From a virus: a DNA stretch of 64,000 bases. Below the pieces are notes generated by a model, which worked only from the letters and a program-made list of their open reading frames with translations, did not search any database and was not told the DNA's origin. Location of the stretch: positions 1 to 64,000 of IMG/VR virus record IMGVR_UViG_3300009132_000005; one strand, written 5' to 3'. Numbering within the stretch: the first letter of the stretch is position 1; every line of letters starts with the position of its first letter. Positions 1 to 64,000 of this stretch are shown here, piece after piece. The translations under genes and the position numbers were made by a program.

Positions 1-1
1 C

Positions 2-562
2 GATCCCGTCGGTATTGGAAAGTCATTGGCTGTTTTTTCTGCTTTCGCAGAAGGAGTATCTTTATATAGTGCTTTTGCAGTTCTTTATTCTTTTCAAATG
101 CGTAATTTACTTAAAGGTATCGGTCAACAAATGAAATGGTCTGTAAGAGATGAATCATTGCATAGTAAAATGGGTTGTCAATTATTTAGACATATGTGTT
201 CACAAATACCAGGATTAAAAGCTGAATGTGAACCTCATATATTTGAAGCAGCTTTAACAATGCATAATGCTGAAATGACTTATATTAGTAAGATATTTGA
301 AAAAGGTGATATAGATGGTATAACTCAATATGATCTTAAGCATTTTATAAAGAAAAGAGTTGGTGATAAATTAGCTGAGCTAGGTTATACATCAAAGAAA
401 TATAAACAACACGATTTTACTTTTTATGATGAAAAATGTATAGACAAAATGGCTTGGTTTGATCATTTAACAGGTGGTCATACTCATACAGACTTTTTTG
501 CAATACGACCTACAGATTATTCAAAGCCAAATGAAGGTGATGATTTTGAGGATATATGGTAA
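2..562 (+). CDS. nrdB: Ribonucleotide reductase small (R2) subunit, C-terminal part
   Basis: Class I ribonucleotide reductase R2 subunit, which holds the di-iron/tyrosyl radical cofactor needed to make dNTPs. The frame is open from the first bases of the window, so the N-terminal part (with the radical Tyr and first iron ligands) lies outside. Seen here: an iron-ligand helix with FAEGVSLYSAF, then RDESLH, which supplies the E-x-x-H iron ligands, and an acidic C-terminal tail (GDDFEDIW) of the kind that docks R2 on the large subunit. The stop TAA overlaps the next ATG, and nrdA follows two genes on, so this is one operon. Phages use it to supply deoxynucleotides for rapid replication. High confidence in family; the start is not in the window. 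Confidence 0.95.
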   Translation, partial: DPVGIGKSLAVFSAFAEGVSLYSAFAVLYSFQMRNLLKGIGQQMKWSVRDESLHSKMGCQLFRHMCSQIPGLKAECEPHIFEAALTMHNAEMTYISKIFEKGDIDGITQYDLKHFIKKRVGDKLAELGYTSKKYKQHDFTFYDEKCIDKMAWFDHLTGGHTHTDFFAIRPTDYSKPNEGDDFEDIW

Positions 563-831
563 TGAATAGAAAAAGAAAGTGGAAGTATAGATTAATAAAA
601 TTATTAAGATATACAAACAGATTAACAAGTTATCAAAAGTTTGCATCTCGTGTAGGATATATGGGTGCAGGCTTTTTGATAGCTGCACAATGGACGATAG
701 AACCTGTGTTTTATATATTAGGGTTTTGCTGTGTAATAATACAGGTATCGTCAAGAAAACAATGGAATTTAGTAGTGTTAAATCTTAATGGTTTAACAGC
801 TTGGATAACTCATTTAATTAGAAATTTATAA
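562..831 (+). CDS. Small membrane protein between nrdB and nrdA
   Basis: About 89 residues with a strongly basic N-terminus (NRKRKWKYR) and two hydrophobic stretches (about residues 32-60), consistent with a small inner-membrane protein. The ATG at 562 is chosen because it overlaps the nrdB stop as TAATG; an ATG six bases upstream (556) is possible. Its own stop overlaps the nrdA start in the same way (TAATG at 829), so it is translationally coupled on both sides. I do not recognise the family. The position inside an RNR operon suggests co-expression but gives no function. Confidence 0.6.
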   Translation: MNRKRKWKYRLIKLLRYTNRLTSYQKFASRVGYMGAGFLIAAQWTIEPVFYILGFCCVIIQVSSRKQWNLVVLNLNGLTAWITHLIRNL

Positions 832-2552
832 TGTGGAGTAATAGATGGAAAAAAGGCGTTGATTACCCAGAGTGGGCAGACGCTGAAGTATATAAGAAAA
901 CAATACAAGGAGGATATTTATATAATGGAGAAACACCCAAACAAGCGTACAGAAGAGTTGCTTCAACGGTTGCGAGAAGATTACAAAAACCGGAGATGGA
1001 GGAAACGTTTTTTGAATACATCTGGAAAGGTTGGCTTTGTCTTGCTTCTCCTGTACTTAGTAATACAGGTACTGAAAGGGGTTTACCTATATCTTGTTTT
1101 GGTATCGATGTTGCAGATAGTATTTTAGACATCGGTAATAAAAACTTAGAAATGATGCTGCTAGCTAAACACGGTGGTGGCGTAGGTATAGGTATAAATC
1201 AAATAAGACCTGCTGGAGCAAAAATAACTGGTAATGGTACTTCTGATGGTACTGTACCTTTTTGTAAAATATATGATTCAAGTATATTAGCTACAAATCA
1301 AGGTGCTGTAAGAAGAGGTGCTGCATCAGTTAATTTAAATATAGAACATGCTGATTTTGAGGACTGGCTAGAAATAAGAGAACCTAAAGGTGATGTTAAT
1401 AGACAGTCTTTAAATTTACATCAGTGTGCTGTTATCGGTGATAAGTTTATGCGTAAGCTTAGAGACGGTGACAAAGTTGCAAGACGTAGATGGAGTAAGT
1501 TATTACAAAAACGTAAAGCAACTGGTGAGCCTTATATTATGTTTAAAGGTAATGTTAATAAACAAAACCCTAGTATGTATAAGGAGAATGCTTTGAAAGT
1601 GTTTATGACAAACATATGTTCAGAGATAGTATTACACACAGATGAAAACCATAGCTTCGTATGTTGTTTATCTAGTTTAAATCTAGCTAAATATCATGAG
1701 TGGAAAGACTCAAACTTAATATATGATAGCGTATGGTTTTTAGATGGTGTATTAGAAGAGTTTATACAAAAATCAAAAAACAGAAGGGGATTTGAAAATG
1801 CTGTAAGATCTGCTGAAAAAGGTAGAGCACTTGGTTTAGGTGTTTTAGGTTGGCATACATACTTACAACAAAAAGGATTACCTTTCGAAGGATTATTAGC
1901 ACAATATGAAACAAGAAGAATATTTAGCCAAATTAAAATTGAGTCTGAAAGAGCTTCAATGGCGTTGGCAGAAACTTATGGAGAACCTTTATGGTGTGTT
2001 GGAACTGGTATGCGTAATACTCATTTGCGTGCCATTGCTCCTACTGTTAGCAATAGTAAACTTAGTGGAAACGTTTCGCCAGGTATTGAGCCCTGGGCTG
2101 CTAACGTCTTTACGGACCAAAGTGCAAAAGGAACTTTCATCAGAAAAAACCCTACGCTTATAAAAGTATTAGAAAAACATAACTTAAACACTAGAAAAAT
2201 ATGGGATCAAATTTTAGAAGACGGGGGCTCTATACAAGGTATCAAAGCATTAGACAAAATTACCTGCGGAGAGCACGACATACCAATCAAAGACGTATTC
2301 AAAACATTTAAAGAGATTAATCAATTAGAATTAGTTAATCAAGCTGGTATTAGACAACAGTATATAGATCAAGCTGTAAGTTTAAACTTAGCATTTCCTG
2401 CGCAAGCAGAACCTAAGTGGATAAATAAAATACACTTAGAGGCACATAAAAAAGGTATAAAGACTTTATACTACATGAGAACCGAATCTGTACTTAGAGG
2501 CGATATTGCTCAACAAGCTATGGATCCAAATTGTTTAAGCTGTGATGGATAA
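831..2552 (+). CDS. nrdA: Ribonucleotide reductase large (R1) subunit, short form
   Basis: Catalytic subunit of class I ribonucleotide reductase, reducing ribonucleotides to deoxyribonucleotides. Key residues are visible: a substrate-site cysteine in PISCFG (C89), the N-x-C-x-E active-site loop in TNICSEI (N261, C263, E265), the second redox cysteine in VCCLSSLN, the tyrosine pair for radical transfer in TLYYMRTES (Y547-Y548) and a C-terminal CxxC (C568, C571) for re-reduction. At 573 residues it is about 190 shorter than the Escherichia coli enzyme. The N-terminus begins almost directly in the catalytic barrel, so the ATP-cone allosteric domain appears absent. Overlaps its neighbours at both ends. 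Confidence 0.95.
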   Translation: MWSNRWKKGVDYPEWADAEVYKKTIQGGYLYNGETPKQAYRRVASTVARRLQKPEMEETFFEYIWKGWLCLASPVLSNTGTERGLPISCFGIDVADSILDIGNKNLEMMLLAKHGGGVGIGINQIRPAGAKITGNGTSDGTVPFCKIYDSSILATNQGAVRRGAASVNLNIEHADFEDWLEIREPKGDVNRQSLNLHQCAVIGDKFMRKLRDGDKVARRRWSKLLQKRKATGEPYIMFKGNVNKQNPSMYKENALKVFMTNICSEIVLHTDENHSFVCCLSSLNLAKYHEWKDSNLIYDSVWFLDGVLEEFIQKSKNRRGFENAVRSAEKGRALGLGVLGWHTYLQQKGLPFEGLLAQYETRRIFSQIKIESERASMALAETYGEPLWCVGTGMRNTHLRAIAPTVSNSKLSGNVSPGIEPWAANVFTDQSAKGTFIRKNPTLIKVLEKHNLNTRKIWDQILEDGGSIQGIKALDKITCGEHDIPIKDVFKTFKEINQLELVNQAGIRQQYIDQAVSLNLAFPAQAEPKWINKIHLEAHKKGIKTLYYMRTESVLRGDIAQQAMDPNCLSCDG

Positions 2553-3363
2553 AATAATAACATTAAAAGAAATACTAGATCCAATACCTGTAGATTTATT
2601 TTTTAAAGAATATTGGAATAAAAAACATTTAATAATAAGAAGAAATAAATTTAAAAACTTATTTAACTGGGGTCATTTAAATAAATACATAAACAGATAC
2701 CCTAATCTACAACATCTTCAAATATTAAATTATGATGATAACGATACTAGATGGTGTTTAGATAAAGTTAAAAATAAAAAAATAGATCAACCTATGCTTA
2801 CAAGAGGTCAGGTCTACGGTTTATGGAAAGAAGGTAAATCATTTGTTATACCTTTTGCAGAGTATGAAAGTAAACCTTTATTAGATATATTATTTGAGTT
2901 TGAAAGATACTTTAAAAAAGGTCAAGTAAACGTTTATATATCTCCAAAAGAAGGATCAAAGAGTTTTCCAGCTCATGCTGATCAAACAGAAAACTTTTTA
3001 TTTCATCAATATGGTAAAGTAAAATGGACAATATATAAAGAGTTTATACCTAACAAACCAAAAGAAATATTAGAAGAGTTTATATTAGATGAAGGTGATT
3101 TGCTATACATACCGCAATATCAGTTTCACAAAGTAGAAACAGTAGGTCCTAGGATATTATGTAGTGTTCATTTTACAAACAAAGATAAACAAAGTTTAGA
3201 CCAGTTTAAAATAACTAGTAATAGACAAAACAAAAGAGCAGGTTGGATAAAAATGGACAGCGTATTAGGAAAACCTGAAAAACGTGTAATTATAAATAGA
3301 AGGTTCCCAATGCACTCTGGCACTTGGAAAAAACCTTACTTTAAACATAATCAAAAGAAATGA
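2545..3363 (+). CDS. JmjC/cupin_4-type Fe(II)/2-oxoglutarate oxygenase
   Basis: About 272 residues. The HxD iron-binding motif sits in PAHADQTENFLFHQYGKVKW (His 144, Asp 146) and the third ligand in YIPQYQFHKVET (His 195). This arrangement (HxD, FLxQxxGxKxW, then YIPxxxxH) is the signature of the cupin_4 group of JmjC hydroxylases, whose cellular members (YcfD/RoxA, MINA53, NO66) hydroxylate ribosomal proteins. I infer a protein hydroxylase; the substrate is unknown. The ATG at 2545 is preferred over a GTG at 2542. It overlaps the nrdA stop by 8 bases. A JmjC enzyme beside a cupin and glycosyltransferases suggests a modification cluster. Confidence 0.75.
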   Translation: MDKIITLKEILDPIPVDLFFKEYWNKKHLIIRRNKFKNLFNWGHLNKYINRYPNLQHLQILNYDDNDTRWCLDKVKNKKIDQPMLTRGQVYGLWKEGKSFVIPFAEYESKPLLDILFEFERYFKKGQVNVYISPKEGSKSFPAHADQTENFLFHQYGKVKWTIYKEFIPNKPKEILEEFILDEGDLLYIPQYQFHKVETVGPRILCSVHFTNKDKQSLDQFKITSNRQNKRAGWIKMDSVLGKPEKRVIINRRFPMHSGTWKKPYFKHNQKK

Positions 3364-3704
3364 AAGCAGGAAAAGTATGGGGTAAAACCGAAATGATACA
3401 CAAAAACGGTGTATTAGAATTTCATAGAATAGAATTTAATAAAGGATTTAAATGCTCAGAACATGAGCATAGATTTAAATGGAACGGATTTTTTGTAGAA
3501 TCTGGTAAAATGCTTGTAAGAGTTTGGCAAGATGATCAAGGTCTTGTTGATGAAACAATATTAGAAGCAGGTGATTTTACTATGGTTAAACCAGGTAAGT
3601 TCCATCAATTCGAAGGATTAGAAGACGGTGTAGCTTTTGAGTTATACTGGGCTGAGTTTAATCACGATGATATAAATAGAAGAACATCAGGTAAAAAAGT
3701 ATAA
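3360..3704 (+). CDS. Small single-domain cupin protein
   Basis: 114 residues forming one cupin barrel: motif 1 in CSEHEHRFKWNGFFVESGK (His 35 and His 37 as metal ligands, Glu 47) and motif 2 in PGKFHQFEGLEDG (His 82). Such small cupins act as sugar epimerase/isomerase-like enzymes, dioxygenases or plain ligand binders, so the reaction cannot be told from the sequence. It starts inside the stop of the oxygenase gene (ATGA overlap) and the glycosyltransferase follows after one base, so the genes are probably co-translated. A role in sugar metabolism is plausible from context only. Confidence 0.7.
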   Translation: MKAGKVWGKTEMIHKNGVLEFHRIEFNKGFKCSEHEHRFKWNGFFVESGKMLVRVWQDDQGLVDETILEAGDFTMVKPGKFHQFEGLEDGVAFELYWAEFNHDDINRRTSGKKV

Positions 3705-3705
3705 A

Positions 3706-4380
3706 ATGAGAAAAAAACCAAAAGGACTTAGAATATTTATAGGCCATGACTCTAGACATCCTATTGCTAGTAGAGTATGTAGACAGTCTATATTAAAATA
3801 TTATCCAGGAGCTAGCGTTGTACAATTAGATAAAGCATTATTAAAAGCAAACGGTGTTTATGGTAGAGAAGATGTAGAAGGTGAATCAACAGAGTTTTCT
3901 TTTACTAGGTTTTATGTACCTTTATTAATGCATTATAACGGATATGCTATGTTTTGTGATAATGATTTTTTATGGAGAGTAGATCCTAGAGAAATAACTA
4001 GATACTTAGGTGATAAACCTATGGCTGTAGTAAAACATGAAGAATACGAAGCAAAAGAAAATAAAATGGACGGTGTAAAAAACAAAAGTTATCCAAAGAA
4101 AAACTGGTCTAGCTTAATGTTGTTTAACTGTTCTAAATTAAAAATGTTAACAAAAGAATATCTTGATAAAGCAACACCAGCTCAACTACATGAGTTTCAT
4201 TTTTTAAACGAAAAAAATATTGCAGAACTACCTAAAAGATATAATATGCTAGTAGGTGTAGATAAATGTACAAAAGAAAACTCAAGAGCTTTACATTACA
4301 CTATGGGTGGACCATGGTTTGATGAATATAAAAATTGTGAAATGTCTGAGGAATGGTGGAAGATATACGAGACTTTGTAA
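3706..4380 (+). CDS. GT-A fold glycosyltransferase, GT8-like
   Basis: 224 residues. Begins with a nucleotide-binding beta strand (LRIFIGHDSRH), continues with TEFSFTRFYVPLLM and then the DxD metal/nucleotide-sugar motif in MFCDNDFLWRVDP (Asp 85, Asp 87), followed by WSSLMLFNC and a C-terminal HYTMGGPWF. This order matches small GT-A glycosyltransferases related to family 8, which transfer a sugar from a nucleotide-sugar donor. The acceptor is unknown: virion protein, phage DNA and host surface glycan are all possible. Next to a GT29-like gene with which it overlaps by 28 bases. Confidence 0.7.
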   Translation: MRKKPKGLRIFIGHDSRHPIASRVCRQSILKYYPGASVVQLDKALLKANGVYGREDVEGESTEFSFTRFYVPLLMHYNGYAMFCDNDFLWRVDPREITRYLGDKPMAVVKHEEYEAKENKMDGVKNKSYPKKNWSSLMLFNCSKLKMLTKEYLDKATPAQLHEFHFLNEKNIAELPKRYNMLVGVDKCTKENSRALHYTMGGPWFDEYKNCEMSEEWWKIYETL

Positions 4381-5159
4381 GAAATAAAAAAATAATATTC
4401 GTAGGTAATTCTGTAGAGATCATGAAGCATAAGCTTGCAGATACTATAGATGCCTACGATATTGTTGTTAAGTTCGGTAGAGCTTTACAAGCTACAAAAG
4501 AACAAAAAGAATCTTTAGGCCATAGATGTGATATATGGGTTACAGGGCAGTTTAGAGCACCATGCTATAATAATGTTAAAGATGTTTGGGATAAAGATTT
4601 TAAAAATACTAAAGTTATTTTAAATAGATGTAGAGGTAATTTTAGATTAAAAGACTGGATATTAGAAGATAGATTACCCAAAGACTTTCCTAAATACACA
4701 GAGATGTATACAGATCAACAGCTTGTTGATATAATGAAGATGTTTGATAAAGATCTTTATAATCCTAATCACGATAGACCTAGTGCAGGTTTTATTACTT
4801 TAATGTGGTTTGTTAATGAAGTTAAAACTTATAAAAGTATTGATTTAATAGGCTTTGATTTTTTTGCTAAAACAGTTAGTACTCCTGGTTTAAGAGATAA
4901 AAGAGGTAGGTTAAGTGCTACAGATCCTCATAGTTGGCATTTACCATGTTATGTAATGGCGAAGTCAGCTCATGATAAAGATCTAGAGCAACAGTATGTT
5001 TCTTTTTTAGAAAGAAGAGGTGATGTAAATTGGATGGTTCTTAGTGATTTAAAAAGTAAATCTTTAAAATATGACGGTTGGATGAAAGGTGAAAAGCTTA
5101 TTAAGACTAAACCTAGATATTCTAAGGTATCAAAAATTTTGCCACGATCTCAGCAATAA
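4353..5159 (+). CDS. GT29 sialyltransferase-like glycosyltransferase
   Basis: 268 residues. Resembles the sialylmotifs of family 29: the L-motif-like IIFVGNSVEIMKHKLADTID and VVKFGRA (residues 14-43) resembles the family's VGNSG...IDxxDxVxRxN, and RPSAGFITLMWFV (residues 142-153) resembles the S motif PSxGxxT. A later SAHDKDLEQQY (His 207, Glu 212) sits where the family has its catalytic His and HxxxxE motif. Cellular GT29 enzymes move sialic acid from CMP-sialic acid; viral homologues may use another CMP-ulosonic acid. The reaction is inferred. The last plus-strand gene before the convergent junction; its 3' end overlaps the minus-strand gene by 38 bases. Confidence 0.65.
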   Translation: MVEDIRDFVRNKKIIFVGNSVEIMKHKLADTIDAYDIVVKFGRALQATKEQKESLGHRCDIWVTGQFRAPCYNNVKDVWDKDFKNTKVILNRCRGNFRLKDWILEDRLPKDFPKYTEMYTDQQLVDIMKMFDKDLYNPNHDRPSAGFITLMWFVNEVKTYKSIDLIGFDFFAKTVSTPGLRDKRGRLSATDPHSWHLPCYVMAKSAHDKDLEQQYVSFLERRGDVNWMVLSDLKSKSLKYDGWMKGEKLIKTKPRYSKVSKILPRSQQ

Positions 5160-5244
5160 CCTCTATACATAACAATAAAAAAATTGGCAGAATATACTCC
5201 CACCAATCATACTTACCATTGTTATTAAAATCAAAAAACTTCAT
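5122..5244 (-). CDS. 40-residue membrane protein with EF-hand-like loop
   Basis: A loop DFNNNGKYDWWE fits the calcium-binding EF-hand pattern (D-x-N-x-N-G-x-hydrophobic-D-x-x-E), followed by one hydrophobic segment rich in Leu/Ile (WEYILPIFLLLCIEVIAEIV). The start at 5244 is chosen because it lies four bases after the stop of the preceding gene (5249); a longer frame from 5313 would run back into that gene. Last gene of the leftward module, with its 3' end inside the GT29-like gene. Function unknown. Confidence 0.5.
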   Translation of the reverse strand: MKFFDFNNNGKYDWWEYILPIFLLLCIEVIAEIVAKFLIP

Positions 5245-5248
5245 GTTT

Positions 5249-5608
5249 TTAACATTTCCATCTTCTTCTAGCAGCTTTACCTCTTTCACCTGTCCAACCT
5301 TTTGATCTTGCACAAAATGATTTTCTACGTTTAGCGGCTTTACTACCAGGTTTAACTTTACCTGTTACTGCTGTTTTTAATTTACTACCAGGATTTTTAC
5401 GTCTATATTCTTTAACGCCTTTAGCTGTCATACCAGCTCCTTCTTTAGTTGTTCTAAAGTTTCTACCTTTACCTTTAGTAGTTTTTCTTACATCAGGTTT
5501 CTTTTTTCTTTTCTGTAAAGGAGAGCATGAGTCACAACTACCTTTTGATTCTCCACAAGTAGGGCAACCAGCTTCTCTATTTTGTAAATGTCTTTTTAAC
5601 CAGCTCAT
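5249..5608 (-). CDS. Basic DUF6321-like protein with N-terminal zinc-ribbon cysteines
   Basis: 119 residues, very rich in Lys and Arg. The C-terminal two-thirds (GMTAKGVKEYRRKNPGSKL, then SKAAKRRKSFCARSKGW and a final ARRRWKC) is the pattern I recall for the phage and giant-virus family DUF6321, of unknown function. The N-terminal part carries CPTCGESKGSCDSC, two CxxC pairs that could bind zinc. Suggested role: nucleic-acid binding or a packaged basic virion protein, by charge only. Part of a run of three basic genes. Confidence 0.65.
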   Translation of the reverse strand: MSWLKRHLQNREAGCPTCGESKGSCDSCSPLQKRKKKPDVRKTTKGKGRNFRTTKEGAGMTAKGVKEYRRKNPGSKLKTAVTGKVKPGSKAAKRRKSFCARSKGWTGERGKAARRRWKC

Positions 5609-5611
5609 AAT

Positions 5612-5986
5612 TTATTCTCCACATTTTTTACTAGGGTCATCAACTCTTCTCCAGTCTTCTTTTTTAAACCAGTCTCTGAGTGTAGCTCCTTTTTTACGAG
5701 CGCCCTTTACGTTAGTTTTTGATGATCTTCTATACTTACCTTTAGATCCAGCTGATTTTTTAGCGTTAACTAATTTTTTTCTAGCTTCTGGACTTAAACT
5801 TCTTATTTTAGCTATAGGTAAACAGGTTTTAGTTGTACCACCACCTTTTTGTTTTTTCTTTTTAGCAGGTGAGTTTTTCTTACAGCTACCAGACGTAAAT
5901 GCTTTTTTACCAGGCACAGGAGAATATCCAGGCCAACATCTACCTTTTTTCTTTTTAAATAAAGGTGATGGTAACTCGAAACTCAT
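5612..5986 (-). CDS. Basic DUF5872-like protein, motifs in permuted order
   Basis: 124 residues. Contains CWPGYSPVPGKKAFTSGSC near the N-terminus, then KTCLPIAKIRSLSPEARKK with GSKGK, and last LRDWFKKEDWRRVDDPSKKCGE. The LRDWF...W.R.D...CG and CLP.AK..SLS...GSKGK blocks recall family DUF5872, but I remember the LRDWF block as N-terminal there; here it is C-terminal. Strong positive charge suggests nucleic-acid contact. It ends three bases before the next gene and its ATG overlaps the stop of 5983-6183. Confidence 0.6.
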   Translation of the reverse strand: MSFELPSPLFKKKKGRCWPGYSPVPGKKAFTSGSCKKNSPAKKKKQKGGGTTKTCLPIAKIRSLSPEARKKLVNAKKSAGSKGKYRRSSKTNVKGARKKGATLRDWFKKEDWRRVDDPSKKCGE

Positions 5987-6183
5987 TTTTTATAACAACC
6001 TTTTTTTGCTGGTGATTTTTTCTTACCACCACCAAAGTTAGCAGGTCCACCAGCCTTTGTACATCTTACTCCCCAACCGGAAGCATAAGCACTAGGCCAA
6101 ACCTTGAATTTTCTTTTTGCTGCAGCTTTACAAGCAGAGCTTATTTTTTTTAAAGGTGCGCCAGAGTGTATAGGATTAATCAT
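5983..6183 (-). CDS. Small basic Lys-rich phage protein
   Basis: 66 residues when started at the ATG at 6183 (a longer frame to 6243 would cover the end of the lipoprotein gene). Contains KISSACKAAAKRKFKVWPSAYASGWGVRCTKAGGPANF and a C-terminal KKKSPAKKGCYKK. The KVWPSAYASG block is a recurrent motif of small basic proteins in marine phages and giant viruses; no function is known to me. It overlaps its neighbours at both ends by a few bases (8 and 4), implying coupled translation. Confidence 0.6.
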   Translation of the reverse strand: MINPIHSGAPLKKISSACKAAAKRKFKVWPSAYASGWGVRCTKAGGPANFGGGKKKSPAKKGCYKK

Positions 6184-6550
6184 TTTTTCTAGGATTAACA
6201 GGTATAGCTGGCGGACTAACATTAGGTGTTGGTCTAGGAGCATTTACCTGTATAGGTTTATTATTGTTATTACTATTATTGTTATTGTTGTTTATAGGTT
6301 TACCACCATTGCTAGGCGTATAAACAGGGTATGGGTTGTGATGATAATAAGGTCTATACCAATTATAATCATAACCGTAATTTATAATTCTGTAATTTAC
6401 AGGTCTTATAGCATCAATAGGTATTTGTAAGGTATCACCTGTTTGAGTAATAGCTAAGACATGTGTTATTTGTAATTTAGGTTTTGGTTGTACTGAACAA
6501 CTAGTTACAAGTACAGCTACCGCAAAAAGGGCAATTTTCCATAGTTTCAT
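6176..6550 (-). CDS. Asn/Pro-rich lipoprotein, possible outer-membrane spanin-like subunit
   Basis: 124 residues. N-terminal signal with a lipobox (AVLVTSCS, Cys about residue 18) predicts a lipid-anchored envelope protein. The mature part has an aromatic patch (NYGYDYNWYRPYYHHNPYP) followed by a poly-Asn run and a Pro-rich tail (APRPTPNVSPPAIPVNP). Directly downstream of the endolysin (start ATG at 6550 abuts its stop). Short Pro-rich lipoproteins next to an endolysin are typical of the outer-membrane half of two-component spanins, but no family match is claimed. Confidence 0.5.
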   Translation of the reverse strand: MKLWKIALFAVAVLVTSCSVQPKPKLQITHVLAITQTGDTLQIPIDAIRPVNYRIINYGYDYNWYRPYYHHNPYPVYTPSNGGKPINNNNNNSNNNNKPIQVNAPRPTPNVSPPAIPVNPRKND

Positions 6551-7017
6551 TATATTAGTTTGTAAAATGTTTTTCTTGAACCTTCTTTTCTATAAGCTAA
6601 CAAACACCTGTTTCTATTTTCTTCAGGTGATACATAACTTACATGTACCCAGTCTGGGTTTTGATCTGTACCAAATTCCCATATCATCTGATCATAATCT
6701 AAGTTAGCTTTAATCCAATCGTACATAGCTTTATTACTTGCATGTCCATATGTATCGTCTATATCGATAGCTTGGCCCTTGCAATGTTGTGAGGCTATAC
6801 TTCCACCAATAGCTTTATTAAGTTGAGGTCCACGATAAAACGAATTTATCTTTATAGGACCACCCACGTGCATTCTAAGAGGTTCAAATACTTTTTCTGC
6901 AACTAGCTTCATACTTGCTAAATGCTCTTCAGTAGGGTTGTTTTCTAAACCCAACCTATTAGCTGTTTGGCTGTATGTAGCTTCTTTATAGCTAACGTGT
7001 TTACTTATTTTATCCAT
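6550..7017 (-). CDS. M15-family peptidase endolysin
   Basis: 155 residues. Zinc-peptidase residues of the M15 D-Ala-D-Ala carboxypeptidase/L-Ala-D-Glu endopeptidase group: INSFYRGPQLN, then SQHCKGQAIDID (His 78, Asp 85) and DWVHVSY (His 125). Cleaves peptide cross-links of peptidoglycan during lysis. No signal peptide, so release needs a holin; a 3TM holin candidate lies at 47088-47549. Its ATG overlaps the stop of the preceding small gene (TAATG). Confidence 0.85.
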   Translation of the reverse strand: MDKISKHVSYKEATYSQTANRLGLENNPTEEHLASMKLVAEKVFEPLRMHVGGPIKINSFYRGPQLNKAIGGSIASQHCKGQAIDIDDTYGHASNKAMYDWIKANLDYDQMIWEFGTDQNPDWVHVSYVSPEENRNRCLLAYRKEGSRKTFYKLI

Positions 7018-7157
7018 TATTTTTTTAATGCTTTTTTAACAGCTTTAGCTTTTGCTTGTATTTTTAAAGCTTTAGCTATTATAATATCATCAACAGTAGT
7101 TTTACTCCAAAGTAAAACCCACATATCTTTCCAGTATTCTTTAGTTAATTTCCACAT
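7017..7157 (-). CDS. 46-residue amphipathic Lys/Ala-rich protein
   Basis: Frame begins MWKLTKEYWKDMWVLLWSKT and ends in an Ala/Lys helix (AKAKAVKKALKK). Found by reading the gap between the endolysin and the YfiM-like gene. The stop TAA overlaps the endolysin ATG as TAATG at 7015-7019, and the start lies four bases after the stop of 7162-7467, so the frame is well supported by its spacing. Trp-rich, amphipathic; could associate with the membrane. Function unknown. Confidence 0.65.
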   Translation of the reverse strand: MWKLTKEYWKDMWVLLWSKTTVDDIIIAKALKIQAKAKAVKKALKK

Positions 7158-7161
7158 AATT

Positions 7162-7467
7162 TTATTTTTTCTTTTTTATTTTTTTTATAATATAATTTAC
7201 AACTATTCCACCTAAAGTAGTAGCCGCTAAATCTAACGCATCAAACTTACCATACTTTATATAATCAAAAGTTTCTTTTGCAAAACCTGCTGCAAACGCA
7301 GATCCTGGTGGTAAATCTAATTCGTGACCAACATATTCTGAAACTACACCAGCTCCAAAATGATAGTATTTATCTTTGCCTATAGGCTGTGCACTAGCAC
7401 AACCCGCAATAACCGTTACAAATAGGACACATAATATTCTAAAATTTACTTGCTTGATTAATTTCAT
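7162..7467 (-). CDS. YfiM-like lipoprotein
   Basis: 101 residues. Signal peptide with lipobox (TVIAGC, Cys about residue 23). Body: DKYYHFGAGVVSEYVGHEL, then AFAAGFAKETFDYIKYG and FDALDLAATTLGG, the pattern of YfiM/DUF2279-type envelope proteins (DKxxHF, GxxKExxD, Dxxxxxxxg). Ends in a Lys tail. It overlaps the end of the thioredoxin-like gene by 29 bases. Likely periplasm-facing outer-membrane lipoprotein; a role in lysis or superinfection control is inferred only from position. Confidence 0.6.
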   Translation of the reverse strand: MKLIKQVNFRILCVLFVTVIAGCASAQPIGKDKYYHFGAGVVSEYVGHELDLPPGSAFAAGFAKETFDYIKYGKFDALDLAATTLGGIVVNYIIKKIKKKK

Positions 7468-7858
7468 TTATTGTTTTCTGTATTTCTTCTAAGTCTGTAG
7501 GTAGCTCCAAGTCTAAACCTGCTTTCCAAACTGCTTCTTTTATACCATCTTTAAATAGTATAATAGTAGGTGCCATACGTACCCTGTGTTTTTTCTTTGC
7601 ATTAGGTGCTTTAGCTATATCAACTCTATAATAAGTTGCGTCTTGTAATTGTTCCCACTCAGCAAAACAATTTGCTTCATTGAATTTAGCCCAAAATTCT
7701 ACAATAACAGGTTTTGAGTCATCATCACCAAAAGCGCTCTTTGCGTTTATTTTATTTTCAAACTCATTGTCGTCTAACCAAAATTTTTCTGGCACATCAA
7801 CTTGAGCAAACGTTATAAACGGTGTTAAAATTAAAATTAAAATTAAAATATTTTTCAT
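7439..7858 (-). CDS. Exported thioredoxin-fold protein with degenerate active site
   Basis: 139 residues. Signal peptide ending TFAQ (cleavage before Gln, typical of Bacteroidetes). The thioredoxin core is recognisable: KPVIVEFWAKF, YYRVDIAK and RMAPTIILFKDG with the cis-proline (Pro 97). Where thioredoxins have WCxxC this one has AKFNEANC, keeping one Cys (Cys 64). It therefore probably does not act as a standard dithiol reductase; a binding, monothiol or structural role is more likely. Sits between paralogous membrane proteins and the YfiM-like lipoprotein. Confidence 0.6.
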   Translation of the reverse strand: MKNILILILILTPFITFAQVDVPEKFWLDDNEFENKINAKSAFGDDDSKPVIVEFWAKFNEANCFAEWEQLQDATYYRVDIAKAPNAKKKHRVRMAPTIILFKDGIKEAVWKAGLDLELPTDLEEIQKTINEINQASKF

Positions 7859-8142
7859 TATCTTCTTTGTTGTAATTCATAGAGTCTTTCATCTATTTTA
7901 TCTAACTGATCTTTCATTGCTTCAACATCATCTTGAGTATCTAATATTGTCTGACGAATCAACTCGTCTTTTAAATCATATTCAACTCTATCAATAACTG
8001 GAGCAGGTAGTTCTTTAGCAAGCGCTATATCTGATTGTAAAGTAAACCACATTGTGGCTAGTGCAAAAACACCTGCTATTACCATACCTATAGTTTTTAA
8101 ATCTATTGTTACTTTAGTTTCTTCTGATATTTGTTTTGCCAT
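7858..8142 (-). CDS. Membrane-anchored coiled-coil protein, paralogue A
   Basis: 94 residues: a short N-terminal region (SEETKVTIDLKTIG), one transmembrane segment (MVIAGVFALATMWFTL, about residues 19-35) and a charged C-terminal coiled coil (DTQDDVEAMKDQLDKIDERLYELQQ). Similar in plan and in sequence to the next gene (shared E-x-x-KV-x-x-D-x-K and WFTL). N-in/C-out topology with a periplasmic coiled coil is like the inner-membrane subunit of a two-component spanin; the lipoprotein genes nearby could be partners. Inference only. Confidence 0.55.
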   Translation of the reverse strand: MAKQISEETKVTIDLKTIGMVIAGVFALATMWFTLQSDIALAKELPAPVIDRVEYDLKDELIRQTILDTQDDVEAMKDQLDKIDERLYELQQRR

Positions 8143-8144
8143 GA

Positions 8145-8459
8145 CTATTTTTTAGCGTTATCTATTTCTAACGCTTTAACAACATACTTTAGTTGTTCTA
8201 CGTCATCTTGTAAATATTGTATTCTTAAATCTTGCTTTGCATCATCTGGTAATGCACCCATTTCTCCACGTGGCCATTTAATTCTAAACTCTTCATTAAG
8301 TGCAACAGCATCTTGCATTCTAATTACGTCTAATTGTAATTGTGATATTTCAGCTGTTAAAGTAAACCAAACACTAGCTATTGATACGATACCAACAACC
8401 GCTCCGATTACCGCTTTTATATCTAATGATACTTTTGATTTTTCTGATATTTCGCTCAT
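8145..8459 (-). CDS. Membrane-anchored coiled-coil protein, paralogue B
   Basis: 104 residues with the same plan as 7858-8142: SEKSKVSLDIKAVIG, a transmembrane segment ending ASVWFTL, then a coiled-coil region (YLQDDVEQLKYVVKALEIDN). Between membrane and coil there is an inserted EEFRIKWPRGEMGALPDDAK. The two genes look like a tandem duplication. Its ATG overlaps the stop of the outer-membrane barrel gene. Candidate inner-membrane spanin or envelope adaptor. Confidence 0.55.
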   Translation of the reverse strand: MSEISEKSKVSLDIKAVIGAVVGIVSIASVWFTLTAEISQLQLDVIRMQDAVALNEEFRIKWPRGEMGALPDDAKQDLRIQYLQDDVEQLKYVVKALEIDNAKK

Positions 8460-9667
8460 TATCTAAATGTAAAATTAACCCCGAAGTTTGAGTTAAATAT
8501 TTTTGAGTCCCAAAATTTAGTATATTCACCTTCAACAAATATACCAATTGCTTTACTAACTTTCCAACCAAAAACTAAACCAGCTTGGTAGTCGTCCCAT
8601 TGTTCACCTTCTAATAAATCATTATGTCCACCTTTGCCCCAGCTGTTTCTGTGAAGATAGCTAAAGTCTTCATTACCTCTCACATACTTGTGATAAGGTA
8701 GTATGTAATTTCCGTATGCATGTAGCCAGAAATTAGCTTTATAATGATAGAAGTCAAAACCGACGATAGGTGCAACTTCAGCAAAAGGCTCTAATTCAGC
8801 CCAAGCTTCTTCATTGAAACGATTCATCAATTCAAAAAATACATCATCTCTAAACTGTAGATCTGTATAAGCAACTATTTCACCACCAGCATCTACCCAA
8901 TACCAATCACTAGTTTCAACACCATTTTCGTCAGTTGATGTATAATATATATCATCATATCCATATAAAAACCCTAATGAATACCATGGATTAGCTGGAT
9001 ATTCAAATGACTGACCTGTATTAGGATCTGTCCATGTTTCTATTTCATTTAACCATATTTCAATTGGGTTATATCCGTAAGGTTGTTGGTGAGTTCTATA
9101 TATTGCACCAGCAGATATACTAAACTTCTTACCAATAGGCAACCTGGCTCTTATTTCACCAGATGTATATTCAAAACCTACATTACCTTGTTCTCTAGCT
9201 TCAAACTTACCAATATGATATTTACCTGTATGTCTTACAAATAATCTTTTATTAGTAAATTCTTCACCATCTTTTCTTTCTTTTTCCCAATGTAATAGAT
9301 ATTCTAGCCCTTTTACAGCTGAAGTTGGTGCTGATAAAGCTATTTGTTTTTCAACTTTTTGATCACCTGTCCAGAAAGTTCCAGGCTTAGTTTCATAATC
9401 AAACCTAGCTAGTTTACGTATACCGAAGCCATATCTATAATCATATGGGTGATAGACTGTCTCGTCTACAACTTCTGGTATTGCATATAAATCATCTGGG
9501 TTTGTTCTAACGAAGTACTCTTTGTTTTCCATTTTAGCATTACCTACATTACCGGCAGCATAAAATGTACCATATTTTAAGAAGTCATTATATACTTCTT
9601 TAAAAAAGCTTTGCCCTATAGAATTAAAGCTAACTAATAAACATAGTATTGTTATTATTTTTTTCAT
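8459..9667 (-). CDS. Phage-encoded outer-membrane beta-barrel protein
   Basis: 402 residues. Signal peptide (MKKIITILCLLVSFNSIGQ) with Bacteroidetes-type cleavage before Gln. The body is rich in alternating polar/aromatic strands (for example KYHIGKFEAREQGNVGFEY, RARLPIGKKFSISAGAIY, FGWKVSKAIGIFVEGEYTKF) and ends NSNFGVNFTFR, the aromatic C-terminal strand expected of an outer-membrane barrel. Long acidic, Tyr/Trp-rich loops. Transcribed with the lysis cassette, after the giant virion gene. Possible roles: receptor masking, superinfection exclusion or a permeability change. No specific family recognised. Confidence 0.65.
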   Translation of the reverse strand: MKKIITILCLLVSFNSIGQSFFKEVYNDFLKYGTFYAAGNVGNAKMENKEYFVRTNPDDLYAIPEVVDETVYHPYDYRYGFGIRKLARFDYETKPGTFWTGDQKVEKQIALSAPTSAVKGLEYLLHWEKERKDGEEFTNKRLFVRHTGKYHIGKFEAREQGNVGFEYTSGEIRARLPIGKKFSISAGAIYRTHQQPYGYNPIEIWLNEIETWTDPNTGQSFEYPANPWYSLGFLYGYDDIYYTSTDENGVETSDWYWVDAGGEIVAYTDLQFRDDVFFELMNRFNEEAWAELEPFAEVAPIVGFDFYHYKANFWLHAYGNYILPYHKYVRGNEDFSYLHRNSWGKGGHNDLLEGEQWDDYQAGLVFGWKVSKAIGIFVEGEYTKFWDSKIFNSNFGVNFTFR

Positions 9668-9715
9668 AGTTAAGTGAACGGTTTATATATTATTATTACT
9701 TGTTTTAAGAGTTTT

Positions 9716-12700
9716 TTAGTTATCAAAAGCTGCAAAAGGATCTTTCTTTTTATTTTTTTCGTCTCTTTTCTTTTGTTTTTTATCTAAATCAATAAATATC
9801 TGCATAAGATCTTCTTCTTCGTTTTTAGCACCTACATCCCAGGTTCTCCAACCTAATGCTAATGCTATTCTTTGCCAAGCTCTATTTCTACTATCAGTAG
9901 CTTCAACTATACCATCAAGTTCACTAACAACTCTGTCTAATGGCAAGTTAAGGAAAGCAGAAGCTAAATTACCTATTATTTCATAAGAAGGTGCTAGATT
10001 TATTCTACCATCAGCTGTTATTTCAAATCCTCTTTCTTCTAATAAATCTCTATTAAATTTTCTAGTTTGTATTGCACTGTAAACTTTTCTTGCTTTTGAT
10101 CCAATAGGTGGTGAAATGTTTAGTAACTCTATTAATGTATAAGTATGATCTGCTCTAAATCCTTTAGCATCTTGTTTCTGATACTGCATTATAGCATTTT
10201 TTATAGTTGACACAACAGCACCTTTTAGACCAGATCCTCTAAGTAACGTATCTATCATGTTATTTATCTGTCTAGCTTTTTTAGCATTTTCACTTTCTAT
10301 TTGTTTCATTAAATCATCTTTTTCATCACCTTCGAAACCTGGTAACAAACCAAACATAGCGTTTTGTAAAAATGTAAATATAAAGTTTTGTATAGCTCCA
10401 TAGTAAACTATTTTACTAACATTTGTAAAATCACTTTGAAGTTGTGTCATACCTTCATATTTTTGTCTTCTAATTAACATAGTACCAGCTTTATTTTGTA
10501 ACCTAACCATTTGTTGTGTTACGTTTTGAAAAGCTAATACTAATCTACCTAATGGACTTGCTTGTTCTTGAGATATTAAAGCTGGATCACCAGACTGTTG
10601 TGTTTTTTCTGCTATTTCAGAAAAATCATCAAAAGCTTTTTGTTTAGCTTCAGCATCTGTTAAACCTTGTTTCTTATATGTATTAAACCTGTTTCTATAA
10701 AATGGAGCACCACCTGCAGCGATAGCAAAGTTATCCATTAATTGTGTAGGTGTAAAACCTATTTGTAATAAATATGATATAGCTGAGTTAAATCTATTTT
10801 TTGAGTTTTTTGCAGCGTTAGCTATTTCTTGCCATTGTAAATCTGTTTGTAAACCTCTTCTTCTTTGTTTAAGTTTAGGAGAGTTCCATATCATAGCAAA
10901 GTCTTGCCAAAACTGAGGTTGATTACCATAAGCTATAGCAGCTTTTAAAGGGTTGTTATCAGACCAGTTAACAAAATTTATAAATGATATACCCTGTAGT
11001 AAAGCTGATCTTCTGTTAAAGAACATTATTGTACCAACAGAGTTATTAACCCAGTTAAGCCAAGCGTTTGTTGTTGCGTTAGCACCGCTAGGTCTATTAG
11101 TACCATTTTCCATTCTCCATAAAGCATCTTTTAGCGCATCAACATATGTTGAACCATATATAGCTTCAAGCTTATTAAACACGTCTGGTGTAAATGTTGC
11201 TTCTATAACTTTTAACCAGTCTTCTAAAAATCTTTTTCTACCAACTTTTCTTGTTAAGTTATCTAGATCAGCAAGAACACTATTCATTTCCCAACCATCT
11301 TTTGGTGCAGGATATACACCATCTTTACCACTACCTATGTTTTGTATTGCATCAGCATATTGTTTTAATCTAGGATCTGAATTTATTTCTTTTAATATAC
11401 TATTTAAATCTCTTTTAGATATACCAGGTATATTTTGACCTTGTTTATTATATATATAAACTCTTATACCTTGGTCGTAAGTAAAATTACCGTTCTGCAT
11501 TAATTTAGTTAGCTTATCACTTTCAGCTTTGTAGTTTTTATTTAATTTTTTAAAATCACTTATTATAGAAGTTTTAGCTATATTAATAGCATCAACAGCT
11601 TTCATATAAGGTTTAAATAAATTATTTTGTAACCAAGCTAAATCTTTACTACCTTGTTCACCTTTACCAGCCATGTAATATAACAAGCCTTCAAAATCTT
11701 GTGCTGTAGAAGGTAGTATATAAAACTTAGACTGTTTACCTTTTCTTTGTGCAACAACTCTCGAGAATCTAGCATCTTTTGAAACACCACTTTGATGTGC
11801 TATTATTTCGTTTATTTTATCTTCGTAATTAATAGATTCACTAAACGCTAGTTCAACTCTACCTTTTACATCAACATCTTTTAATGCGTCTTTTACTGCT
11901 TTTATATTTTTGATAGCATCGTCAGCAAAATAAAAATCATTATAACCTTCACCAACTTTATTAATTATCCAGTCAGCTTTTGCTTGTGGTCTACCATCTT
12001 CTAAACCAGTTATATTTTCTATAGGTATGTTTAAGCCAATACCTTTTAAAAACGCGTGTATAGCATACGCAGCTTCTTGTGGTCTTGCTGTTAAAACAAA
12101 TATATCACCACTACCAAACTTACCTTGACGTTTTAATGCTAAATCAGCTAATGGACCTTTTTTACCATCGATAACTTTATTAAATTCACTAAAATCAAAC
12201 TTAGCTCCTGCAGCTTCTAGATCAGCAGATTCTAAAGCAAACTCAGTAGCATTTATTCTTCTCTTGCTGCCATCAGGCATTGTAACACCTACCTTGCTGT
12301 TAGATTTTGCTAGTGTATCATCAAAATCAAAAACACTTATACCTTTTCTTTTACCAGATAAACTATTAGCCATTTCTAAAGTATTTCTAGCGTTTTTAGT
12401 TTTCTTTTGCTCTACCTTTAATTTTATATCGTCTTCTCTTTGTTTTATTAAAGTTTCTGCTGGTTTCATGTCAAATGTAAATACTTGACTTGGGTTAGGA
12501 TATAATCTAATTCTTAAATCTTTATTAGGGTTATTTTTGCCAAATACATCTACAAAATCTAATTGAGATCTGTTACCTATCCATTGATCATGATATTCTA
12601 GTATATCATCTATAGCTTCATCTAAAGCTTCACCTTTAAGGTTTTTATATTTTAATTCAACTATATCAACCATTGTTGATGAGTTATCTGCTAGATGTTC

Positions 12701-15700
12701 GCCTTTCATTTTACCTAAAGGACCATCTGTTATTGTTATATATTTCAAACCTGTTAAAGCTCTAAAACCTTCAGCGGCATTAGTCTGTAGCTGTAACATG
12801 TTTATCATTGAAACATCTGATATACCACTTTTTAAAAGCTTTTTAATCAAATATTTAAATAATATTTTATTTTGCGCATTAGCTTCTTTTATCTCTGTTT
12901 GAAGTTTTTCATCAAGCAGTTGTTCTATTTTTTCACTAGCTGTTGTATCGCTTTGTAATATTTTATCAATCCTAAAAAATAAACTACCAGCTATTTTTAT
13001 ATTCATAGGTCTGACTTTACTAATGTCAAAACCTTCAGGAAATTGAGCTTTAGTATTATTTAGTTTAGATTTTATATCTTGTAATCTTTGGTAAAAATCA
13101 CCTGTAACACCATCCTGGTAAACAGTAAGACCTTTACCTTCTTTCATTTTTCCTAACTCTTCAAGAGTTACATTTAGATCTTCAGCAACTGTTTGTTTTA
13201 ATGATAATGTAGCTTCTTTATCTTGTTTCGTTTTAGCGGGGTCTAACACTCTGTTTATAAAACCTAATGCATCAAAGCCTATAACCTCTAAAATTTCAGC
13301 ACCAAACTCATTTGCTAATATTTCCATGTCATCAGCAAATACTTTTCTAAGATCATAATCTGATTTGCTAGTTAATGCATTTTTGACTTGATCTTTAACT
13401 TCTTGTGGTATTGCTGGATTTTTTTGTATTGCTTGCAAGAACTTATAAACTTTTTGATCTTGTATTAAACCACTTTCATATATGTCTTGTACTATTTTAG
13501 CCATTTCAGGCGTAAATTCTTTATTGTATTTTTCGTTTAGAACACCTTTGCTATCAAAAACAGAATCATAATCACCTTTCATTACTATTTTAGCTAGCTT
13601 AGTAAGCTTTTGTAATCCACCAGCTTCACTAACACTAAACGCTAATTCAGGATCTCTTTTTATATTTTCAGCTAATTTACCAGTTACACCATCATACATA
13701 GCTTGCATGCTGTCAGAATTTTCCATAGCTGTAAACGTAGCATCAAGTATTAGTTCATTCGCTAAAGCATCTTTTAATGCTTTATGCGTTGTTTCTCTAC
13801 CATCGTATTCTACTACACCTGTTAAATTACCATCTTTGTCAACATATCCTTGCTTGTCACCTCTACCTCTTATTTTTAAACCATCTACAAAAGCTTTTTC
13901 AACAAAATCAATAAACTCTGCTTTTTCATCAGGTTTCATCTTGCTCATGTCTTTTGGTTTGTATATTTTATTACCAGCTTTTTCATCACTAACAAACTGC
14001 CCTTGATCACTTTGTTGATTTGCTTTTGATACATCAACATTCATAGTACCAATAACTTCACTTAAAAATGGAAAACTTGATCTATGTTTTACAGCAATAA
14101 GGTTTATTAAACTTTGTAATGTTTCTTCGTTTCTTATAAAATCTTTAAATTTCTTTGATTTTTGAGCACCTATAATATTAGTTATATCAGCTCTTAAGTT
14201 TTTAGCAGCATAATCCTGTATTATAGTTCTGGCTCTTCTAGGGTTTAAATCTAGTAGTTCTTTTACTGTTTTACCTTTAAATTTACCTTTAGTATCTTTT
14301 AAATTTAAAAACATTTCAGTATTAACCTTTAATGTTTTGTCGTATAGTTGACCACCAAATTCTATGTTTAAAAGTTTTCTAAACTCATTAAAGTCTTGTG
14401 TAGTTTTATTTATATCTAAACTACTATCAGTTGTGCTTATTTCAAAAGGTTGACCTGATGATTTTATTTCATCTATAGAATCTACAAACCTACCATATGT
14501 TGGTGATTTTTTTACAAAATCTAATATTCTTAAATCTACTTGGCCTTGTCCTTGAATAGATGATTGAATCCATTGGTTTATATTAGTACCAACATTAGGG
14601 TTCCATCTTGATATTATTTCTGCTAAACCTCTTGACCTAGATTTTTCACCTAATACAAATTCAGACGTTAAGTTATCTATTTCATAATCATCTGTATTTA
14701 CAGACATCGTTTGCTTAAACTTCTTTCTAATAAAGTTTTCCCAATAAAGACCTATCATTTCACCTACGTCTTTCTTTTCGTCTTTACTTAGTTTGTTCCA
14801 GTCAACAGCATTTATAATATCTTCAGTTTGTTCAAATAAAGTTTTGTCATCAGTCATTGAATCTGCTTTCTCATCTATAGATAAGCCATCATCAACAGGT
14901 GTGTTTTTATATTTATCAAATACTTCTTCTATTCTTTTCTTATCTAGATCAGTTTTCTTTAACGTACCGTTATCTAGCTTTTGTCCTAGTGTTATTAAAA
15001 AATCTATAACATCATTAGGTTTAGACATAGTATCTCTATCAATACCAGTAAAACCACTAATCCACCTACCAAAAGCACCCATAAATTGTTTATCTTGTGG
15101 TCTTGATAAATCCATTTGACTAGCTCTTTCAATAAAACCAGCAATTATTTCAGCAGGTATAAAACCTTTTTCACCGACTTGTACTCTTTGTGAAAGATCA
15201 AAACCAAACATATCATTATAAACTCTTGGTTGGTTTTTAAGTAAATATTCAACTATATCATTAGCTATAGCAGCTTCTACAGCAGCTTTCTTAGCTTTAC
15301 CCTCTTTAGTTCTACCATCACCAAATAATTTTAATACTTTATCCCAGAGTATCAAGTGACTAGTTTCGTGTGTTTTAGTTTGAGTTCTACTATTTTTTAT
15401 TTCGTTTTCTTCTATAGTAGCAAACCTATATTCACCATTTACTCTAGCAGCTATACCATTTCTAGTTCCTTTTTTTGCATTTTTTATAGATTCCCAGTAT
15501 TTTCTTTCACTTTTACTTAAGTTTTCTTTAGCTAATTCTTCATTAGCTCTATTAACAGCATCAGCTTCAGTTGGAAATATATCCGATGTGTAGTTTAACG
15601 ACATTTCTTTATCCGTTAATATTTTATTTATAGCTGCCTTGTTTGCTGCAACTTGTTCTGTGTTGTATATTAACTCAGCTTCTTTGTTTATAGCAGATTC

Positions 15701-18175
15701 ATTAGTGTTTTTACCTTCACTTTCAAGGTTTTTTCTAGCTTGTTTTAATATTCTATCATGTCTATCAGGATCAACACCTTTTAGTAAAGTAAATCTATTA
15801 CCATATTTATCAGGGCTTTTAAACTCATCTAATATACCTTCTAGTCTTTTATATTTTAAAGACAAAGCATTTATCATTGTCTCTTTTTTCTTTTCACTTA
15901 TATCTGTTCTAGCTTGTATAGCCAAAGCTTCAGCTCTAAGATCATATTGAGCGCCAACAATAGACTTGAAATCTTCATAAACATTGTAACCCATTTTAGC
16001 ACTCCATGTTTCATTAAAACCATCTATTTGTTTTACTGTATCATCTTGTAGCTCTTTTAATTCTTTTCTTATTTCTACAGCTCTTTTTGTTCTACCTAAC
16101 TTATTATCTTTTAACTGCTGATATTCTTGTTTTAGCTCACGCATTGTTTGAGCATTATTTAATATACCTTCAACAACCTCTTTATTAGCCATAGATCTAG
16201 CTGCAGCACCTGTAACAACACCACCAGCACCCATAACACCACCAAAAAATCCACCAGCAAAAGCAGCGTGATCTACATTTTCCAATATAGGTCTACCAGT
16301 AAAAATATTCTGAAAAATACTAGTTAAACCCTCTGTTGTTGATTCAAGTCCAGCACCAATGGCAAACTCTTTAAAAGCGTTCTTCTTAAAATATTGTTTA
16401 CCACTTAACATGGTTAAATCATCACTTTGATTTTTTAATAAAGTTTTAAAACCACCACTCAAAGCTGTTTTACCTATAATAAACGTAGGTGCAACACCTA
16501 AAGCACCTTCAGCTAAACCAAAACCAGTTCCAACAAGCATTTTATGTAAATCCGATGTGTTTTTATCGTTGTAATCAAGGTCATCTAATCTAGTTAAATA
16601 TTCTTGATATGTCATATCACCTATTTGTTGACCCGCTGATTGAACACCTATAACACTACCAGCAGCTGCTGCTGATAAATATGTTCCAGCACCAAGAACA
16701 CTAGCCGCACCACCAGTTGCTATCATACCAGCAAATATAGGTAACTGCCTACCACTTTCTTCAAATAAAAATCTTCCAAAGTTATTCAAACTATCAAAAG
16801 CATCATCAAAATCTACATCTTTTCTAAATTTTTTTCTTTCAGCATCCATACGTTTTCTTCTTTCTTGACCATAGTCTTCGAAAAAAGTAAATTCATTTCC
16901 TTCTTTTGGATTATAAACAAGAGTAGATCCTCCACCCGGTAATGAAACACCTTCAAGATCTCTAAGTATATTCACACCAGCTTCTAAATATTCCATACCA
17001 CCTGTTAATAAACCACCACCTACGTCTAGTATTTGAAAACCTAACTTATCTGCCATGCTAAAGTTTAATTTACTTATAGCTAGCTCTTCTTGTGCGTCTC
17101 TACCTATTTCAGATCTTTTTAATAATTCTTCGTATTGGTTTAATAAATCATCTTTAAGTACATTATAATTATGTATTGATGATTGCAGGTCATCATATTG
17201 TTCTTTTGATATAAATCTACCATCTAATAATTGTAATTTTTCTGACCCTTCAGGTATATTAAATTTATAATCTGGGTTTTTAATATTTTCTTCAAACTCT
17301 GCAATTTTAACCGCATCTTCTCCGTTAGATATACCAGTAGCTTTTATTTGTAACTTGTCATACTCTGTTTTTATAGTTTTTGCGTCGTTACTTTTTAATC
17401 TAACATCTTCATTATATATATTTATAGCTTTTCTTTCACCATCAGAAAAACCAGCCCAAGCACGATCAATTTCGCTGTCTATAGCTTTTTGTCTATCTAA
17501 AATGTTTTTTTGGAATTTAAAATAGTCTTGGACAAGATCTATTGGGGGAACTTCGCCTTCCCATGTTCGGAATTGTTCAGGTAGTGTTGATAAATTTGTT
17601 TTACCGTTTTCTTCTTCAGAGTTCTTTTTTCTTTCTGTAAATTCTGCTGTTATAGCATCTAACTCTTCTTTGTATGGATATACTGTGTTTTTTTCCCTAG
17701 TACCAAAATAATCATAAGAACCATAATTAGAGCCTGTTTTTGGCGATGATGATATTTCATAAGGTTCAAAACTTAAATTTTCGTTAGCAATTTTAGCTTC
17801 TTCTATTTTTCTTTTTAACTGAGGATTTATATCTGGGTTATTTATTTCACCATAAGATAAGTAACCAATTACACCATCATCATACTCAACTGGCACGTTT
17901 CTTATATCATAAGTATCTTCGTACTGCTCTTCTTCTGTATACCCAATTGTTACCTGAGTACCACCTTTTGTTATTCTTGTTTTTGGTTTACTAGGTTTTG
18001 TATATACTGTTCTTTTTCTATCAGGATTTATATTTCTACCCGGCTCTAGGTCTCTTTCTATCTCTCCAGTTTCAAACGCAGAAAATGGATCATCATTTAC
18101 AATTTCTGTATTTACTGTAAAAGCTGCAAAAGGATCATTAGTCTCGCTGCCATCAAGCGTACTATTGTTCATCAT
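9716..18175 (-). CDS. Giant 2819-residue multi-domain (polyvalent) virion protein
   Basis: The N-terminal third (about 460-660) has long Ala/Gly-rich hydrophobic stretches (FAGMIATGGAASVLGAG and others) of the kind that insert in membranes. At about 930-940, KTHETSHLILW gives an HExxH zinc-metallopeptidase motif. At about 1945-2110 lies a HAD-type phosphatase domain (GISVFDFDDTLA, then IFVLTARPQEA and NDFYFADD). The C-terminal part has further hydrophobic helices (about 2575-2615). DPF[AS]AF peptides occur twice near the N-terminus and once at the very C-terminus (DPFAAFDN). Its place at the end of the virion operon matches ejected internal proteins of podoviruses. I infer it is packaged and delivered with the DNA. 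Confidence 0.7.
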   Translation of the reverse strand: MMNNSTLDGSETNDPFAAFTVNTEIVNDDPFSAFETGEIERDLEPGRNINPDRKRTVYTKPSKPKTRITKGGTQVTIGYTEEEQYEDTYDIRNVPVEYDDGVIGYLSYGEINNPDINPQLKRKIEEAKIANENLSFEPYEISSSPKTGSNYGSYDYFGTREKNTVYPYKEELDAITAEFTERKKNSEEENGKTNLSTLPEQFRTWEGEVPPIDLVQDYFKFQKNILDRQKAIDSEIDRAWAGFSDGERKAINIYNEDVRLKSNDAKTIKTEYDKLQIKATGISNGEDAVKIAEFEENIKNPDYKFNIPEGSEKLQLLDGRFISKEQYDDLQSSIHNYNVLKDDLLNQYEELLKRSEIGRDAQEELAISKLNFSMADKLGFQILDVGGGLLTGGMEYLEAGVNILRDLEGVSLPGGGSTLVYNPKEGNEFTFFEDYGQERRKRMDAERKKFRKDVDFDDAFDSLNNFGRFLFEESGRQLPIFAGMIATGGAASVLGAGTYLSAAAAGSVIGVQSAGQQIGDMTYQEYLTRLDDLDYNDKNTSDLHKMLVGTGFGLAEGALGVAPTFIIGKTALSGGFKTLLKNQSDDLTMLSGKQYFKKNAFKEFAIGAGLESTTEGLTSIFQNIFTGRPILENVDHAAFAGGFFGGVMGAGGVVTGAAARSMANKEVVEGILNNAQTMRELKQEYQQLKDNKLGRTKRAVEIRKELKELQDDTVKQIDGFNETWSAKMGYNVYEDFKSIVGAQYDLRAEALAIQARTDISEKKKETMINALSLKYKRLEGILDEFKSPDKYGNRFTLLKGVDPDRHDRILKQARKNLESEGKNTNESAINKEAELIYNTEQVAANKAAINKILTDKEMSLNYTSDIFPTEADAVNRANEELAKENLSKSERKYWESIKNAKKGTRNGIAARVNGEYRFATIEENEIKNSRTQTKTHETSHLILWDKVLKLFGDGRTKEGKAKKAAVEAAIANDIVEYLLKNQPRVYNDMFGFDLSQRVQVGEKGFIPAEIIAGFIERASQMDLSRPQDKQFMGAFGRWISGFTGIDRDTMSKPNDVIDFLITLGQKLDNGTLKKTDLDKKRIEEVFDKYKNTPVDDGLSIDEKADSMTDDKTLFEQTEDIINAVDWNKLSKDEKKDVGEMIGLYWENFIRKKFKQTMSVNTDDYEIDNLTSEFVLGEKSRSRGLAEIISRWNPNVGTNINQWIQSSIQGQGQVDLRILDFVKKSPTYGRFVDSIDEIKSSGQPFEISTTDSSLDINKTTQDFNEFRKLLNIEFGGQLYDKTLKVNTEMFLNLKDTKGKFKGKTVKELLDLNPRRARTIIQDYAAKNLRADITNIIGAQKSKKFKDFIRNEETLQSLINLIAVKHRSSFPFLSEVIGTMNVDVSKANQQSDQGQFVSDEKAGNKIYKPKDMSKMKPDEKAEFIDFVEKAFVDGLKIRGRGDKQGYVDKDGNLTGVVEYDGRETTHKALKDALANELILDATFTAMENSDSMQAMYDGVTGKLAENIKRDPELAFSVSEAGGLQKLTKLAKIVMKGDYDSVFDSKGVLNEKYNKEFTPEMAKIVQDIYESGLIQDQKVYKFLQAIQKNPAIPQEVKDQVKNALTSKSDYDLRKVFADDMEILANEFGAEILEVIGFDALGFINRVLDPAKTKQDKEATLSLKQTVAEDLNVTLEELGKMKEGKGLTVYQDGVTGDFYQRLQDIKSKLNNTKAQFPEGFDISKVRPMNIKIAGSLFFRIDKILQSDTTASEKIEQLLDEKLQTEIKEANAQNKILFKYLIKKLLKSGISDVSMINMLQLQTNAAEGFRALTGLKYITITDGPLGKMKGEHLADNSSTMVDIVELKYKNLKGEALDEAIDDILEYHDQWIGNRSQLDFVDVFGKNNPNKDLRIRLYPNPSQVFTFDMKPAETLIKQREDDIKLKVEQKKTKNARNTLEMANSLSGKRKGISVFDFDDTLAKSNSKVGVTMPDGSKRRINATEFALESADLEAAGAKFDFSEFNKVIDGKKGPLADLALKRQGKFGSGDIFVLTARPQEAAYAIHAFLKGIGLNIPIENITGLEDGRPQAKADWIINKVGEGYNDFYFADDAIKNIKAVKDALKDVDVKGRVELAFSESINYEDKINEIIAHQSGVSKDARFSRVVAQRKGKQSKFYILPSTAQDFEGLLYYMAGKGEQGSKDLAWLQNNLFKPYMKAVDAINIAKTSIISDFKKLNKNYKAESDKLTKLMQNGNFTYDQGIRVYIYNKQGQNIPGISKRDLNSILKEINSDPRLKQYADAIQNIGSGKDGVYPAPKDGWEMNSVLADLDNLTRKVGRKRFLEDWLKVIEATFTPDVFNKLEAIYGSTYVDALKDALWRMENGTNRPSGANATTNAWLNWVNNSVGTIMFFNRRSALLQGISFINFVNWSDNNPLKAAIAYGNQPQFWQDFAMIWNSPKLKQRRRGLQTDLQWQEIANAAKNSKNRFNSAISYLLQIGFTPTQLMDNFAIAAGGAPFYRNRFNTYKKQGLTDAEAKQKAFDDFSEIAEKTQQSGDPALISQEQASPLGRLVLAFQNVTQQMVRLQNKAGTMLIRRQKYEGMTQLQSDFTNVSKIVYYGAIQNFIFTFLQNAMFGLLPGFEGDEKDDLMKQIESENAKKARQINNMIDTLLRGSGLKGAVVSTIKNAIMQYQKQDAKGFRADHTYTLIELLNISPPIGSKARKVYSAIQTRKFNRDLLEERGFEITADGRINLAPSYEIIGNLASAFLNLPLDRVVSELDGIVEATDSRNRAWQRIALALGWRTWDVGAKNEEEDLMQIFIDLDKKQKKRDEKNKKKDPFAAFDN

Positions 18176-18176
18176 A

Positions 18177-19628
18177 TTATCTTAATTTACTTATTATTCT
18201 AATTATTTCGTCTTTATTTAAGCTAGGATCTATTTTATGACCTGCATCTATTTTATTTCTTTCACTTGTTTTACTCATGCTTACTGGCACTAAATAAGTA
18301 CCACCGCCACTTCCACCAGTTACCTTAGTTGTAACTCCTGCGGCAGTAAGTAAAGGTGTTTGTTCTTCTTGTGATAATTTTTCAAAATCCTCTATATTCA
18401 TACCAAACAAAGTTTTATATGTTTTATCTGTGTAAAAAGTTTCATAATCATAAGGATATTGTTTACCGTTTCTAGTAATTGTAAATGACCTTGTGCCGCC
18501 CGTACCCTCTCTATTTATTATTTCAAAACCTTCTTCCCAGATACTATCTTTTTTACCTGGTAAATTACTTAAATATAATCTCCAGTCTGATTGTGTAGGC
18601 GGTGTTTCAAAACCACCAAACCAAGTATTAACGTCTTTTTCAGTATCAGCGGGTGTTGTTTCAGTTATTTTAGGTAAAGAAGCTGTATAACCTGCATCAG
18701 CCTGCTCATTTAATTTAATCATATGAGCTTCAATCATTTTTTCTTTTAAAAGTTTTTCTGCATTTGCTTTTGCAACAGGATCATCACCTTGCATAGCTTG
18801 TATTTCGTTTTGATATATATTTGGATCTAACAACGTACCACCCATATCCATTACGTCTTCAAAAGCAGCAGATAATATACCTCCAGTACTTTCTTTATTT
18901 AAAAGTTGTCTATAGTCATTTCTTTTTAAAGCAGCTTCATTTTCTGTTAATTTTTTCTTACCATCATAAGCATTAACATATGTTTCCATCATTACTCCAC
19001 CTAGCGCGTAGTTTTTGTTAAAATGTTCAGGTAAGTCTTTTACACGCACTCCTAAAAAGCTCATATTACCATTAGCGTCTATTTCTGGTTTTATTTTATT
19101 ACTTTTTATATCTGATATAAAAACCTTGTCTTCGTCAGATACAAAATCAGATATTAAAGAACTATCAGCATCCTCGTTAAACCCAGAAAACTTTTGATCT
19201 AATAATCTTAATTCATTAGGTATTTTATTTAGTATTAAATCTTCACTGGTATTAATAAGGTTAGACATGTGAGATTTACCCGCAAAATCAGTAGCACCCA
19301 TGTTTTTACTTAAATGTGTGTAATAACCTCTTTGAGCACCTGTTTCAACAACAAGTGGCATTATTATAGATTTATATTCAGAAGGTAAATTTGTAAACTG
19401 AGAAAAATCAATTTGAGGTGAATTTTCTAAATTATGCTGTACTATTGCATCAGCTTGTCTTCTTTTTAATTCTTGTTCACTAACTTTAGGCCCTAAATTT
19501 ATACCAGTACCTTTAGCGCCTTGATTAACAGCTGAAAACACATTTATATTAGCATTAGAAACACCTTTTAAATTACCAAAGTAATTAGGTGTTCTAGGAG
19601 TTGTTGTAGTTTGTTTTGTTGTTGCCAT
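18177..19628 (-). CDS. Putative internal virion or tail protein
   Basis: 483 residues, no family recognised. Thr-rich N-terminus (ATTKQTTTTPRTPNYFG), mostly helical-looking middle with acidic loops, and a Gly-rich hinge (VTGGSGGGTYLVP) before a short C-terminal helix. The stop lies one base before the start of the giant protein, so the two are tightly coupled. By place in the operon (tail nozzle, small Ala-rich protein, this, giant protein) it corresponds to an internal virion protein of podoviruses. Confidence 0.5.
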   Translation of the reverse strand: MATTKQTTTTPRTPNYFGNLKGVSNANINVFSAVNQGAKGTGINLGPKVSEQELKRRQADAIVQHNLENSPQIDFSQFTNLPSEYKSIIMPLVVETGAQRGYYTHLSKNMGATDFAGKSHMSNLINTSEDLILNKIPNELRLLDQKFSGFNEDADSSLISDFVSDEDKVFISDIKSNKIKPEIDANGNMSFLGVRVKDLPEHFNKNYALGGVMMETYVNAYDGKKKLTENEAALKRNDYRQLLNKESTGGILSAAFEDVMDMGGTLLDPNIYQNEIQAMQGDDPVAKANAEKLLKEKMIEAHMIKLNEQADAGYTASLPKITETTPADTEKDVNTWFGGFETPPTQSDWRLYLSNLPGKKDSIWEEGFEIINREGTGGTRSFTITRNGKQYPYDYETFYTDKTYKTLFGMNIEDFEKLSQEEQTPLLTAAGVTTKVTGGSGGGTYLVPVSMSKTSERNKIDAGHKIDPSLNKDEIIRIISKLR

Positions 19629-19640
19629 TATATTTATTTA

Positions 19641-20246
19641 TTATGGTTGATCATCACCAAATTGAGCACCTGCAGCAGCACCTAAAGCACCGACACCACC
19701 CATTATACTAGCCGTTGCGTTTGCCCTTGCTTGATTAGCTGCACTTAATCTGTTTTGAGCCATACTCATTAAACCACTAGCTTTTTGATATTCTAATCCT
19801 CTAGCGGCAGTTGCACCAGCTACTTCAGCTTGTTGAACTTGAGCAGCACCTTGAGCAGCCATTTTAGCATTAGCAGCTTCTTGTTGAGCTATGCTAGCAG
19901 ATGCAGCTTGGTTTTGTTGAGCACTTGCGTTTGCCATTGATTGTGCTAAAGCAGCTATACCAGATCCACCGGCAGCTCCTTGCATAGAAGACATAGTATT
20001 AGCTAGAGCAGCTTGGTTTTGCTGTGCTGCAAAATCAGCGGCTTGCGTATTAACCGTTAGATCTTCATATGGATTTTCCATGTTAGCAGCTAAGTTAGAT
20101 GTATCTAAATTCATCATTCTAGCCTTAGCTCTTGCCATTTCTTGTTGTGCAGCCCTTTGTTCACGTTTACGTTTACCGCTACCAATTATACCACCGGCGA
20201 TACCTGCTAAACCTTGAACTCCTGCACTTATTGCTGCTCCTGTCAT
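19641..20246 (-). CDS. Ala/Gln-rich internal virion protein
   Basis: 201 residues. N-terminal glycine-zipper hydrophobic segment (GVQGLAGIAGGIIGSG), a basic KRKREQRAAQQEMARAKAR helix, then long Ala/Gln coiled-coil-like helices, and a second hydrophobic Gly/Ala segment near the end (IMGGVGALGAAAGA). This plan is that of small podovirus core proteins (like T7 gp14) that line the ejection channel. Assigned by plan and position, not by direct similarity. Confidence 0.55.
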   Translation of the reverse strand: MTGAAISAGVQGLAGIAGGIIGSGKRKREQRAAQQEMARAKARMMNLDTSNLAANMENPYEDLTVNTQAADFAAQQNQAALANTMSSMQGAAGGSGIAALAQSMANASAQQNQAASASIAQQEAANAKMAAQGAAQVQQAEVAGATAARGLEYQKASGLMSMAQNRLSAANQARANATASIMGGVGALGAAAGAQFGDDQP

Positions 20247-20281
20247 ATTTATTAATTATTACTTATTATTATTATTACACA

Positions 20282-20599
20282 CTATTTGCTAGATTCAAAT
20301 ACTTCACTACCAACATCATATAACTCACAAGGTGTTGTGGCGTCGTTTCTCATTTTAACCTCAGCATAATAACCTCTTATAGATGATGTATTACCTCTAC
20401 TATCTTTGCTAAATAATATAAAATCATTAGCGGTTGGTCTAACAACAGTACCACCTATATCACAACTTATAGTAGTGTCTGTAACTGCAGTAGCTACACC
20501 CATTTCTACTATAGTACCACTAGTGTTTTGATAATACATAGTATCACCAACTTGTACTGAATCTTGAATATGTGGAAATGTCATTGTTATATTAGGCAT
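20282..20599 (-). CDS. Small beta-rich virion protein next to tail nozzle
   Basis: 105 residues with beta-strand-like composition: ITMTFPHIQDSVQVGDTMYYQ, then TIVEMGVATAVTDTTISCDIGG and a C-terminal RGYYAEVKMRNDATTPCELYDVGSEVFESSK. The closing RGYYAEVKMRN...ELYDVGSEVFESSK block is common at the ends of small tail proteins of marine phages, in my recollection. Ten bases after the tail nozzle gene's stop. Probably a tail decoration or adaptor. Confidence 0.5.
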   Translation of the reverse strand: MPNITMTFPHIQDSVQVGDTMYYQNTSGTIVEMGVATAVTDTTISCDIGGTVVRPTANDFILFSKDSRGNTSSIRGYYAEVKMRNDATTPCELYDVGSEVFESSK

Positions 20600-20609
20600 A
20601 TCTTATAAA

Positions 20610-23600
20610 TTAAGGGACGTAATCTAAATCTACATCTATTGTAAATGATACATCTGATGTTGATGATATTACTTCGTCTGTTTTTGCTGTCCAAGTATAG
20701 TGTAAATCTTGTGATGGGGCTACGCCAACTAAACTTGTTTTTGTAATTGTTAATTCTTGTGTTTGATGTATTGCTGAGCTAGATGCTGATGATATACTTA
20801 AAGTTATTTGCTGTAATGAGTTGCCATGGAAGTTACCATACATAACACCAGTACCACTTGTTAAACTAGTAAGTGATAAAGTACCAACATCTATAGCTTT
20901 TACATTTGTACCACTATTTCCATTACCATCATTGTAACTAAACCTGTGATCACCTACTATTATACCACTTGCATCACCTGTTACTGTAACTGATAGTAAT
21001 CTTGAACCACCACCAGATCCACCAGAAACACTAAGAAAATCGTTTAAAGGTAATGTACTAGTTAAATCGCCATCACCATACTTATTGATAAACATATCAC
21101 CAGTTATTGTAACCGTTTTTGGTGACGCTGAGTTATTTATAGTAACAACAGGTAAGCCAAAATCTAATTCAAAATTGTTTGTAAATATAGAGTGATCTTC
21201 ATCTGTTGGTGTTGATACAAAACCTGTAAAATCATCAATTTCAGGATCTCTAGTTTTACTTATATTGTTAGTAGCTGTAGCAGTTAAACTTAAAGCTATT
21301 TTTGAAAAGTCAGATCCTTCAACAGGATATGCACTTGCTGTGTATGTTTTAGTTGCTGCGCTCGATGTTATTGTAAAATCAGCTGTTTGAGAAGCATTTA
21401 AGCTTACAGTAACGTCAGCAAATTGATTTATATAAAATGGGTTTTGTACTACATTAGAAGAGTTGTATACATTTCCTTGTAAAACAGGATCTCCAGCACT
21501 TGAAGGAGTTATAGGTAATAAAGTAGTTTCGCCTATTGCTTCTATTTGTATGTAATATCTTCTAGTCACAGTAGTTTCTAAAAACGGTATTGTAACAGAG
21601 TAAACACCAGTTGATGGTATTTCTAAATTTGTTTCAGATCCAACAAACGTTGTACCGTTCCACCACTCTGTAAATGTTATTGTTGTGCTACTTATAGTCT
21701 GTGCACTTGAGAGCGTAACCGATGTACCATTAACACTAACAACAGTAACAGTACCACTTATACCAGTACCTGTAACTAACATACCGTTGTGTATGTCATT
21801 GTTTGCAGCTGTAAGCGTTAAAGTTGTACTTGAACCTGAAGTGCTAGCTGTTGAAGTTGTAGAGTTTTTAAATCTAAAATCTGCACCAACCGCACCAAAA
21901 ACTTTTACTTCTTTATCTGTTGCAAATCTAGGAACAACATTACCATTAACAACTCTATATCCTGTAATTTTATTAGTATCTGCAGCATTTTCTAAAACAG
22001 AACTAGCGTTAAATATAATTTCATCATCATTAGTATTAGATGCAGGATATTTATAACTTATGCTATACACACGTACGTGTACGTCTTCTAAAGTTTTACT
22101 ATCTGATCCAATAGTTATGTTAGTATTAGTTGTATCTTTATCTTGAAAAGTAATTATGTATTCACTTTCTGGATCCTCATCTTGTCTTGTTATTTTAAAG
22201 TCTGGTTGTTCAGTAAAATTGTAACCAAGATCTAATGTTAATGTAACTGTAGCTGCTAAAGTTGTAGATGTATAATTACTAGGTAAACCTGTAGCTGAGT
22301 TGGTTGGTTGAGCTGTAGCGTTACCAGAACCAGCATAACTAATTACAGCAGTTACATTTGAATCTGTTTGTTCTTTTATATTAAGATCGTTTAATAAATA
22401 TTGTTTTAAAACACCATCACCTGTAACAGCTAAACTTATAGTTAAATCACTACTAGGCATGTTAACACCATCTGTAAAGTTTATTGTTGCTATTACATTA
22501 TCACCACTTTGAGCGAAAGCAACACTATCTACATAAGTTCCAGTAGTACCTACGCTAAGATCACCAGCTGTCAACGTGCTACCTGTATTTGGTGTTATTA
22601 ATATAGTTATACTAGAATTTGTACTGTGTATTTCTGTACCTATTGTAACGTCAAATGTAGCGCCTGGGTTTGTTGTATTAGCAATACCAGTTAAAGCTAC
22701 ATTAACGGTTCTATCAGCTAAAGAAGTATCACCAGATATATTAGTTAGCTGACCAACACCTTGAACATTAAATTCAGTAGAATCTAAGTTAGCTAAAGTT
22801 GTTGCATCACCTTTTATATTATTATAATATCTACCTTCTTTTTTCTTAAACTCTTTTACAAAACCTTGTTGTAAGTCAGTTTGTATATATTCAGTATACC
22901 AACCTTTGGTATTTGTAGATGTAGCATTACCATAATCATTTGTATATACTCTAGAGGCAGAACCTCCATAGTTTAATGTTTTAAAGCCTTTAATTGTTTC
23001 AGGCATTTCGTTTATTAAAAACGTTACAGATGAATCATATTGTACACCATAAAAATTATTTCTAGTATCATTAGTGTGAACGTGTAATTCACCATTTTTT
23101 ATAGAATAATACTTATTATTTAAAGACAAAGCAGCTTCAGGTATAAATGATTTAAAACTAGGAAAACCTCTAACTTTTTCATCAAAAGAAACTGTTTGAT
23201 CACTTAATGTTAAATTATATAAACCTTTTGAACCATCATAACTACCTAATATTAATGTTGAATTAGGTAATGTGTCTTTAAAAAAGTCTCTCATGCCATG
23301 CTCTGATATTGCTGATAAACCATCTCTTGATAATCTTAATACAGCACCTCTTGATTTATCTACAAAATAACATCTATAAGCATACGATGAAAATGACTCA
23401 GGGTTTTGTGATATACCATATTCACCTATAAAAGGTATTGTTTGGCCTAAAACTCTATTTGTTGCTGTTAATTGTGGATTACCACTAGCTTCAAACAAAG
23501 CGTCTTTATTAGCTAATACTTTTAAAACTTTATCTTCACAAAATACTATTAGATCTGTATTTCTAGCGTGTAACTTTTGTATACTACCGTAATGAGGATT

Positions 23601-26600
23601 AAGATCTTTTGTTATAGCTTCACCTTGTATAAATTGATTTAATCTATTTACACCTGATGTTGAATTAAATATACCAGAGTATATTAAACCATTTTTTCTT
23701 CTTTCTTTTTTATATGGTTCATCTAAAACAGCAGAAGCTTTAACACCTTTATCTATTCTAGGTGCGTTATAATCATCATTTATTCTATCAGACTCAACAC
23801 CGTTACCAAAAGAGTAACAGTTTTTAAAATCTAAAGCGTGTGTAGATCCGTGTTGTGCTATTGGTCTTGAAACACCTGTTTCAAAATATATATCTAAATC
23901 TACAGATTCTTTTGGCTCTGTTTCCCACACAGCCGGGTTATCAGATGTTAATACTTCTACATCTGTTGTTATAACGTTTTGTAAAATTTGTATTTCATCT
24001 GCAAAATTAGAAGCACTACCTGATGAAGGATATGTAAACGAGTCTTCATATGGTGTGCCATTTTTATAATGCTCAAAAGTTATATTATATTGTCTTCTTT
24101 TACTTGAAGCTAATCTTCTTCTGTTTCTTCTATATTTATATTCTATTTCACAAGCTGTAACTTTATATATTTCGCCTAAAGCATCAGTACTACTACCTTT
24201 AAATCTAAACAAAGTACCTGATGTACTTATTGATTTTAAAAAATTATTTATAGTATTTGCTTTGTCAAAATCTTTACTACCAGACTTAGGCGATGCGGTA
24301 TATAATATACGCATTGTATGAGATCCTAATTTAGGATGCCCATTGTTAGCTTGTGTTATTTTTCTTCTTTTTGCCTCTGTATCAAACCAAGATGCTTCTT
24401 GTGTACCATCACCAGGTCCTGTGTTTTGTGCATTACCAAATATAGTTCTAGCATCCGATATACCATACTCTTCATCTTCATCTGGAAAAGATGCTATAAT
24501 GTTTGTATCAAAATTACTATCTCTATTTATTTTTACAAAAAACCTACCGTAAAACTCTGCTTTTCTTTCAAATTTCTCTTCAAAAAGTATTACGTCAAAT
24601 TGAGTTCCAGAGCTTATAGTTGATACTACCGTGTCACCAGTTTTTATAGGTTCAGCTAAAGTTATTTTATATATGTGTTTAAAACCTGTGCTACCAGTGC
24701 TATCTTCTTCACCTGTAGGACCACCACTTACAACTTTATACTTGTCTGTTACAACACCACCTACAGATATTTGAATAACAGCATCAGAAGAAAAACCTTC
24801 ACCAAAACTAGGATTTACTTGTGGATCTGGTCCTCTAAATTCAAAAGATATACTACCTACTTGAGGTATGTTAGATGATCTAGCTTTTACAGATCCATTA
24901 CCTACAGCTCTTTGTTTTAATTTTAAAAAGTCAGGCGCATCATTAGATATATCTAATATTTTATATCTTGATTTAGTAGCTACAAACTCGTCAGAGTCAT
25001 GTTTCTTTTTTAATATCAAATAAGTTTCTTCATCAACTTTGTTTCTTTCAGATGATGGAAAACTTAACCAAACATTACCATCTTCAGCTAGATAATATCT
25101 ATCCATAGCTAAATTGTAATATTCGTTTGATGTTTCTTTTATGTAGTATTTAAAATGTGTAGCCCAGTCTGGTGGCTGATTATTTAAAGTAACACTTATT
25201 GTATTTACTGTTTTTGCATAATCTTTACTAGTTTGTTTTGAAGCACTAGCACTAGTAAATACAGGTGATTGTCTATTATATTTATCTATATATACAACAC
25301 CTGCTTGATATGTTCTTAATGATTTTAATGATAACTCAGGTTCCTTTACTGTTGTTATACCAGACTGTGATATAGACATGCTAATATCAGGTAAGTTAAA
25401 ATCAGGTATATCATAATTTTGTAAATAGTTACCATAAATAAGTCTGTTAGCTGTAACCTCTTGTGATAAAGCTTGTCTTGGTACGTTATCCCATGGCCTT
25501 AATATTTGATTAGGTTCTACAACTTTTGTAATTATTTCTGACTCTAACTTATACTCTGTTGGAAAAGTGCCATCAGAGGCATATTTAAGCGTGTCTACGA
25601 CGTATATATTGTTGTTGTTTGACTCTTTATATAATATATCAACTTTTTCTACATCAACAGGTCTTGATTCAGTTATATTTATTGTCAACTGTCTAAGGTT
25701 ATTGATCATACCATCATTATAACCATCTGTAGATAAATATTCAAATGTGTCAGGTAAAAAAGCTAATTCACTAAAAGGAGAGAAAGTAGAATATTGTCCG
25801 TTATAATATTTCCATCTATAACCAAATCTTACAAACTTCTTTTCAAATAAAACACCTTCTTCACTCAATATAGCTTCCCATTGTAAAGGAACATAAGGTA
25901 TTTCTACAGGAATACTTTGTATTGTACATGTAAATACATTACTAGCGCTTATAGCGTTTATTAATAATTTTATTTCGTAAGTTTCTTGTTGACCAAGTTC
26001 TTCGTATACAGTTGTACAAGTTATTATATCACCTACTAACCAATTAGGTAGAGGTGAAAATGTTAAAGATAAAGAAGTTCCAGCAGCTTTAGCAACACCT
26101 TCTGTATCTGTAAACGTTGTGTTAACAGCATTACTTATACTAACACTGTTAGTACCAGTACCGTTACCACCTCTTGTAGAGCTACTCATTGTTAAAGTTG
26201 GAGCACTCATCGGCGCTAATTTAGCAACAGTTATATGTTCTTCTAAAAAAGCAGAAGCTGCAGATAATTCTGAGCTAGGTATTTTTTTACCTGTGTATTT
26301 TGTATGTGTTGTAAAATTATCAGCACAACCAGATTTAAATACGTCTATTTCTATTTGTTTAGGTTCTTTTTCATTATCAGTCCACATTAATATATTTTCT
26401 AAAACATTTATACCAGTTATATATGTATTTGTTTTAAAATTTAATATATTGTTAGTATCAACTAATACAGGTGATATTATACCTTTTAAATCATCGTACT
26501 CAGCTATACAATCAGCTTCATCTGCTTTTATAAACCAATATATTTTATCGTTTTCGTTATTTAATTTAGAACCAACACAAATAGCGTTTGTTAAACCAAA

Positions 26601-26825
26601 GCTAGTACCAGACCAATTACTGGTTATACTTTGTGAGTTTGAATCATAAACTTTACCAATAACTTTAGTAGTACCTTTAATGTTTTGCACAGTGCCGACA
26701 TCATCACCATCTGACGTTGACATTTCTATATTCAACGCGTCTCTGTATTCTCCATTAGGTACTAATCTCTCGTCCAGGTCTTTATTCATTTTACCTGATC
26801 GAAAATAATGTTTTATATCTGGCAT
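20610..26825 (-). CDS. Large tail tube/nozzle protein with beta-sandwich C-terminal extension
   Basis: 2071 residues. N-terminus KHYFRSGKMNKDLDERLVPNGEYRDALNIEMSTSD is a pattern I associate with podovirus tail nozzle proteins (role as T7 gp12 or P22 gp10). Later segments contain propeller-like repeats of surface contacts (LHARNTDLIVFCEDKVLKV, YFVDKSRGAVLRLSRDGLSAISEHGM). From about residue 1330 on, the sequence is Thr/Ser/Gly/Asn-rich with repeated beta-strand patterns resembling Ig-like or adhesion domains; family members I know lack so large an extension. Likely forms the distal tail and may bind the cell surface. Confidence 0.7.
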   Translation of the reverse strand: MPDIKHYFRSGKMNKDLDERLVPNGEYRDALNIEMSTSDGDDVGTVQNIKGTTKVIGKVYDSNSQSITSNWSGTSFGLTNAICVGSKLNNENDKIYWFIKADEADCIAEYDDLKGIISPVLVDTNNILNFKTNTYITGINVLENILMWTDNEKEPKQIEIDVFKSGCADNFTTHTKYTGKKIPSSELSAASAFLEEHITVAKLAPMSAPTLTMSSSTRGGNGTGTNSVSISNAVNTTFTDTEGVAKAAGTSLSLTFSPLPNWLVGDIITCTTVYEELGQQETYEIKLLINAISASNVFTCTIQSIPVEIPYVPLQWEAILSEEGVLFEKKFVRFGYRWKYYNGQYSTFSPFSELAFLPDTFEYLSTDGYNDGMINNLRQLTINITESRPVDVEKVDILYKESNNNNIYVVDTLKYASDGTFPTEYKLESEIITKVVEPNQILRPWDNVPRQALSQEVTANRLIYGNYLQNYDIPDFNLPDISMSISQSGITTVKEPELSLKSLRTYQAGVVYIDKYNRQSPVFTSASASKQTSKDYAKTVNTISVTLNNQPPDWATHFKYYIKETSNEYYNLAMDRYYLAEDGNVWLSFPSSERNKVDEETYLILKKKHDSDEFVATKSRYKILDISNDAPDFLKLKQRAVGNGSVKARSSNIPQVGSISFEFRGPDPQVNPSFGEGFSSDAVIQISVGGVVTDKYKVVSGGPTGEEDSTGSTGFKHIYKITLAEPIKTGDTVVSTISSGTQFDVILFEEKFERKAEFYGRFFVKINRDSNFDTNIIASFPDEDEEYGISDARTIFGNAQNTGPGDGTQEASWFDTEAKRRKITQANNGHPKLGSHTMRILYTASPKSGSKDFDKANTINNFLKSISTSGTLFRFKGSSTDALGEIYKVTACEIEYKYRRNRRRLASSKRRQYNITFEHYKNGTPYEDSFTYPSSGSASNFADEIQILQNVITTDVEVLTSDNPAVWETEPKESVDLDIYFETGVSRPIAQHGSTHALDFKNCYSFGNGVESDRINDDYNAPRIDKGVKASAVLDEPYKKERRKNGLIYSGIFNSTSGVNRLNQFIQGEAITKDLNPHYGSIQKLHARNTDLIVFCEDKVLKVLANKDALFEASGNPQLTATNRVLGQTIPFIGEYGISQNPESFSSYAYRCYFVDKSRGAVLRLSRDGLSAISEHGMRDFFKDTLPNSTLILGSYDGSKGLYNLTLSDQTVSFDEKVRGFPSFKSFIPEAALSLNNKYYSIKNGELHVHTNDTRNNFYGVQYDSSVTFLINEMPETIKGFKTLNYGGSASRVYTNDYGNATSTNTKGWYTEYIQTDLQQGFVKEFKKKEGRYYNNIKGDATTLANLDSTEFNVQGVGQLTNISGDTSLADRTVNVALTGIANTTNPGATFDVTIGTEIHSTNSSITILITPNTGSTLTAGDLSVGTTGTYVDSVAFAQSGDNVIATINFTDGVNMPSSDLTISLAVTGDGVLKQYLLNDLNIKEQTDSNVTAVISYAGSGNATAQPTNSATGLPSNYTSTTLAATVTLTLDLGYNFTEQPDFKITRQDEDPESEYIITFQDKDTTNTNITIGSDSKTLEDVHVRVYSISYKYPASNTNDDEIIFNASSVLENAADTNKITGYRVVNGNVVPRFATDKEVKVFGAVGADFRFKNSTTSTASTSGSSTTLTLTAANNDIHNGMLVTGTGISGTVTVVSVNGTSVTLSSAQTISSTTITFTEWWNGTTFVGSETNLEIPSTGVYSVTIPFLETTVTRRYYIQIEAIGETTLLPITPSSAGDPVLQGNVYNSSNVVQNPFYINQFADVTVSLNASQTADFTITSSAATKTYTASAYPVEGSDFSKIALSLTATATNNISKTRDPEIDDFTGFVSTPTDEDHSIFTNNFELDFGLPVVTINNSASPKTVTITGDMFINKYGDGDLTSTLPLNDFLSVSGGSGGGSRLLSVTVTGDASGIIVGDHRFSYNDGNGNSGTNVKAIDVGTLSLTSLTSGTGVMYGNFHGNSLQQITLSISSASSSAIHQTQELTITKTSLVGVAPSQDLHYTWTAKTDEVISSTSDVSFTIDVDLDYVP

Positions 26826-26830
26826 ATTTA

Positions 26831-27967
26831 TTAGTGTTTAATCCATTTAGATTTACCTCTCATTATTTGAGTAAGCTCCTCTAATTTTAAATTTGATAAT
26901 CTTAACTTAGCGTTTCTTATAGCTACAAATTTTTCTCTTTTTAATAAAGGTATATATGTAGGTGCTACTGATGTGTGTGTGCTAGCTATAGCGTAAGCTA
27001 TATATTTATACATTGCTTCTTCAGCAAACTTATGTACTATCATTTCATCATCAGTTCCTAAACCATCACTTATATATTTAAGAATAACTATTTTACCGTT
27101 CATGCTACCACTAAAGTTTATATAACCTCTTTTTTCATCTATATAATAAACTCCATTAAATTGAGCATGTTCAGGTTCTATACCATATCTTCTACCTTCT
27201 AACGAATCAAAATCGTCATCACTCTTTTTGTACTCATTACCCTCACCTTCACCTTCATTAGAGCTTTGGTATCTAGTCCAAGCTTCTGAATCACTTATTT
27301 CTAATATACTACCATCTGATTGAAATAAAATATCACCAGCACTATCTTGAGCGTAAGAAGTAGGGTTGCTAGTTTTTCTAGCAGGATATAATATTCTCTC
27401 TATACCATCTTCATCTATGTAACAAACCTTAACATAATTAACATAATCATGCGGTAAAGCCACTCTTAACGCTGGAGGTATTTCTATTTCCATAGATTTA
27501 CTAGATTTAAAAGTGTCATAGCTTAACTCTTGTATTGCTCTTTGAGCATGGAAAGATATATCTGATCTTCTTGCTCTTGGTATAATTTTATCTTTACCAA
27601 CATAACTAATCATAAAGTTATTTATTATAGTTTGTAATGATATAAATTGATAATTACCATATTGAGGATTTATTATTCTAACAAAAACAGTAGACCCTTG
27701 AGCTACAGGTGCGTTTAATGTAACTGTATATGTTGCTGCGTTATAAGTAAAATCAACACCTACACTAGTTGTTCCACTAACTACAGTGTCTACAGATATT
27801 TCACCAGCAGACTCTGGCATTGTTGCTAAATTATTAAGCAACGTTTGATTTGCTGGAAATGTTAAAACATATTGACCAGCACTACCACCACCAGTTGCTT
27901 GAGCAGCAGAAGTTGTAAACTCTTGAGTTCCGTGATATTGTTCGTGTGTTCCTTCGAATAGTGGCAT
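26831..27967 (-). CDS. Tail adaptor/connector protein
   Basis: 378 residues. N-terminal region (about residues 1-105) is Gly/Thr/Ala-rich beta sheet; the rest has FISLQTIINNFMISYVGKDKIIPRARRSDISFHAQRAIQELSYD, then LRVALPHDYVNYVKVCYIDEDG, and a C-terminal helical RNAKLRLSNLKLEELTQIMRGKSKWIKH. The middle block resembles the helical bundle of head-tail connector or gatekeeper proteins (T7 gp11 role). It lies between the 2071-residue nozzle and the second connector with spacings of 2-5 bases. Assigned by position and pattern. Confidence 0.6.
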   Translation of the reverse strand: MPLFEGTHEQYHGTQEFTTSAAQATGGGSAGQYVLTFPANQTLLNNLATMPESAGEISVDTVVSGTTSVGVDFTYNAATYTVTLNAPVAQGSTVFVRIINPQYGNYQFISLQTIINNFMISYVGKDKIIPRARRSDISFHAQRAIQELSYDTFKSSKSMEIEIPPALRVALPHDYVNYVKVCYIDEDGIERILYPARKTSNPTSYAQDSAGDILFQSDGSILEISDSEAWTRYQSSNEGEGEGNEYKKSDDDFDSLEGRRYGIEPEHAQFNGVYYIDEKRGYINFSGSMNGKIVILKYISDGLGTDDEMIVHKFAEEAMYKYIAYAIASTHTSVAPTYIPLLKREKFVAIRNAKLRLSNLKLEELTQIMRGKSKWIKH

Positions 27968-27969
27968 AA

Positions 27970-28749
27970 TTATTTATTTTCTTGTTGAATATTTTGCGCT
28001 TCTTCAGCAGCAGCAACTTGATAAACTTGTGGATCTTTGATTTCAATACCAGCAAGTTCTAGTATTTTTATTACTAATTCAGTTTCCTCTGATTGATGTA
28101 ATTCAAAGTTTTGACTATTGTTAGCGTTATATAGTGCTTCATCTAAAACAGTTGTGTAAGCCCATTGTACTGTAGCTGGTCTAGCTATATAATTACACAC
28201 TACATTGCTTGTTATAGTTATAGGATAAATTTGTATTGATCTTGATAAACCTATTTCATTGTCTGTTGTTGCTGCTTGAGCATTACCAGCAGCATCGTCT
28301 GGAACAACATTACTTGTTCTGACATAAACAGGTCTAGTAGCACTTGGTGCTGTTAAAGGAGAGTTTTGAATATGGTGTATTTCGTTTTGGCTTATTTTTT
28401 CTACTTCTACATAACCACCTTTGTGTTTATAGTATATTTCACCTAAACGATAATATAGCGGTAGAGTACCCATACCACCTTCGTTTGCATCACCAGACAT
28501 AACAACCGCTTGTCTGTATCTTTCGAATATATCTATTTTTTCTTGTAATATATCTACTTGATCTGCATACGTGTAATCGTTACCTGGTATTCTATTTAAA
28601 GCGTTTAAATCATAAAAGTATTGCTCAAATATATCCATCTGAGCTTGATTAGCATATAGATTAAACTCTTGAGGTGTTATATAACCTCTTTGTTCTTTGT
28701 TAGCTATTGCTAAAACTCTTTGATAAACTGTATCTACACTAACTGCCAT
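27970..28749 (-). CDS. Head-tail connector/ring protein
   Basis: 259 residues. The start, VYQRVLAIANKEQRGYITPQEFNLYANQAQMDIFEQYFYDLN, is a block I recall from many uncultured marine phage structural proteins, usually next to the tail adaptor. Further on: YRLGEIYYKHKGGYVEVEKI and a C-terminal Gln/Glu-rich helix. Probable ring protein under the portal. A stable hairpin precedes it at 28769-28793. Confidence 0.6.
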   Translation of the reverse strand: MAVSVDTVYQRVLAIANKEQRGYITPQEFNLYANQAQMDIFEQYFYDLNALNRIPGNDYTYADQVDILQEKIDIFERYRQAVVMSGDANEGGMGTLPLYYRLGEIYYKHKGGYVEVEKISQNEIHHIQNSPLTAPSATRPVYVRTSNVVPDDAAGNAQAATTDNEIGLSRSIQIYPITITSNVVCNYIARPATVQWAYTTVLDEALYNANNSQNFELHQSEETELVIKILELAGIEIKDPQVYQVAAAEEAQNIQQENK

Positions 28750-28768
28750 ATTTTATTTTTTTATAGTA

Positions 28769-28793
28769 AGTAACCACCTCATAGAAGTGGTTA
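28769..28793 (-). terminator. Hairpin between 28809-29564 and the connector gene
   Basis: Perfect 8-bp inverted repeat GTAACCAC / GTGGTTAC with a 9-nt loop, located between two minus-strand genes. On the minus strand it is followed by an AU-rich run (TTACTATAAAAAAATAAA) with few consecutive U, so it may be a weak terminator or a processing/stability hairpin rather than a strong terminator. Confidence 0.5.
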
Positions 28794-28808
28794 CCTCTAT
28801 AATTGGTT

Positions 28809-29564
28809 TTATTTCATTTTTTTCTCAATGGCTTTTAAAACCTCTATACCGTCATCTGTTTTAAACCAAGCAGCTAATGCTGAATATGGGTTTTCATCAA
28901 ATGGTACAGACATTAACTTTCTACCATTGCCCCAAGTAAAACTTCTATTATCACTTGAGAGTTTAATAATGTTTGCTTCTACAGCTTTAATACCGATGTT
29001 TCTTAAATGAACATTATCATCAGCGGCTAGCTCTATAAAAGCTCCTGGATTATTTTTAGCATAAACTAAAGCATCTCTTTTTAATTCTTTAGTTGACATT
29101 TTGCTAACTTTATTTCCCTTTTCTACTCTTAATATAGCTTCTAAATCTTCTATTTCTAATTGTTTAGCTAAATTTAAAGCTTCTATTTGTAGTTCTATCT
29201 CATCAACTTCATTTTCAGCATAAACTTGAGGTGTATATTCATAATATAAAACATCTTTTTTAGGGTGATATAGTGATAACAGTTCTTGTAAAGCTCTGTT
29301 TTGCTTTGGTACTGATAATCTACCATCTTTAAAAAATATATGTCCTAAGGTTGAATAACCTTTTTGTTCATCTCTTATGCATGAACGTTGATTTGTAGCA
29401 TATCTAAGTTCTCTATTGTAACCTAATTCTTCATCAAACCATAGTAATGGTTTTCTTCTTGTATGCTTTGATTGTATTGCTAAGACAGGTGGAGCGTTAT
29501 CTCCTTTTACAATATATACTCTGTCTTTTACCTCCCATTGAGGTTTTTTTGTTGTTTTTTCCAT
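28809..29564 (-). CDS. Virion-module protein of unknown function
   Basis: 251 residues, charged, helical-looking. Features: WEVKDRVYIVKGDNAPPVLAIQSKHTRRKPLLWFDEE at the N-terminus, ELQIEALNLAKQLEIEDLEAILRVEKG in the middle, and LAADDNVHLRNIGIKAVEANIIKLSSDNRSFTWGNG near the end. Lies between the capsid gene (separated by a terminator hairpin) and the connector genes, the place where head-completion or decoration proteins are found. I do not recognise a family. Confidence 0.5.
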   Translation of the reverse strand: MEKTTKKPQWEVKDRVYIVKGDNAPPVLAIQSKHTRRKPLLWFDEELGYNRELRYATNQRSCIRDEQKGYSTLGHIFFKDGRLSVPKQNRALQELLSLYHPKKDVLYYEYTPQVYAENEVDEIELQIEALNLAKQLEIEDLEAILRVEKGNKVSKMSTKELKRDALVYAKNNPGAFIELAADDNVHLRNIGIKAVEANIIKLSSDNRSFTWGNGRKLMSVPFDENPYSALAAWFKTDDGIEVLKAIEKKMK

Positions 29565-29579
29565 GATATAATATAATTA

Positions 29580-29626
29580 AAAAAGTTAAAAATAAAGGCA
29601 TTGGGTGCCGAAGCACCCGTACCTTT
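29580..29626 (-). terminator. Intrinsic terminator with UUCG loop after the capsid gene
   Basis: On the minus strand the capsid gene stop is followed by AAAGG(TAC)GGGTGC-TTCG-GCACCC(AATG)CCTTT and then ATTTTTAACTTTTTT. The inner stem GGGTGC/GCACCC is closed by a C(UUCG)G tetraloop, one of the most stable RNA loops, and the U-rich tract fits a rho-independent terminator. It should reduce read-through from the highly expressed capsid gene into the connector genes. Confidence 0.8.
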
Positions 29627-29637
29627 AATAAATATTG

Positions 29638-31149
29638 TTATGCTTTCAATAATACGAAGTTATTCGCAGCTTGAACACATAAACATCTTTCTGATAAGAA
29701 GTTAACAACCATCTCATCAGCAGATGATGTATAGTTTCCACCAACAGATCCAGTGATCCATGATTTCATTTTTCTATCATCAGCTTCCGAAGCTCTATAT
29801 CTTACGTGTAAGAAAGGTCTTTGGATGTTTTTACCTAATGACTCATCATATACTGTTGAAGTACCAGCTGGTACGATAACACCTTCGATGTCGCCAATAA
29901 GTCCTCTTGTTACTGAATCATTTAAGTATTTCCAGTCAGATTTGTAGAAGTCATAAGAACCTCTTCTGAATCCAGAGAAGCCTAGGTTTAACGCCATATC
30001 TTCAGAGTTGTTGAATACTCCATAAGAAGTACCACCAACACCGTAGTTATTTTGTGAAGCTAACATGTTGTCAATTTCTAGAGCAGTAGATCTGTCTAAG
30101 AACATCATGTTTTCTTCAATAGCACCTTGCTTGTCTAATTCTTGAAGAATAGTATCAAACTCATTCATACCAACGTGTGCACCAGCAGCAACTTGATCTG
30201 TAACACCAGAAGTGTCAACAACATCAAAGTCAGTACCAGTCCAAACTAATCCTCTTGCTTCTAGAGCAGAGAATAAACCTTGAGTACCACCAACTGCGAA
30301 AGCAGAAGTACCACCAAAGGTGTGACCTGCAGGCATACTTACTTGCTCACCTTCAATCATAGCCATTTCTAAGTAATCTTGGAATCTTAGTCTAGCTTCG
30401 TGCTCTGATTTTAAATACCATAGGTAACCAGAAGCACCATTCTCAGAAGTAACTTCAACCCAACCAATCTGTGCAGTGTCAGAACCATTAACTTGGTATC
30501 TGTCTCTTAAGATAGCTGGTTTGTTGCTAAATCTTGTGAAAGAAGCGTCGATAGATCTTGAATCCTCAGAAGATCCTTTTACATATTCAGTACCATAAAC
30601 GAAGATGTTAACGTCATCGCCATCAGCGAAGTTAACAGCACCGTTAGTAGATCCTGAATCAGGAGCTTGATCTAAGTGTGCTTGTGAATAAGGAGCAACT
30701 GTAATAGTAGCTGATCCACCACCTGATACAACGATACATTTTAATACTTTTGCATTGTCAGTTGACGCTACAATAATAGTATCATGATTTTGTATTAAGT
30801 TGTTAGCAGGTAAAGTAATTGTGTTGGCAGAAGCGTCAGCGATTTGTACGTTATTAGCACCATCGTTATAAGCTTCAGCAGAATACGCGATGTGTAATCT
30901 TCCTTGCTCAGACCAAATAACTTGATCAGAAGCTAAAGGCATTTCTGCTCCAACCATATTTAAGAAGCCAGAGATAGTTCTTTTACCATATCTCTCTACT
31001 TCTTTTTCATAAATTTCTGGCAAGAATTGCTGTGCAAATGTTCCACCGCCAGAAGCGCTGTCGAACGACAAGTAGTTATCATTAAATAACTGCTGCGTCG
31101 GTCTTGGGGTTAGGTGATTTTGATAAGCACCTACACTTGAAAAAGGCAT
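29638..31149 (-). CDS. Major capsid protein
   Basis: 503 residues. Identified by position (after portal and scaffold, followed by a strong terminator) and by an HK97-like plan: an N-terminal arm, a helix-rich middle (YLWYLKSEHEARLRFQDYLEMAMIEGE), FDTILQELDKQGAIEENMMFLDRSTALEIDNMLA as the spine-helix-like region, and a beta-rich C-terminus. Gly/Ser/Ala-rich loops (GGGSATITVAPYS) in the first third may form an inserted domain. Its base composition is less AT-rich than neighbours, as often in highly expressed capsid genes. Family named by context, not by direct similarity. Confidence 0.75.
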   Translation of the reverse strand: MPFSSVGAYQNHLTPRPTQQLFNDNYLSFDSASGGGTFAQQFLPEIYEKEVERYGKRTISGFLNMVGAEMPLASDQVIWSEQGRLHIAYSAEAYNDGANNVQIADASANTITLPANNLIQNHDTIIVASTDNAKVLKCIVVSGGGSATITVAPYSQAHLDQAPDSGSTNGAVNFADGDDVNIFVYGTEYVKGSSEDSRSIDASFTRFSNKPAILRDRYQVNGSDTAQIGWVEVTSENGASGYLWYLKSEHEARLRFQDYLEMAMIEGEQVSMPAGHTFGGTSAFAVGGTQGLFSALEARGLVWTGTDFDVVDTSGVTDQVAAGAHVGMNEFDTILQELDKQGAIEENMMFLDRSTALEIDNMLASQNNYGVGGTSYGVFNNSEDMALNLGFSGFRRGSYDFYKSDWKYLNDSVTRGLIGDIEGVIVPAGTSTVYDESLGKNIQRPFLHVRYRASEADDRKMKSWITGSVGGNYTSSADEMVVNFLSERCLCVQAANNFVLLKA

Positions 31150-31175
31150 AATTTTTAAATTTTAATTGTTAAACG

Positions 31176-32444
31176 TTATTTTTTGTTAAATCTAACTTTG
31201 AACGCGTTGGAGTCATTTCCAGTAATAGCTCTAACCTTCATACCACCAGACTCAACAGTTTTATGTGTTTGTCTAGGGTCCATGCTCACGTTTTTAGCCT
31301 TAGCAACACTATCCTTGATAGCATCTGCTCGGCCCTGCTCATAGAAGTGGTTAGCGACCAAATCAGGATTCATTGCAGTAAATAAAGATTTATGATAACC
31401 AGCGGCATCACTCATTTCGTTTTTATCGTTTAAAAACTTTTTAACAAAATTAGTAATATCACTTTGAGTATCTTTAACCTTAGCAGCATCTTTAACATTA
31501 AACCTATAACGCTTATCACCTACGTTATATTCAAAACCTTTGAATTTTTGGTTAAAAACATTATTTGTTTGTTGTTTAAAAATAGATGCTTGATGATCTG
31601 CAGCTTTTTGACTCTCATCTTGCTCTTTGTTATATCTATTAAAGAAATCAACAGCTTTTTGTTGTTCAGGTGTTAACTTAACACCAGCTTTAATTTCTGC
31701 ATAGTATTTAGACTTTAAGCCGTCTAAGTGGCTTTTGGCATTTGCAACTTGCTCTTTTAACGCCAATTTTTTTCTACGGACATCTCTTTCTTCGTCGTTT
31801 TCTTCATCAAACGAAAACTGATCGTCCATTAAAAAACTAATTTCATCATCCGTAAGATGTGGTTTAGTTTGTTTATAGTATTCTTTTAATAGTTGGTTTT
31901 CATCGTAACTTTCATAGTCTTGATTTAACCTAACATACTCTTCTAGACTTCCACCAGTTTCATTCATAAAGTCTACAACTTTTTGAATATTCTCTGGTAA
32001 TTGTTGCCCAGTTTCCTGAGATTCACCTATTGCTTGTTCAATCTCGTCTTTTAATTCCTCTGTTTTAGTTTCAACTATTTCTTCTTTTTCTTCATCAGTT
32101 ATTTCTTCAAGAACAGGAGTTTCTTCTTCTTTTACTTCCTCCTTAACTTCTTCTTTAACTTCTTCTTTAACCTCTTCTACAACTGATTCTTCAGTTTCTT
32201 TAGGTTCTTCTTCTTTTTTTACAGTTAAATCTACTTTAGGTATTTCTTCTTTTTGAACCTCTTCAACCGGTTTAGATAAATCTACCTTTACTGGTTCGTT
32301 AGGTTTGTTAGCAAATCTTTTTGCTTTTGGCTTTATTTTCATATCGCCACCTTCAGCTAACTCAGGCTCTTTATCTTTAGGAGCATTGTCAACTGGTTTT
32401 ACTGACTCAACCTCTTGAATCACTTCTTCTTTTTTTTCTGACAT
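31176..32444 (-). CDS. Capsid scaffold/assembly protein
   Basis: 422 residues. The first third is extremely acidic and low-complexity, with a tandem repeat of VKEE units around residues 92-107 and many Glu/Lys pairs. The remainder is helical (KKLALKEQVANAKSHLDGLKSKYYAEI, LTPEQQKAVDFFNRYNKEQ), and the C-terminus is basic (KVRAITGNDSNAFKVRFNKK), as in scaffold proteins that bind the capsid inner face. Lies between portal and capsid genes, the usual scaffold position. Confidence 0.65.
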   Translation of the reverse strand: MSEKKEEVIQEVESVKPVDNAPKDKEPELAEGGDMKIKPKAKRFANKPNEPVKVDLSKPVEEVQKEEIPKVDLTVKKEEEPKETEESVVEEVKEEVKEEVKEEVKEEETPVLEEITDEEKEEIVETKTEELKDEIEQAIGESQETGQQLPENIQKVVDFMNETGGSLEEYVRLNQDYESYDENQLLKEYYKQTKPHLTDDEISFLMDDQFSFDEENDEERDVRRKKLALKEQVANAKSHLDGLKSKYYAEIKAGVKLTPEQQKAVDFFNRYNKEQDESQKAADHQASIFKQQTNNVFNQKFKGFEYNVGDKRYRFNVKDAAKVKDTQSDITNFVKKFLNDKNEMSDAAGYHKSLFTAMNPDLVANHFYEQGRADAIKDSVAKAKNVSMDPRQTHKTVESGGMKVRAITGNDSNAFKVRFNKK

Positions 32445-32471
32445 AATATAATATTATAAAATTAAACAAAT

Positions 32472-34880
32472 TTATTTAGGATCAAAATTACCCATAGTAA
32501 TTCCACCACCTAATATATCATTACCTGAAGACTCAAAGCTTTTAGCTTTATCTTGCGATTTTCTTCGCTCTTCTCCTTGTAATTTTACTCTTTGATCTTT
32601 TCGATCTTCTTTTAAAGTTTCTTTTCTATCTAGTACTTGATTATCTACTTGCTTCATTCGCATACCTAATTTAAACTCATGATCCATAAGTTGTTTCTTT
32701 AGTGCTGCTTCTTCTTGAAGCTCTTTGCTTTTTATTTGAGCTTTAACTTGTTCTAGTTGTGTTTGCATCTGAGTTATAGCTTCTTGTTTTTGTACCTCAG
32801 CTTGAGCTGCAACTTGTTGCGCTTCAGCATTAGCCTTTGCTTGTGCTTGTATGTTTCTTTGCTGTAACTCCTGATCTCTTTCTTGTTTTTTCCTACGTCT
32901 TATTTTAAGCAACTGATTAGCTAACTTAACATTTTTAATCATACGTAAATCAATAGCATCTTCTAATTCTATACTTTGTTGAGTTAATGCCATTTGTATA
33001 TTGTTTTCTAACAATTGTTTTTCTTCTTCATCTGGTTCTAGTTCTAAAAATATACCAAAATCATATAGATGTAGATCAGTCATTTCTTCTAATGTAGCAA
33101 CGTTATGTGCACCTATTTTTTGTATAAATGCATCTCTTGTTGGTGAGTACTCTATAATATCTGATATTCTTAACGATAAAGCTTCACAAACCTCAGCTGT
33201 TAAATATAAACCAGCTTTTAGTATATGTCTAGTAGCTGTGTTACTATTTGCAGCAGCTATTTTTTGTATACCAACTAATGCTTTCGCGTCTGGTGTGCTA
33301 GCATCCCTTGCCTCATTTAATCCGGTCACGTCTCTTATCATCTGCAGATAATAATTGTATGTCTGTATTAAACTCTGTAGCTTGCCACCGCCGTTACTAC
33401 TTTGTATTTCTTGAATAGGCACCTTTCCTGGGTTTGGATCTCCATCCATAGTTAAGGATCTACCGATTATACTACCAGTTTGGAAGAACATGTTTAATGC
33501 TTCTTGCGGGTTGTAGTTCGTGCCATTGCCAAGGTCAATCTCTGCAAGGCCATCAGCATCCATAAATATGCCGTCAGGTACCATTCGCGAAAGAACTTGT
33601 TGGAGTTTAAGGTGTGTTAATTGAATCATATCAGCAAAACCAGTAATACGTCCTACTAGTGATTCAATTTTACCTTTATACATTCTTGGAGCGACTATAT
33701 TGTAATTCATTTTTACTTTAGTATAATCACTCTTAGGTCTCATCATATTTTTAGCAAGTTCCCATTTAAGTAATTTATCAGTACCTAATATAAGAACACC
33801 CTCGTATAAAACCTCTATTTGTTTTTCTAACTTACCAAACCTTTGTTCTAAAGCAGCATCAACTATAGGGTTAAATGATTCATCTTTTACAATAACCTTA
33901 CTACCACCTGTAGCTGTGTCTTTTACTTTATAAACTTCTTTTGAATAAGTTTTATAGTTAAAGTACAATACTTGTACTTGATTTTTATCTATTTCATCAT
34001 GCTCATGATGTTGGTTATAATAACCAGCTTTTCTAAAACTTTGACCTGATATTTCTTCTAACTCTTGTTGATCTAAATCAGGAAATTGTTTTACTAATTC
34101 GTTTATTGGTATTACTTTTACTTCACCACAGTAATATATATCATCAAAATAAGGATCTGTTGTATAAGACCATATTAAATTAGCAGGATCAACATATTCT
34201 ATAGTAACACCTTCTGATGTATTAAAACCTGTTTTAACAGCACCAATACCTAGTACAGTTAAATCATAGTAAAATCTTTTTCTTGTTAATTCGTATTTAT
34301 TACCATCCAATAAAACGTTTAAAGCTTGCTCTTCTGCTATTTCAACAGCTTGTTTATAATTAAGCTGCATATGTAATTCTAACTCTTCTTTATTTTCTGG
34401 TACAAGTTCTTCAGGATTTTGTAATATACCTTGACCATAAACACTTTTAACTTGTTTATCAAATTCTAAGTTGTTCATGTCTATTAATAAACTTTCCATA
34501 TAAGCTGTTCTTTTGCTTACACCATATGGATCTTGCGAGTATGCTTTTATATCATAAACTCTTTCTGAAATACCATTAACAACTATATCTACAAATTTTG
34601 GTATAATAGGTACTGGTTTCCAGTCTAAATTAAGATAAGACATATCACCATTAATAGATAACTCGTCTTTGTATTTTTGAACTGACTGTTCACCTCTTGC
34701 ATATAATCTAAGTTTATGAAAACTGTCTTGATTATTGGCGAACCTATAAGTCACACCATCTCTAACGAACCACTCGCTTTCGATAGCTTTAGCTACCTTC
34801 AAGCCATATTCTTGACTTATTTTTTCTATATCAGGAGCTACCTGACTTGGAAAATATTCTTTTGTTATTGATTCGGCCAT
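32472..34880 (-). CDS. Portal protein
   Basis: 802 residues, directly after the terminase gene (4 bases apart). The core has LNLDWKPVPIIPKFVDIVVNGISERVYDI, EYVDPANLIWSYTTDPYFDD, and GRITGFADMIQLTHLKLQQVLSRMVPDGIFMD, which fit large podovirus portals (helical stem and crown). The C-terminal 150 residues are a Gln/Glu/Lys-rich coiled coil (QELQQRNIQAQAKANAEAQQ and following), ending in GGGITMGNFDPK. The size is close to portals of crAss-like phages, as I recall them. Forms the DNA channel at one capsid vertex. Confidence 0.8.
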   Translation of the reverse strand: MAESITKEYFPSQVAPDIEKISQEYGLKVAKAIESEWFVRDGVTYRFANNQDSFHKLRLYARGEQSVQKYKDELSINGDMSYLNLDWKPVPIIPKFVDIVVNGISERVYDIKAYSQDPYGVSKRTAYMESLLIDMNNLEFDKQVKSVYGQGILQNPEELVPENKEELELHMQLNYKQAVEIAEEQALNVLLDGNKYELTRKRFYYDLTVLGIGAVKTGFNTSEGVTIEYVDPANLIWSYTTDPYFDDIYYCGEVKVIPINELVKQFPDLDQQELEEISGQSFRKAGYYNQHHEHDEIDKNQVQVLYFNYKTYSKEVYKVKDTATGGSKVIVKDESFNPIVDAALEQRFGKLEKQIEVLYEGVLILGTDKLLKWELAKNMMRPKSDYTKVKMNYNIVAPRMYKGKIESLVGRITGFADMIQLTHLKLQQVLSRMVPDGIFMDADGLAEIDLGNGTNYNPQEALNMFFQTGSIIGRSLTMDGDPNPGKVPIQEIQSSNGGGKLQSLIQTYNYYLQMIRDVTGLNEARDASTPDAKALVGIQKIAAANSNTATRHILKAGLYLTAEVCEALSLRISDIIEYSPTRDAFIQKIGAHNVATLEEMTDLHLYDFGIFLELEPDEEEKQLLENNIQMALTQQSIELEDAIDLRMIKNVKLANQLLKIRRRKKQERDQELQQRNIQAQAKANAEAQQVAAQAEVQKQEAITQMQTQLEQVKAQIKSKELQEEAALKKQLMDHEFKLGMRMKQVDNQVLDRKETLKEDRKDQRVKLQGEERRKSQDKAKSFESSGNDILGGGITMGNFDPK

Positions 34881-34884
34881 ATTG

Positions 34885-37077
34885 TTATTTTATTAACTTA
34901 GATAAGGTACCTTTATTTTCATACCTTGAAATCTTTATATTTAGTTTCTTTTTTTCTTTTACAGCATTAGGATTATATAAATGTCTATTACAACCCATTA
35001 TAGCTAAACCACTACTAATAGCGGCGTCAAATTTTGTTCTATTGTTTATGTCAAACTTAGACCAATCGTGTAGAGTTTCTGTAAAATACATTTTACCTCT
35101 ATCGCCAACATGATCTTGTATATACATTTCAATAGCAGCTGCATGAGCTTGCTTTATGTCTTCACTAGAGTTTGGTATACCACCTATTTCTTTTTCAGCT
35201 GTAGATAATTTATTCCAAACTTTATCAGGTCTATTCATACTAAAACCTCTATAACCACGCCTTCTTAAATAATACAATAGACGGGGTTTATTATTTTCAG
35301 CAAGTATAGGCATCCCGTAGAATATTAAAGACATTAGAACGTCCTCAAAGAATATCTCGGCTGTCTGTGGTCTAGCTATATACTCTAAGAAAAACTGATT
35401 TGGTGGGCAGTCTTCCATGCTAAACTTAGTTAAACCATGCAAAGAACCTTTCGATCCTTTTCCATCTACTGTTCCTGATATATCATAAGAGTCACATCCA
35501 AACGCTCCCATGTGTTCATTACCTGGGTATTTAATTCCATTTTTAATAATTACATTGTTTTGTAATTCTACTTTTGGCACCCATGATACTTTAAATCTAC
35601 CTTTTGCATCAGGATAAAACATTACTCTTGTATCTTTAATACCGTTTATCCATTGAAAATTCCCAGTAGATATATAATCCTGAGCAAACTCTTCGTTGTA
35701 ATCTATCTGCTCGTATATCTTTGATAGATTAAATATGCTGTTTTTAGTTTCGTCTCTGAAAGCATGTTCTTCAGTACGTGGAAATTGTCTATAAAATTCA
35801 TTTAAAGCATCTCCATCGTTTTTTAATCCATCAGCTTCATTTTGCCAATGATTAATAACACCAACATCTATGAAGTCACCGTGTGGTCCTTCAACTTCTG
35901 TTTCTGGTGTATCGAATACAGGTAACCCATAAGAATCAATGAATCCCTCGTAGTTCCACTCCATAGGTATGAACAAACTATATAATCCCGAGCTAGTCTG
36001 TCCATTGCGGTTTCTTTTTGTGACATCTGAGTTTTTGTATAATTTTTTGAAGTTGTCACCACCTTTATCTAAAGCGTTTGATGTTGAACCCATCATACAC
36101 TTACCGATAATTCTACTACCTAATCGCAGTGTTGTTTTTGTAACTCTCCAGTTATTTAATATGTTATTAGGTCTCTCCCATTTACCACTTTCATCGTGTA
36201 CTAATAACTTTAGTTTTTCACCATCATAACTATTATCACCTGTATTTTTCCAGTCAATAGTTGTATCTAATCCTTCTAACTCTTCTTTATTATCTATTGT
36301 TATATTTCTTCTAGTTAATTTACTAGCTGGCACTCTAAACGCTAATTCTGTTTTAGGTCGATCCATACCATCTTGAATCGGTTTAAAAAAGAAGGGATAG
36401 TTTACTGATATTGGCACTACCTTGTCTGTAAACATCTTTTTAGCATCAGGACCTGTTTTAGATAATATACCAAAACGCGAGTCACTTGATATTGTTGCTT
36501 GGTTAACTACTTCACCTGAAGCCATAAATGAAAAACCAGATCGTCTATTTTTTAAATAACACATACCGTAGCATCTGCTATCAGCTTTACAAGCTTCCCA
36601 AAATATATAAAATAATCTATTAGCTTCTCTAAAATCAGGTTTACCTACGTCTATCTTAGACCATTGTAAGTACATGTAATGCGTACCTGTTATGTAAGTA
36701 GGAATATCATTGTTATAAAACCAAAAACCTTCATCTCTTTTTGTAAATTCATTCTCTATGTAATCAATGTATTTACTTTTAAAGTCATTTGGTAAGTTTT
36801 TCCAATCAAATATAGTTTTTACTCTTTGTAATTCTTTTGGATAAAGCTCTACCTCCCATTTATTTGAATCAAACTTTTTTATTTTTTTAGGTGTTTTCGG
36901 TAAAGCTATATTCAAATTTTGTATGCTATACACATCACCTATCATACCTGTCTTGCTTATAACTACAATATCATGCTCTTTGTTATAACCATATTTCCAA
37001 GCTTTTTTCTTATTAAGTCTCTTTATTGTATTAGACCTAATAGGTTCTACTACTTTATATAAACTTTGTTCGTACAT
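34885..37077 (-). CDS. Terminase large subunit
   Basis: 730 residues. ATPase half: a Walker A-like YLKNRRSGFSFMASGE (about residue 177) and Walker B LKLLVHDESGKW (about 292) with the catalytic Glu. Nuclease half: HMGAFGCDSYDISGT (about 529) supplies the first acidic residue of the RNase H-like fold, and a further acidic block (KFDAAISSGLAIMGC) lies near the C-terminus. It drives DNA packaging through the portal. Long N-terminal region and total length are similar to those of crAss-like terminases. Confidence 0.85.
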   Translation of the reverse strand: MYEQSLYKVVEPIRSNTIKRLNKKKAWKYGYNKEHDIVVISKTGMIGDVYSIQNLNIALPKTPKKIKKFDSNKWEVELYPKELQRVKTIFDWKNLPNDFKSKYIDYIENEFTKRDEGFWFYNNDIPTYITGTHYMYLQWSKIDVGKPDFREANRLFYIFWEACKADSRCYGMCYLKNRRSGFSFMASGEVVNQATISSDSRFGILSKTGPDAKKMFTDKVVPISVNYPFFFKPIQDGMDRPKTELAFRVPASKLTRRNITIDNKEELEGLDTTIDWKNTGDNSYDGEKLKLLVHDESGKWERPNNILNNWRVTKTTLRLGSRIIGKCMMGSTSNALDKGGDNFKKLYKNSDVTKRNRNGQTSSGLYSLFIPMEWNYEGFIDSYGLPVFDTPETEVEGPHGDFIDVGVINHWQNEADGLKNDGDALNEFYRQFPRTEEHAFRDETKNSIFNLSKIYEQIDYNEEFAQDYISTGNFQWINGIKDTRVMFYPDAKGRFKVSWVPKVELQNNVIIKNGIKYPGNEHMGAFGCDSYDISGTVDGKGSKGSLHGLTKFSMEDCPPNQFFLEYIARPQTAEIFFEDVLMSLIFYGMPILAENNKPRLLYYLRRRGYRGFSMNRPDKVWNKLSTAEKEIGGIPNSSEDIKQAHAAAIEMYIQDHVGDRGKMYFTETLHDWSKFDINNRTKFDAAISSGLAIMGCNRHLYNPNAVKEKKKLNIKISRYENKGTLSKLIK

Positions 37078-37352
37078 TACTTAGATCTTCTTTCTGCAAA
37101 ACCACTAAAAGCTTGTGGTTTATCATCTTCTTTTACTTTACCGTCAAGCATATTCTGCTCGTCTTCTATACGATTTAATATCTCGAATGCATCAAATATG
37201 GCGAGCTTTTTAGTAGCGGCAGCGTTCTTGAGTCTATCTGCTGAGATGTCATCATCAGTTTCCACAATCGGTTCTTTCGCGACTTTAACAAGTTCTTTGA
37301 CTGCTTCATAACCAGCTTGGATTATACTCTTTTTCCTTTCCTTGATATTCAT
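37077..37352 (-). CDS. Possible terminase small subunit
   Basis: 91 residues, helical and highly charged: NIKERKKSIIQAGYEAVKELVKVA, then DDISADRLKNAAATKKLAIFDAFEILNRIEDEQNML. Its stop abuts the terminase start, and its start overlaps the GroES-like gene by 47 bases. Size, charge and position fit a DNA-recognising small terminase, but there is no clear helix-turn-helix, so the call is tentative. Confidence 0.4.
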   Translation of the reverse strand: MNIKERKKSIIQAGYEAVKELVKVAKEPIVETDDDISADRLKNAAATKKLAIFDAFEILNRIEDEQNMLDGKVKEDDKPQAFSGFAERRSK

Positions 37353-37911
37353 ATTTAATTGTAATTGAATTGCTAAATATTCTATATAATTTATCTTCGT
37401 CTATAACAAACTCATACTCTGTGTTAGGTTTAAACCCGACTAAATCACCAGGTTTTAAACCAGCTTCTGCTAAGTATTTATCACAATATTTTAATATACC
37501 AACCAAAGGTTGTTCTTTATCATCATTAAAAATATTATTAGACATAGACTCTATTGGTTTAACAAAACAAAAAGTATCATTTGCTTTCCAGGTATCGTTT
37601 GTTTTATATAAAAATATTTGATCTGGAAAAACAAAATACATATCATCTTTATAATATGATTTACTATCTTTTTCTCTACCTCTTATATCGTTCCACCTTC
37701 TAAAAACATTATGATGTACTATAACTATATCACCAACTTTTATGTTTGTATCACCAACAGTTGGTGTAGATATAACTTCAGCATGTCTATTAACATATTG
37801 ATGTGAAAAGTTTTCAGCGTTGAGTATTAACTCTTTGTCGCCTACTTTCTTTTTGTTATTGTATCTATTATCATTTAAAGGTTTAACTATAAAGTTTAAA
37901 ACACTTTTCAC
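37306..37911 (-). CDS. Protein with two GroES-like domains
   Basis: 201 residues that read as two successive co-chaperonin folds. First: NFIVKPLNDNRY (strand 1), a mobile-loop-like stretch, HAEVISTPTVGDTNIKVGDIVIVHHN and the closing FPDQIFLYK, which resembles the C-terminal IPCLYK of T4 gp31. Second (about residues 115-185): CFVKPIES, PLVGILKY, AGLKPGDLVGFKP and DKLYRI. Both contain the KxGDxV turn diagnostic for GroES. Separate from the ordinary GroES-like gene at 49796. A GroEL gene is in the same transcription unit, so it may form a special cap for folding of the capsid protein. Confidence 0.55.
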   Translation of the reverse strand: MKSVLNFIVKPLNDNRYNNKKKVGDKELILNAENFSHQYVNRHAEVISTPTVGDTNIKVGDIVIVHHNVFRRWNDIRGREKDSKSYYKDDMYFVFPDQIFLYKTNDTWKANDTFCFVKPIESMSNNIFNDDKEQPLVGILKYCDKYLAEAGLKPGDLVGFKPNTEYEFVIDEDKLYRIFSNSITIKYEYQGKEKEYNPSWL

Positions 37912-38132
37912 TAATATTCTAAATTATATTCAACAGCTATAGCCATGTTTTTATTAAAATCTTTCCACGGTAGTATTTCATCTTCTTTTTTTATAAGTAT
38001 TTTAAACTTATCTTCTTCTTCAATTATATCGCAGATAAGATGACCTCCGTAAACTTCTTGGCCTACGGAGTAGTGCATCGCTTCGTTTTTATAATCTCTA
38101 CCTATACTTATTTTACGAATTAAGTTTTTCAT
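37911..38132 (-). CDS. Small conserved-looking phage protein
   Basis: 73 residues starting KNLIRKISIGRDYKNEAMHYSVGQEVYGGHLICDI and ending in a beta-rich FKILIKKEDEILPWKDFNKNMAIAVEYNLEY. The ATG at 38132 is chosen because it reduces overlap with the preceding gene to 20 bases; an ATG at 38147 is also in frame. Stop overlaps the start of the double GroES-like gene. Function unknown. Confidence 0.55.
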   Translation of the reverse strand: MKNLIRKISIGRDYKNEAMHYSVGQEVYGGHLICDIIEEEDKFKILIKKEDEILPWKDFNKNMAIAVEYNLEY

Positions 38133-38400
38133 CTTTCGGTAGAACATTTATAGATCCGTCTTCTATATTAATAGAAACATCACCGTATTTTTCTTTTAAC
38201 TTTAAGTTGTTTGATTGTAATTTATTTTGTATATCTGTTATCTGATTACAAAGAGCGTTTTTCTGATACTCTAAATTACCAACTTGCATTTGTGTTTTGT
38301 TGATTTGACCAACAAGAGCTTTTATTAATTGTAGCTCTTCATCTGTAACTTTTTCAGCAACTTTTGCTTTAGGTGCTTTTTTACTATAAGTTTTTGCCAT
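38113..38400 (-). CDS. Coiled-coil protein
   Basis: 95 residues. Basic N-terminus (AKTYSKKAPKAKVAEK), then a long helix with heptad spacing (DEELQLIKALVGQINKTQMQVGNLEYQKNALCNQITDIQNKLQ), ending INIEDGSINVLPKDEK. Coiled-coil proteins of this length precede the terminase genes in several marine phages, in my recollection. First gene after a 58-base gap that holds the sequence GTGTGACA and GTAATAATAA, a possible promoter region. Function unknown. Confidence 0.55.
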   Translation of the reverse strand: MAKTYSKKAPKAKVAEKVTDEELQLIKALVGQINKTQMQVGNLEYQKNALCNQITDIQNKLQSNNLKLKEKYGDVSINIEDGSINVLPKDEKLNS

Positions 38401-38458
38401 AATTTTATTTAATTTAAATTTGTTTCACTATTTTATTATTACTCAATTGTCACACTTT

Positions 38459-39358
38459 TTACTTCTTTTTGTCAGGTGAAGCTATATACCAGTTTTTATA
38501 CTTTTCTCTTTTAGCACAAATATACTCAATATACTTATCTACTTTTGTTTTCCAGTCCTTGTCTATAGCTGGATTTATTATACCAGACTTATAACTAGAA
38601 AATGTTTTATCAACATAATGTTTTATATTATCTTGATGATGATATAAAAAATTATTTATACAATAAAAAGATCCCATACGTATATTGTTCCAAACATCTA
38701 CAGGTTCTATTGTTTTACCTAAAACACCAGCAAATAAAGGGCTTTCGCTTATATGTGTAGAGTAAACACCTTTTGCTTTCTGCATGTAATAATACATGTC
38801 TACGTTTTTAGGTAATATATTTTCTTCACCAAAGAAATCTTTTAGTTCACCTATAATTTGATGTGTTGTTATAGGGTGTGGTTTAAAATAAACATTATTA
38901 CCATGTTTATTAACTATATGTTTTAATCTATTTAAACATACATTTTCTCTTAACTTGTTAGATCCTGGTAAAACTATTAAATAATCTTTAGCAGGGTATC
39001 TTTCTAAGTCTTCTTCTCTATCTTGATATTTATTAGCGTTGCTATCAACAACTTTTTTAACTAACCAAGATGAATAATCTAACACTTTTGTATCTTTATC
39101 ATACCAAGCATCTAGCATTTGTTCATTACGCATTTTAAAATTTAGTGGCTGTAAATAAAAATTACCTGCGTACTCGGTATATGCTAGCGTTTTAAAGTAT
39201 GGCATTTCTTCTGCCATAACATCATAACTGTGTTCTAAACCGTTTTCGCCACACTTTCTTATAACATAACCTTCAACTTGTTCTAAGTCGTATAAGCTGT
39301 TATTTTTTTTAAGAGGGCCTATTCGCTTTCTAAGCTCCTCTTTGTTAAACATTTCCAT
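38459..39358 (-). CDS. GT-B-like glycosyltransferase with KPHP motif
   Basis: 299 residues. YLIVLPGSNKLRENVCLNRL, then NNVYFKPHPITTHQI and GVYSTHISESPLFAGVLGK. The KPHP signature followed by a Ser/Thr-x-x-S/G-x-E-like loop is the C-terminal nucleotide-sugar-binding part of GT-B enzymes such as capsule transferases (KpsC/KpsS) and polysialyltransferases. The N-terminal half gives no recognisable motif. Lies directly beside the Thr-repeat fibre genes. Inferred: sugar transfer to a virion or surface polymer. Confidence 0.55.
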   Translation of the reverse strand: MEMFNKEELRKRIGPLKKNNSLYDLEQVEGYVIRKCGENGLEHSYDVMAEEMPYFKTLAYTEYAGNFYLQPLNFKMRNEQMLDAWYDKDTKVLDYSSWLVKKVVDSNANKYQDREEDLERYPAKDYLIVLPGSNKLRENVCLNRLKHIVNKHGNNVYFKPHPITTHQIIGELKDFFGEENILPKNVDMYYYMQKAKGVYSTHISESPLFAGVLGKTIEPVDVWNNIRMGSFYCINNFLYHHQDNIKHYVDKTFSSYKSGIINPAIDKDWKTKVDKYIEYICAKREKYKNWYIASPDKKK

Positions 39359-39417
39359 ATAATTAAATTTAATTGTTATAGTACTATAGTCACATATTAT
39401 TACACTTTTCTACCTAA

Positions 39418-41028
39418 TTACTCGTTATTGCCTTGGAAAGGATTAGTACCAAGCTGTCCAAATTGATTAAAATTCTGATAATAACCTGTATTTGTTGAGT
39501 AAACAGTTGTAAATGTAGTAGTAGTACTGTATATTGTTGTTGTACTTGTGCTAGTATTATAGTTTGTTGATATACTTGTTGGCACTGTAGTACCAAAGCT
39601 AGTAATTGTGTTAGTACTTGTGTTATAAGTAGTAGTGGTACCGGTTGTAGTATTATACGCTGTAGTTGTAGCTGTATTGTATACTGTTGTTGTACTCTTA
39701 CTAGTTAAAGTACTAGTATTAAACGTTGTTGTAGTAGATTTACTAGTGGTCTTAGATGTTGAAGTACTAGTATTGTACTGTGTTATAGTAGGTTTACTAG
39801 TTATAGTAGACGTATTAAACGTTGTTGTATAAATAGTAGTTGTATCTTTAGAAGTACCATGAGATGTATTTCTATTTGTACTATATGTTGTATTTCTTTG
39901 TGTTGTGGTACTAGTGTTATACGTAGTAGTATAAGCTGTAGTAGTATTTTTATTAGTACTATATGTTGTAGTTCTACTTTCTTGAGTTGTAGTAGAAGTG
40001 TTAAACGTTGTTGTAGTACTAGTGTTATATACAGTTATAGTTATTGTATCTGTTGTTCTACTAGTACTTCTAATAGTCTGAGCTGTACCAAAAGTTAACT
40101 TCATTGTTATTTGATACGTAGTATATACTGTGGTAGTACTAGTGTTAAATGTTGTTGTTGTGCTTGTACTAGTATTAAATGTTGTTGTCGTATTATATAC
40201 TGTTAAAGTAGACGTATTAAAAGTTGTTGTAGTGTTGTTGTTAGTACTTACTGTAGTGTTTCTTTGTTCAGTAGTATTCTTGTTAGTACTCCATGTAGTA
40301 TTAAATACTGTTGTTGTACTTGTATTAAACACGGTATTAGTAGTATACGTAGTAGTTGTAGCTGTATTATAAACAGTTGTTGTTTGTGTACTAGTGTTGT
40401 AAGTAGTAGTTGTGTTGTTATTTGTACTTACCGTTGTATTTCTTTGCTCTGTTGTATTTTTAAATGTAGCATAAGTAGTATTAAAAGTAGTTAGAGTAGA
40501 AGTGTTAAACGTCGTGGTAGTCGTATAAGTAGTTGTAGTAGCTGTATTGTATATTGTATTTGTACTAGTACTTGTGTTAAAATAAGTTGTTGTTTCATGA
40601 TTAGTACTAACTGTAGTATTTCTTTGTTCAGTAGTGTTTTTGTTTGTAGAGTAAGTTGTATTTCTACTAGTAGATCTAGAGGTATTATAAGTTGTTGTAG
40701 TTGTATAAACAGTAGTAGTTGACGTATTATACGTAGTAGTTGTAGTTTTAGTTGTATTAAATGTTGTACTAGTAGTATAAGTTGTCGTAGTGTTTCTACT
40801 TTCTGTAGTGTTTTTGCTAGTAGCAAAAGTAGTTGTAGTGTTTCTTGACTCAGTAGTATTTCTTGATTCAGTAGTATTTTTTGACGTTAAATAGTAAGTA
40901 GTCCAATAAGTAGTATATGCAGTAGTAGTACTTCTTGATTCACCAGTGTTTTTACTAGTCGATCTAGAGGTATTACGTATAGTACTCGCAGATGTCGGTC
41001 TTGTTGTGTTTCTACTTGTATTTGGCAT
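39418..41028 (-). CDS. Thr/Asn/Ser-repeat fibre protein I
   Basis: 536 residues, almost entirely built from short units such as YNTSTTT, FNTSTST, STNKNTTEQRNTT. Aromatic residues (F/Y) in the stretches I counted are separated by even numbers of residues (6, 8, 10), so they would all point to the same side of a beta strand; this suggests a long beta-structured shaft. The end (NTGYYQNFNQFGQLGTNPFQGNNE) is different and may fold as a tip. No S74 chaperone domain. A paralogous fibre lies at 41589-43667. The repeat also creates many N-T-S/T triplets, potential glycosylation sites. Confidence 0.65.
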   Translation of the reverse strand: MPNTSRNTTRPTSASTIRNTSRSTSKNTGESRSTTTAYTTYWTTYYLTSKNTTESRNTTESRNTTTTFATSKNTTESRNTTTTYTTSTTFNTTKTTTTTYNTSTTTVYTTTTTYNTSRSTSRNTTYSTNKNTTEQRNTTVSTNHETTTYFNTSTSTNTIYNTATTTTYTTTTTFNTSTLTTFNTTYATFKNTTEQRNTTVSTNNNTTTTYNTSTQTTTVYNTATTTTYTTNTVFNTSTTTVFNTTWSTNKNTTEQRNTTVSTNNNTTTTFNTSTLTVYNTTTTFNTSTSTTTTFNTSTTTVYTTYQITMKLTFGTAQTIRSTSRTTDTITITVYNTSTTTTFNTSTTTQESRTTTYSTNKNTTTAYTTTYNTSTTTQRNTTYSTNRNTSHGTSKDTTTIYTTTFNTSTITSKPTITQYNTSTSTSKTTSKSTTTTFNTSTLTSKSTTTVYNTATTTAYNTTTGTTTTYNTSTNTITSFGTTVPTSISTNYNTSTSTTTIYSTTTTFTTVYSTNTGYYQNFNQFGQLGTNPFQGNNE

Positions 41029-41029
41029 C

Positions 41030-41584
41030 TTAACTTATTGTTTCACCAGATATTGGTATTATTATTCTACCACCTGATTTTAAATTACTATTATAATTAT
41101 TAACTAAATTTGTTTTATGATCTTGAGATATATCATCTGGCTCAGCCCATAAATCACATATAATTATATCATACTGCTTACTCAATGTGTGAGTAAACTC
41201 ATTACCGTTAATAACATTAATATCACTATTAATCCAATTAACAACTTCTATTATTTCAGCATCACTTTCTATAACATCTATACTCGTAATACCTTTGTTT
41301 ATTTTTATATATTCTGGTAATAAACCTAAACCTAAACCTAAAACTAATATATCACCCCACGTAGCTCCATTGTATTGAGTGTTTGTGTCATTAAAACCAC
41401 AATCATTACAATCACCAGCTCTTATTTTAGCTGTTACCTCTGCATTATAAAATCTATGCACCACATCTGTTTTATATTTTAATTCAGATATAATATATTC
41501 TTCATTATCACTATTTACTTTAGTTACTTTATTTATTTCAAAGTTAGTTCCGTCGTGTGCAGGTATTAAGTTTTCGTTTATCAT
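41030..41584 (-). CDS. Spermidine synthase-like SAM-dependent methyltransferase
   Basis: 184 residues with a Rossmann core: DILVLGLGLGLLPEYIK (glycine-rich SAM loop), SIDVIESDAEIIEV (acidic residue for ribose) and YDIIICDLWAEPDD, followed by GGRIIIPIS. The order and the N-terminal beta hairpin resemble spermidine synthase-type proteins, which use aminopropyl transfer or, in distant members, methyl transfer. Placed between the two Thr-repeat fibre genes with one- and four-base gaps, so a role in modifying or assembling the fibres is possible. Confidence 0.6.
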   Translation of the reverse strand: MINENLIPAHDGTNFEINKVTKVNSDNEEYIISELKYKTDVVHRFYNAEVTAKIRAGDCNDCGFNDTNTQYNGATWGDILVLGLGLGLLPEYIKINKGITSIDVIESDAEIIEVVNWINSDINVINGNEFTHTLSKQYDIIICDLWAEPDDISQDHKTNLVNNYNSNLKSGGRIIIPISGETIS

Positions 41585-41588
41585 AATA

Positions 41589-43667
41589 TTAAATTTGTTT
41601 AAATTCTACATCAACTTCTTCCATGCCATAATCAACCCATTGATACCCACAAGAGTTTATTATAACTGCTCCGTCAATATGTTCAATTTCGTCGGCTATA
41701 ACACCTTGCCATACACCTTTACCATATTTTTCATCTTTAAATTTAAATGAATATATGTTTAATCCTTTTGGTGATACACCTATCAGCTTAATATCTTTCT
41801 TTAATCTTCTGTCCGAGAAACCACCTCCACCAGAACATTGGTCAAGAGAAATTACTCCACCAGCTCCACCACTTGTTCTATATTTGTGCGATGGACTAAA
41901 ACCTGAAGCGTTTGTTGCACCATACCAAGCATCACTTAATGCCGAAGTACCACTAGAATTTGTATACACAAAACTACTTACTTGTGGTAATCCATTAGAA
42001 ACGTTTGTTCCATAGTACGTGTTTGTAATAAACTCACTACACACGAACATAAAACTACTTGCGCCTGTAGACGCAAAAGATGTAAGTGACGCTGCTGTAC
42101 TATAAGTTGTTACGTATGTTGTAATAAACGTAGTTGTAAAAGTTGTAGCATACGTTGTGTTATAAGTAGTTGTCGTGTTATAAGAAGTTGTGGTAGCTTT
42201 AGAAGTACCTCTACTTGTTCCACGACTTGTTGTATATACAGTACTAGTTGTATAAGTAGTAGTTGTAGTATAAACAGTTGAAGTAGCTTTACTAGTATTA
42301 AAAGTCGTACTAGTTGTGTAGGTAGTAGTTGTACTTCTACTCTCTGTCGTGTTTCTACTAGTTGCGAACGTAGTTGTAGTAGCTCTACTAGTAGACACTG
42401 TTGTGGTTCTACTCTCTGTAGTGTTTTTGCTTGTTGCAAATGTTGTAGTAAACGTAGTTAACGTAGACGTATTAAATACAGTATTCGTTGTGTAAACAGT
42501 TAACGTAGACGTATTGTAAATAGTTGTTGTTTTATGATTAGTACTATAAGTAGTTGTTGTATTTTTATTTGTACTAACTGAAGTTGTTCTACTCTCTGTC
42601 GTATTTTTACTAGTAGCATATGTAGTATTTCTACTTGTCGAGGTACTAGTATTATATGTTGTTCTAGTAGTATATATTGTAAGCGTTGTTGTGTTGTATA
42701 CTGTATTAGTACTTTTACTAGTTGATGATGTTTCTGTTGTACTTTTACTAGTTGATACAACGGTGCTTCTTGACTCTGTCGTATTTTTATTAGTTGATAC
42801 TGTAGTAACTCTACTTGTACTAGTACTAGTGTTAAACACTGTGTTGGTTGTATACACGGTTAACGTGGTTGTATTATAAACAGTGTTAGTTGATCTGTTA
42901 GTGCTAAAGGTTGTGGTTCTTTGCTCTTGGGTAGATTTACTTGTAGAAAATACTGTTGTAGTGTTTTTTGAAGTTGATATAGTAGTTGTTTTACTAGTTG
43001 TTGTACTAGTATTATATATAGTAGCTGTTTCTTTTAATGTATTACCTAGAAATGTATTATAAGTTGTTGTAAATACAGTTTGTGTATCTTTCATCGTAGA
43101 AACTACCGTACTTCTTGAAGTAGAAAAAACAGTACTTGTAGAATATACAGTTATGGTACTAGTATTATATACAGTATTAGTTGTTTTTGTAGTTACAGTA
43201 GATGTGTTGTAGGTTGTTGTAAAAACTGTTAAAGTAGATGTATTAAATACCGTATTAGTACTAGTATTATAAGCCGTTATAGTTATAGTGTTTGTACTTC
43301 TACTTGTAGAAAATGTAGTAGTATATACAGTCGTTGTAGTAGTACTTGTATTATAAGCAGTTGATGTGCTTGTGTTGTACCTTGTTGTAGTAGAAGTACT
43401 AGTATTGTATGTAGTGTTAAAAGCAGTTGTTGTAGACTTACTAGTACTAACTACCGTGCTAGTAGTAGTATTATAAGCTGTGGTAGTAGATGTACTCGTA
43501 TTAAATGTAGTCGTTGTACTTTTAGTAGTAGCTGTGCTTGTGTTAAACACAGTTGATGTACTTGTATTAAATACAGTAGTTGTTGACTTAGATGTACTTG
43601 TAGATCTATTTGTAGACCTGTTAGTACTCTTGCTCCAAAAAACGATCTTACTCCACAGGAAATTCAT
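41589..43667 (-). CDS. Thr/Asn/Ser-repeat fibre protein II with S74 self-cleaving chaperone
   Basis: 692 residues. N-terminal NFLWSKIVFWSKSTNRSTNRST, then about 500 residues of NTSTxTT-type repeats as in 39418-41028, a beta-rich tip (SLTSFASTGASSFMFVCSEF onward) and a C-terminal intramolecular chaperone of the Peptidase_S74 family: FSDRRLKKDIKLIGVSPKGLNIYSF (cleavage before Ser about 618) and WQGVIADEIEHI. S74 domains trimerise fibres and then cut themselves off, so the mature protein probably ends near residue 617. Cell-surface recognition is the likely role. Confidence 0.8.
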   Translation of the reverse strand: MNFLWSKIVFWSKSTNRSTNRSTSTSKSTTTVFNTSTSTVFNTSTATTKSTTTTFNTSTSTTTAYNTTTSTVVSTSKSTTTAFNTTYNTSTSTTTRYNTSTSTAYNTSTTTTTVYTTTFSTSRSTNTITITAYNTSTNTVFNTSTLTVFTTTYNTSTVTTKTTNTVYNTSTITVYSTSTVFSTSRSTVVSTMKDTQTVFTTTYNTFLGNTLKETATIYNTSTTTSKTTTISTSKNTTTVFSTSKSTQEQRTTTFSTNRSTNTVYNTTTLTVYTTNTVFNTSTSTSRVTTVSTNKNTTESRSTVVSTSKSTTETSSTSKSTNTVYNTTTLTIYTTRTTYNTSTSTSRNTTYATSKNTTESRTTSVSTNKNTTTTYSTNHKTTTIYNTSTLTVYTTNTVFNTSTLTTFTTTFATSKNTTESRTTTVSTSRATTTTFATSRNTTESRSTTTTYTTSTTFNTSKATSTVYTTTTTYTTSTVYTTSRGTSRGTSKATTTSYNTTTTYNTTYATTFTTTFITTYVTTYSTAASLTSFASTGASSFMFVCSEFITNTYYGTNVSNGLPQVSSFVYTNSSGTSALSDAWYGATNASGFSPSHKYRTSGGAGGVISLDQCSGGGGFSDRRLKKDIKLIGVSPKGLNIYSFKFKDEKYGKGVWQGVIADEIEHIDGAVIINSCGYQWVDYGMEEVDVEFKQI

Positions 43668-43679
43668 ATAATAAAATTA

Positions 43680-44597
43680 TTATTGCGGGTAGCTGGCGAA
43701 TCCAGATACGTAGTTGATTAATACTTTTGTAGATGTGGCTATAAAATAAGTCATTACAGCTATTCCATTGCTACCTGACCCAAATGTTATAGCACTTCCA
43801 CCTGGCGTATAAGCTGTGTTTGGTAAAGCTGGATCGTCCCAACTAATAAAATTTGTAGATACTACATTGGGATTATTTATTATAATAGTACCAGACTGAC
43901 CAACATTACTAGCAATGTTTGAAAAACTAATACTGTGATCAACAAATGATTCATTAACAACTGTGCATATATAATAATTAGTTTTAACATCAAAGTCTAT
44001 AGCAAAAACACCACTACTATGAGTTATTGTTGTTGCGCCTTGACCTTGAAAACTAAAATCACCGTAAATATGAAGATCTGCATCTTGTGAAGTACTACCT
44101 ATTTCAACTAGAGAATCACCGTCCATGTTTGGCAACTTCAGAACTCTAACAGCAGCTCCACCATTTTGATTGTGACTCCAAAATTCAGCAGTACCAGAAC
44201 TGTTACCATCATAATCGAACTGTAAACTAGTATTAGTACCAGATATATAAGGACCATATGTAGTTGCTTCGGCACCGTCGTTTCTAAGGTGTATTATTCC
44301 ATCAACTTTTAAGTCTTCTTTTGTTCTTATGTCTTTTTCAAACGTAACTTTTTGATCACTCTCAACAGTCATAGCTAACGTGTTTCCAGTATTTAATTTT
44401 AAAGTACCAGAAGCTGTTGTTAGCTCGTGAGCAGATGCACTAGCGGTTATTCTTAAATCATAATCATCAGAGTTTGGAGCTTTTAAATCAATAATACCTC
44501 CACTGTTACCACCAATTTCTAATTGACCATACCCAGTTCCACCATCTACAAGTATCTGGCCTTTTACGTCTATATTTCCTAAAATTGGTATTGCCAT
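43680..44597 (-). CDS. Tail fibre/spike protein
   Basis: 305 residues: IPILGNIDVKGQILVDGG at the N-terminus is nearly the same as the start of the next fibre (MAIPIL), and the middle (DYDLRITASASAHELTTASGTLKL, DQKVTFEKDIRTKEDLKVDG, DADLHIYGDFSFQG) is a beta-helix-like shaft typical of phage fibres. C-terminal part (YYICTVVNESFVDHSISFSN) is beta-rich. Follows the terminator hairpin at 44620. Probably a minor fibre of the tail apparatus. Confidence 0.6.
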   Translation of the reverse strand: MAIPILGNIDVKGQILVDGGTGYGQLEIGGNSGGIIDLKAPNSDDYDLRITASASAHELTTASGTLKLNTGNTLAMTVESDQKVTFEKDIRTKEDLKVDGIIHLRNDGAEATTYGPYISGTNTSLQFDYDGNSSGTAEFWSHNQNGGAAVRVLKLPNMDGDSLVEIGSTSQDADLHIYGDFSFQGQGATTITHSSGVFAIDFDVKTNYYICTVVNESFVDHSISFSNIASNVGQSGTIIINNPNVVSTNFISWDDPALPNTAYTPGGSAITFGSGSNGIAVMTYFIATSTKVLINYVSGFASYPQ

Positions 44598-44619
44598 ATT
44601 TTTTATTTAAATTAAATAC

Positions 44620-44643
44620 AAACGGTACCCGCAGGCACCGTTT
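44620..44643 (-). terminator. Hairpin between the 678-aa fibre and the 305-aa fibre
   Basis: Minus strand: AAACGGTGCC-TGCG-GGTACCGTTT, a 10-bp stem with one G-U pair that exists only when read on the minus strand (the plus strand gives an A-C mismatch). That asymmetry supports action on the leftward transcript. The following sequence TGTATTTAATTTAAATAAAAAAT is U-poor, so termination may be partial. Confidence 0.6.
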
Positions 44644-44661
44644 ATATTATATATATTATTA

Positions 44662-46698
44662 TTACGAAGTTGGGTAAGTAGGTGTAACTGCAGTAGCTCC
44701 TTTTATTGAGGTGATATTAACCTCTACATCTGAAGGAGGTGCAGCAGCAAACTTAACATATATATTATCATTACTGTCAGTTGATCCATCAGAAGTACAT
44801 TCCCAGTCGATAATACAATTTCCGTAATCTGTTGTACTATCATCATTTTTTAATTGAGCCGTTACTAATAAATCAGTAGTACCTAAACCGTGGTTTATTA
44901 CAGCTGATAACTGTGTAGCATGCAACGAAGCAGTTAATATAGTAGCTACAACTGATTTAGCAGCTAATGTATCAGGTGTTATAACTCTACTTTGATCAGT
45001 ACCAGCTCTAACTTCAGCAGCAGTTGCTAATTCAACCACACCTTGGTTTATTGCTGTAGCTTCTTCAGCAGCGATAGTTGCAGTACCATTAGAATAAGCA
45101 ACATCAATGTGATCACCAGCAGCAACAATTACAATACCTTTGTTTGTTGCACTTGAATCTTCACCAGCAATAGTTACTGTGTTAGCACCATCATCGTTAG
45201 TAACGTCAATACCTTCACCAGCAGTTATTACAGCACCAATTCTATCATTTATTACTTCTGCTATTGCAACACCACCAAGTGTTAAAGCATCTGTTTCTAA
45301 AGTACCATCAACATCAACATCACCTGATATATCAAGATTAGTAAATACTGAAGTACCTGTAGCTGTAAGTATACCCGTTACATCAACTGGATGTGAAAAT
45401 ACAAATTTATCACCTGCAGCGTTCCAAGTCATACTAGCATCAGTAGAAGCATCTACAGCATCTTGAATAGTAATACCAGCGCCGTCAGCAGTTGAACTTG
45501 AATCACCTGATGATTTATTTACTGTTATGTTTTTATCTTCAACATCTAATGTTCCAACGTTTGCTGTAATAGTATCACCTGATACAGTTAAATTACCACT
45601 AACCGTTAAATTTTCGGCAATAGTAATGCTATTTGCTAACTTAGCTCCTGTTACCGCATCATCAGCAATGTGAGCAGTATCAATAGATCCATCTACATAG
45701 TGTTCTGAATCAATTTGGTCATCTGCTATCTTAGCGTTTGTAATCGCATCGTCCGCGATTTTTGCTGTAGTAACATTAGCATCTGTAATCTTTGCTGTTG
45801 TAACTGCATTAGTTGCTAACTTAGCGGTTGTAACATTTGCATCAGTGATTTTTGCAGTAGTTACAGCGTCATCAGCAAGCATAGCTGTTGCAACTTGAAC
45901 TTCAGCAACTATACCGTCTGCTGATGTAGAACCTAATACTCTATTTGCTGTTGCAACGTTTTGTATTTTAGCATACGTTACTTGATCAGCTCCTATATGT
46001 GCTGTATCAATCGATCCGTCAACATATTGGTCAGAATCTACTGAGTTAGCCGCCATTTTAGCTAACGTAACGTTTGCATCAGCTATTTTAGCAGTTGTTA
46101 CGCCTGCATCGTTTATTTTTGCAGTAGTAACAGCAGAGTCAGCTATTTTAGCCGTAGTAACGTTAGCATCAACTATACTAGCTGTAACAACAGCATCTGA
46201 AGCTAAGTTATCAGCATCAACCGAATCATCAGCAAGCATTGAGTGAACAATATCACCAGCTCCAATTACAAAGTCTAAGTTACCATTTGCATCGTCATAA
46301 GATACAGATATACCAGTCTCAGTACCATCAAGCATTCCACCAACATAGTCTTCAACTTGTTCTTGTGTTAATGTGCTGTTAGCTGATATTGTAACTACAC
46401 CACCAGCTTCTGATAAAGTAACACCAGTTCCTTTTTTAAGAACTAAATCTTCTGATAATTCTAAAGTGTTATTAACGGATCCGTCTCCGTTTGTATCAAT
46501 GGCAACCGTTCTAGTACCACCACCGGATGCTAGCGTTAGCCATGTTGATCCGTTGTATACCTTAACCGAGCCAGAGTCATAAATAATTTGCCCCGTCCCC
46601 GGTGAAGTCACATCACCTGAACCAGTCGTATGGAGCAGTACGTTTTGGATTTCCGCTGATTTTTGGAAATCCATGTGATTTAAAATAGGTATTGCCAT
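44662..46698 (-). CDS. Tail fibre with TTAKIxDA repeats
   Basis: 678 residues. N-terminal IPILNHMDFQKSAEIQNVLLHT, then a region of repeats of the type AVTTAKITDANVTTAKIAD (roughly residues 165-330), typical of collagen-free phage fibre shafts, followed by NLTVSGNLTVSGDTI and ITVNKSSGDSS. The C-terminus includes beta-rich LHATQLSAVINHGLGTTDLLVTAQL. The same plan is found in many tail fibres of marine and enteric phages. Likely a receptor-binding or connecting fibre; the C-terminal domain is the probable binding tip. Confidence 0.75.
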   Translation of the reverse strand: MAIPILNHMDFQKSAEIQNVLLHTTGSGDVTSPGTGQIIYDSGSVKVYNGSTWLTLASGGGTRTVAIDTNGDGSVNNTLELSEDLVLKKGTGVTLSEAGGVVTISANSTLTQEQVEDYVGGMLDGTETGISVSYDDANGNLDFVIGAGDIVHSMLADDSVDADNLASDAVVTASIVDANVTTAKIADSAVTTAKINDAGVTTAKIADANVTLAKMAANSVDSDQYVDGSIDTAHIGADQVTYAKIQNVATANRVLGSTSADGIVAEVQVATAMLADDAVTTAKITDANVTTAKLATNAVTTAKITDANVTTAKIADDAITNAKIADDQIDSEHYVDGSIDTAHIADDAVTGAKLANSITIAENLTVSGNLTVSGDTITANVGTLDVEDKNITVNKSSGDSSSTADGAGITIQDAVDASTDASMTWNAAGDKFVFSHPVDVTGILTATGTSVFTNLDISGDVDVDGTLETDALTLGGVAIAEVINDRIGAVITAGEGIDVTNDDGANTVTIAGEDSSATNKGIVIVAAGDHIDVAYSNGTATIAAEEATAINQGVVELATAAEVRAGTDQSRVITPDTLAAKSVVATILTASLHATQLSAVINHGLGTTDLLVTAQLKNDDSTTDYGNCIIDWECTSDGSTDSNDNIYVKFAAAPPSDVEVNITSIKGATAVTPTYPTS

Positions 46699-46729
46699 TT
46701 TTTTTCTGTTTTAGTTTAAGTTATTAATT

Positions 46730-47080
46730 TTATGTTTTTAAAAATGCATATCCGCTTTTTGGATTTGCGAACTCTATTTTTAAAGAGTCTTTTGTTAAAT
46801 AAGTAACAACGCCCATAGCTTGAACGTTGTTATATGTTCCACCACCTGATAACTTTATATTTACATGTGGTAAGTAGTCTGTTAAATCTAAATTATGCGT
46901 AATGGTCCATGTATCAGAAGAGTTGTTCTGATGATGTTTATATGTACCAGTATTTGTAGCAAAAAAAGAAGATAAGTGTTGTATTTTAAAGTTTTTAGTG
47001 TTTCCTGATTCATCTGATCCTAAAAGCTTGTCTGATCCACTTATACTAGCGTCTAATGCTATGTTAGATATTTTTGGCAT
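46730..47080 (-). CDS. Short fibre/tip protein
   Basis: 116 residues from the ATG at 47080 (a longer frame to 47122 would overlap the holin gene, whose stop is at 47088). PKISNIALDASISGSDKLLGSDESGNTKNFKIQHLSSFF at the start is typical of phage fibre N-termini that bind a trimeric partner. The C-terminal half (DTWTITHNLDLTDYLPHVNIKLSG, MGVVTYLTKDSLKIEFANPKSGYAFLK) resembles the tip domain seen at the end of the longer fibres. Probably part of the fibre complex. Confidence 0.55.
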   Translation of the reverse strand: MPKISNIALDASISGSDKLLGSDESGNTKNFKIQHLSSFFATNTGTYKHHQNNSSDTWTITHNLDLTDYLPHVNIKLSGGGTYNNVQAMGVVTYLTKDSLKIEFANPKSGYAFLKT

Positions 47081-47087
47081 AATTTTT

Positions 47088-47549
47088 TTATTTTTTAAAT
47101 ATACTTGTAACCTTTTCTCCACTTCGTCCGCCGAAGTAGGCTAAAACAACCGCCATCATCACTTTTTCAAACGTATCGTTCCAAGTAACTCCAATATTAA
47201 AAGGTATTGATTCTACACTGTCTAATATACCAGCTAATGAAAATATAACAATACACCACACTAAAACTAGCGGGCGTACATTTTTCGAAAGCCATGAGTC
47301 TGATGCAGCATCTGCCTGCCATCTTGAAGTTATAGACTCTATTTCTTTACTTTGTTGCTCGTATATTAATTGTTGTAATTTTATTTTTTCATCAGGGCTT
47401 ACATCTGATTTACCTATAGCTTCAATAGCTTCTTTAGGTGATGTAACACCTTTAAGTATATTACCTAATGTTGGATTAGCCATAGAAGCAGCACCGAACA
47501 AAAGCTTACCTACGGTAGTTTCTGCAAATTTCTTTTTTGGTTTACTCAT
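47088..47549 (-). CDS. Holin of the 3TM (gene-transfer-agent) type
   Basis: 153 residues. The central block SRWQADAASDSWLSKNVRPLVLVWCIVIFSLAGIL, then FNIGVTWNDTFEKVMMAVVLAYFGGRSGEKV, matches the GTA_holin_3TM pattern (Trp-x-x-D...SW-x-x-KN-x-RP, then a last helix ending GGRSxEK). Two or three hydrophobic segments. Controls timing of endolysin release. It lies about 40 kb upstream, in the transcript direction, of the endolysin rather than in a lysis cluster. Confidence 0.75.
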   Translation of the reverse strand: MSKPKKKFAETTVGKLLFGAASMANPTLGNILKGVTSPKEAIEAIGKSDVSPDEKIKLQQLIYEQQSKEIESITSRWQADAASDSWLSKNVRPLVLVWCIVIFSLAGILDSVESIPFNIGVTWNDTFEKVMMAVVLAYFGGRSGEKVTSIFKK

Positions 47550-47552
47550 AGT

Positions 47553-48764
47553 TTAATTTTTATATCCTGCTCCTCTTCCAAATTTTCTTTTCATTATACC
47601 AGCAGATTTTCCTTTATAACCTCTTTTATCAATAGGAGAATTTGATGGATTCTTACTTTGAACATATGCTTTCATTTCTTCTGGAGTCATTTCAAAGAAT
47701 TTTTTCTTCATATCATCATCAGTTAAATCTTCTAAGTTAGGATCAGCTACTGGGTTGCTTGTTGAAGAGCTAGATGGTTTAAAGTCAAAATAACTGCCTA
47801 TTGGTGCGTTATATTTACTTTGAGATGCAGCTTTTATCTTCATGTCTCTTTGACTATTTGGATCAAACTCATAAGCATCTTGATTTGCTTTAGCTATATC
47901 TTGTCTTATTGTTTTATCTTTAAGACCAAATTCTTCTTTTACACCCTTAATTTCATTTAAAGCATTTAATTTCTTTTGTTGTCTATTACCACCAAAGGTA
48001 CCTTTTATTTTTTCCATTATAGAAACCTTACCATCACCATCAAGATCAACGTTTCTTTGTTTTTTCATATTGTCTCTAAACTCTTGTCTTTGTTTAGGGT
48101 CTAAGCCTTTAACAATATCTTTCATACCTTTTCTTTCCTCTCTGTTTAATCCTCTACGCATCCTACCTCTTGCAGTATTAGCATCCTCAACTTCTTTTTC
48201 ACCCATGTTATATCTTTGTGACATAGGCTTGTTAGTTGTTACAGGACCATCAGGTACGAATTTAAATTCTTCTATGTTTTGACCAGAAGGAGGATTATTA
48301 CTACCTTGTTTTAAATCTTTAAATAAATCAGTTAAACCTTCTGTCGTACCATAATCATCATCAACTAATTGTTGTATACTATAACCAGATTTATATTTAT
48401 CCCTTAAAAACTTATTATAATCAGGACCACCACTAGAGTCTTCATACTTTATAGCTTTACTTAAATCAGGCAACGCAGTACCTTCTTTATATTCTTGTAG
48501 TTTTCTTTTGAAATATTCACCTGGAGTACCTTTATAGTTAAATCTACCTTGTGATTCAAAAGTATTAAACTGTAGTGGAGATGGAGATGAAGCACTCATC
48601 GTTATTGGATTTGCTACTTTTTTTGGACCATTATCTTCTTCTTTATCAGGATCAAGGTTTATCCCCGTTGCTTGAGCACCTGCAGCAGCAGCTTCAAAAG
48701 CATTTTTTTGTAGAAGTTGTGGTTTTTTACCTTTCTTTTTAAGTATGTCGTTGATTTTACCCAT
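47553..48764 (-). CDS. Charged protein with an EF-hand-like loop
   Basis: 403 residues, mostly disordered-looking and charged. N-terminus Lys-rich, then KNAFEAAAAGAQATG and low-complexity stretches. At about residues 236-250 there is VDLDGDGKVSIMEKIK, which fits the EF-hand calcium loop (D-x-D-G-D-G-x-x-S-x-x-E). Ends in a basic GIMKRKFGRGAGYKN. Flanked by the holin and a small HExxH protein. Function unknown; possibly a packaged protein. Confidence 0.5.
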   Translation of the reverse strand: MGKINDILKKKGKKPQLLQKNAFEAAAAGAQATGINLDPDKEEDNGPKKVANPITMSASSPSPLQFNTFESQGRFNYKGTPGEYFKRKLQEYKEGTALPDLSKAIKYEDSSGGPDYNKFLRDKYKSGYSIQQLVDDDYGTTEGLTDLFKDLKQGSNNPPSGQNIEEFKFVPDGPVTTNKPMSQRYNMGEKEVEDANTARGRMRRGLNREERKGMKDIVKGLDPKQRQEFRDNMKKQRNVDLDGDGKVSIMEKIKGTFGGNRQQKKLNALNEIKGVKEEFGLKDKTIRQDIAKANQDAYEFDPNSQRDMKIKAASQSKYNAPIGSYFDFKPSSSSTSNPVADPNLEDLTDDDMKKKFFEMTPEEMKAYVQSKNPSNSPIDKRGYKGKSAGIMKRKFGRGAGYKN

Positions 48765-48766
48765 TG

Positions 48767-49093
48767 TTATAGTTTTTCTTTTTTATAAGCTTCTTTTTCC
48801 CAAGGTAAGTTTTTATTACCTTCGTCCATATTAGCTCTGGAATATCTTTTACCTTTCCAATAGACATAGCTATCGTCATAACTAAGATCACCTCTATTCA
48901 TTTGATCAAGGTGAACTTTTTCATGTTTGATAGCTTCTTTGCCTAACTTACTGTCTTTGTCTACAGATTTGTCTAGGTATATAGAACCGTCTTTATTAGC
49001 TTCTGCTATTACACCATCAGCTAGATCTTTCTTAATGACATCAGGTTGTTGATCTTCATTATGAAAGCTAGGTGGCTTCATTTTAAATGACAT
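48767..49093 (-). CDS. Small HExxH metallopeptidase-like protein
   Basis: 108 residues. KEAIKHEKVHLDQMNRGDLSYDDSYVYWKGKRYSR holds an HExxH zinc motif (HEKVH), and a downstream Glu in LPWEKEAY could be the third ligand, as in gluzincin-like domains. Too short for a typical protease and without a signal peptide. Could be a virion-delivered minimal zincin or an inactive structural relative. Overlaps the next gene by one base. Confidence 0.45.
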   Translation of the reverse strand: MSFKMKPPSFHNEDQQPDVIKKDLADGVIAEANKDGSIYLDKSVDKDSKLGKEAIKHEKVHLDQMNRGDLSYDDSYVYWKGKRYSRANMDEGNKNLPWEKEAYKKEKL

Positions 49094-49356
49094 TACTTTC
49101 TATATTTCTTTTTGCAGCCTTTTTTCTTAAGAAGGTTGTCGCCGTATTTTTTTACGCCGCCTTTAGATTTAGATCCTAGCTGTTTAAAATCTGATCCAGT
49201 TAAAAATCCATCATTATTAGCGTCTAATGGTTCTTGGCCTTCTTTAACTTTTGATTTTTTTAATGGATTACCTAAGTTTAATTTAGGTAAACCACAGCTT
49301 TTGTCCTTAAGTATCATGTTTACTTTAGAAATTGCTTTTGGTCCTGCGTATCCCAT
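49093..49356 (-). CDS. Small basic protein with EF-hand-like loop
   Basis: 87 residues. LDANNDGFLTGSDFKQL contains an EF-hand-like D-x-N-x-D-G-x-hydrophobic-T-x-x-D pattern; the C-terminus is very basic (KKYGDNLLKKKGCKKKYRK). Basic tail plus acidic loop recall small DNA-binding virion proteins. Co-transcribed with 48767-49093 (one-base overlap). No family recognised. Confidence 0.5.
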   Translation of the reverse strand: MGYAGPKAISKVNMILKDKSCGLPKLNLGNPLKKSKVKEGQEPLDANNDGFLTGSDFKQLGSKSKGGVKKYGDNLLKKKGCKKKYRK

Positions 49357-49358
49357 AA

Positions 49359-49799
49359 TTATCTAGTTTTGTCTTTTATCATATCATCTATAGCTTTATT
49401 ATAAACTTTATCTGTATATGATTTATTATTAAAAAATTTGTTTCTTTCGCTAGTAGGTAAGTCTTCTTCCGCTAAAAGTATACGGTATATCCTACTAATC
49501 AGTTGGGAGCATTTAAATGATGTCTTAAAAATACTATATTTAATTGAAGTGCGGTTACGATGCCTCCAAACCTCTATCCAGCCTTGTTCACGTAATCTCT
49601 CCCAACGTTTCTTATCCCATGAATATGTATAAGTACCGTTGATAAAATCATTACGAGTAAATCTATCTTTACAATCAAGATAAATTAATAGCTCAAGGTC
49701 GGCATCGTTTAGCCCATAAGTTTTACAGGCCCATTTACGAACGAGCCTGTAATATTTGAATAAACCTATATCTCTTAAATCAGATGGGCTTAGTTTCAT
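49359..49799 (-). CDS. Winged-helix-like DNA-binding protein
   Basis: 146 residues. LRDIGLFKYYRLVRKWACKTYGLNDADLELLIYLDCKDRFTRNDF followed by WDKKRWERLREQGWIEVWR and KYSIFKTSFKCSQLISRIYRILLAEE reads as a MarR-like winged helix: helix, helix-turn-helix, wing, then a long C-terminal helix for dimerisation. Candidate regulator of late transcription or DNA-associated virion protein. Placed two bases after the preceding small gene and overlapping the GroES-like gene by four bases. Confidence 0.6.
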   Translation of the reverse strand: MKLSPSDLRDIGLFKYYRLVRKWACKTYGLNDADLELLIYLDCKDRFTRNDFINGTYTYSWDKKRWERLREQGWIEVWRHRNRTSIKYSIFKTSFKCSQLISRIYRILLAEEDLPTSERNKFFNNKSYTDKVYNKAIDDMIKDKTR

Positions 49800-50044
49800 T
49801 CTACCAAGACTACGTCCTTTATTGTTATAACCTGATATTCATTATCTTGCCAATTTATACTATGGCCAGCATGTTTATCATAGTGTACTATATCATTATC
49901 ACATACTCCTTGCACTAAATTACCTATTGTCACAACTTTTCCTTTAGAATATCTACTTTCTTCGTCTTTTATTATTAAACCAGCTACCTTTTTAGGTTCT
50001 TGCTTAATATTTTCTATCACTATATAATAATTAACTGCTCGCAT
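49796..50044 (-). CDS. groES: GroES-like co-chaperonin
   Basis: 82 residues forming one GroES-like fold: NYYIVIENIKQEPKKVAGLIIKDEES (strand 1 and mobile loop), SKGKVVTIGNLVQGVCDNDIVHYDKHAG and YQVITIKDVVLVE. Short compared with bacterial GroES (about 97 residues). The start overlaps the end of GroEL by 14 bases, so the pair is translationally coupled. It would cap the phage GroEL (50031-51605) during folding of large virion proteins. Confidence 0.7.
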   Translation of the reverse strand: MRAVNYYIVIENIKQEPKKVAGLIIKDEESRYSKGKVVTIGNLVQGVCDNDIVHYDKHAGHSINWQDNEYQVITIKDVVLVE

Positions 50045-51605
50045 TGTCTAATCTTATGTTTGAAATTATACAATCTGCAGAAAATATTGTTTTTGCGACG
50101 CTAACTGCATTTTTTAGCGCTGTTTTTGTAACTAAAGCAGGATCTACTATACCAGAGTCAACCATTTTTACTAGTTTTCCACAAGTTACGTCAAATCCCA
50201 TGCCTTTTTTATCAGGAATATCATAATTTTCTATACCTGCGTTGTCCATTATGGTAAAAAATGGCGATTTTATAGAATTTACTATTATTTCTTCACCAAT
50301 ATTTTTAGGTTTTATACTTTTTGCTGCATTTAACAGACAAATTCCACCACCTGGAACAATACCTTCTTGTAAAGCTGCTTTAACAGCGTAAATAGCATCC
50401 TCAACTCTATCTTTTTTCTCTTTTAATTCAATTTTAGAGTTAGCACCAACCTTTATAACACCAACAGAACCGCTTAACATAGCTAATCTTTCTTGTAATT
50501 TCTTTTTAAAGAAAGGATCTTTGGTTTCAGGTATCTTTTTTTCTATTTCTTTTACCCTGCTTTCAACATCTTCGTTTAAAACGCCAGTTGTAAGGACTGT
50601 AGTTCTGTTATCTGTTACAGATTTCACTACTTCACCTAAACAATCTGGCTGGATTAGATCGAGATCGTCTCCTAGTTCTTCATCTATTACTCTAGCACCA
50701 GTTAAAAGTGCTAAATCTTCAATAGTATCTCTTTTTCCTGCACCAAAACCAGGTGTATCAACAATATTTACTTTAATATTGCCTTTAACCTTGTTCATTA
50801 ATAGTGCAGATTTTACTTGTGTGCTAACAGAAGCTACAATAAGTAGCGATCTGTTTTGCTTTATTACATGTTCTAATACATTTTGTATCTTTCTAATACT
50901 AGGTATTTCCGATGCAACTATTAATATGTATGGATTTTCAAGCTCACATAGCTGTCTATCCTTATTTGTCATAAAATGAGGTGATGTTAGTTTAGAAGCT
51001 ATTTGCACTCCTTCAACAATATCAGCATAAGTTACATCAGTTTCGCTCTCTTCCATCAAAACTACACCATCTTTACCTACTTTATTATATGTACTAGCTA
51101 TTAGTTCACCTAATTCTTTATCATTATTACAGCTTATTACTGAAACATGATTTAAAGTTTCACCGGTAACAGGTGTTGTATTGTCATTTATATACTCTAC
51201 TACTTTTTCGTAACCTGACTGTATACCTTCTTTTATATTTCTTACACTTTCTTGTTCATACTCAGCATTACTAAATGCATTTTGTAATAGTGATTCAGCA
51301 AGGACGATAGCTGTAGTAGTACCGTCACCTGCTTCTTTCACTGTGTTTTTAGAAGCTTCTTTAATTAAAGTAGCACCTATATTCTCAACTGGATCAAATA
51401 ATACTACAGAGTCTGCTACTGTAACACCATCTTTTGTAACCAGTGGTCTACCGAAAGTGTCTTCATATATAACACACTTACCGGAAGCTCCTAGGGTAGA
51501 TTTAACAGCTCTCGCTAGTTTATCTACACCTTTCATAATTTTACCTTTAGCATCGACGCCAAAGTTAAGATCTTTTACGATCTCGCTTGGTTGACTATAT
51601 TCCAT
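50031..51605 (-). CDS. groEL: GroEL chaperonin
   Basis: 524 residues, a full-length chaperonin. Motifs: TKDGVTVADSV, the ATP-binding EAGDGTTTAIVLAE (about residues 91-104), apical-domain blocks YILIVASEIPSIRKIQNVLEHVIKQNRSLLIVA, the hinge RVEDAIYAVKAALQEGIVPGGG, and the DNAGIENYDI block near the C-terminus. The flexible GGM tail of bacterial GroEL is absent. With GroES just downstream it probably supports folding of capsid or tail proteins. Phage-encoded GroEL is uncommon but known. Confidence 0.95.
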   Translation of the reverse strand: MEYSQPSEIVKDLNFGVDAKGKIMKGVDKLARAVKSTLGASGKCVIYEDTFGRPLVTKDGVTVADSVVLFDPVENIGATLIKEASKNTVKEAGDGTTTAIVLAESLLQNAFSNAEYEQESVRNIKEGIQSGYEKVVEYINDNTTPVTGETLNHVSVISCNNDKELGELIASTYNKVGKDGVVLMEESETDVTYADIVEGVQIASKLTSPHFMTNKDRQLCELENPYILIVASEIPSIRKIQNVLEHVIKQNRSLLIVASVSTQVKSALLMNKVKGNIKVNIVDTPGFGAGKRDTIEDLALLTGARVIDEELGDDLDLIQPDCLGEVVKSVTDNRTTVLTTGVLNEDVESRVKEIEKKIPETKDPFFKKKLQERLAMLSGSVGVIKVGANSKIELKEKKDRVEDAIYAVKAALQEGIVPGGGICLLNAAKSIKPKNIGEEIIVNSIKSPFFTIMDNAGIENYDIPDKKGMGFDVTCGKLVKMVDSGIVDPALVTKTALKNAVSVAKTIFSADCIISNIRLDNASS

Positions 51606-51629
51606 TAAATTAAATTGTTAGTTAATATA

Positions 51630-51920
51630 TTATTTAAATGTTTTCACTACTTTAGGTCCTTTTGTGAACTCTATCTTTTTATTGTAGTGATCGACTGATC
51701 CATCAATAGCGGTTTCTGCACCTTCTATTGTTTCACGTCTTGTAACGTCGTGCCATACATCTGTATTTTCGATGTCTTGGTATTCGGTTTGATAAAAACC
51801 ATTTGCTAGCTGTACTATTCGCCAGTTTTTCTTTTCAGATAAATGCTTCCACGCATCAATGGTTTCTTGGGAAATTTGTGGTTGACTACTCCACGTTTGA
51901 GTCTTGTAAAAAAACGTCAT
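51630..51920 (-). CDS. Small protein of unknown function upstream of groEL
   Basis: 96 residues: FFYKTQTWSSQPQISQETIDAWKHLSEKKNWRIVQLANGFYQTEYQDI, then WHDVTRRETIEGAETAIDGSVDHYNKKIEFTKGPKVVKTFK. Second gene of the leftward operon. Possibly a beta-strand-rich folding or virion protein; no family recognised. I recall similar small proteins from marine phage genomes, which is only an impression. Confidence 0.5.
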   Translation of the reverse strand: MTFFYKTQTWSSQPQISQETIDAWKHLSEKKNWRIVQLANGFYQTEYQDIENTDVWHDVTRRETIEGAETAIDGSVDHYNKKIEFTKGPKVVKTFK

Positions 51921-51952
51921 AATTTAGGTTTTTTATGGTTATCAGAGGTTGG

Positions 51953-52186
51953 TTATTCTTTCTTCGTACCGTGTCCCCTGTTTCCACGGTTCGCTTTTAT
52001 ACTAGTAAACCTTCTGGTTTTGTGGTCATAATCTTTACCTTTTAAGCTTTTACCAGCTTTCTTAGCAGCACGTCTGAGCCTCTGGTTTTCAGCCCTCATT
52101 TTCTTACGTCTAGGACTATTTGCTGTAGCAAGATCTCTCTTTCTTTTAGCCATAGCCGCTCGCTTAGATAGTTTTTGCTTTGGCAT
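51953..52186 (-). CDS. Very basic small protein, possible DNA-binding virion protein
   Basis: 77 residues with a high Lys/Arg content throughout: SKRAAMAKRKRDLATANSPRRKKMRAENQRLRRAAKKAGKSLKGKDYDHKTRRFTSIKANRGNRGHG. The end (KGKDYDHKTRRFTSIKANRGNRGHGTKKE) is a recurring signature I recall from marine tailed phages. First gene of the leftward transcription unit. May condense phage DNA or bind RNA. Confidence 0.6.
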   Translation of the reverse strand: MPKQKLSKRAAMAKRKRDLATANSPRRKKMRAENQRLRRAAKKAGKSLKGKDYDHKTRRFTSIKANRGNRGHGTKKE

Positions 52187-52285
52187 AGTTTATTGTTTTA
52201 CTTGTATGTTATAATAGTTACACGTAATAAAGTATATTTACAGAGTGTGACATTAGGGTATTACTAGGTATACTATTAGAGGCTA

Positions 52286-52314
52286 TTGTCATAAAAAAAC
52301 ACGTTAGATATAAT
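52286..52314 (+). promoter_or_regulatory. Sigma-70-like promoter in the control region
   Basis: TTGTCA, then exactly 17 bases, then TATAAT, directly followed by GGGG. One mismatch to the -35 and none to the -10 of classic bacterial promoters. A transcript would start near 52321 and begin with the GC-rich hairpin. A second, weaker match (GTGACA, 16 bases, TATACT) lies just upstream at about 52248-52275. Classic -35/-10 boxes are not the usual Bacteroidetes consensus, so activity is uncertain. Confidence 0.5.
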
Positions 52315-52315
52315 G

Positions 52316-52337
52316 GGGTATAGGGTTGCCCCTACCC
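52316..52337 (+). other. GC-rich hairpin at the predicted transcript start
   Basis: GGGTA-TA-GGG-TTG-CCC-C-TACCC folds as a stem with GGGTA/TACCC and GGG/CCC pairs. It lies at or just downstream of the predicted start from 52286-52314 and opens a GC-rich stretch reaching about 52400. Could be the 5' hairpin of a small RNA or a leader structure. Confidence 0.45.
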
Positions 52338-52399
52338 TACGCTCGACCTGCTGTTACAGGAAAACGCATTATTTCAACCGGGCCCCCATGTTCTATATA

Positions 52400-52423
52400 G
52401 ATTATCCACGTGTATTCGTGTTT
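52400..52423 (-). promoter_or_regulatory. 24-bp early element, minus-strand copy
   Basis: On the minus strand: AAACACGA-8-GGATAATC, one base off consensus in each half and with the exact 8-base spacer of the plus-strand copies. It points left toward the virion/chaperonin unit that starts at 52186. This is the only copy I found on the minus strand; its presence in the divergent region supports a promoter role. Confidence 0.6.
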
Positions 52424-52480
52424 AGCATGTGTATAGCATCACTACACTTCACTACTTATTTATTAATTCACTCACATTAT

Positions 52481-52504
52481 AAATACGACTATAAATGGAT
52501 AATA
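52481..52504 (+). promoter_or_regulatory. 24-bp early element, copy 1
   Basis: AAATACGA, 8 bases (CTATAAAT), GGATAATA: both halves match the consensus exactly. Lies upstream of the first early gene in the non-coding control region. Confidence 0.65.
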
Positions 52505-52643
52505 GATATGTATTTAATAAGTAATAATAATGACATATTTCACTCACATAATTAAACAAACTAAATTAGAAGTCGCGAGACAGTGTGGAATACTACTAAC
52601 TAATTTTATACTAATAAATAAACTATCCACTTTTACCCAATAT

Positions 52644-52667
52644 AAATACTAACTAATTTGGATAATA
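52644..52667 (+). promoter_or_regulatory. 24-bp early element, copy 2
   Basis: AAATACTA, 8 bases (ACTAATTT), GGATAATA. One base off consensus in the first half. It lies 45 bases before the ATG of the first early gene (52712), a distance that suits a promoter with a short leader. Confidence 0.65.
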
Positions 52668-52711
52668 ATAATGTAACTAAATAATAATAATAACACTTAA
52701 ATAATTTAACT

Positions 52712-52939
52712 ATGAGTAACTTAATCACAAAAAGATTTGTTGTAAGACAATCACTAATCGGAAAAAATGTAACATTCGAATTCACTAACAAAAAAGGTGA
52801 CAAGATAACTTACAATCACGACAAAGTATTTTCAATAATGAAAGATACACTAACTAAACTGCCATGCTGGCTAAAGTACAAAAGTTATACTGCTACTAAC
52901 AATATACCTTTAGTACTTAGAAATAAAGACTTAGTATAA
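52712..52939 (+). CDS. First early gene, unknown protein
   Basis: 75 residues: SNLITKRFVVRQSLIGKNVTFEFTNKKGDKITYNHDKVFSIMKDTLTKLPCWLKYKSYTATNNIPLVLRNKDLV. Mixed alpha/beta, basic. Preceded by an early element (copy 2). First genes of an early region often encode host-takeover proteins, so it may target a host factor. Not recognised. Confidence 0.55.
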   Translation: MSNLITKRFVVRQSLIGKNVTFEFTNKKGDKITYNHDKVFSIMKDTLTKLPCWLKYKSYTATNNIPLVLRNKDLV

Positions 52940-52941
52940 TT

Positions 52942-53047
52942 ACTAGTCTTTGTTTCACCTCGGCGTTAACTTGTTCTCTCGAGTATAAATACAGTTGAAC
53001 CAGACTAGTCTTGGAGCAGAGGTGTGTTTCGATTACACACACTAGTA
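52942..53047 (+). ncRNA. Possible structured RNA with T-arm-like hairpin
   Basis: Between two early genes. ACTAGT near 52942 and again at 53004 can pair with the ACTAGT at 53041, and TGTGT-TTCGATT-ACACA (53023-53039) looks like a tRNA T-arm with its 7-base loop. CACCTC (52956) can pair with GAGGTG (53019). No D-arm or anticodon arm is visible, so it is not a standard tRNA. It also contains a TATAAATAC half-site. Status uncertain. Confidence 0.3.
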
Positions 53048-53061
53048 CTAAATATATAATT

Positions 53062-53181
53062 ATGGCACACATTAATACATACAAATTAAAAGTAGCGTTC
53101 AGATTATATGGAAAACACTATAATCTTCTAACGACTGAAGAAAAAACACATGTAAACGAAGTAGTATACATGTACTATTAA
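53062..53181 (+). CDS. Small early protein, 39 residues
   Basis: Frame AHINTYKLKVAFRLYGKHYNLLTTEEKTHVNEVVYMYY, found by hand in the gap after the structured element. AT-rich leader typical of this phage. Ends 18 bases before the next start. Unknown. Confidence 0.5.
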   Translation: MAHINTYKLKVAFRLYGKHYNLLTTEEKTHVNEVVYMYY

Positions 53182-53198
53182 CAACTAAATAAATAACT

Positions 53199-53393
53199 AT
53201 GAGTAAAATTAAATTCACGTACAACAGAATGTACAACTATGTAAAAGGTAAATCAGTAGTAGAACTAATGTTTGAGTTCTTCGCTTTCGGAATATTAATG
53301 CCAATGGCAGTAAGTGGTATCAGCTTCATGATATTCATGTTAGTAACTGGTCAAGTAACAGACGTAAATATTAACTGTGGCATTTGCTACTAA
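53199..53393 (+). CDS. Small early membrane protein
   Basis: 64 residues with a hydrophobic helical stretch (VELMFEFFAFGILMPMAVSGISFMIFMLVTG, about residues 20-50), so probably one or two membrane spans. Unknown function; inner-membrane localisation is likely. Early expression suggests a host-directed role. Confidence 0.55.
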   Translation: MSKIKFTYNRMYNYVKGKSVVELMFEFFAFGILMPMAVSGISFMIFMLVTGQVTDVNINCGICY

Positions 53394-53404
53394 TACAATA
53401 AACT

Positions 53405-53542
53405 ATGCAATTTATATTAACTTGTGAAAATGGTAAGCAAATAGATATGTCAAGTGACATACTAAAGCAAATGAGTGGCGAGATAACTCGTCAAGATGTA
53501 GAACAAAGAATTGAATTCTATCAAAAAACTAATAAACTATGA
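53405..53542 (+). CDS. Small early protein, 45 residues
   Basis: QFILTCENGKQIDMSSDILKQMSGEITRQDVEQRIEFYQKTNKL: a beta start followed by helices, acidic/basic mix. Its stop overlaps the next ATG (ATGAG) at 53539. Unknown. Confidence 0.5.
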   Translation: MQFILTCENGKQIDMSSDILKQMSGEITRQDVEQRIEFYQKTNKL

Positions 53543-53667
53543 GAAAATTTAAACATGAAGAACTATGGTCGTTTAGTGACGAGCATGTCATTGACGGTAT
53601 GATTTACTGTCATGAAATTGAGAAGTGGGTAACAGTAGAAGAATATACAGAATACTACTATGCCTAG
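53539..53667 (+). CDS. Small acidic early protein, 42 residues
   Basis: RKFKHEELWSFSDEHVIDGMIYCHEIEKWVTVEEYTEYYYA: acidic and aromatic-rich. Starts within the preceding stop and its own stop overlaps the next start (ATGCC at 53660), so three tiny genes are translationally linked. Unknown. Confidence 0.5.
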   Translation: MRKFKHEELWSFSDEHVIDGMIYCHEIEKWVTVEEYTEYYYA

Positions 53668-53785
53668 AAAACACTCACATCACAAAATAATTAAATTAAC
53701 TCGTCAGCAAATAATGATGATAGAAGATCGGTGGTGGGCTAGATATAATAAACTACCCAAAATAAATACGAATAAAGTTGGATAA
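53660..53785 (+). CDS. Small basic early protein ending INTNKVG
   Basis: 41 residues: PRKHSHHKIIKLTRQQIMMIEDRWWARYNKLPKINTNKVG. His/Lys-rich N-terminus, Trp pair in the middle. Its last codons are formed by a copy of the 24-bp early element (53764-53787), and the unrelated protein at 54271-54711 ends in the same residues. Unknown function. Confidence 0.55.
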   Translation: MPRKHSHHKIIKLTRQQIMMIEDRWWARYNKLPKINTNKVG

Positions 53786-53787
53786 TA
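53764..53787 (+). promoter_or_regulatory. 24-bp early element, copy 3
   Basis: AAATACGA, 8 bases (ATAAAGTT), GGATAATA. Overlaps the end of the 53660-53785 gene and lies about 10 bases before the ATG at 53797. Confidence 0.65.
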
Positions 53788-53796
53788 ATATAAAAT

Positions 53797-53988
53797 ATGA
53801 CTATGAATAAATTAAAATTTACTAACTACGACTTAAATAACAAACCTAAAAATGTTATACTAACAAAAGCAAACGGCGAAGTTGAAGTACTTGACGCTTG
53901 GCCTCACACTATGTACTATGACAAAGCAGACAAACAGTACAGAACTTTTCCTGCTTTTACTAAAATTAACAATGAAACTTATGTATAA
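53797..53988 (+). CDS. Small early protein, 63 residues
   Basis: MNKLKFTNYDLNNKPKNVILTKANGEVEVLDAWPHTMYYDKADKQYRTFPAFTKINNETYV, beta-rich. The ATG at 53797 (MTMNK) or 53803 is possible. Directly behind copy 3 of the early element. Unknown. Confidence 0.55.
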   Translation: MTMNKLKFTNYDLNNKPKNVILTKANGEVEVLDAWPHTMYYDKADKQYRTFPAFTKINNETYV

Positions 53989-54187
53989 AGATTATCCAGC
54001 AGACAAAATAGCAGCAAAACTCAAACAAGTTGAAGAGTTTGAAGCTAAATACGGTGAATCTACACGTACTATTGCATGGAAAAAGTGGTGTAATGACATC
54101 AACTATCGCAAACGTGAGTGGCAATTCAGGCAAGGTGTTGCAGAATATGCACTAAACAATGCACATAAAGCATTTATGGCGGGATAG
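53972..54187 (+). CDS. Small helical early protein overlapping the tRNA
   Basis: 71 residues from the ATG at 53972 (MKLMYKDYPADKIAAKLKQVEEFEAKYGE), or 68 from 53981. Charged and helical, ending NAHKAFMAG. Overlaps 53797-53988 by 17 bases (the upstream frame from 53882 would overlap far more). Its last bases run into the acceptor stem of tRNA-Met; the stop TAG is at tRNA positions 8-10. Unknown. Confidence 0.5.
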   Translation: MKLMYKDYPADKIAAKLKQVEEFEAKYGESTRTIAWKKWCNDINYRKREWQFRQGVAEYALNNAHKAFMAG

Positions 54188-54250
54188 AGCAGGTGGTAGC
54201 TCGCGAGCCTCATAAGCTCGAGGTCGAAGGTTCGACTCCTTCTCCCGCAA
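54178..54250 (+). tRNA. tRNA-Met (CAT), initiator-like features
   Basis: Cloverleaf read by hand: acceptor GGCGGGA/TCCCGCA, D-arm GAGC-AGGTGGTA-GCTC, anticodon arm CGAGC-CTCATAA-GCTCG with CAT, variable AGGTC, T-arm GAAGG-TTCGACT-CCTTC, A73; CCA is not encoded. Positions 1 and 72 (G-A) do not pair, and the D-stem has A11-U24, two features of initiator tRNAs. The initiator mark of three G-C pairs in the anticodon stem is missing (only CGAGC/GCTCG). Confidence 0.9.
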
Positions 54251-54270
54251 CTAATTTAAATTTAATAACT

Positions 54271-54711
54271 ATGAGTAAATATACTTGGCGACAAGAACAG
54301 CAGATGCTATGTGACTCGTTCGCAAGAGCATTATTAGTAGAGCACAATATAAAAGAAGTGACTACACAAAGACAAGCTAAAAATGGTACAAGAGAATTTG
54401 AGTTTCCAGTACCCGCTAGATCAGCTTTCTATGGTAATAAACTACATTATTCAAAAGAAAGACTAAGATTAGCAGTATACAAAACAGGTTATGTAAGAAA
54501 TTGTAACAGTTGTTCTTCAAACTATCAACTAAACAAAACATACAAAAGAGAAACAAGAACTACTTTCTTTGATACATCAAAAGGTGGTTTATACACTAGC
54601 TCTTATAGAAGTATAGCTAGACAATTAATCTACAGCGAGTTTGCTAGATTAAACTATATGCTTCAGTATTATCTAAAGAATCACAATATAAATACGAATA
54701 AAGTTGGATAA
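54271..54711 (+). CDS. Early protein of unknown function
   Basis: 146 residues from the ATG at 54271 (the longer frame from 54193 starts inside the tRNA). Contains RETRTTFFDTSKGGLYTSSYRSIARQLIYSEFARLNYMLQYY and a short NCNSC. Ends INTNKVG, encoded by early element copy 4. No recognised domain. Confidence 0.55.
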   Translation: MSKYTWRQEQQMLCDSFARALLVEHNIKEVTTQRQAKNGTREFEFPVPARSAFYGNKLHYSKERLRLAVYKTGYVRNCNSCSSNYQLNKTYKRETRTTFFDTSKGGLYTSSYRSIARQLIYSEFARLNYMLQYYLKNHNINTNKVG

Positions 54712-54713
54712 TA
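54690..54713 (+). promoter_or_regulatory. 24-bp early element, copy 4
   Basis: AAATACGA, 8 bases (ATAAAGTT), GGATAATA, identical to copy 3. Within the last codons of 54271-54711 and 7 bases before the ATG at 54720. Confidence 0.65.
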
Positions 54714-54719
54714 TATACG

Positions 54720-54932
54720 ATGACAAAATGTAAATGTAAAAATATAATACCTCCACAGCGCCTCGCACTAGGTTACACCTCTTGCGTCGACTGTAGCACA
54801 GTAAAACCATATGGCTGTATATCCCTTACATACCATAAAACCGGTAATACTATACAAATTATGCCGAAAGAACAGGCGAAACGTGTCAGAAAGCTTGGCG
54901 CTCGCAGAGGTTACGGAACATGCTTAAGATAA
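54720..54932 (+). CDS. Small zinc-finger protein, DksA/TraR-like
   Basis: 70 residues: KCKCKNIIPPQRLALGYTSCVDCSTVKPYGC. The Cys spacing and the IPxxRL...xxCxxC block resemble the C4 zinc finger of DksA/TraR regulators, which bind RNA polymerase; but the rest of the TraR fold is missing, and the C-terminus is basic (KEQAKRVRKLGARRGYG). Candidate modulator of host transcription. Immediately downstream of early element copy 4. Confidence 0.5.
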   Translation: MTKCKCKNIIPPQRLALGYTSCVDCSTVKPYGCISLTYHKTGNTIQIMPKEQAKRVRKLGARRGYGTCLR

Positions 54933-54936
54933 TAAT

Positions 54937-55134
54937 ATGGCAGTAATAAAACAAATGAATATAGTAGCAGAAGAAATAGCTACAGACGTAATAGATAATA
55001 TAAAACAACAGTGTGATTGGCAGATCGGCCAGTTTCTACCAGAATCTAGTGAGGGCAATGAAATATACGAAGCTCATAGTTACCTCGTAGAACTGGTCGT
55101 CAGTCACATATCTAAAAAAGTAAACAATGAGTGA
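54937..55134 (+). CDS. Small helical early protein
   Basis: 65 residues, helical throughout (VIKQMNIVAEEIATDVIDNIKQQCDWQIGQFL, then YEAHSYLVELVVSHISKK). Starts five bases after the previous stop and overlaps the next start by 8 bases. Unknown. Confidence 0.5.
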   Translation: MAVIKQMNIVAEEIATDVIDNIKQQCDWQIGQFLPESSEGNEIYEAHSYLVELVVSHISKKVNNE

Positions 55135-55414
55135 TTCAATTAAAGCATGGCATGAAATGCAAGAAGAAAAATTAGTTTCGCTACAAGCAGATGAAGCTAT
55201 AGCTGAAGAACTAGGAAGAGCTAAATATATATTCTTACTAGATTTTGGAAACGGTAAAGTATATAGATATGACATTAGCTCATTATGTAATGAAAAAAAT
55301 AAATGGAATCCAGACTCTGAATCTTGTGAAGCATTTTTATATGGTGCAGGTCACAAGCTTACTGACTGCGAGTGGATGGTAACAAACACTGGTGGTATAG
55401 AGTTCGGTAACTAA
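55127..55414 (+). CDS. Early protein of unknown function
   Basis: 95 residues: IKAWHEMQEEKLVSLQADEAIAEELGRAKYIFLLDFGNGKVYRYDISSLCNEKNKW, then EAFLYGAGHKLTDCEWMV. A helical start and a beta-rich second half. Starts within the previous gene (ATGAGTGA). Unknown. Confidence 0.55.
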   Translation: MSDSIKAWHEMQEEKLVSLQADEAIAEELGRAKYIFLLDFGNGKVYRYDISSLCNEKNKWNPDSESCEAFLYGAGHKLTDCEWMVTNTGGIEFGN

Positions 55415-55721
55415 ATAAATTTCGCCAAGAACATTTGTGGTGCTAAACAGCGAGGCCTGATAAATCATTGCTGCAGTGCGTACGGAAGTGTATTATGTGA
55501 GGCGGTTTAGCGGCGGCATACTGGTCACGTTAGATAAGAAAACGAAGACACTTATCAAAACAGAAAGAGTGGATAAATGACAATACTAGGTAACTACCAG
55601 TCCACAACTGCTGCTTTATGGGCGTGATATGGTAAGAGTATGATTAAAGGCGTAATTCCTTAGCGGGATGTGAGAAACGGCTCGATGATTACTAACGCAG
55701 GTTCGACTCCTGCCACGTCCA
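55415..55721 (+). ncRNA. Structured RNA with tRNA-like 3' end
   Basis: About 300 bases without a reading frame. The 3' end has a T-arm (GCAGG-TTCGACT-CCTGC, 55697-55713) followed by CACGTCC-A. This acceptor strand pairs fully with GGGCGTG at 55620, and also with GGATGTG at 55668, so the tRNA-like part may span 55620-55721 (102 bases), but there is no clear D-arm or anticodon arm. Upstream, GCGGC...GCTGC and ACTGGT...ACCAGT form a long stem, and GATAAG/CTTATC a hairpin. Possible tmRNA-like, intron-split tRNA or new RNA. Confidence 0.5.
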
Positions 55722-55732
55722 CAATACAATAT

Positions 55733-55756
55733 AAATACGACAATAGTAGGATAATA
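55733..55756 (+). promoter_or_regulatory. 24-bp early element, copy 5
   Basis: AAATACGA, 8 bases (CAATAGTA), GGATAATA. Non-coding, 21 bases before the ATG at 55777 and just behind the structured RNA. Confidence 0.65.
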
Positions 55757-55776
55757 TAATTAAATAATAAATAAAT

Positions 55777-56004
55777 ATGAAATCAATCTACGAAATGCTC
55801 AAACCCGAACTAAAGGACGAGCTTAAATCAAGTGCTAGAAAATATGACAGCGCTAAAAGACTAAAGTATGTACTTATGTCTAAAACTATATGGCAAGACC
55901 TAACAGTGTCCGAGCTATCAGAACTTATAACTTATTCTAACCTAACTAGTTACAAAATGTCACCATATGACTTTATGTACGGTGATAATTTATTAACTAA
56001 GTAA
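55777..56004 (+). CDS. Small early protein, 75 residues
   Basis: KSIYEMLKPELKDELKSSARKYDSAKRLKYVLMSKTIWQDLTVSELSELITYSNL: helical, charged. Stop overlaps the next start (TAATG). Unknown; follows an early element and so is likely expressed early. Confidence 0.55.
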   Translation: MKSIYEMLKPELKDELKSSARKYDSAKRLKYVLMSKTIWQDLTVSELSELITYSNLTSYKMSPYDFMYGDNLLTK

Positions 56005-56465
56005 TGGCAGAACTACTAACAGACGATATAATATACGAAGCTTTAGAAGCTGATGGTATTATGCAGGAACCAGATGCCAACTGGCTACTCGAATATATCG
56101 AGTCAGAATATGGCGGTAAGTTAGACAAAGACAGTAGTTGGAGTGATAACAAACATGAATTAAAAATATACAGTGAATCAACAGCTGATGGCTATGATAT
56201 ATACTGGTGTACTTATGATGAAAAACCTTATGTATCAGAAGATGGTTATCAGTATGAAGCTTATGATACTTGGTCAGAACAAGCTATTGAAGCTTTAACT
56301 GATGGTCAAAATGTATGGGTAGAGTCTCATATATGGGACGATATGGAATATGAATTCAACCATGAATTAGAACAATGGTGGACAGATATATACGAAGATG
56401 TATTCTGTGCAGATAAAAAAGATGAACTATTAGAATCAGGAGACTATTATGAAGACAAAGAATAA
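56004..56465 (+). CDS. Very acidic, Trp/Tyr-rich early protein
   Basis: 153 residues with a strong excess of Asp/Glu (ADGIMQEPDANWLLEYIESEYGG, YSESTADGYDIYWCTYDEKPY, WWTDIYEDVFCADKKDELL). Such acidity occurs in phage DNA-mimic inhibitors and in anti-restriction proteins, but also in plain structural proteins; the aromatic richness is notable. No motif allows a choice. Confidence 0.5.
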   Translation: MAELLTDDIIYEALEADGIMQEPDANWLLEYIESEYGGKLDKDSSWSDNKHELKIYSESTADGYDIYWCTYDEKPYVSEDGYQYEAYDTWSEQAIEALTDGQNVWVESHIWDDMEYEFNHELEQWWTDIYEDVFCADKKDELLESGDYYEDKE

Positions 56466-56730
56466 ACAAGAAAAACCTAAATGGTTTACAGGTGCATGGT
56501 ACGAAGAAGGTGATACTGTGCAAAATCCTTTCAGCGGTGAAGAATATACGTTGACAGGACCAGAATTAAGTATGTATGATTTTATCATGGGTGCTCAATG
56601 GACTATTGAAACAAAGTTTCAACAAGATGTTGTTGACCCTATGGTTGACAAGCTTTCAGATGACATGAGAAAAGGTTTAAACTGGTTTAGATCAGAAAAC
56701 CCTAAAGCTTATATGGTATTACTAGATTAA
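56449..56730 (+). CDS. Small phage protein, 93 residues
   Basis: KTKNKQEKPKWFTGAWYEEGDTVQNPFSGEEYTLTGPELSMYDFIMGAQWTIETKFQ then DDMRKGLNWFRSENPKAYMVLLD. The YDFIMGAQ block I recall from marine phage proteins. Overlaps the previous gene by 17 bases. Unknown function. Confidence 0.55.
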   Translation: MKTKNKQEKPKWFTGAWYEEGDTVQNPFSGEEYTLTGPELSMYDFIMGAQWTIETKFQQDVVDPMVDKLSDDMRKGLNWFRSENPKAYMVLLD

Positions 56731-56731
56731 T

Positions 56732-56863
56732 ATGGCAAAACTAACACTAAGAGCTTATATCTCTAAACATAAGAAAAAGAGACCAGGTGTTCATTCTAAA
56801 AACGCCTCGCGTGGACAAACTGGTTATAAGAAGAAATATAGAGGCCAAGGTATAAAAAGATGA
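56732..56863 (+). CDS. Small Lys/Arg-rich protein, 43 residues
   Basis: AKLTLRAYISKHKKKRPGVHSKNASRGQTGYKKKYRGQGIKR, found by hand in the gap between two genes. Strongly basic, like the other small basic proteins of this phage. The stop TGA overlaps the next ATG (ATGA at 56860). May bind nucleic acid. Confidence 0.65.
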   Translation: MAKLTLRAYISKHKKKRPGVHSKNASRGQTGYKKKYRGQGIKR

Positions 56864-57396
56864 GCACAAGAAACGTAACAATGGTCGTAGACCGAAAACA
56901 CGCAGAAGAAAACGAGCTAGGTTTCGCTGCAGATCCTTGTCATTTCAGTGACAAAAGCTACGTAAATATGTATTTACATCATGATGGTTATCCTGAATGG
57001 CAAGGTGTACAGTTAGCAAACTGGTGTCACACTAATGGTAGAATAGACGGTAGCGCTTTAGCTGCCAAGCTTGTACATGATATGTACTATGACAGTTGCT
57101 ACTTATATAAAGACCATCAGCATATAGATCACCATTATACTTATATCATATGGACAGGTAAAACTGATATATGGATTAGTTGCTGGGATCAGTATTCTAA
57201 TAGAAATGTATTCGTGTTAAAACCTGAAAAGATTATATCTAAGTATATGGAAGACATGGAGTATACTGATTTTGCTAATGGCGAAATAAGAGCTGATAGA
57301 AATACATTATCAAATAAAGTTGATCTAAGCTTAAAAGACTATAATGGTCTTAGAAGTAATGCTCAAAGAATTATTGACATACTAACCACAGATTAA
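56860..57396 (+). CDS. Early protein, 178 residues
   Basis: STRNVTMVVDRKHAEENELGFAADPCHFSDKSYVNMYLHHDGYPEWQGVQLANWCH, then YTYIIWTGKTDIWISCWD. The YVNMYLHHDGYPEWQG block resembles a family of phage proteins with a YxHxDGYP core, function unknown to me. Possible metal-binding His cluster (HHDGYP and HQHIDHH). Confidence 0.55.
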   Translation: MSTRNVTMVVDRKHAEENELGFAADPCHFSDKSYVNMYLHHDGYPEWQGVQLANWCHTNGRIDGSALAAKLVHDMYYDSCYLYKDHQHIDHHYTYIIWTGKTDIWISCWDQYSNRNVFVLKPEKIISKYMEDMEYTDFANGEIRADRNTLSNKVDLSLKDYNGLRSNAQRIIDILTTD

Positions 57397-57418
57397 ATAC
57401 GAATGGATTTGGATAATA
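57395..57418 (+). promoter_or_regulatory. 24-bp early element, copy 6
   Basis: AAATACGA, 8 bases (ATGGATTT), GGATAATA. Overlaps the start of 57403-57699: the ATG at 57403 falls in the spacer. If transcription starts near this element, translation probably begins at the in-frame ATG at 57430 instead. Confidence 0.6.
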
Positions 57419-57699
57419 TAAATGACGATATGCTAGATACATTAACTGATTTAGTTATAGAAAAACTTCTTTACAAATTTAAAAACGAAGTACATGCTAT
57501 TACACCTATGAGTGTTAAAGATATACTACAAGGTTTTGTTCCGTTCAAAGAAACAGACGAAGAGTTTCTTGTAGCTGAAATGGCAAGGCTTATGACGTTA
57601 CTACATTTATACGAAGATAAAGAAGAATATAGAAAAGCAGCAATAATAAAAAGAAAATTAGAAATAATACAAAATAAAATAAATAAACTAGATGATTAA
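57403..57699 (+). CDS. Small helical protein with UVR-like motif
   Basis: 98 residues (ATG 57403; 57430 also possible). Acidic N-terminal helices (NINDDMLDTLTDLVIEKLLYKF), then EEYRKAAIIKRKLEIIQNKINKLDD, which resembles the UVR domain helix pair of UvrB/UvrC-type proteins. The ligase gene starts in its stop. May be a DNA-repair or replication helper. Confidence 0.5.
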   Translation: MDLDNINDDMLDTLTDLVIEKLLYKFKNEVHAITPMSVKDILQGFVPFKETDEEFLVAEMARLMTLLHLYEDKEEYRKAAIIKRKLEIIQNKINKLDD

Positions 57700-58570
57700 C
57701 AAACCAATGCTAGCGCACAAGTTCGACGACAAAAGAGTCGACTGGTCGCAACCCGTATACATACAACCTAAGCTTGACGGCGTTAGGTGTTTAATTAAAA
57801 GAGTATCAGACTTTCCTGGTCAAGAGCATTTAGCCTCTTTCAGTGTAAAAGCATACTCACGTACAGGTAAAGAATTTAAAAATGTAAGGCATATTACAAA
57901 TGCTTTGAAAGGATTTTTCTTTCATAACCCTGATGTAACACTCGATGGCGAGTTATACAACCACAAACTAAAAAACGACTTTGAAAAAATTATTTCATTA
58001 GTTCGTAAACAAAAACCTACCGATACTGACAGGCGTGATGCTCAACATCTCGTGCAGTTTCACGCATACGATTACTTTGATGGTGTCAAATATGACAGCT
58101 ACAAAACTCGTATGCAACAACTTGTAACGTCAGACATATATGACGCTCAGATCAAGTATGTACCTGCTAAGTTAGTTGATAGCTACAATTATGCTAGAGA
58201 ATTACATCAAGAGTTTCTTGATCAGGGTTACGAAGGCTCTATCATTAGACTTGATGGTCTGTACAAACACGGTAGGTCTTACGATCTAATGAAGTTTAAA
58301 GACTTCAGCGACACTGAAGCGACTATCATTGGTTATGAATTAGGTAAAGGTAAAAGGACAGGCACGCTCGGCAAGTTCATAATGCTAGATGACGAAGGTG
58401 TAAAGTTCGGTTGTCCACCGGGCAAAGGTTATACCTACAAGGATTTAGCTGATATGCTCAAAAACGTTAATGACTATATCGGTCAGCGTGCTACCTTCAC
58501 CTATTTTCAACGAACACAAGCTGGTAGCTACAGACACCCGCTGTTTAAATGTATTAGAAATTATGAGTAA
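57692..58570 (+). CDS. ATP-dependent DNA ligase
   Basis: 292 residues, small ligase. Motif I YIQPKLDGVRC (nucleotidylated Lys 27), III LDGELY, IV YEGSIIRL and V LMKFKDF are visible. The C-terminal part (GTLGKFIMLDDEGVKFGCPPGKGYTYKDL and RQRATFTYFQ-like end) is the OB-fold. Seals nicks in replication and repair. Overlaps the preceding gene by 8 bases and the next by 8. Confidence 0.9.
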   Translation: MINKPMLAHKFDDKRVDWSQPVYIQPKLDGVRCLIKRVSDFPGQEHLASFSVKAYSRTGKEFKNVRHITNALKGFFFHNPDVTLDGELYNHKLKNDFEKIISLVRKQKPTDTDRRDAQHLVQFHAYDYFDGVKYDSYKTRMQQLVTSDIYDAQIKYVPAKLVDSYNYARELHQEFLDQGYEGSIIRLDGLYKHGRSYDLMKFKDFSDTEATIIGYELGKGKRTGTLGKFIMLDDEGVKFGCPPGKGYTYKDLADMLKNVNDYIGQRATFTYFQRTQAGSYRHPLFKCIRNYE

Positions 58571-58673
58571 ATTAATATGGCAACTATACAACGAAAACTT
58601 AATATCGGAAGAGGTAGCAAACCTCTTATTAGACAAACATTATAATAGATTAAACAACAAAAGATATAAATGA
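58563..58673 (+). CDS. Small protein after the ligase, 36 residues
   Basis: SKLIWQLYNENLISEEVANLLLDKHYNRLNNKRYK from the ATG at 58563, inside the ligase stop (GAGTAA). Helical, ends basic. The next gene overlaps its stop. Unknown. Confidence 0.5.
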   Translation: MSKLIWQLYNENLISEEVANLLLDKHYNRLNNKRYK

Positions 58674-59179
58674 ATATATTTTATTTAGATGCTGATCCAG
58701 TTAAAGCTGCAAAACTACAATACAATAAACATGTAGTTAAGATGATACTTGAATCAGCTCAAATGCTTTGTACTGCACATCATTGTTATGGTAATGCAGA
58801 ACAAAAACTAAATGTACCATACAAACAAGCTCATTTAAATCACCCATCAACCGTGTGGGCTAGAAAATCTAGAGCTACATATAGATGGTTATATTTACAT
58901 ATGATGGCATTAGGTGATGAGTACAGTAAACGATATGGAAAAAAACATTTAACAATAACTAAATGTGCTGAGTTCCTAAACGTTCCACCTGTACATATAC
59001 AAGGTGATGAGTTTACACAACCACCACAAGCTATGCCAGATGAATACAAGCGTGATTGTGCTATACACGCGTACTGGCTGTACTATGTACACGAGAAGAA
59101 AAATATAGCGCATAACAAAGAAAAATTATATGATAAAGAGTATATTAGTAAGCATTTTGGTTACAGCGACTGTATATAA
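58670..59179 (+). CDS. Conserved phage protein with KHVVKMILESAQML motif
   Basis: 169 residues: NIFYLDADPVKAAKLQYNKHVVKMILESAQMLCTAHHCYG, HLNHPSTVWARKSRATYRWLYLHMMALGDEYSKRYGKKH, PPQAMPDEYKRDCAIHAYWLYY. This is a family I recall from many cyano- and marine phages, for which I have no reliable function, although its conserved His/Arg/Asp residues suggest an enzyme, perhaps a DNA repair glycosylase. Do not over-interpret. Confidence 0.65.
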   Translation: MNIFYLDADPVKAAKLQYNKHVVKMILESAQMLCTAHHCYGNAEQKLNVPYKQAHLNHPSTVWARKSRATYRWLYLHMMALGDEYSKRYGKKHLTITKCAEFLNVPPVHIQGDEFTQPPQAMPDEYKRDCAIHAYWLYYVHEKKNIAHNKEKLYDKEYISKHFGYSDCI

Positions 59180-59471
59180 TGCAGAACCTAACCAAACAGA
59201 TGACACTCCTTTTATTACAGCATCAGGTGCTATAATACAAGAGTGTTGTCCAGGTGACCATAGGTGGTTAGCCGTAAGTAGAGATCTTGAAGCTCTTGGT
59301 TTCGTATTTGGCGCAAAAGTACAAATATCAGGAACAGGTAGGTTTGACGGTATATGGACTGTACAAGATAGAATGAACAAGAGATATGTTAGATCAATTG
59401 ATTTATTAGTTGATGACCACATAAAACTTGGCAAATGGTACAACGTTAAAATAAAATTATTAGAAAAATAA
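59130..59471 (+). CDS. Secreted 3D (double-psi beta-barrel) domain protein
   Basis: 113 residues. Short signal-like N-terminus (IKSILVSILVTATVYNA), then FITASGAIIQECCPGDHRWLAVSRDLEALGFVFGAKVQISGTGRFDGIWTVQDRMNKRYVRSIDLLV. This fits the 3D/RlpA-like barrel of peptidoglycan lytic proteins, with aspartates in VQDR and SIDL. Overlaps the previous gene by 50 bases. A peptidoglycan-acting protein in an early region is unusual; it could remodel the wall during replication or delay lysis. Confidence 0.6.
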   Translation: MIKSILVSILVTATVYNAEPNQTDDTPFITASGAIIQECCPGDHRWLAVSRDLEALGFVFGAKVQISGTGRFDGIWTVQDRMNKRYVRSIDLLVDDHIKLGKWYNVKIKLLEK

Positions 59472-59514
59472 TTTTTATGACACAAGGTATTAATATATAA
59501 TTAGTAATAAGCAA

Positions 59515-60153
59515 ATGTCACAAGACAGAAATTTAAAATGGTTAAATGATAGGCGCATCGTATACAGAAGAGATCCTGATACTGATGTACCTACCATAGA
59601 AACCGATCAATATAAATACTACTCTGATGGTACGTATCAGTGTTATCACTTGTTTAATAGCAAGGCTAAGATAACTACATACAAATCATTGAAGTGGCAC
59701 ATGCTTGTTTTATATTACCTTAATATTGATGGCATCGAAGGTGACCATTGGTCATTAGAAGATGACATGCGAGCTGTATTTAAATTTATAGCTAATAAAG
59801 AAAATGGTTTTGTAACCTTCTTCATTAAACAGAGAATATTACATGAAATGATAGAAGATGTTTTTAACCAAGGTGGTGATCCACCTAATAACAAACTACG
59901 TAAAGTAGTATTTAAACCGTACTCTGGGTTAGACTTGAGTGGAAAATTAAAAATTGTAGGTCAGTTGATAGGTAGATCTTCAAACGTAGACGAAGAAGCT
60001 GTTTACCAATGCATGTTAGATTTAAACCATTATAATAAGAAAATAACATGGGGTAGAGTAGCAGGTTTACTTGATTGTTCTACAAGAACTATTTACAGAA
60101 ATTTAACAAAACAATTAAAGAAAGAAAAACAAATATTAAATGAAGAGTTATAA
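59515..60153 (+). CDS. Helix-turn-helix protein upstream of the sigma factor
   Basis: 212 residues. The C-terminus has KKITWGRVAGLLDCSTRTIYRNLTKQLKKEK, a helix-turn-helix of the AraC/HTH type (G-x-L-x-x-S-x-R-T-x-x-R). The N-terminal part (RRDPDTDVPTIETDQYKYYSDGTYQCY, DDMRAVFKFIANKENGFVTFFIKQR) has no recognised fold. Its stop lies inside the sigma factor start, so the two may act together in gene control. Confidence 0.6.
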   Translation: MSQDRNLKWLNDRRIVYRRDPDTDVPTIETDQYKYYSDGTYQCYHLFNSKAKITTYKSLKWHMLVLYYLNIDGIEGDHWSLEDDMRAVFKFIANKENGFVTFFIKQRILHEMIEDVFNQGGDPPNNKLRKVVFKPYSGLDLSGKLKIVGQLIGRSSNVDEEAVYQCMLDLNHYNKKITWGRVAGLLDCSTRTIYRNLTKQLKKEKQILNEEL

Positions 60154-60907
60154 CGTATCTAACTATATCAGATGGAAAAAAGATATAGAAATAAAAATAC
60201 ATAATTTACCTGAAGTTATAAACGGTGATTTTACTATATATAACAGAGAGCAGATGATAATTTGTTTTACACCTTTAGTAGAAAATCTATCAAGAAAGTT
60301 TTCCACTACACAACAAGCATCAGGTGTTATGGATATTATGGATTTAATACAAGAGGGTAATTCAGGTTTAATAAAAGCTGTTGACAGGTTAGATTATACA
60401 ACACTTAAAGATTCTGAAGATCAAGAAAAAACATTAAAGTCGTTTTTATCTAAAAGAATAAAAGGACATATACGTAGAGCAGTAGATATTAATCGTGGAG
60501 ACATGAGAATACCTGAACACAAGCTAAATGAAATACGTAGAAATTTTGGTAAAGATAAAAAAATGGTATCAATGTTTTTTAATTCTATATTTTTAAGTAT
60601 AGATGATAAACCAAATCAAGATGATGATTCTGTTTATCAAATACCAGATAAATCAGAACCATACAATATGAACTTACTTAACGTTTATTTAAAAGGTTTA
60701 ATGAAAAAGTTTTTAAATTTTAAAGAGTATGAAGTACTTAGGTTAAGTTATGGTTTAGACTGTGATAAGCACTCAGCTAAACAAATTGCAGCTGAGTTAA
60801 ATATTGAAGGCTCAAGCTCTTATGTTAGAGTTTCGCAGCTTAAAAAACAAGCAGTAAATAAACTAATAGATAATTGTGATCACTCGCAAGTGCTTGATTA
60901 TCTTTAG
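60140..60907 (+). CDS. RNA polymerase sigma factor (sigma-70 family)
   Basis: 255 residues. Region 2: LVENLSRKFS...DIMDLIQEGNSGLIKAVDRLDY then FLSKRIKGHIRRAVDINRGDMRIPEHK. Region 4: LNFKEYEVLRLSYGLDCDKHSAKQIAAELNIEGSSSYVRVSQLKKQAVNKL. There is no region 1.1, and the middle has a variable linker with IDDKPNQDDDSVYQIPDKS (region 3 replacement). It probably redirects host RNA polymerase to late phage promoters. Confidence 0.9.
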   Translation: MKSYNVSNYIRWKKDIEIKIHNLPEVINGDFTIYNREQMIICFTPLVENLSRKFSTTQQASGVMDIMDLIQEGNSGLIKAVDRLDYTTLKDSEDQEKTLKSFLSKRIKGHIRRAVDINRGDMRIPEHKLNEIRRNFGKDKKMVSMFFNSIFLSIDDKPNQDDDSVYQIPDKSEPYNMNLLNVYLKGLMKKFLNFKEYEVLRLSYGLDCDKHSAKQIAAELNIEGSSSYVRVSQLKKQAVNKLIDNCDHSQVLDYL

Positions 60908-60980
60908 GTTATAGAGTGAAAAATCGTTAAATGATGTTCACTAATATGTAATTATAATATAGACTAAAATCAAATTAAAT

Positions 60981-61493
60981 ATGACTTTAAATGAAAAGCT
61001 GGCTCAGATCCAGACTAAGTTTAAATCGAAGAAAAGTAGATTTAACTCCTTCGGCAAATACAACTTCCGATCAGCCGAAGACATTCTCGAAGCAACCAAG
61101 CCCTATTTATTAGAATTAGGAGTGTCAGTAACTATAAACGAAAAACTCGTTGTAGATACTAACTTTCCTATCATAGAGTCTACAGCTACTGTTAGTGATG
61201 GCGACAATGCTATACACGCAACAGCTTTAGTTGGTGTAGACCTAGATCAGAAAGGTATGCAAATGCCTCAAAAGTTCGGCGCAGCATCGAGTTATGGGAA
61301 GAAATATGCATTAGGAAATTTATTCTTAATTGATGACACTGCAGACAGTGATGCAACAAATACTCACGGCTTACCTATGGATAAAGTAGCTATACAAAAA
61401 GCTAAAAACTTTGTACAAGCAGGTGGTAAATTAGAAGCAATCAAAAAGAAATATAATGTAACTCCTGAAATAGAAAAACAAATAACATTATAG
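60981..61493 (+). CDS. ERF-family single-strand annealing protein
   Basis: 170 residues. FGKYNFRSAEDILEATKPYLLELG and GAASSYGKKYALGNLFLIDDTADSD are hallmark blocks of ERF-type annealases, which pair complementary single strands in recombination. Preceded by a 73-base gap that contains TATAAT near 60954. Followed by the exonuclease two bases later: an exonuclease/annealase pair like Redβ/Redα. Confidence 0.85.
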   Translation: MTLNEKLAQIQTKFKSKKSRFNSFGKYNFRSAEDILEATKPYLLELGVSVTINEKLVVDTNFPIIESTATVSDGDNAIHATALVGVDLDQKGMQMPQKFGAASSYGKKYALGNLFLIDDTADSDATNTHGLPMDKVAIQKAKNFVQAGGKLEAIKKKYNVTPEIEKQITL

Positions 61494-61494
61494 T

Positions 61495-62226
61495 ATGACT
61501 AAAAAAGAAATTCTAAAGAAGTTAGAAAATGATGAAGATTATTATGGAGACTTCGGTAGAAAGTATTTAAGTAACTCAGACATAGGTACTTTACTTACTA
61601 ATCCATTAGCGTTTGGTAAGCCTAGTAAGCCATCGTCAGCGTTTCTTATAGGTGGATATTTTCATACTTGTATACTTGAACCAGATAAATTAAAAAAGTA
61701 TAAAATTATAGAGTCAACAAGTAGAAATACAAAAGCTTACAAAGAAATGTCAGGTGGAGAACTATGTCTGTTACAACATGAGGTAGATGGCATAGAATTA
61801 ATGTCAGACAAAATGATGTCAAATGAAGTTTGTAAAAGTTTAATACAAGGTAAAAACAATGAGTATGAAGTTCCTGGTTTAAAAAAGCTAGGTAGCTATA
61901 TGTGGAAAGGTAAAGCAGATATTGTGAACCATGATGATAAATTAGTAATTGATTTGAAGACAACAGCAGATATAAATAAATTTAAATGGTCTGCATCTAA
62001 ATACAATTACGATTCACAAGCATACATTTACAGAAAATTATTTGGCTATGATATGGTATTTATTGTTATAGACAAAACTACACATCAAATAGGTATATTT
62101 GACTGTTCGTCTGAGTTTTATGAAAAAGGCAAAGACAAGGTTGATAGAGCAGAAAAAGCTTATGAGCTGTTCTATAAATCTGAGGGCTTCGACCCTAAAC
62201 AATATTTCATAAGCAAAACACTTTAA
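61495..62226 (+). CDS. PD-(D/E)XK exonuclease, partner of the annealase
   Basis: 243 residues. FLIGGYFHTCILEP (His 57), then WKGKADIVNHDDKLVIDLKTT (Asp 142, Asp 153, Lys 155) give the PD-(D/E)XK core of YqaJ/RecE-like exonucleases. Makes 3' single-stranded tails for the ERF annealase. Starts two bases after it, in the same operon. Confidence 0.85.
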   Translation: MTKKEILKKLENDEDYYGDFGRKYLSNSDIGTLLTNPLAFGKPSKPSSAFLIGGYFHTCILEPDKLKKYKIIESTSRNTKAYKEMSGGELCLLQHEVDGIELMSDKMMSNEVCKSLIQGKNNEYEVPGLKKLGSYMWKGKADIVNHDDKLVIDLKTTADINKFKWSASKYNYDSQAYIYRKLFGYDMVFIVIDKTTHQIGIFDCSSEFYEKGKDKVDRAEKAYELFYKSEGFDPKQYFISKTL

Positions 62227-62236
62227 ATTTTATTAT

Positions 62237-62416
62237 ATGGCAAGAACAAGAAAAACGCAAACAAGAGTTTGCTCAGTAACAGGTTTAGAAACTAGTGTAA
62301 ACAATTTTTATGCTAATCAAAACCATGTAAAGGCAGTAGATAATCTACGAAGAACAACTGGCGCAACAAAAGATCAGTTGGCAAGAATGTTTAACCAAAT
62401 TAATCAATACGTATAA
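62237..62416 (+). CDS. Small basic protein, 59 residues
   Basis: ARTRKTQTRVCSVTGLETSVNNFYANQNHVKAVDNLRRTTGATKDQLARMFNQINQYV, found by hand between the exonuclease and SSB. The N-terminus is basic; helices follow. Stop followed one base later by the next ATG. Perhaps a DNA-binding replication helper. Confidence 0.65.
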   Translation: MARTRKTQTRVCSVTGLETSVNNFYANQNHVKAVDNLRRTTGATKDQLARMFNQINQYV

Positions 62417-62417
62417 T

Positions 62418-62729
62418 ATGGCAAGTATAATAGCTACAAGTATTGACCTTACTAAAATACCTAAAGATAAAATTATCGAAGGTAAAAAAGGTAAATACTT
62501 ACCGATTACTATTACCATAAACGATGAGATCGATCAGTTTGGCAATCAAGGTCCTGTGACTGTACAACAGACAAAGGAAGAAAGAGATGCTAAAGTTGAA
62601 AAGACTTATCTTGGTAATGTAAAGGTTGTCTGGACAAATGACGTTAATGTTAGTCCAGCTCCTAAGCAAGAGCCAGTAGCTCAAGCAGCACCAGTTGCTC
62701 AAGCTCCGGCTGATGATTTACCGTTTTAA
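62418..62729 (+). CDS. ssb: Single-stranded DNA-binding protein
   Basis: 103 residues with an SSB-type acidic tail DDLPF after a Pro/Ala/Gln-rich linker (APKQEPVAQAAPVAQAPA). The body (IIATSIDLTKIPKDKIIEGKKGKYLPITITIN..., EKTYLGNVKVVWT) is short but consistent with an OB-fold. Protects single-stranded DNA in replication and recombination and likely docks partner proteins via its tail. Confidence 0.75.
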   Translation: MASIIATSIDLTKIPKDKIIEGKKGKYLPITITINDEIDQFGNQGPVTVQQTKEERDAKVEKTYLGNVKVVWTNDVNVSPAPKQEPVAQAAPVAQAPADDLPF

Positions 62730-62739
62730 ATATTATAGA

Positions 62740-64000
62740 TGCAAGTAGAAAGTAAAGAGATCAATGGATTTTTGATTGATGAGTTCAATCAATATGGCCT
62801 TGAAGTGGGTAAAACACAGGGGATTTGTCCTCTGTGTTCTCACACAAGGAAGCCCAAAAACCAGAAGCTTAAATGCTCTAGTTATGATTGGGAACGTGGT
62901 CTCGGTACTTGCCACAACTGTAATTCAACTTATCAACTACATACTTACGAACGTAAGGGTGCTAGCGATCGTGAATACGTTCGACCGAGTTTCTCTACAA
63001 AAACTCACAAAGCACCGAGTAGTAAAGTTGTAGAATGGTTTAAGTCAAGGTGTATATCTCAGCAGACTCTCGAAGATTTAAACGTCTCCGAGGGTCCTGA
63101 GTTTATGCCACAAACTGGTAAAACTGAGAACACAATTAAGTTTAATTACTTCATGGGTAATAAACTTATAAATATAAAATATAGAGATGGTGCTAAAAAC
63201 TTTAAGTTATATAAAGGCGCTGAAAAAGTATTTTATAATATTAACAGTATAGTTAACCATGAAGCATGTGTAATAGTTGAAGGTGAAATAGATGCTTTAT
63301 CATTACACGAGGCAGGTGTGCCTAACGTAGTATCAGTGCCTAACGGCGCAACGTTAAATCACAACAACTTAGATTATCTTGATAATTGTATAGATTACTT
63401 TGAAGATAAAACTAAGATAATATTAGCAGTAGATGCTGATGAGCCAGGTCAAATGTTAAAACAAGAGTTTATACGTAGACTTGGTGCTGAGAACTGTTAT
63501 ATAGTAGATTTTGAAGACTGTAAAGATGCTAATGAGTATTTAATTAAACATGGCAAAGATAAACTTCAAAATGCTATACACAGCGCGCAGCAAGTACCTT
63601 TAGAAAATGTAACAACACTTAAAAATGTAGAAAATGATCTTAAAGACTTTGTTAAAAACGGTTTTAAACCAGGGTTTCAAGTTGGTTTACCAAATTTCGA
63701 CGAAGTATTCAGTACATACACTGGTCAGTTCATTACTGTTACTGGTATACCTAGTAGCGGTAAGTCTGATTTTGTTGATCAGATGGTTGTAGGTTATAAT
63801 AAGATGTATGGTTGGAAAACAGCCTTTGCATCACCTGAAAATCAGCCTATATATTTACACGCTCATAAGCTTATGCGTAAAACATGGGGTGATATGCCAT
63901 CTAGACATGACATAGGTGGTGGTAAATGGAAACAAGTATCAGATCATGTTAACGACAATTATTACTTTATTGATATGGATAAATATAGTCTAGAATCAGT
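62740..64000 (+). CDS. DNA primase-helicase (T7 gp4-like), cut by the window end
   Basis: At least 420 residues; the window ends inside the gene. Zinc-binding CPLC...CHNC (Cys 30, 33, 58, 61), then a TOPRIM domain (CVIVEGEIDALSLHEAG about residue 180; ILAVDADEPGQ), then a RecA-like helicase with Walker A TGIPSSGKSDF (about 335). Same layout as T7 gp4: primase and replicative helicase in one chain. Completes the replication set with SSB and the recombination pair. Confidence 0.9.

Follow-up and report, generated by a model that had tools for sequence, protein, structure and literature searches.

Promoters that belong to a phage and are tied to a sigma factor of its own are already known. SPO1 gp28 and T4 gp55 are phage sigma factors that redirect the host RNA polymerase at middle and late promoters, although those promoters have other letters than the motif described here. 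In phiEco32 and phage 7-11, sigma-dependent promoters lie upstream of the sigma gene in a feedback layout (PMC4331800), giving the arrangement proposed here a precedent. As in those two phages, a phage motif is repeated before phage genes and upstream of a sigma gene, and the host core polymerase would be retargeted. However, their motifs are short and of the -10 type (TAATGTATA / TGTGATGTTATA), whereas the motif here would be a full -35/spacer/-10 unit; their hosts are Enterobacteria rather than Bacteroidota, and the sigma found here belongs to a separate, divergent family. The present promoter family stands out by an unusual spacer element, by a predicted output that is often leaderless and by -35 boxes that differ between lineages. 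We found nothing usable in the literature by way of a flavophage transcript map with promoters.

The window analysed, 64,000 nucleotides, is part of a 67,529-bp IMG/VR virus record. Ribonucleotide reductase genes stand at both ends of the record, as in a circularly permuted genome. Genes for the portal, terminase, muzzle (crAss_MUZ_C) and GroEL place the phage near the flavobacterial podoviruses; its terminase is 62% identical to that of MW202828, 45% to those of Flavobacterium elemo phages and 38-39% to those of Cellulophaga phi38:1 and phi13:2. A leftward unit (5.2-52.2 kb) holds the structural and lysis genes. The rightward unit runs from 52.5 kb on, around the permuted end, and carries small genes, DNA ligase, a helix-turn-helix (HTH) protein, a sigma factor, Erf, an exonuclease, a primase-helicase, thymidylate synthase, MazG and ribonucleotide reductase.

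The motif AAATACGA-N8-GGATAATA is present at all seven positions reported by an earlier, sequence-only reading of this DNA. Five copies on the plus strand are exact (52481, 53764, 54690, 55733 and 57395), the plus copy at 52644 has one mismatch (AAATACTA) and the minus copy at 52400-52423 has two (AAACACGA...GGATAATC). Shuffled sequence does not contain it as often: allowing up to three mismatches gave 9 matches where 100 dinucleotide shuffles averaged 1.42 +/- 1.16, and the two matches outside the set, on the minus strand at 18192 and 34275, look like chance. We then took 312 sites of relatives, leaving out the window and its nearest kin, to train a 42-column matrix and ran it over the whole 67,529-bp genome. 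The seven sites scored 20.0-42.9 bits and the next position -1.2, so the set of seven is complete; the best score in 60 shuffled genomes was 12.3 bits.

The motif had been described as a two-part element. Both parts are real, but they are pieces of a larger unit from about -37 to +1, with TACA added upstream and a purine start downstream. Across 756 unique sites in relatives the layout is TACAAAnTA, AATACGA, N9, GATAAT, N6 and a purine. With the first A of AAATACGA numbered 1, several positions beyond those on which 136 unique sites had been selected are conserved as well: TACA at -7 to -4 (80-99%), T at 0, and a pyrimidine-purine step at positions 29 and 30. Position 30 is A in 55%, G in 43%, T in 2% and C in 0% of the 756 sites, and it is a purine, behind T or C at 29, in 97% even of sites without an ATG at 28 or 30. 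Taking GATAAT (18-23) as the -10 hexamer would put +1 at position 30 and a 17-bp spacer between the -10 and a -35 hexamer at -5 to 0. These are the usual spacings of a sigma-70 promoter; AATACGA comes in addition, inside the spacer at about -28 to -22. The two halves had been thought too close together for -35 and -10 boxes. GATAAT in the second half does fit a -10, but the predicted -35 is TACAAA/CACAAT, further upstream, and AATACGA lies inside the spacer. The clade consensus of the -35 is TACAAAnT, and in this phage it is mostly CACAATAT. The base before GATAATA is G in some lineages only, and A, C or T in others. The T4 late element TATAAATA is a -10 element; TAAATA here lies near -30, the preceding TA shows no conservation (T at -2 in 33% and A at -1 in 37% of sites), and the likeness to T4 late promoters that had been pointed out is accidental.

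The six plus-strand copies each stand a short way in front of a gene. Copy 1 (52473-52510; 33.9 bits) has a -35-like CACATTATA, AATACGA in the spacer and GATAAT at 52498-52503; its predicted +1, G52510, would leave a 20-nt leader to a conserved 40-aa ORF (MTYFTHIIKQTKLEVARQCGILLTN...; 52530-52652, plus strand), the stop codon of which overlaps copy 2. Copy 2, the AAATACTA variant (52636-52673, -10 at 52661-52666; 30.5 bits), would start at G52673, 39 nt before the ORF at 52712, and copy 3 (53756-53793, -10 at 53781-53786; 35.8 bits) at A53793, 4 nt before the ORF at 53797. Copy 4 (54682-54719, -10 at 54707-54712; 42.9 bits) overlaps the end of the preceding ORF, and its predicted start, G54719, gives a nearly leaderless message, 1 nt before the ORF at 54720. 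Copy 5 (55725-55762, -10 at 55750-55755; 41.0 bits) has its predicted +1 at A55762 and a 15-nt leader to the ORF at 55777. Copy 6 (57387-57424, -10 at 57412-57417; 39.6 bits) overlaps the stop of the ORF at 56860-57396, with a predicted +1 at G57424 and a 6-nt leader to the ATG at 57430. This copy had been read as lying across a start codon, but the ATG inside it, at 57403, is probably not the gene start, which we place at 57430. Copy 6 is the last promoter copy before the operon whose final genes encode the HTH protein and sigma.

The weaker divergent copy (52394-52431, minus strand, predicted +1 at 52394; 20.0 bits) faces the leftward structural unit. Such a copy occurs in 12 of 39 relatives, against none of 389 control segments. 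With only 12 of the 39 genomes carrying one, we rejected it as a general promoter of the structural genes, and in most relatives the leftward unit has no conserved copy of the motif. RNAalifold gave no conserved RNA fold behind the minus copy, from a poor alignment.

The predicted +1 coincides with what the sequences suggest is a sharp start-codon boundary. Where an ATG stands at position 30, it begins an ORF of at least 35 codons at 128 of 132 sites, whereas an ATG at position 28, two bases upstream of +1, begins one at only 13 of 215. The distance from position 30 to the first ORF has a median of 14.5 nt, compared with 70 nt at random places, and is 0-9 nt at 52 of 136 sites (about 38%). Such short distances suggest that many of the mRNAs should be leaderless or nearly so; in B. 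thetaiotaomicron leaders below 10 nt make up about 3.7% (PMC7366714). We considered AUG-UAA start-stop mini-ORFs in the leader, as an ATG at 28 is followed by TAA at 142 of 215 sites, and rejected them. Among sites that have no ATG at 28, G30 is likewise followed by TAA in 41%, which suggests that the TAA is mainly initial transcribed sequence.

The same unit recurs in a large group of phages. Loci encoding the 255-aa sigma factor numbered 34 in IMG/VR when searched by sequence and 315 by profile, and the motif is present in nearly all of those whose sequence includes the DNA upstream of sigma. Almost all sites are on the strand of the sigma gene and most are upstream of it; nearly all full-length records have 5-22 sites, with about 0 for a reversed-pattern control. 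There is little doubt that the motif is a transcription start signal of this clade's own, common to hundreds of related phages. In diverged relatives the -10 and the spacing are constant, with the -35 reading CACGGACTT (L255, L256), CCCTAACTA (L254) or TCGAANCTT (L257), and a fixed -10 and spacing beside a drifting -35 is the pattern expected of a promoter. AATACGA has decayed or been lost in some of these relatives (L255, L036), so it is not the promoter core.

All 31 motif-bearing genomes tested carry the sigma factor, and five structural relatives without it have 0-1 sites, at chance level (one match with three mismatches). As sigma and motif are inherited together in one clade, this co-occurrence counts as one event rather than many. 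A search of 84,980 prokaryote genomes brought up just 36 stretches that match the motif, and those with several matches carry phage genes of this clade. Of the loci checked in metagenome-assembled genomes (MAGs), L187/L189, L195 and L196, all binned with Bacteroidota, have early genes of the clade and point to Bacteroidota as hosts; the MAGs of L187 and L196, where phage contigs are at most 20 kb, gave no sigma match. The promoters of the Bacteroidota primary sigma, sigma-ABfr, share with our motif the likely host group and the overall -35/-10 geometry, but that sigma reads TTTG at -33 and TAnnTTTG at -7 (PMC7366714), and neither box occurs here. The suggested resemblance to TAnnTTTG proved accidental: it is not conserved, and GATAATAt does not fit the host -7 box. 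A search of the rightward region for host-type promoters, including one for the first supply of sigma, gave nothing convincing.

The putative reader is encoded at 60140-60907 on the plus strand. This 255-aa protein, with regions 2, 3 and 4, matches phrog_351 (2e-19) and the sigma-70 superfamily model TIGR02937 (50.2 bits against a cut-off of 42.9), and aligns with regions 2, 3 and 4 of SigA/RpoD in matches to PDB sigma profiles. Its AlphaFold model has a mean pLDDT of 76, and the top Foldseek matches are all sigma subunits, with low TM-scores, probably because the domains are flexibly placed. Profile and predicted fold thus identify it as a divergent sigma-70-type factor. A tblastn search of 50,697 GenBank phage records gave no match to it. 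Its R112 is invariant and, by our own residue count, aligned opposite E. coli T440, a residue that reads -12; the phage promoter has G, not T, at that position. That R112 in this place bears on the reading of -12 is suggestive only.

The -35 is less easily assigned to the sigma factor. Recognition helix 4.2 is nearly invariant though the -35 differs between lineages, and we rejected it as an explanation of the -35 letters. Something else may therefore read the -35, and the obvious candidate is the 212-aa HTH protein, whose gene (59515-60153, plus strand) overlaps the sigma gene and whose homologue immediately precedes sigma in the loci inspected for one. A coevolution test by distance correlations in 20 genomes, with ligase/Erf as control, detected no significant additional correlation between the motif and either sigma or the HTH protein.

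Geometry, initiator, start-codon boundary, conservation throughout the clade, co-occurrence with sigma and absence from hosts and from relatives without sigma, all of them computed, uphold the suggestion of a phage-specific promoter, and we regard the motif family as very probably the promoters of this clade. The best explanation, and a probable one, is that they serve host core RNA polymerase carrying the phage's sigma factor; that this phage's own sigma reads them is likewise likely, although no standard sigma region contacts DNA where AATACGA lies, which counts against it. Each copy would offer a -35, a 17-bp spacer with AATACGA, the -10 GATAAT, a 6-bp discriminator and a purine start after a pyrimidine. 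Host core polymerase with the sigma from 60140 would read these sites in vivo and cover the rightward genes with short, overlapping transcription units, of which many would lack a leader. Since the driven region ends with the sigma gene, the circuit would be one of positive feedback, firing after a first supply of sigma that might come from read-through from a host-type promoter or from another source; sigma probably feeds back on its own operon. The label 'early' given to these promoters is itself inferred, and delayed-early or middle fits better. A possible but doubtful variant is a three-element promoter with two phage readers, sigma for GATAAT and the HTH protein, or another phage factor, for TACAAAnTAAATACGA, which lies within the spacer and upstream of it. 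The upstream part would then drift by lineage (TACAAACTA, CACGGACTT, CCCTAACTA, TCGAANCTT) with sigma and the -10 fixed, and transcription would again give many leaderless mRNAs.

Three other explanations must be weighed against transcription by the phage sigma. The sites may be true early promoters, read at GATAATA by host RNA polymerase with a host sigma and at TACAAAnTAAATACGA by an injected or early phage DNA-binding protein, leaving the phage sigma to act elsewhere, for example on the structural unit. In its favour, the sites lie upstream of sigma in the region apparently expressed first, the -35 and spacer parts drift together when helix 4.2 does not, an HTH gene precedes sigma and the structural unit is without the motif. 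We nevertheless consider it unlikely, since GATAATAt misses the host -7 box, the motif is not found in host genomes and we know of no injected activator in this phage. It is far less probable that the motif is an operator, a replication iteron or a conserved mRNA leader element. Many dispersed copies of one motif might suggest this, and the -35 and spacer parts might serve as a repressor site, but the single orientation matching the genes, the +1 initiator, the start-codon step at position 30 and the sigma-70 spacing all speak for a promoter.

The likeness to a T7-type promoter is striking in its letters. AATACGA would correspond to T7 -16 to -10 and G18 to +1 for a single-subunit phage RNA polymerase, and TAATACGACT...G matches the T7 letters and their exact spacing. 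However, the larger ORFs scanned in the 67.5-kb genome yielded no RNA polymerase gene (a PF00940 search was empty, but its control was equally silent), the motif lacks the TATA that T7 promoters have at -4 to -1, such a promoter would not account for TACA at -25 or for the purine at position 30, and AATACGA is gone in diverged relatives that keep GATAATA. We rejected this explanation as barely credible.

With host core polymerase and the phage sigma as the preferred reading, the analysis provides a predicted promoter map, at base resolution, of a large clade of uncultured marine phages of Bacteroidota, in which IMG/VR has at least 315 related sigma loci. With the map come a likely reader, predicted transcription starts, corrected gene starts and the expectation that leaderless phage mRNAs are widespread. 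Promoters in this phylum are unusual, and models of phage transcription in it are few. The variant -35 boxes of the sister lineages offer a natural experiment on how promoters and their readers evolve.

Directly ahead of promoter copy 5 (55725-55762, plus strand), one of seven copies of the motif, lies a small RNA (55620-55724, plus strand) whose tRNA domain resembles that of tmRNA. It matches the Rfam tmRNA model at 32.4 bits (E = 2e-10), under the curated cut-off, and counterparts occur in relatives' IMG/VR loci L011 (5467-5576) and L026 (5345-5421). No message part is evident in it. The acceptor, GGGCGUG/CACGUCC, includes a G3-U70 pair, which indicates alanine identity, and the T-arm is CGCAGG-UUCGANU-CCUGC; the central part varies greatly in length and sequence from phage to phage. 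The RNA is present at roughly 19 loci across the clade, the uncultured marine phages sharing the promoter motif and phage sigma factor, and in 22 IMG/VR stretches. It may be a tmRNA reduced in size, or else a decoy that accepts alanine. Copy 5 begins immediately after its 3' end at 55724.

The same rightward small-gene region encodes a tRNA-Met with a CAT anticodon (54178-54251, plus strand). The start of an ORF called at 54193 overlaps this gene, and its real start probably lies further downstream, near 54270. A small protein (58670-59179, plus strand) matches pyrimidine dimer DNA glycosylase (Pyr_excise) with a score close to the threshold. The genes for an HTH protein (59515-60153; 45-87% identity to the window's version among 40 aligned) and the sigma factor (60140-60907) form an overlapping pair conserved throughout the clade.

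In the divergent region, a conserved dyad (TGTGACAnTAGC ... GGCTAnTGTCA) at about 52250-52292 is followed by a T run on the minus strand and looks like an operator or terminator. Behind the divergent minus-strand promoter copy, a GC-rich stretch (52300-52394, minus strand) conserved in several relatives holds GGGGCCCGG and a GGGGCAACCC hairpin with a GNRA loop, and may be a small RNA. A search across relatives found no shared fold for this stretch, using a poor alignment.

The structural region encodes a 2819-aa protein (9716-18175, minus strand) with a HAD-like DFDDTLAKS motif and a zincin-like HETSHLILWD. Its sole profile match is a weak one to phrog_415 (polynucleotide kinase), and we found no RNA polymerase signature in it. 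Spacers upstream of two leftward genes (38400-38459 and 39358-39418, minus strand) carry GTGTGACA or GTGTAATAATA-like words (GTGTGACAattgagTAATAATA), a possible promoter element of the structural genes.
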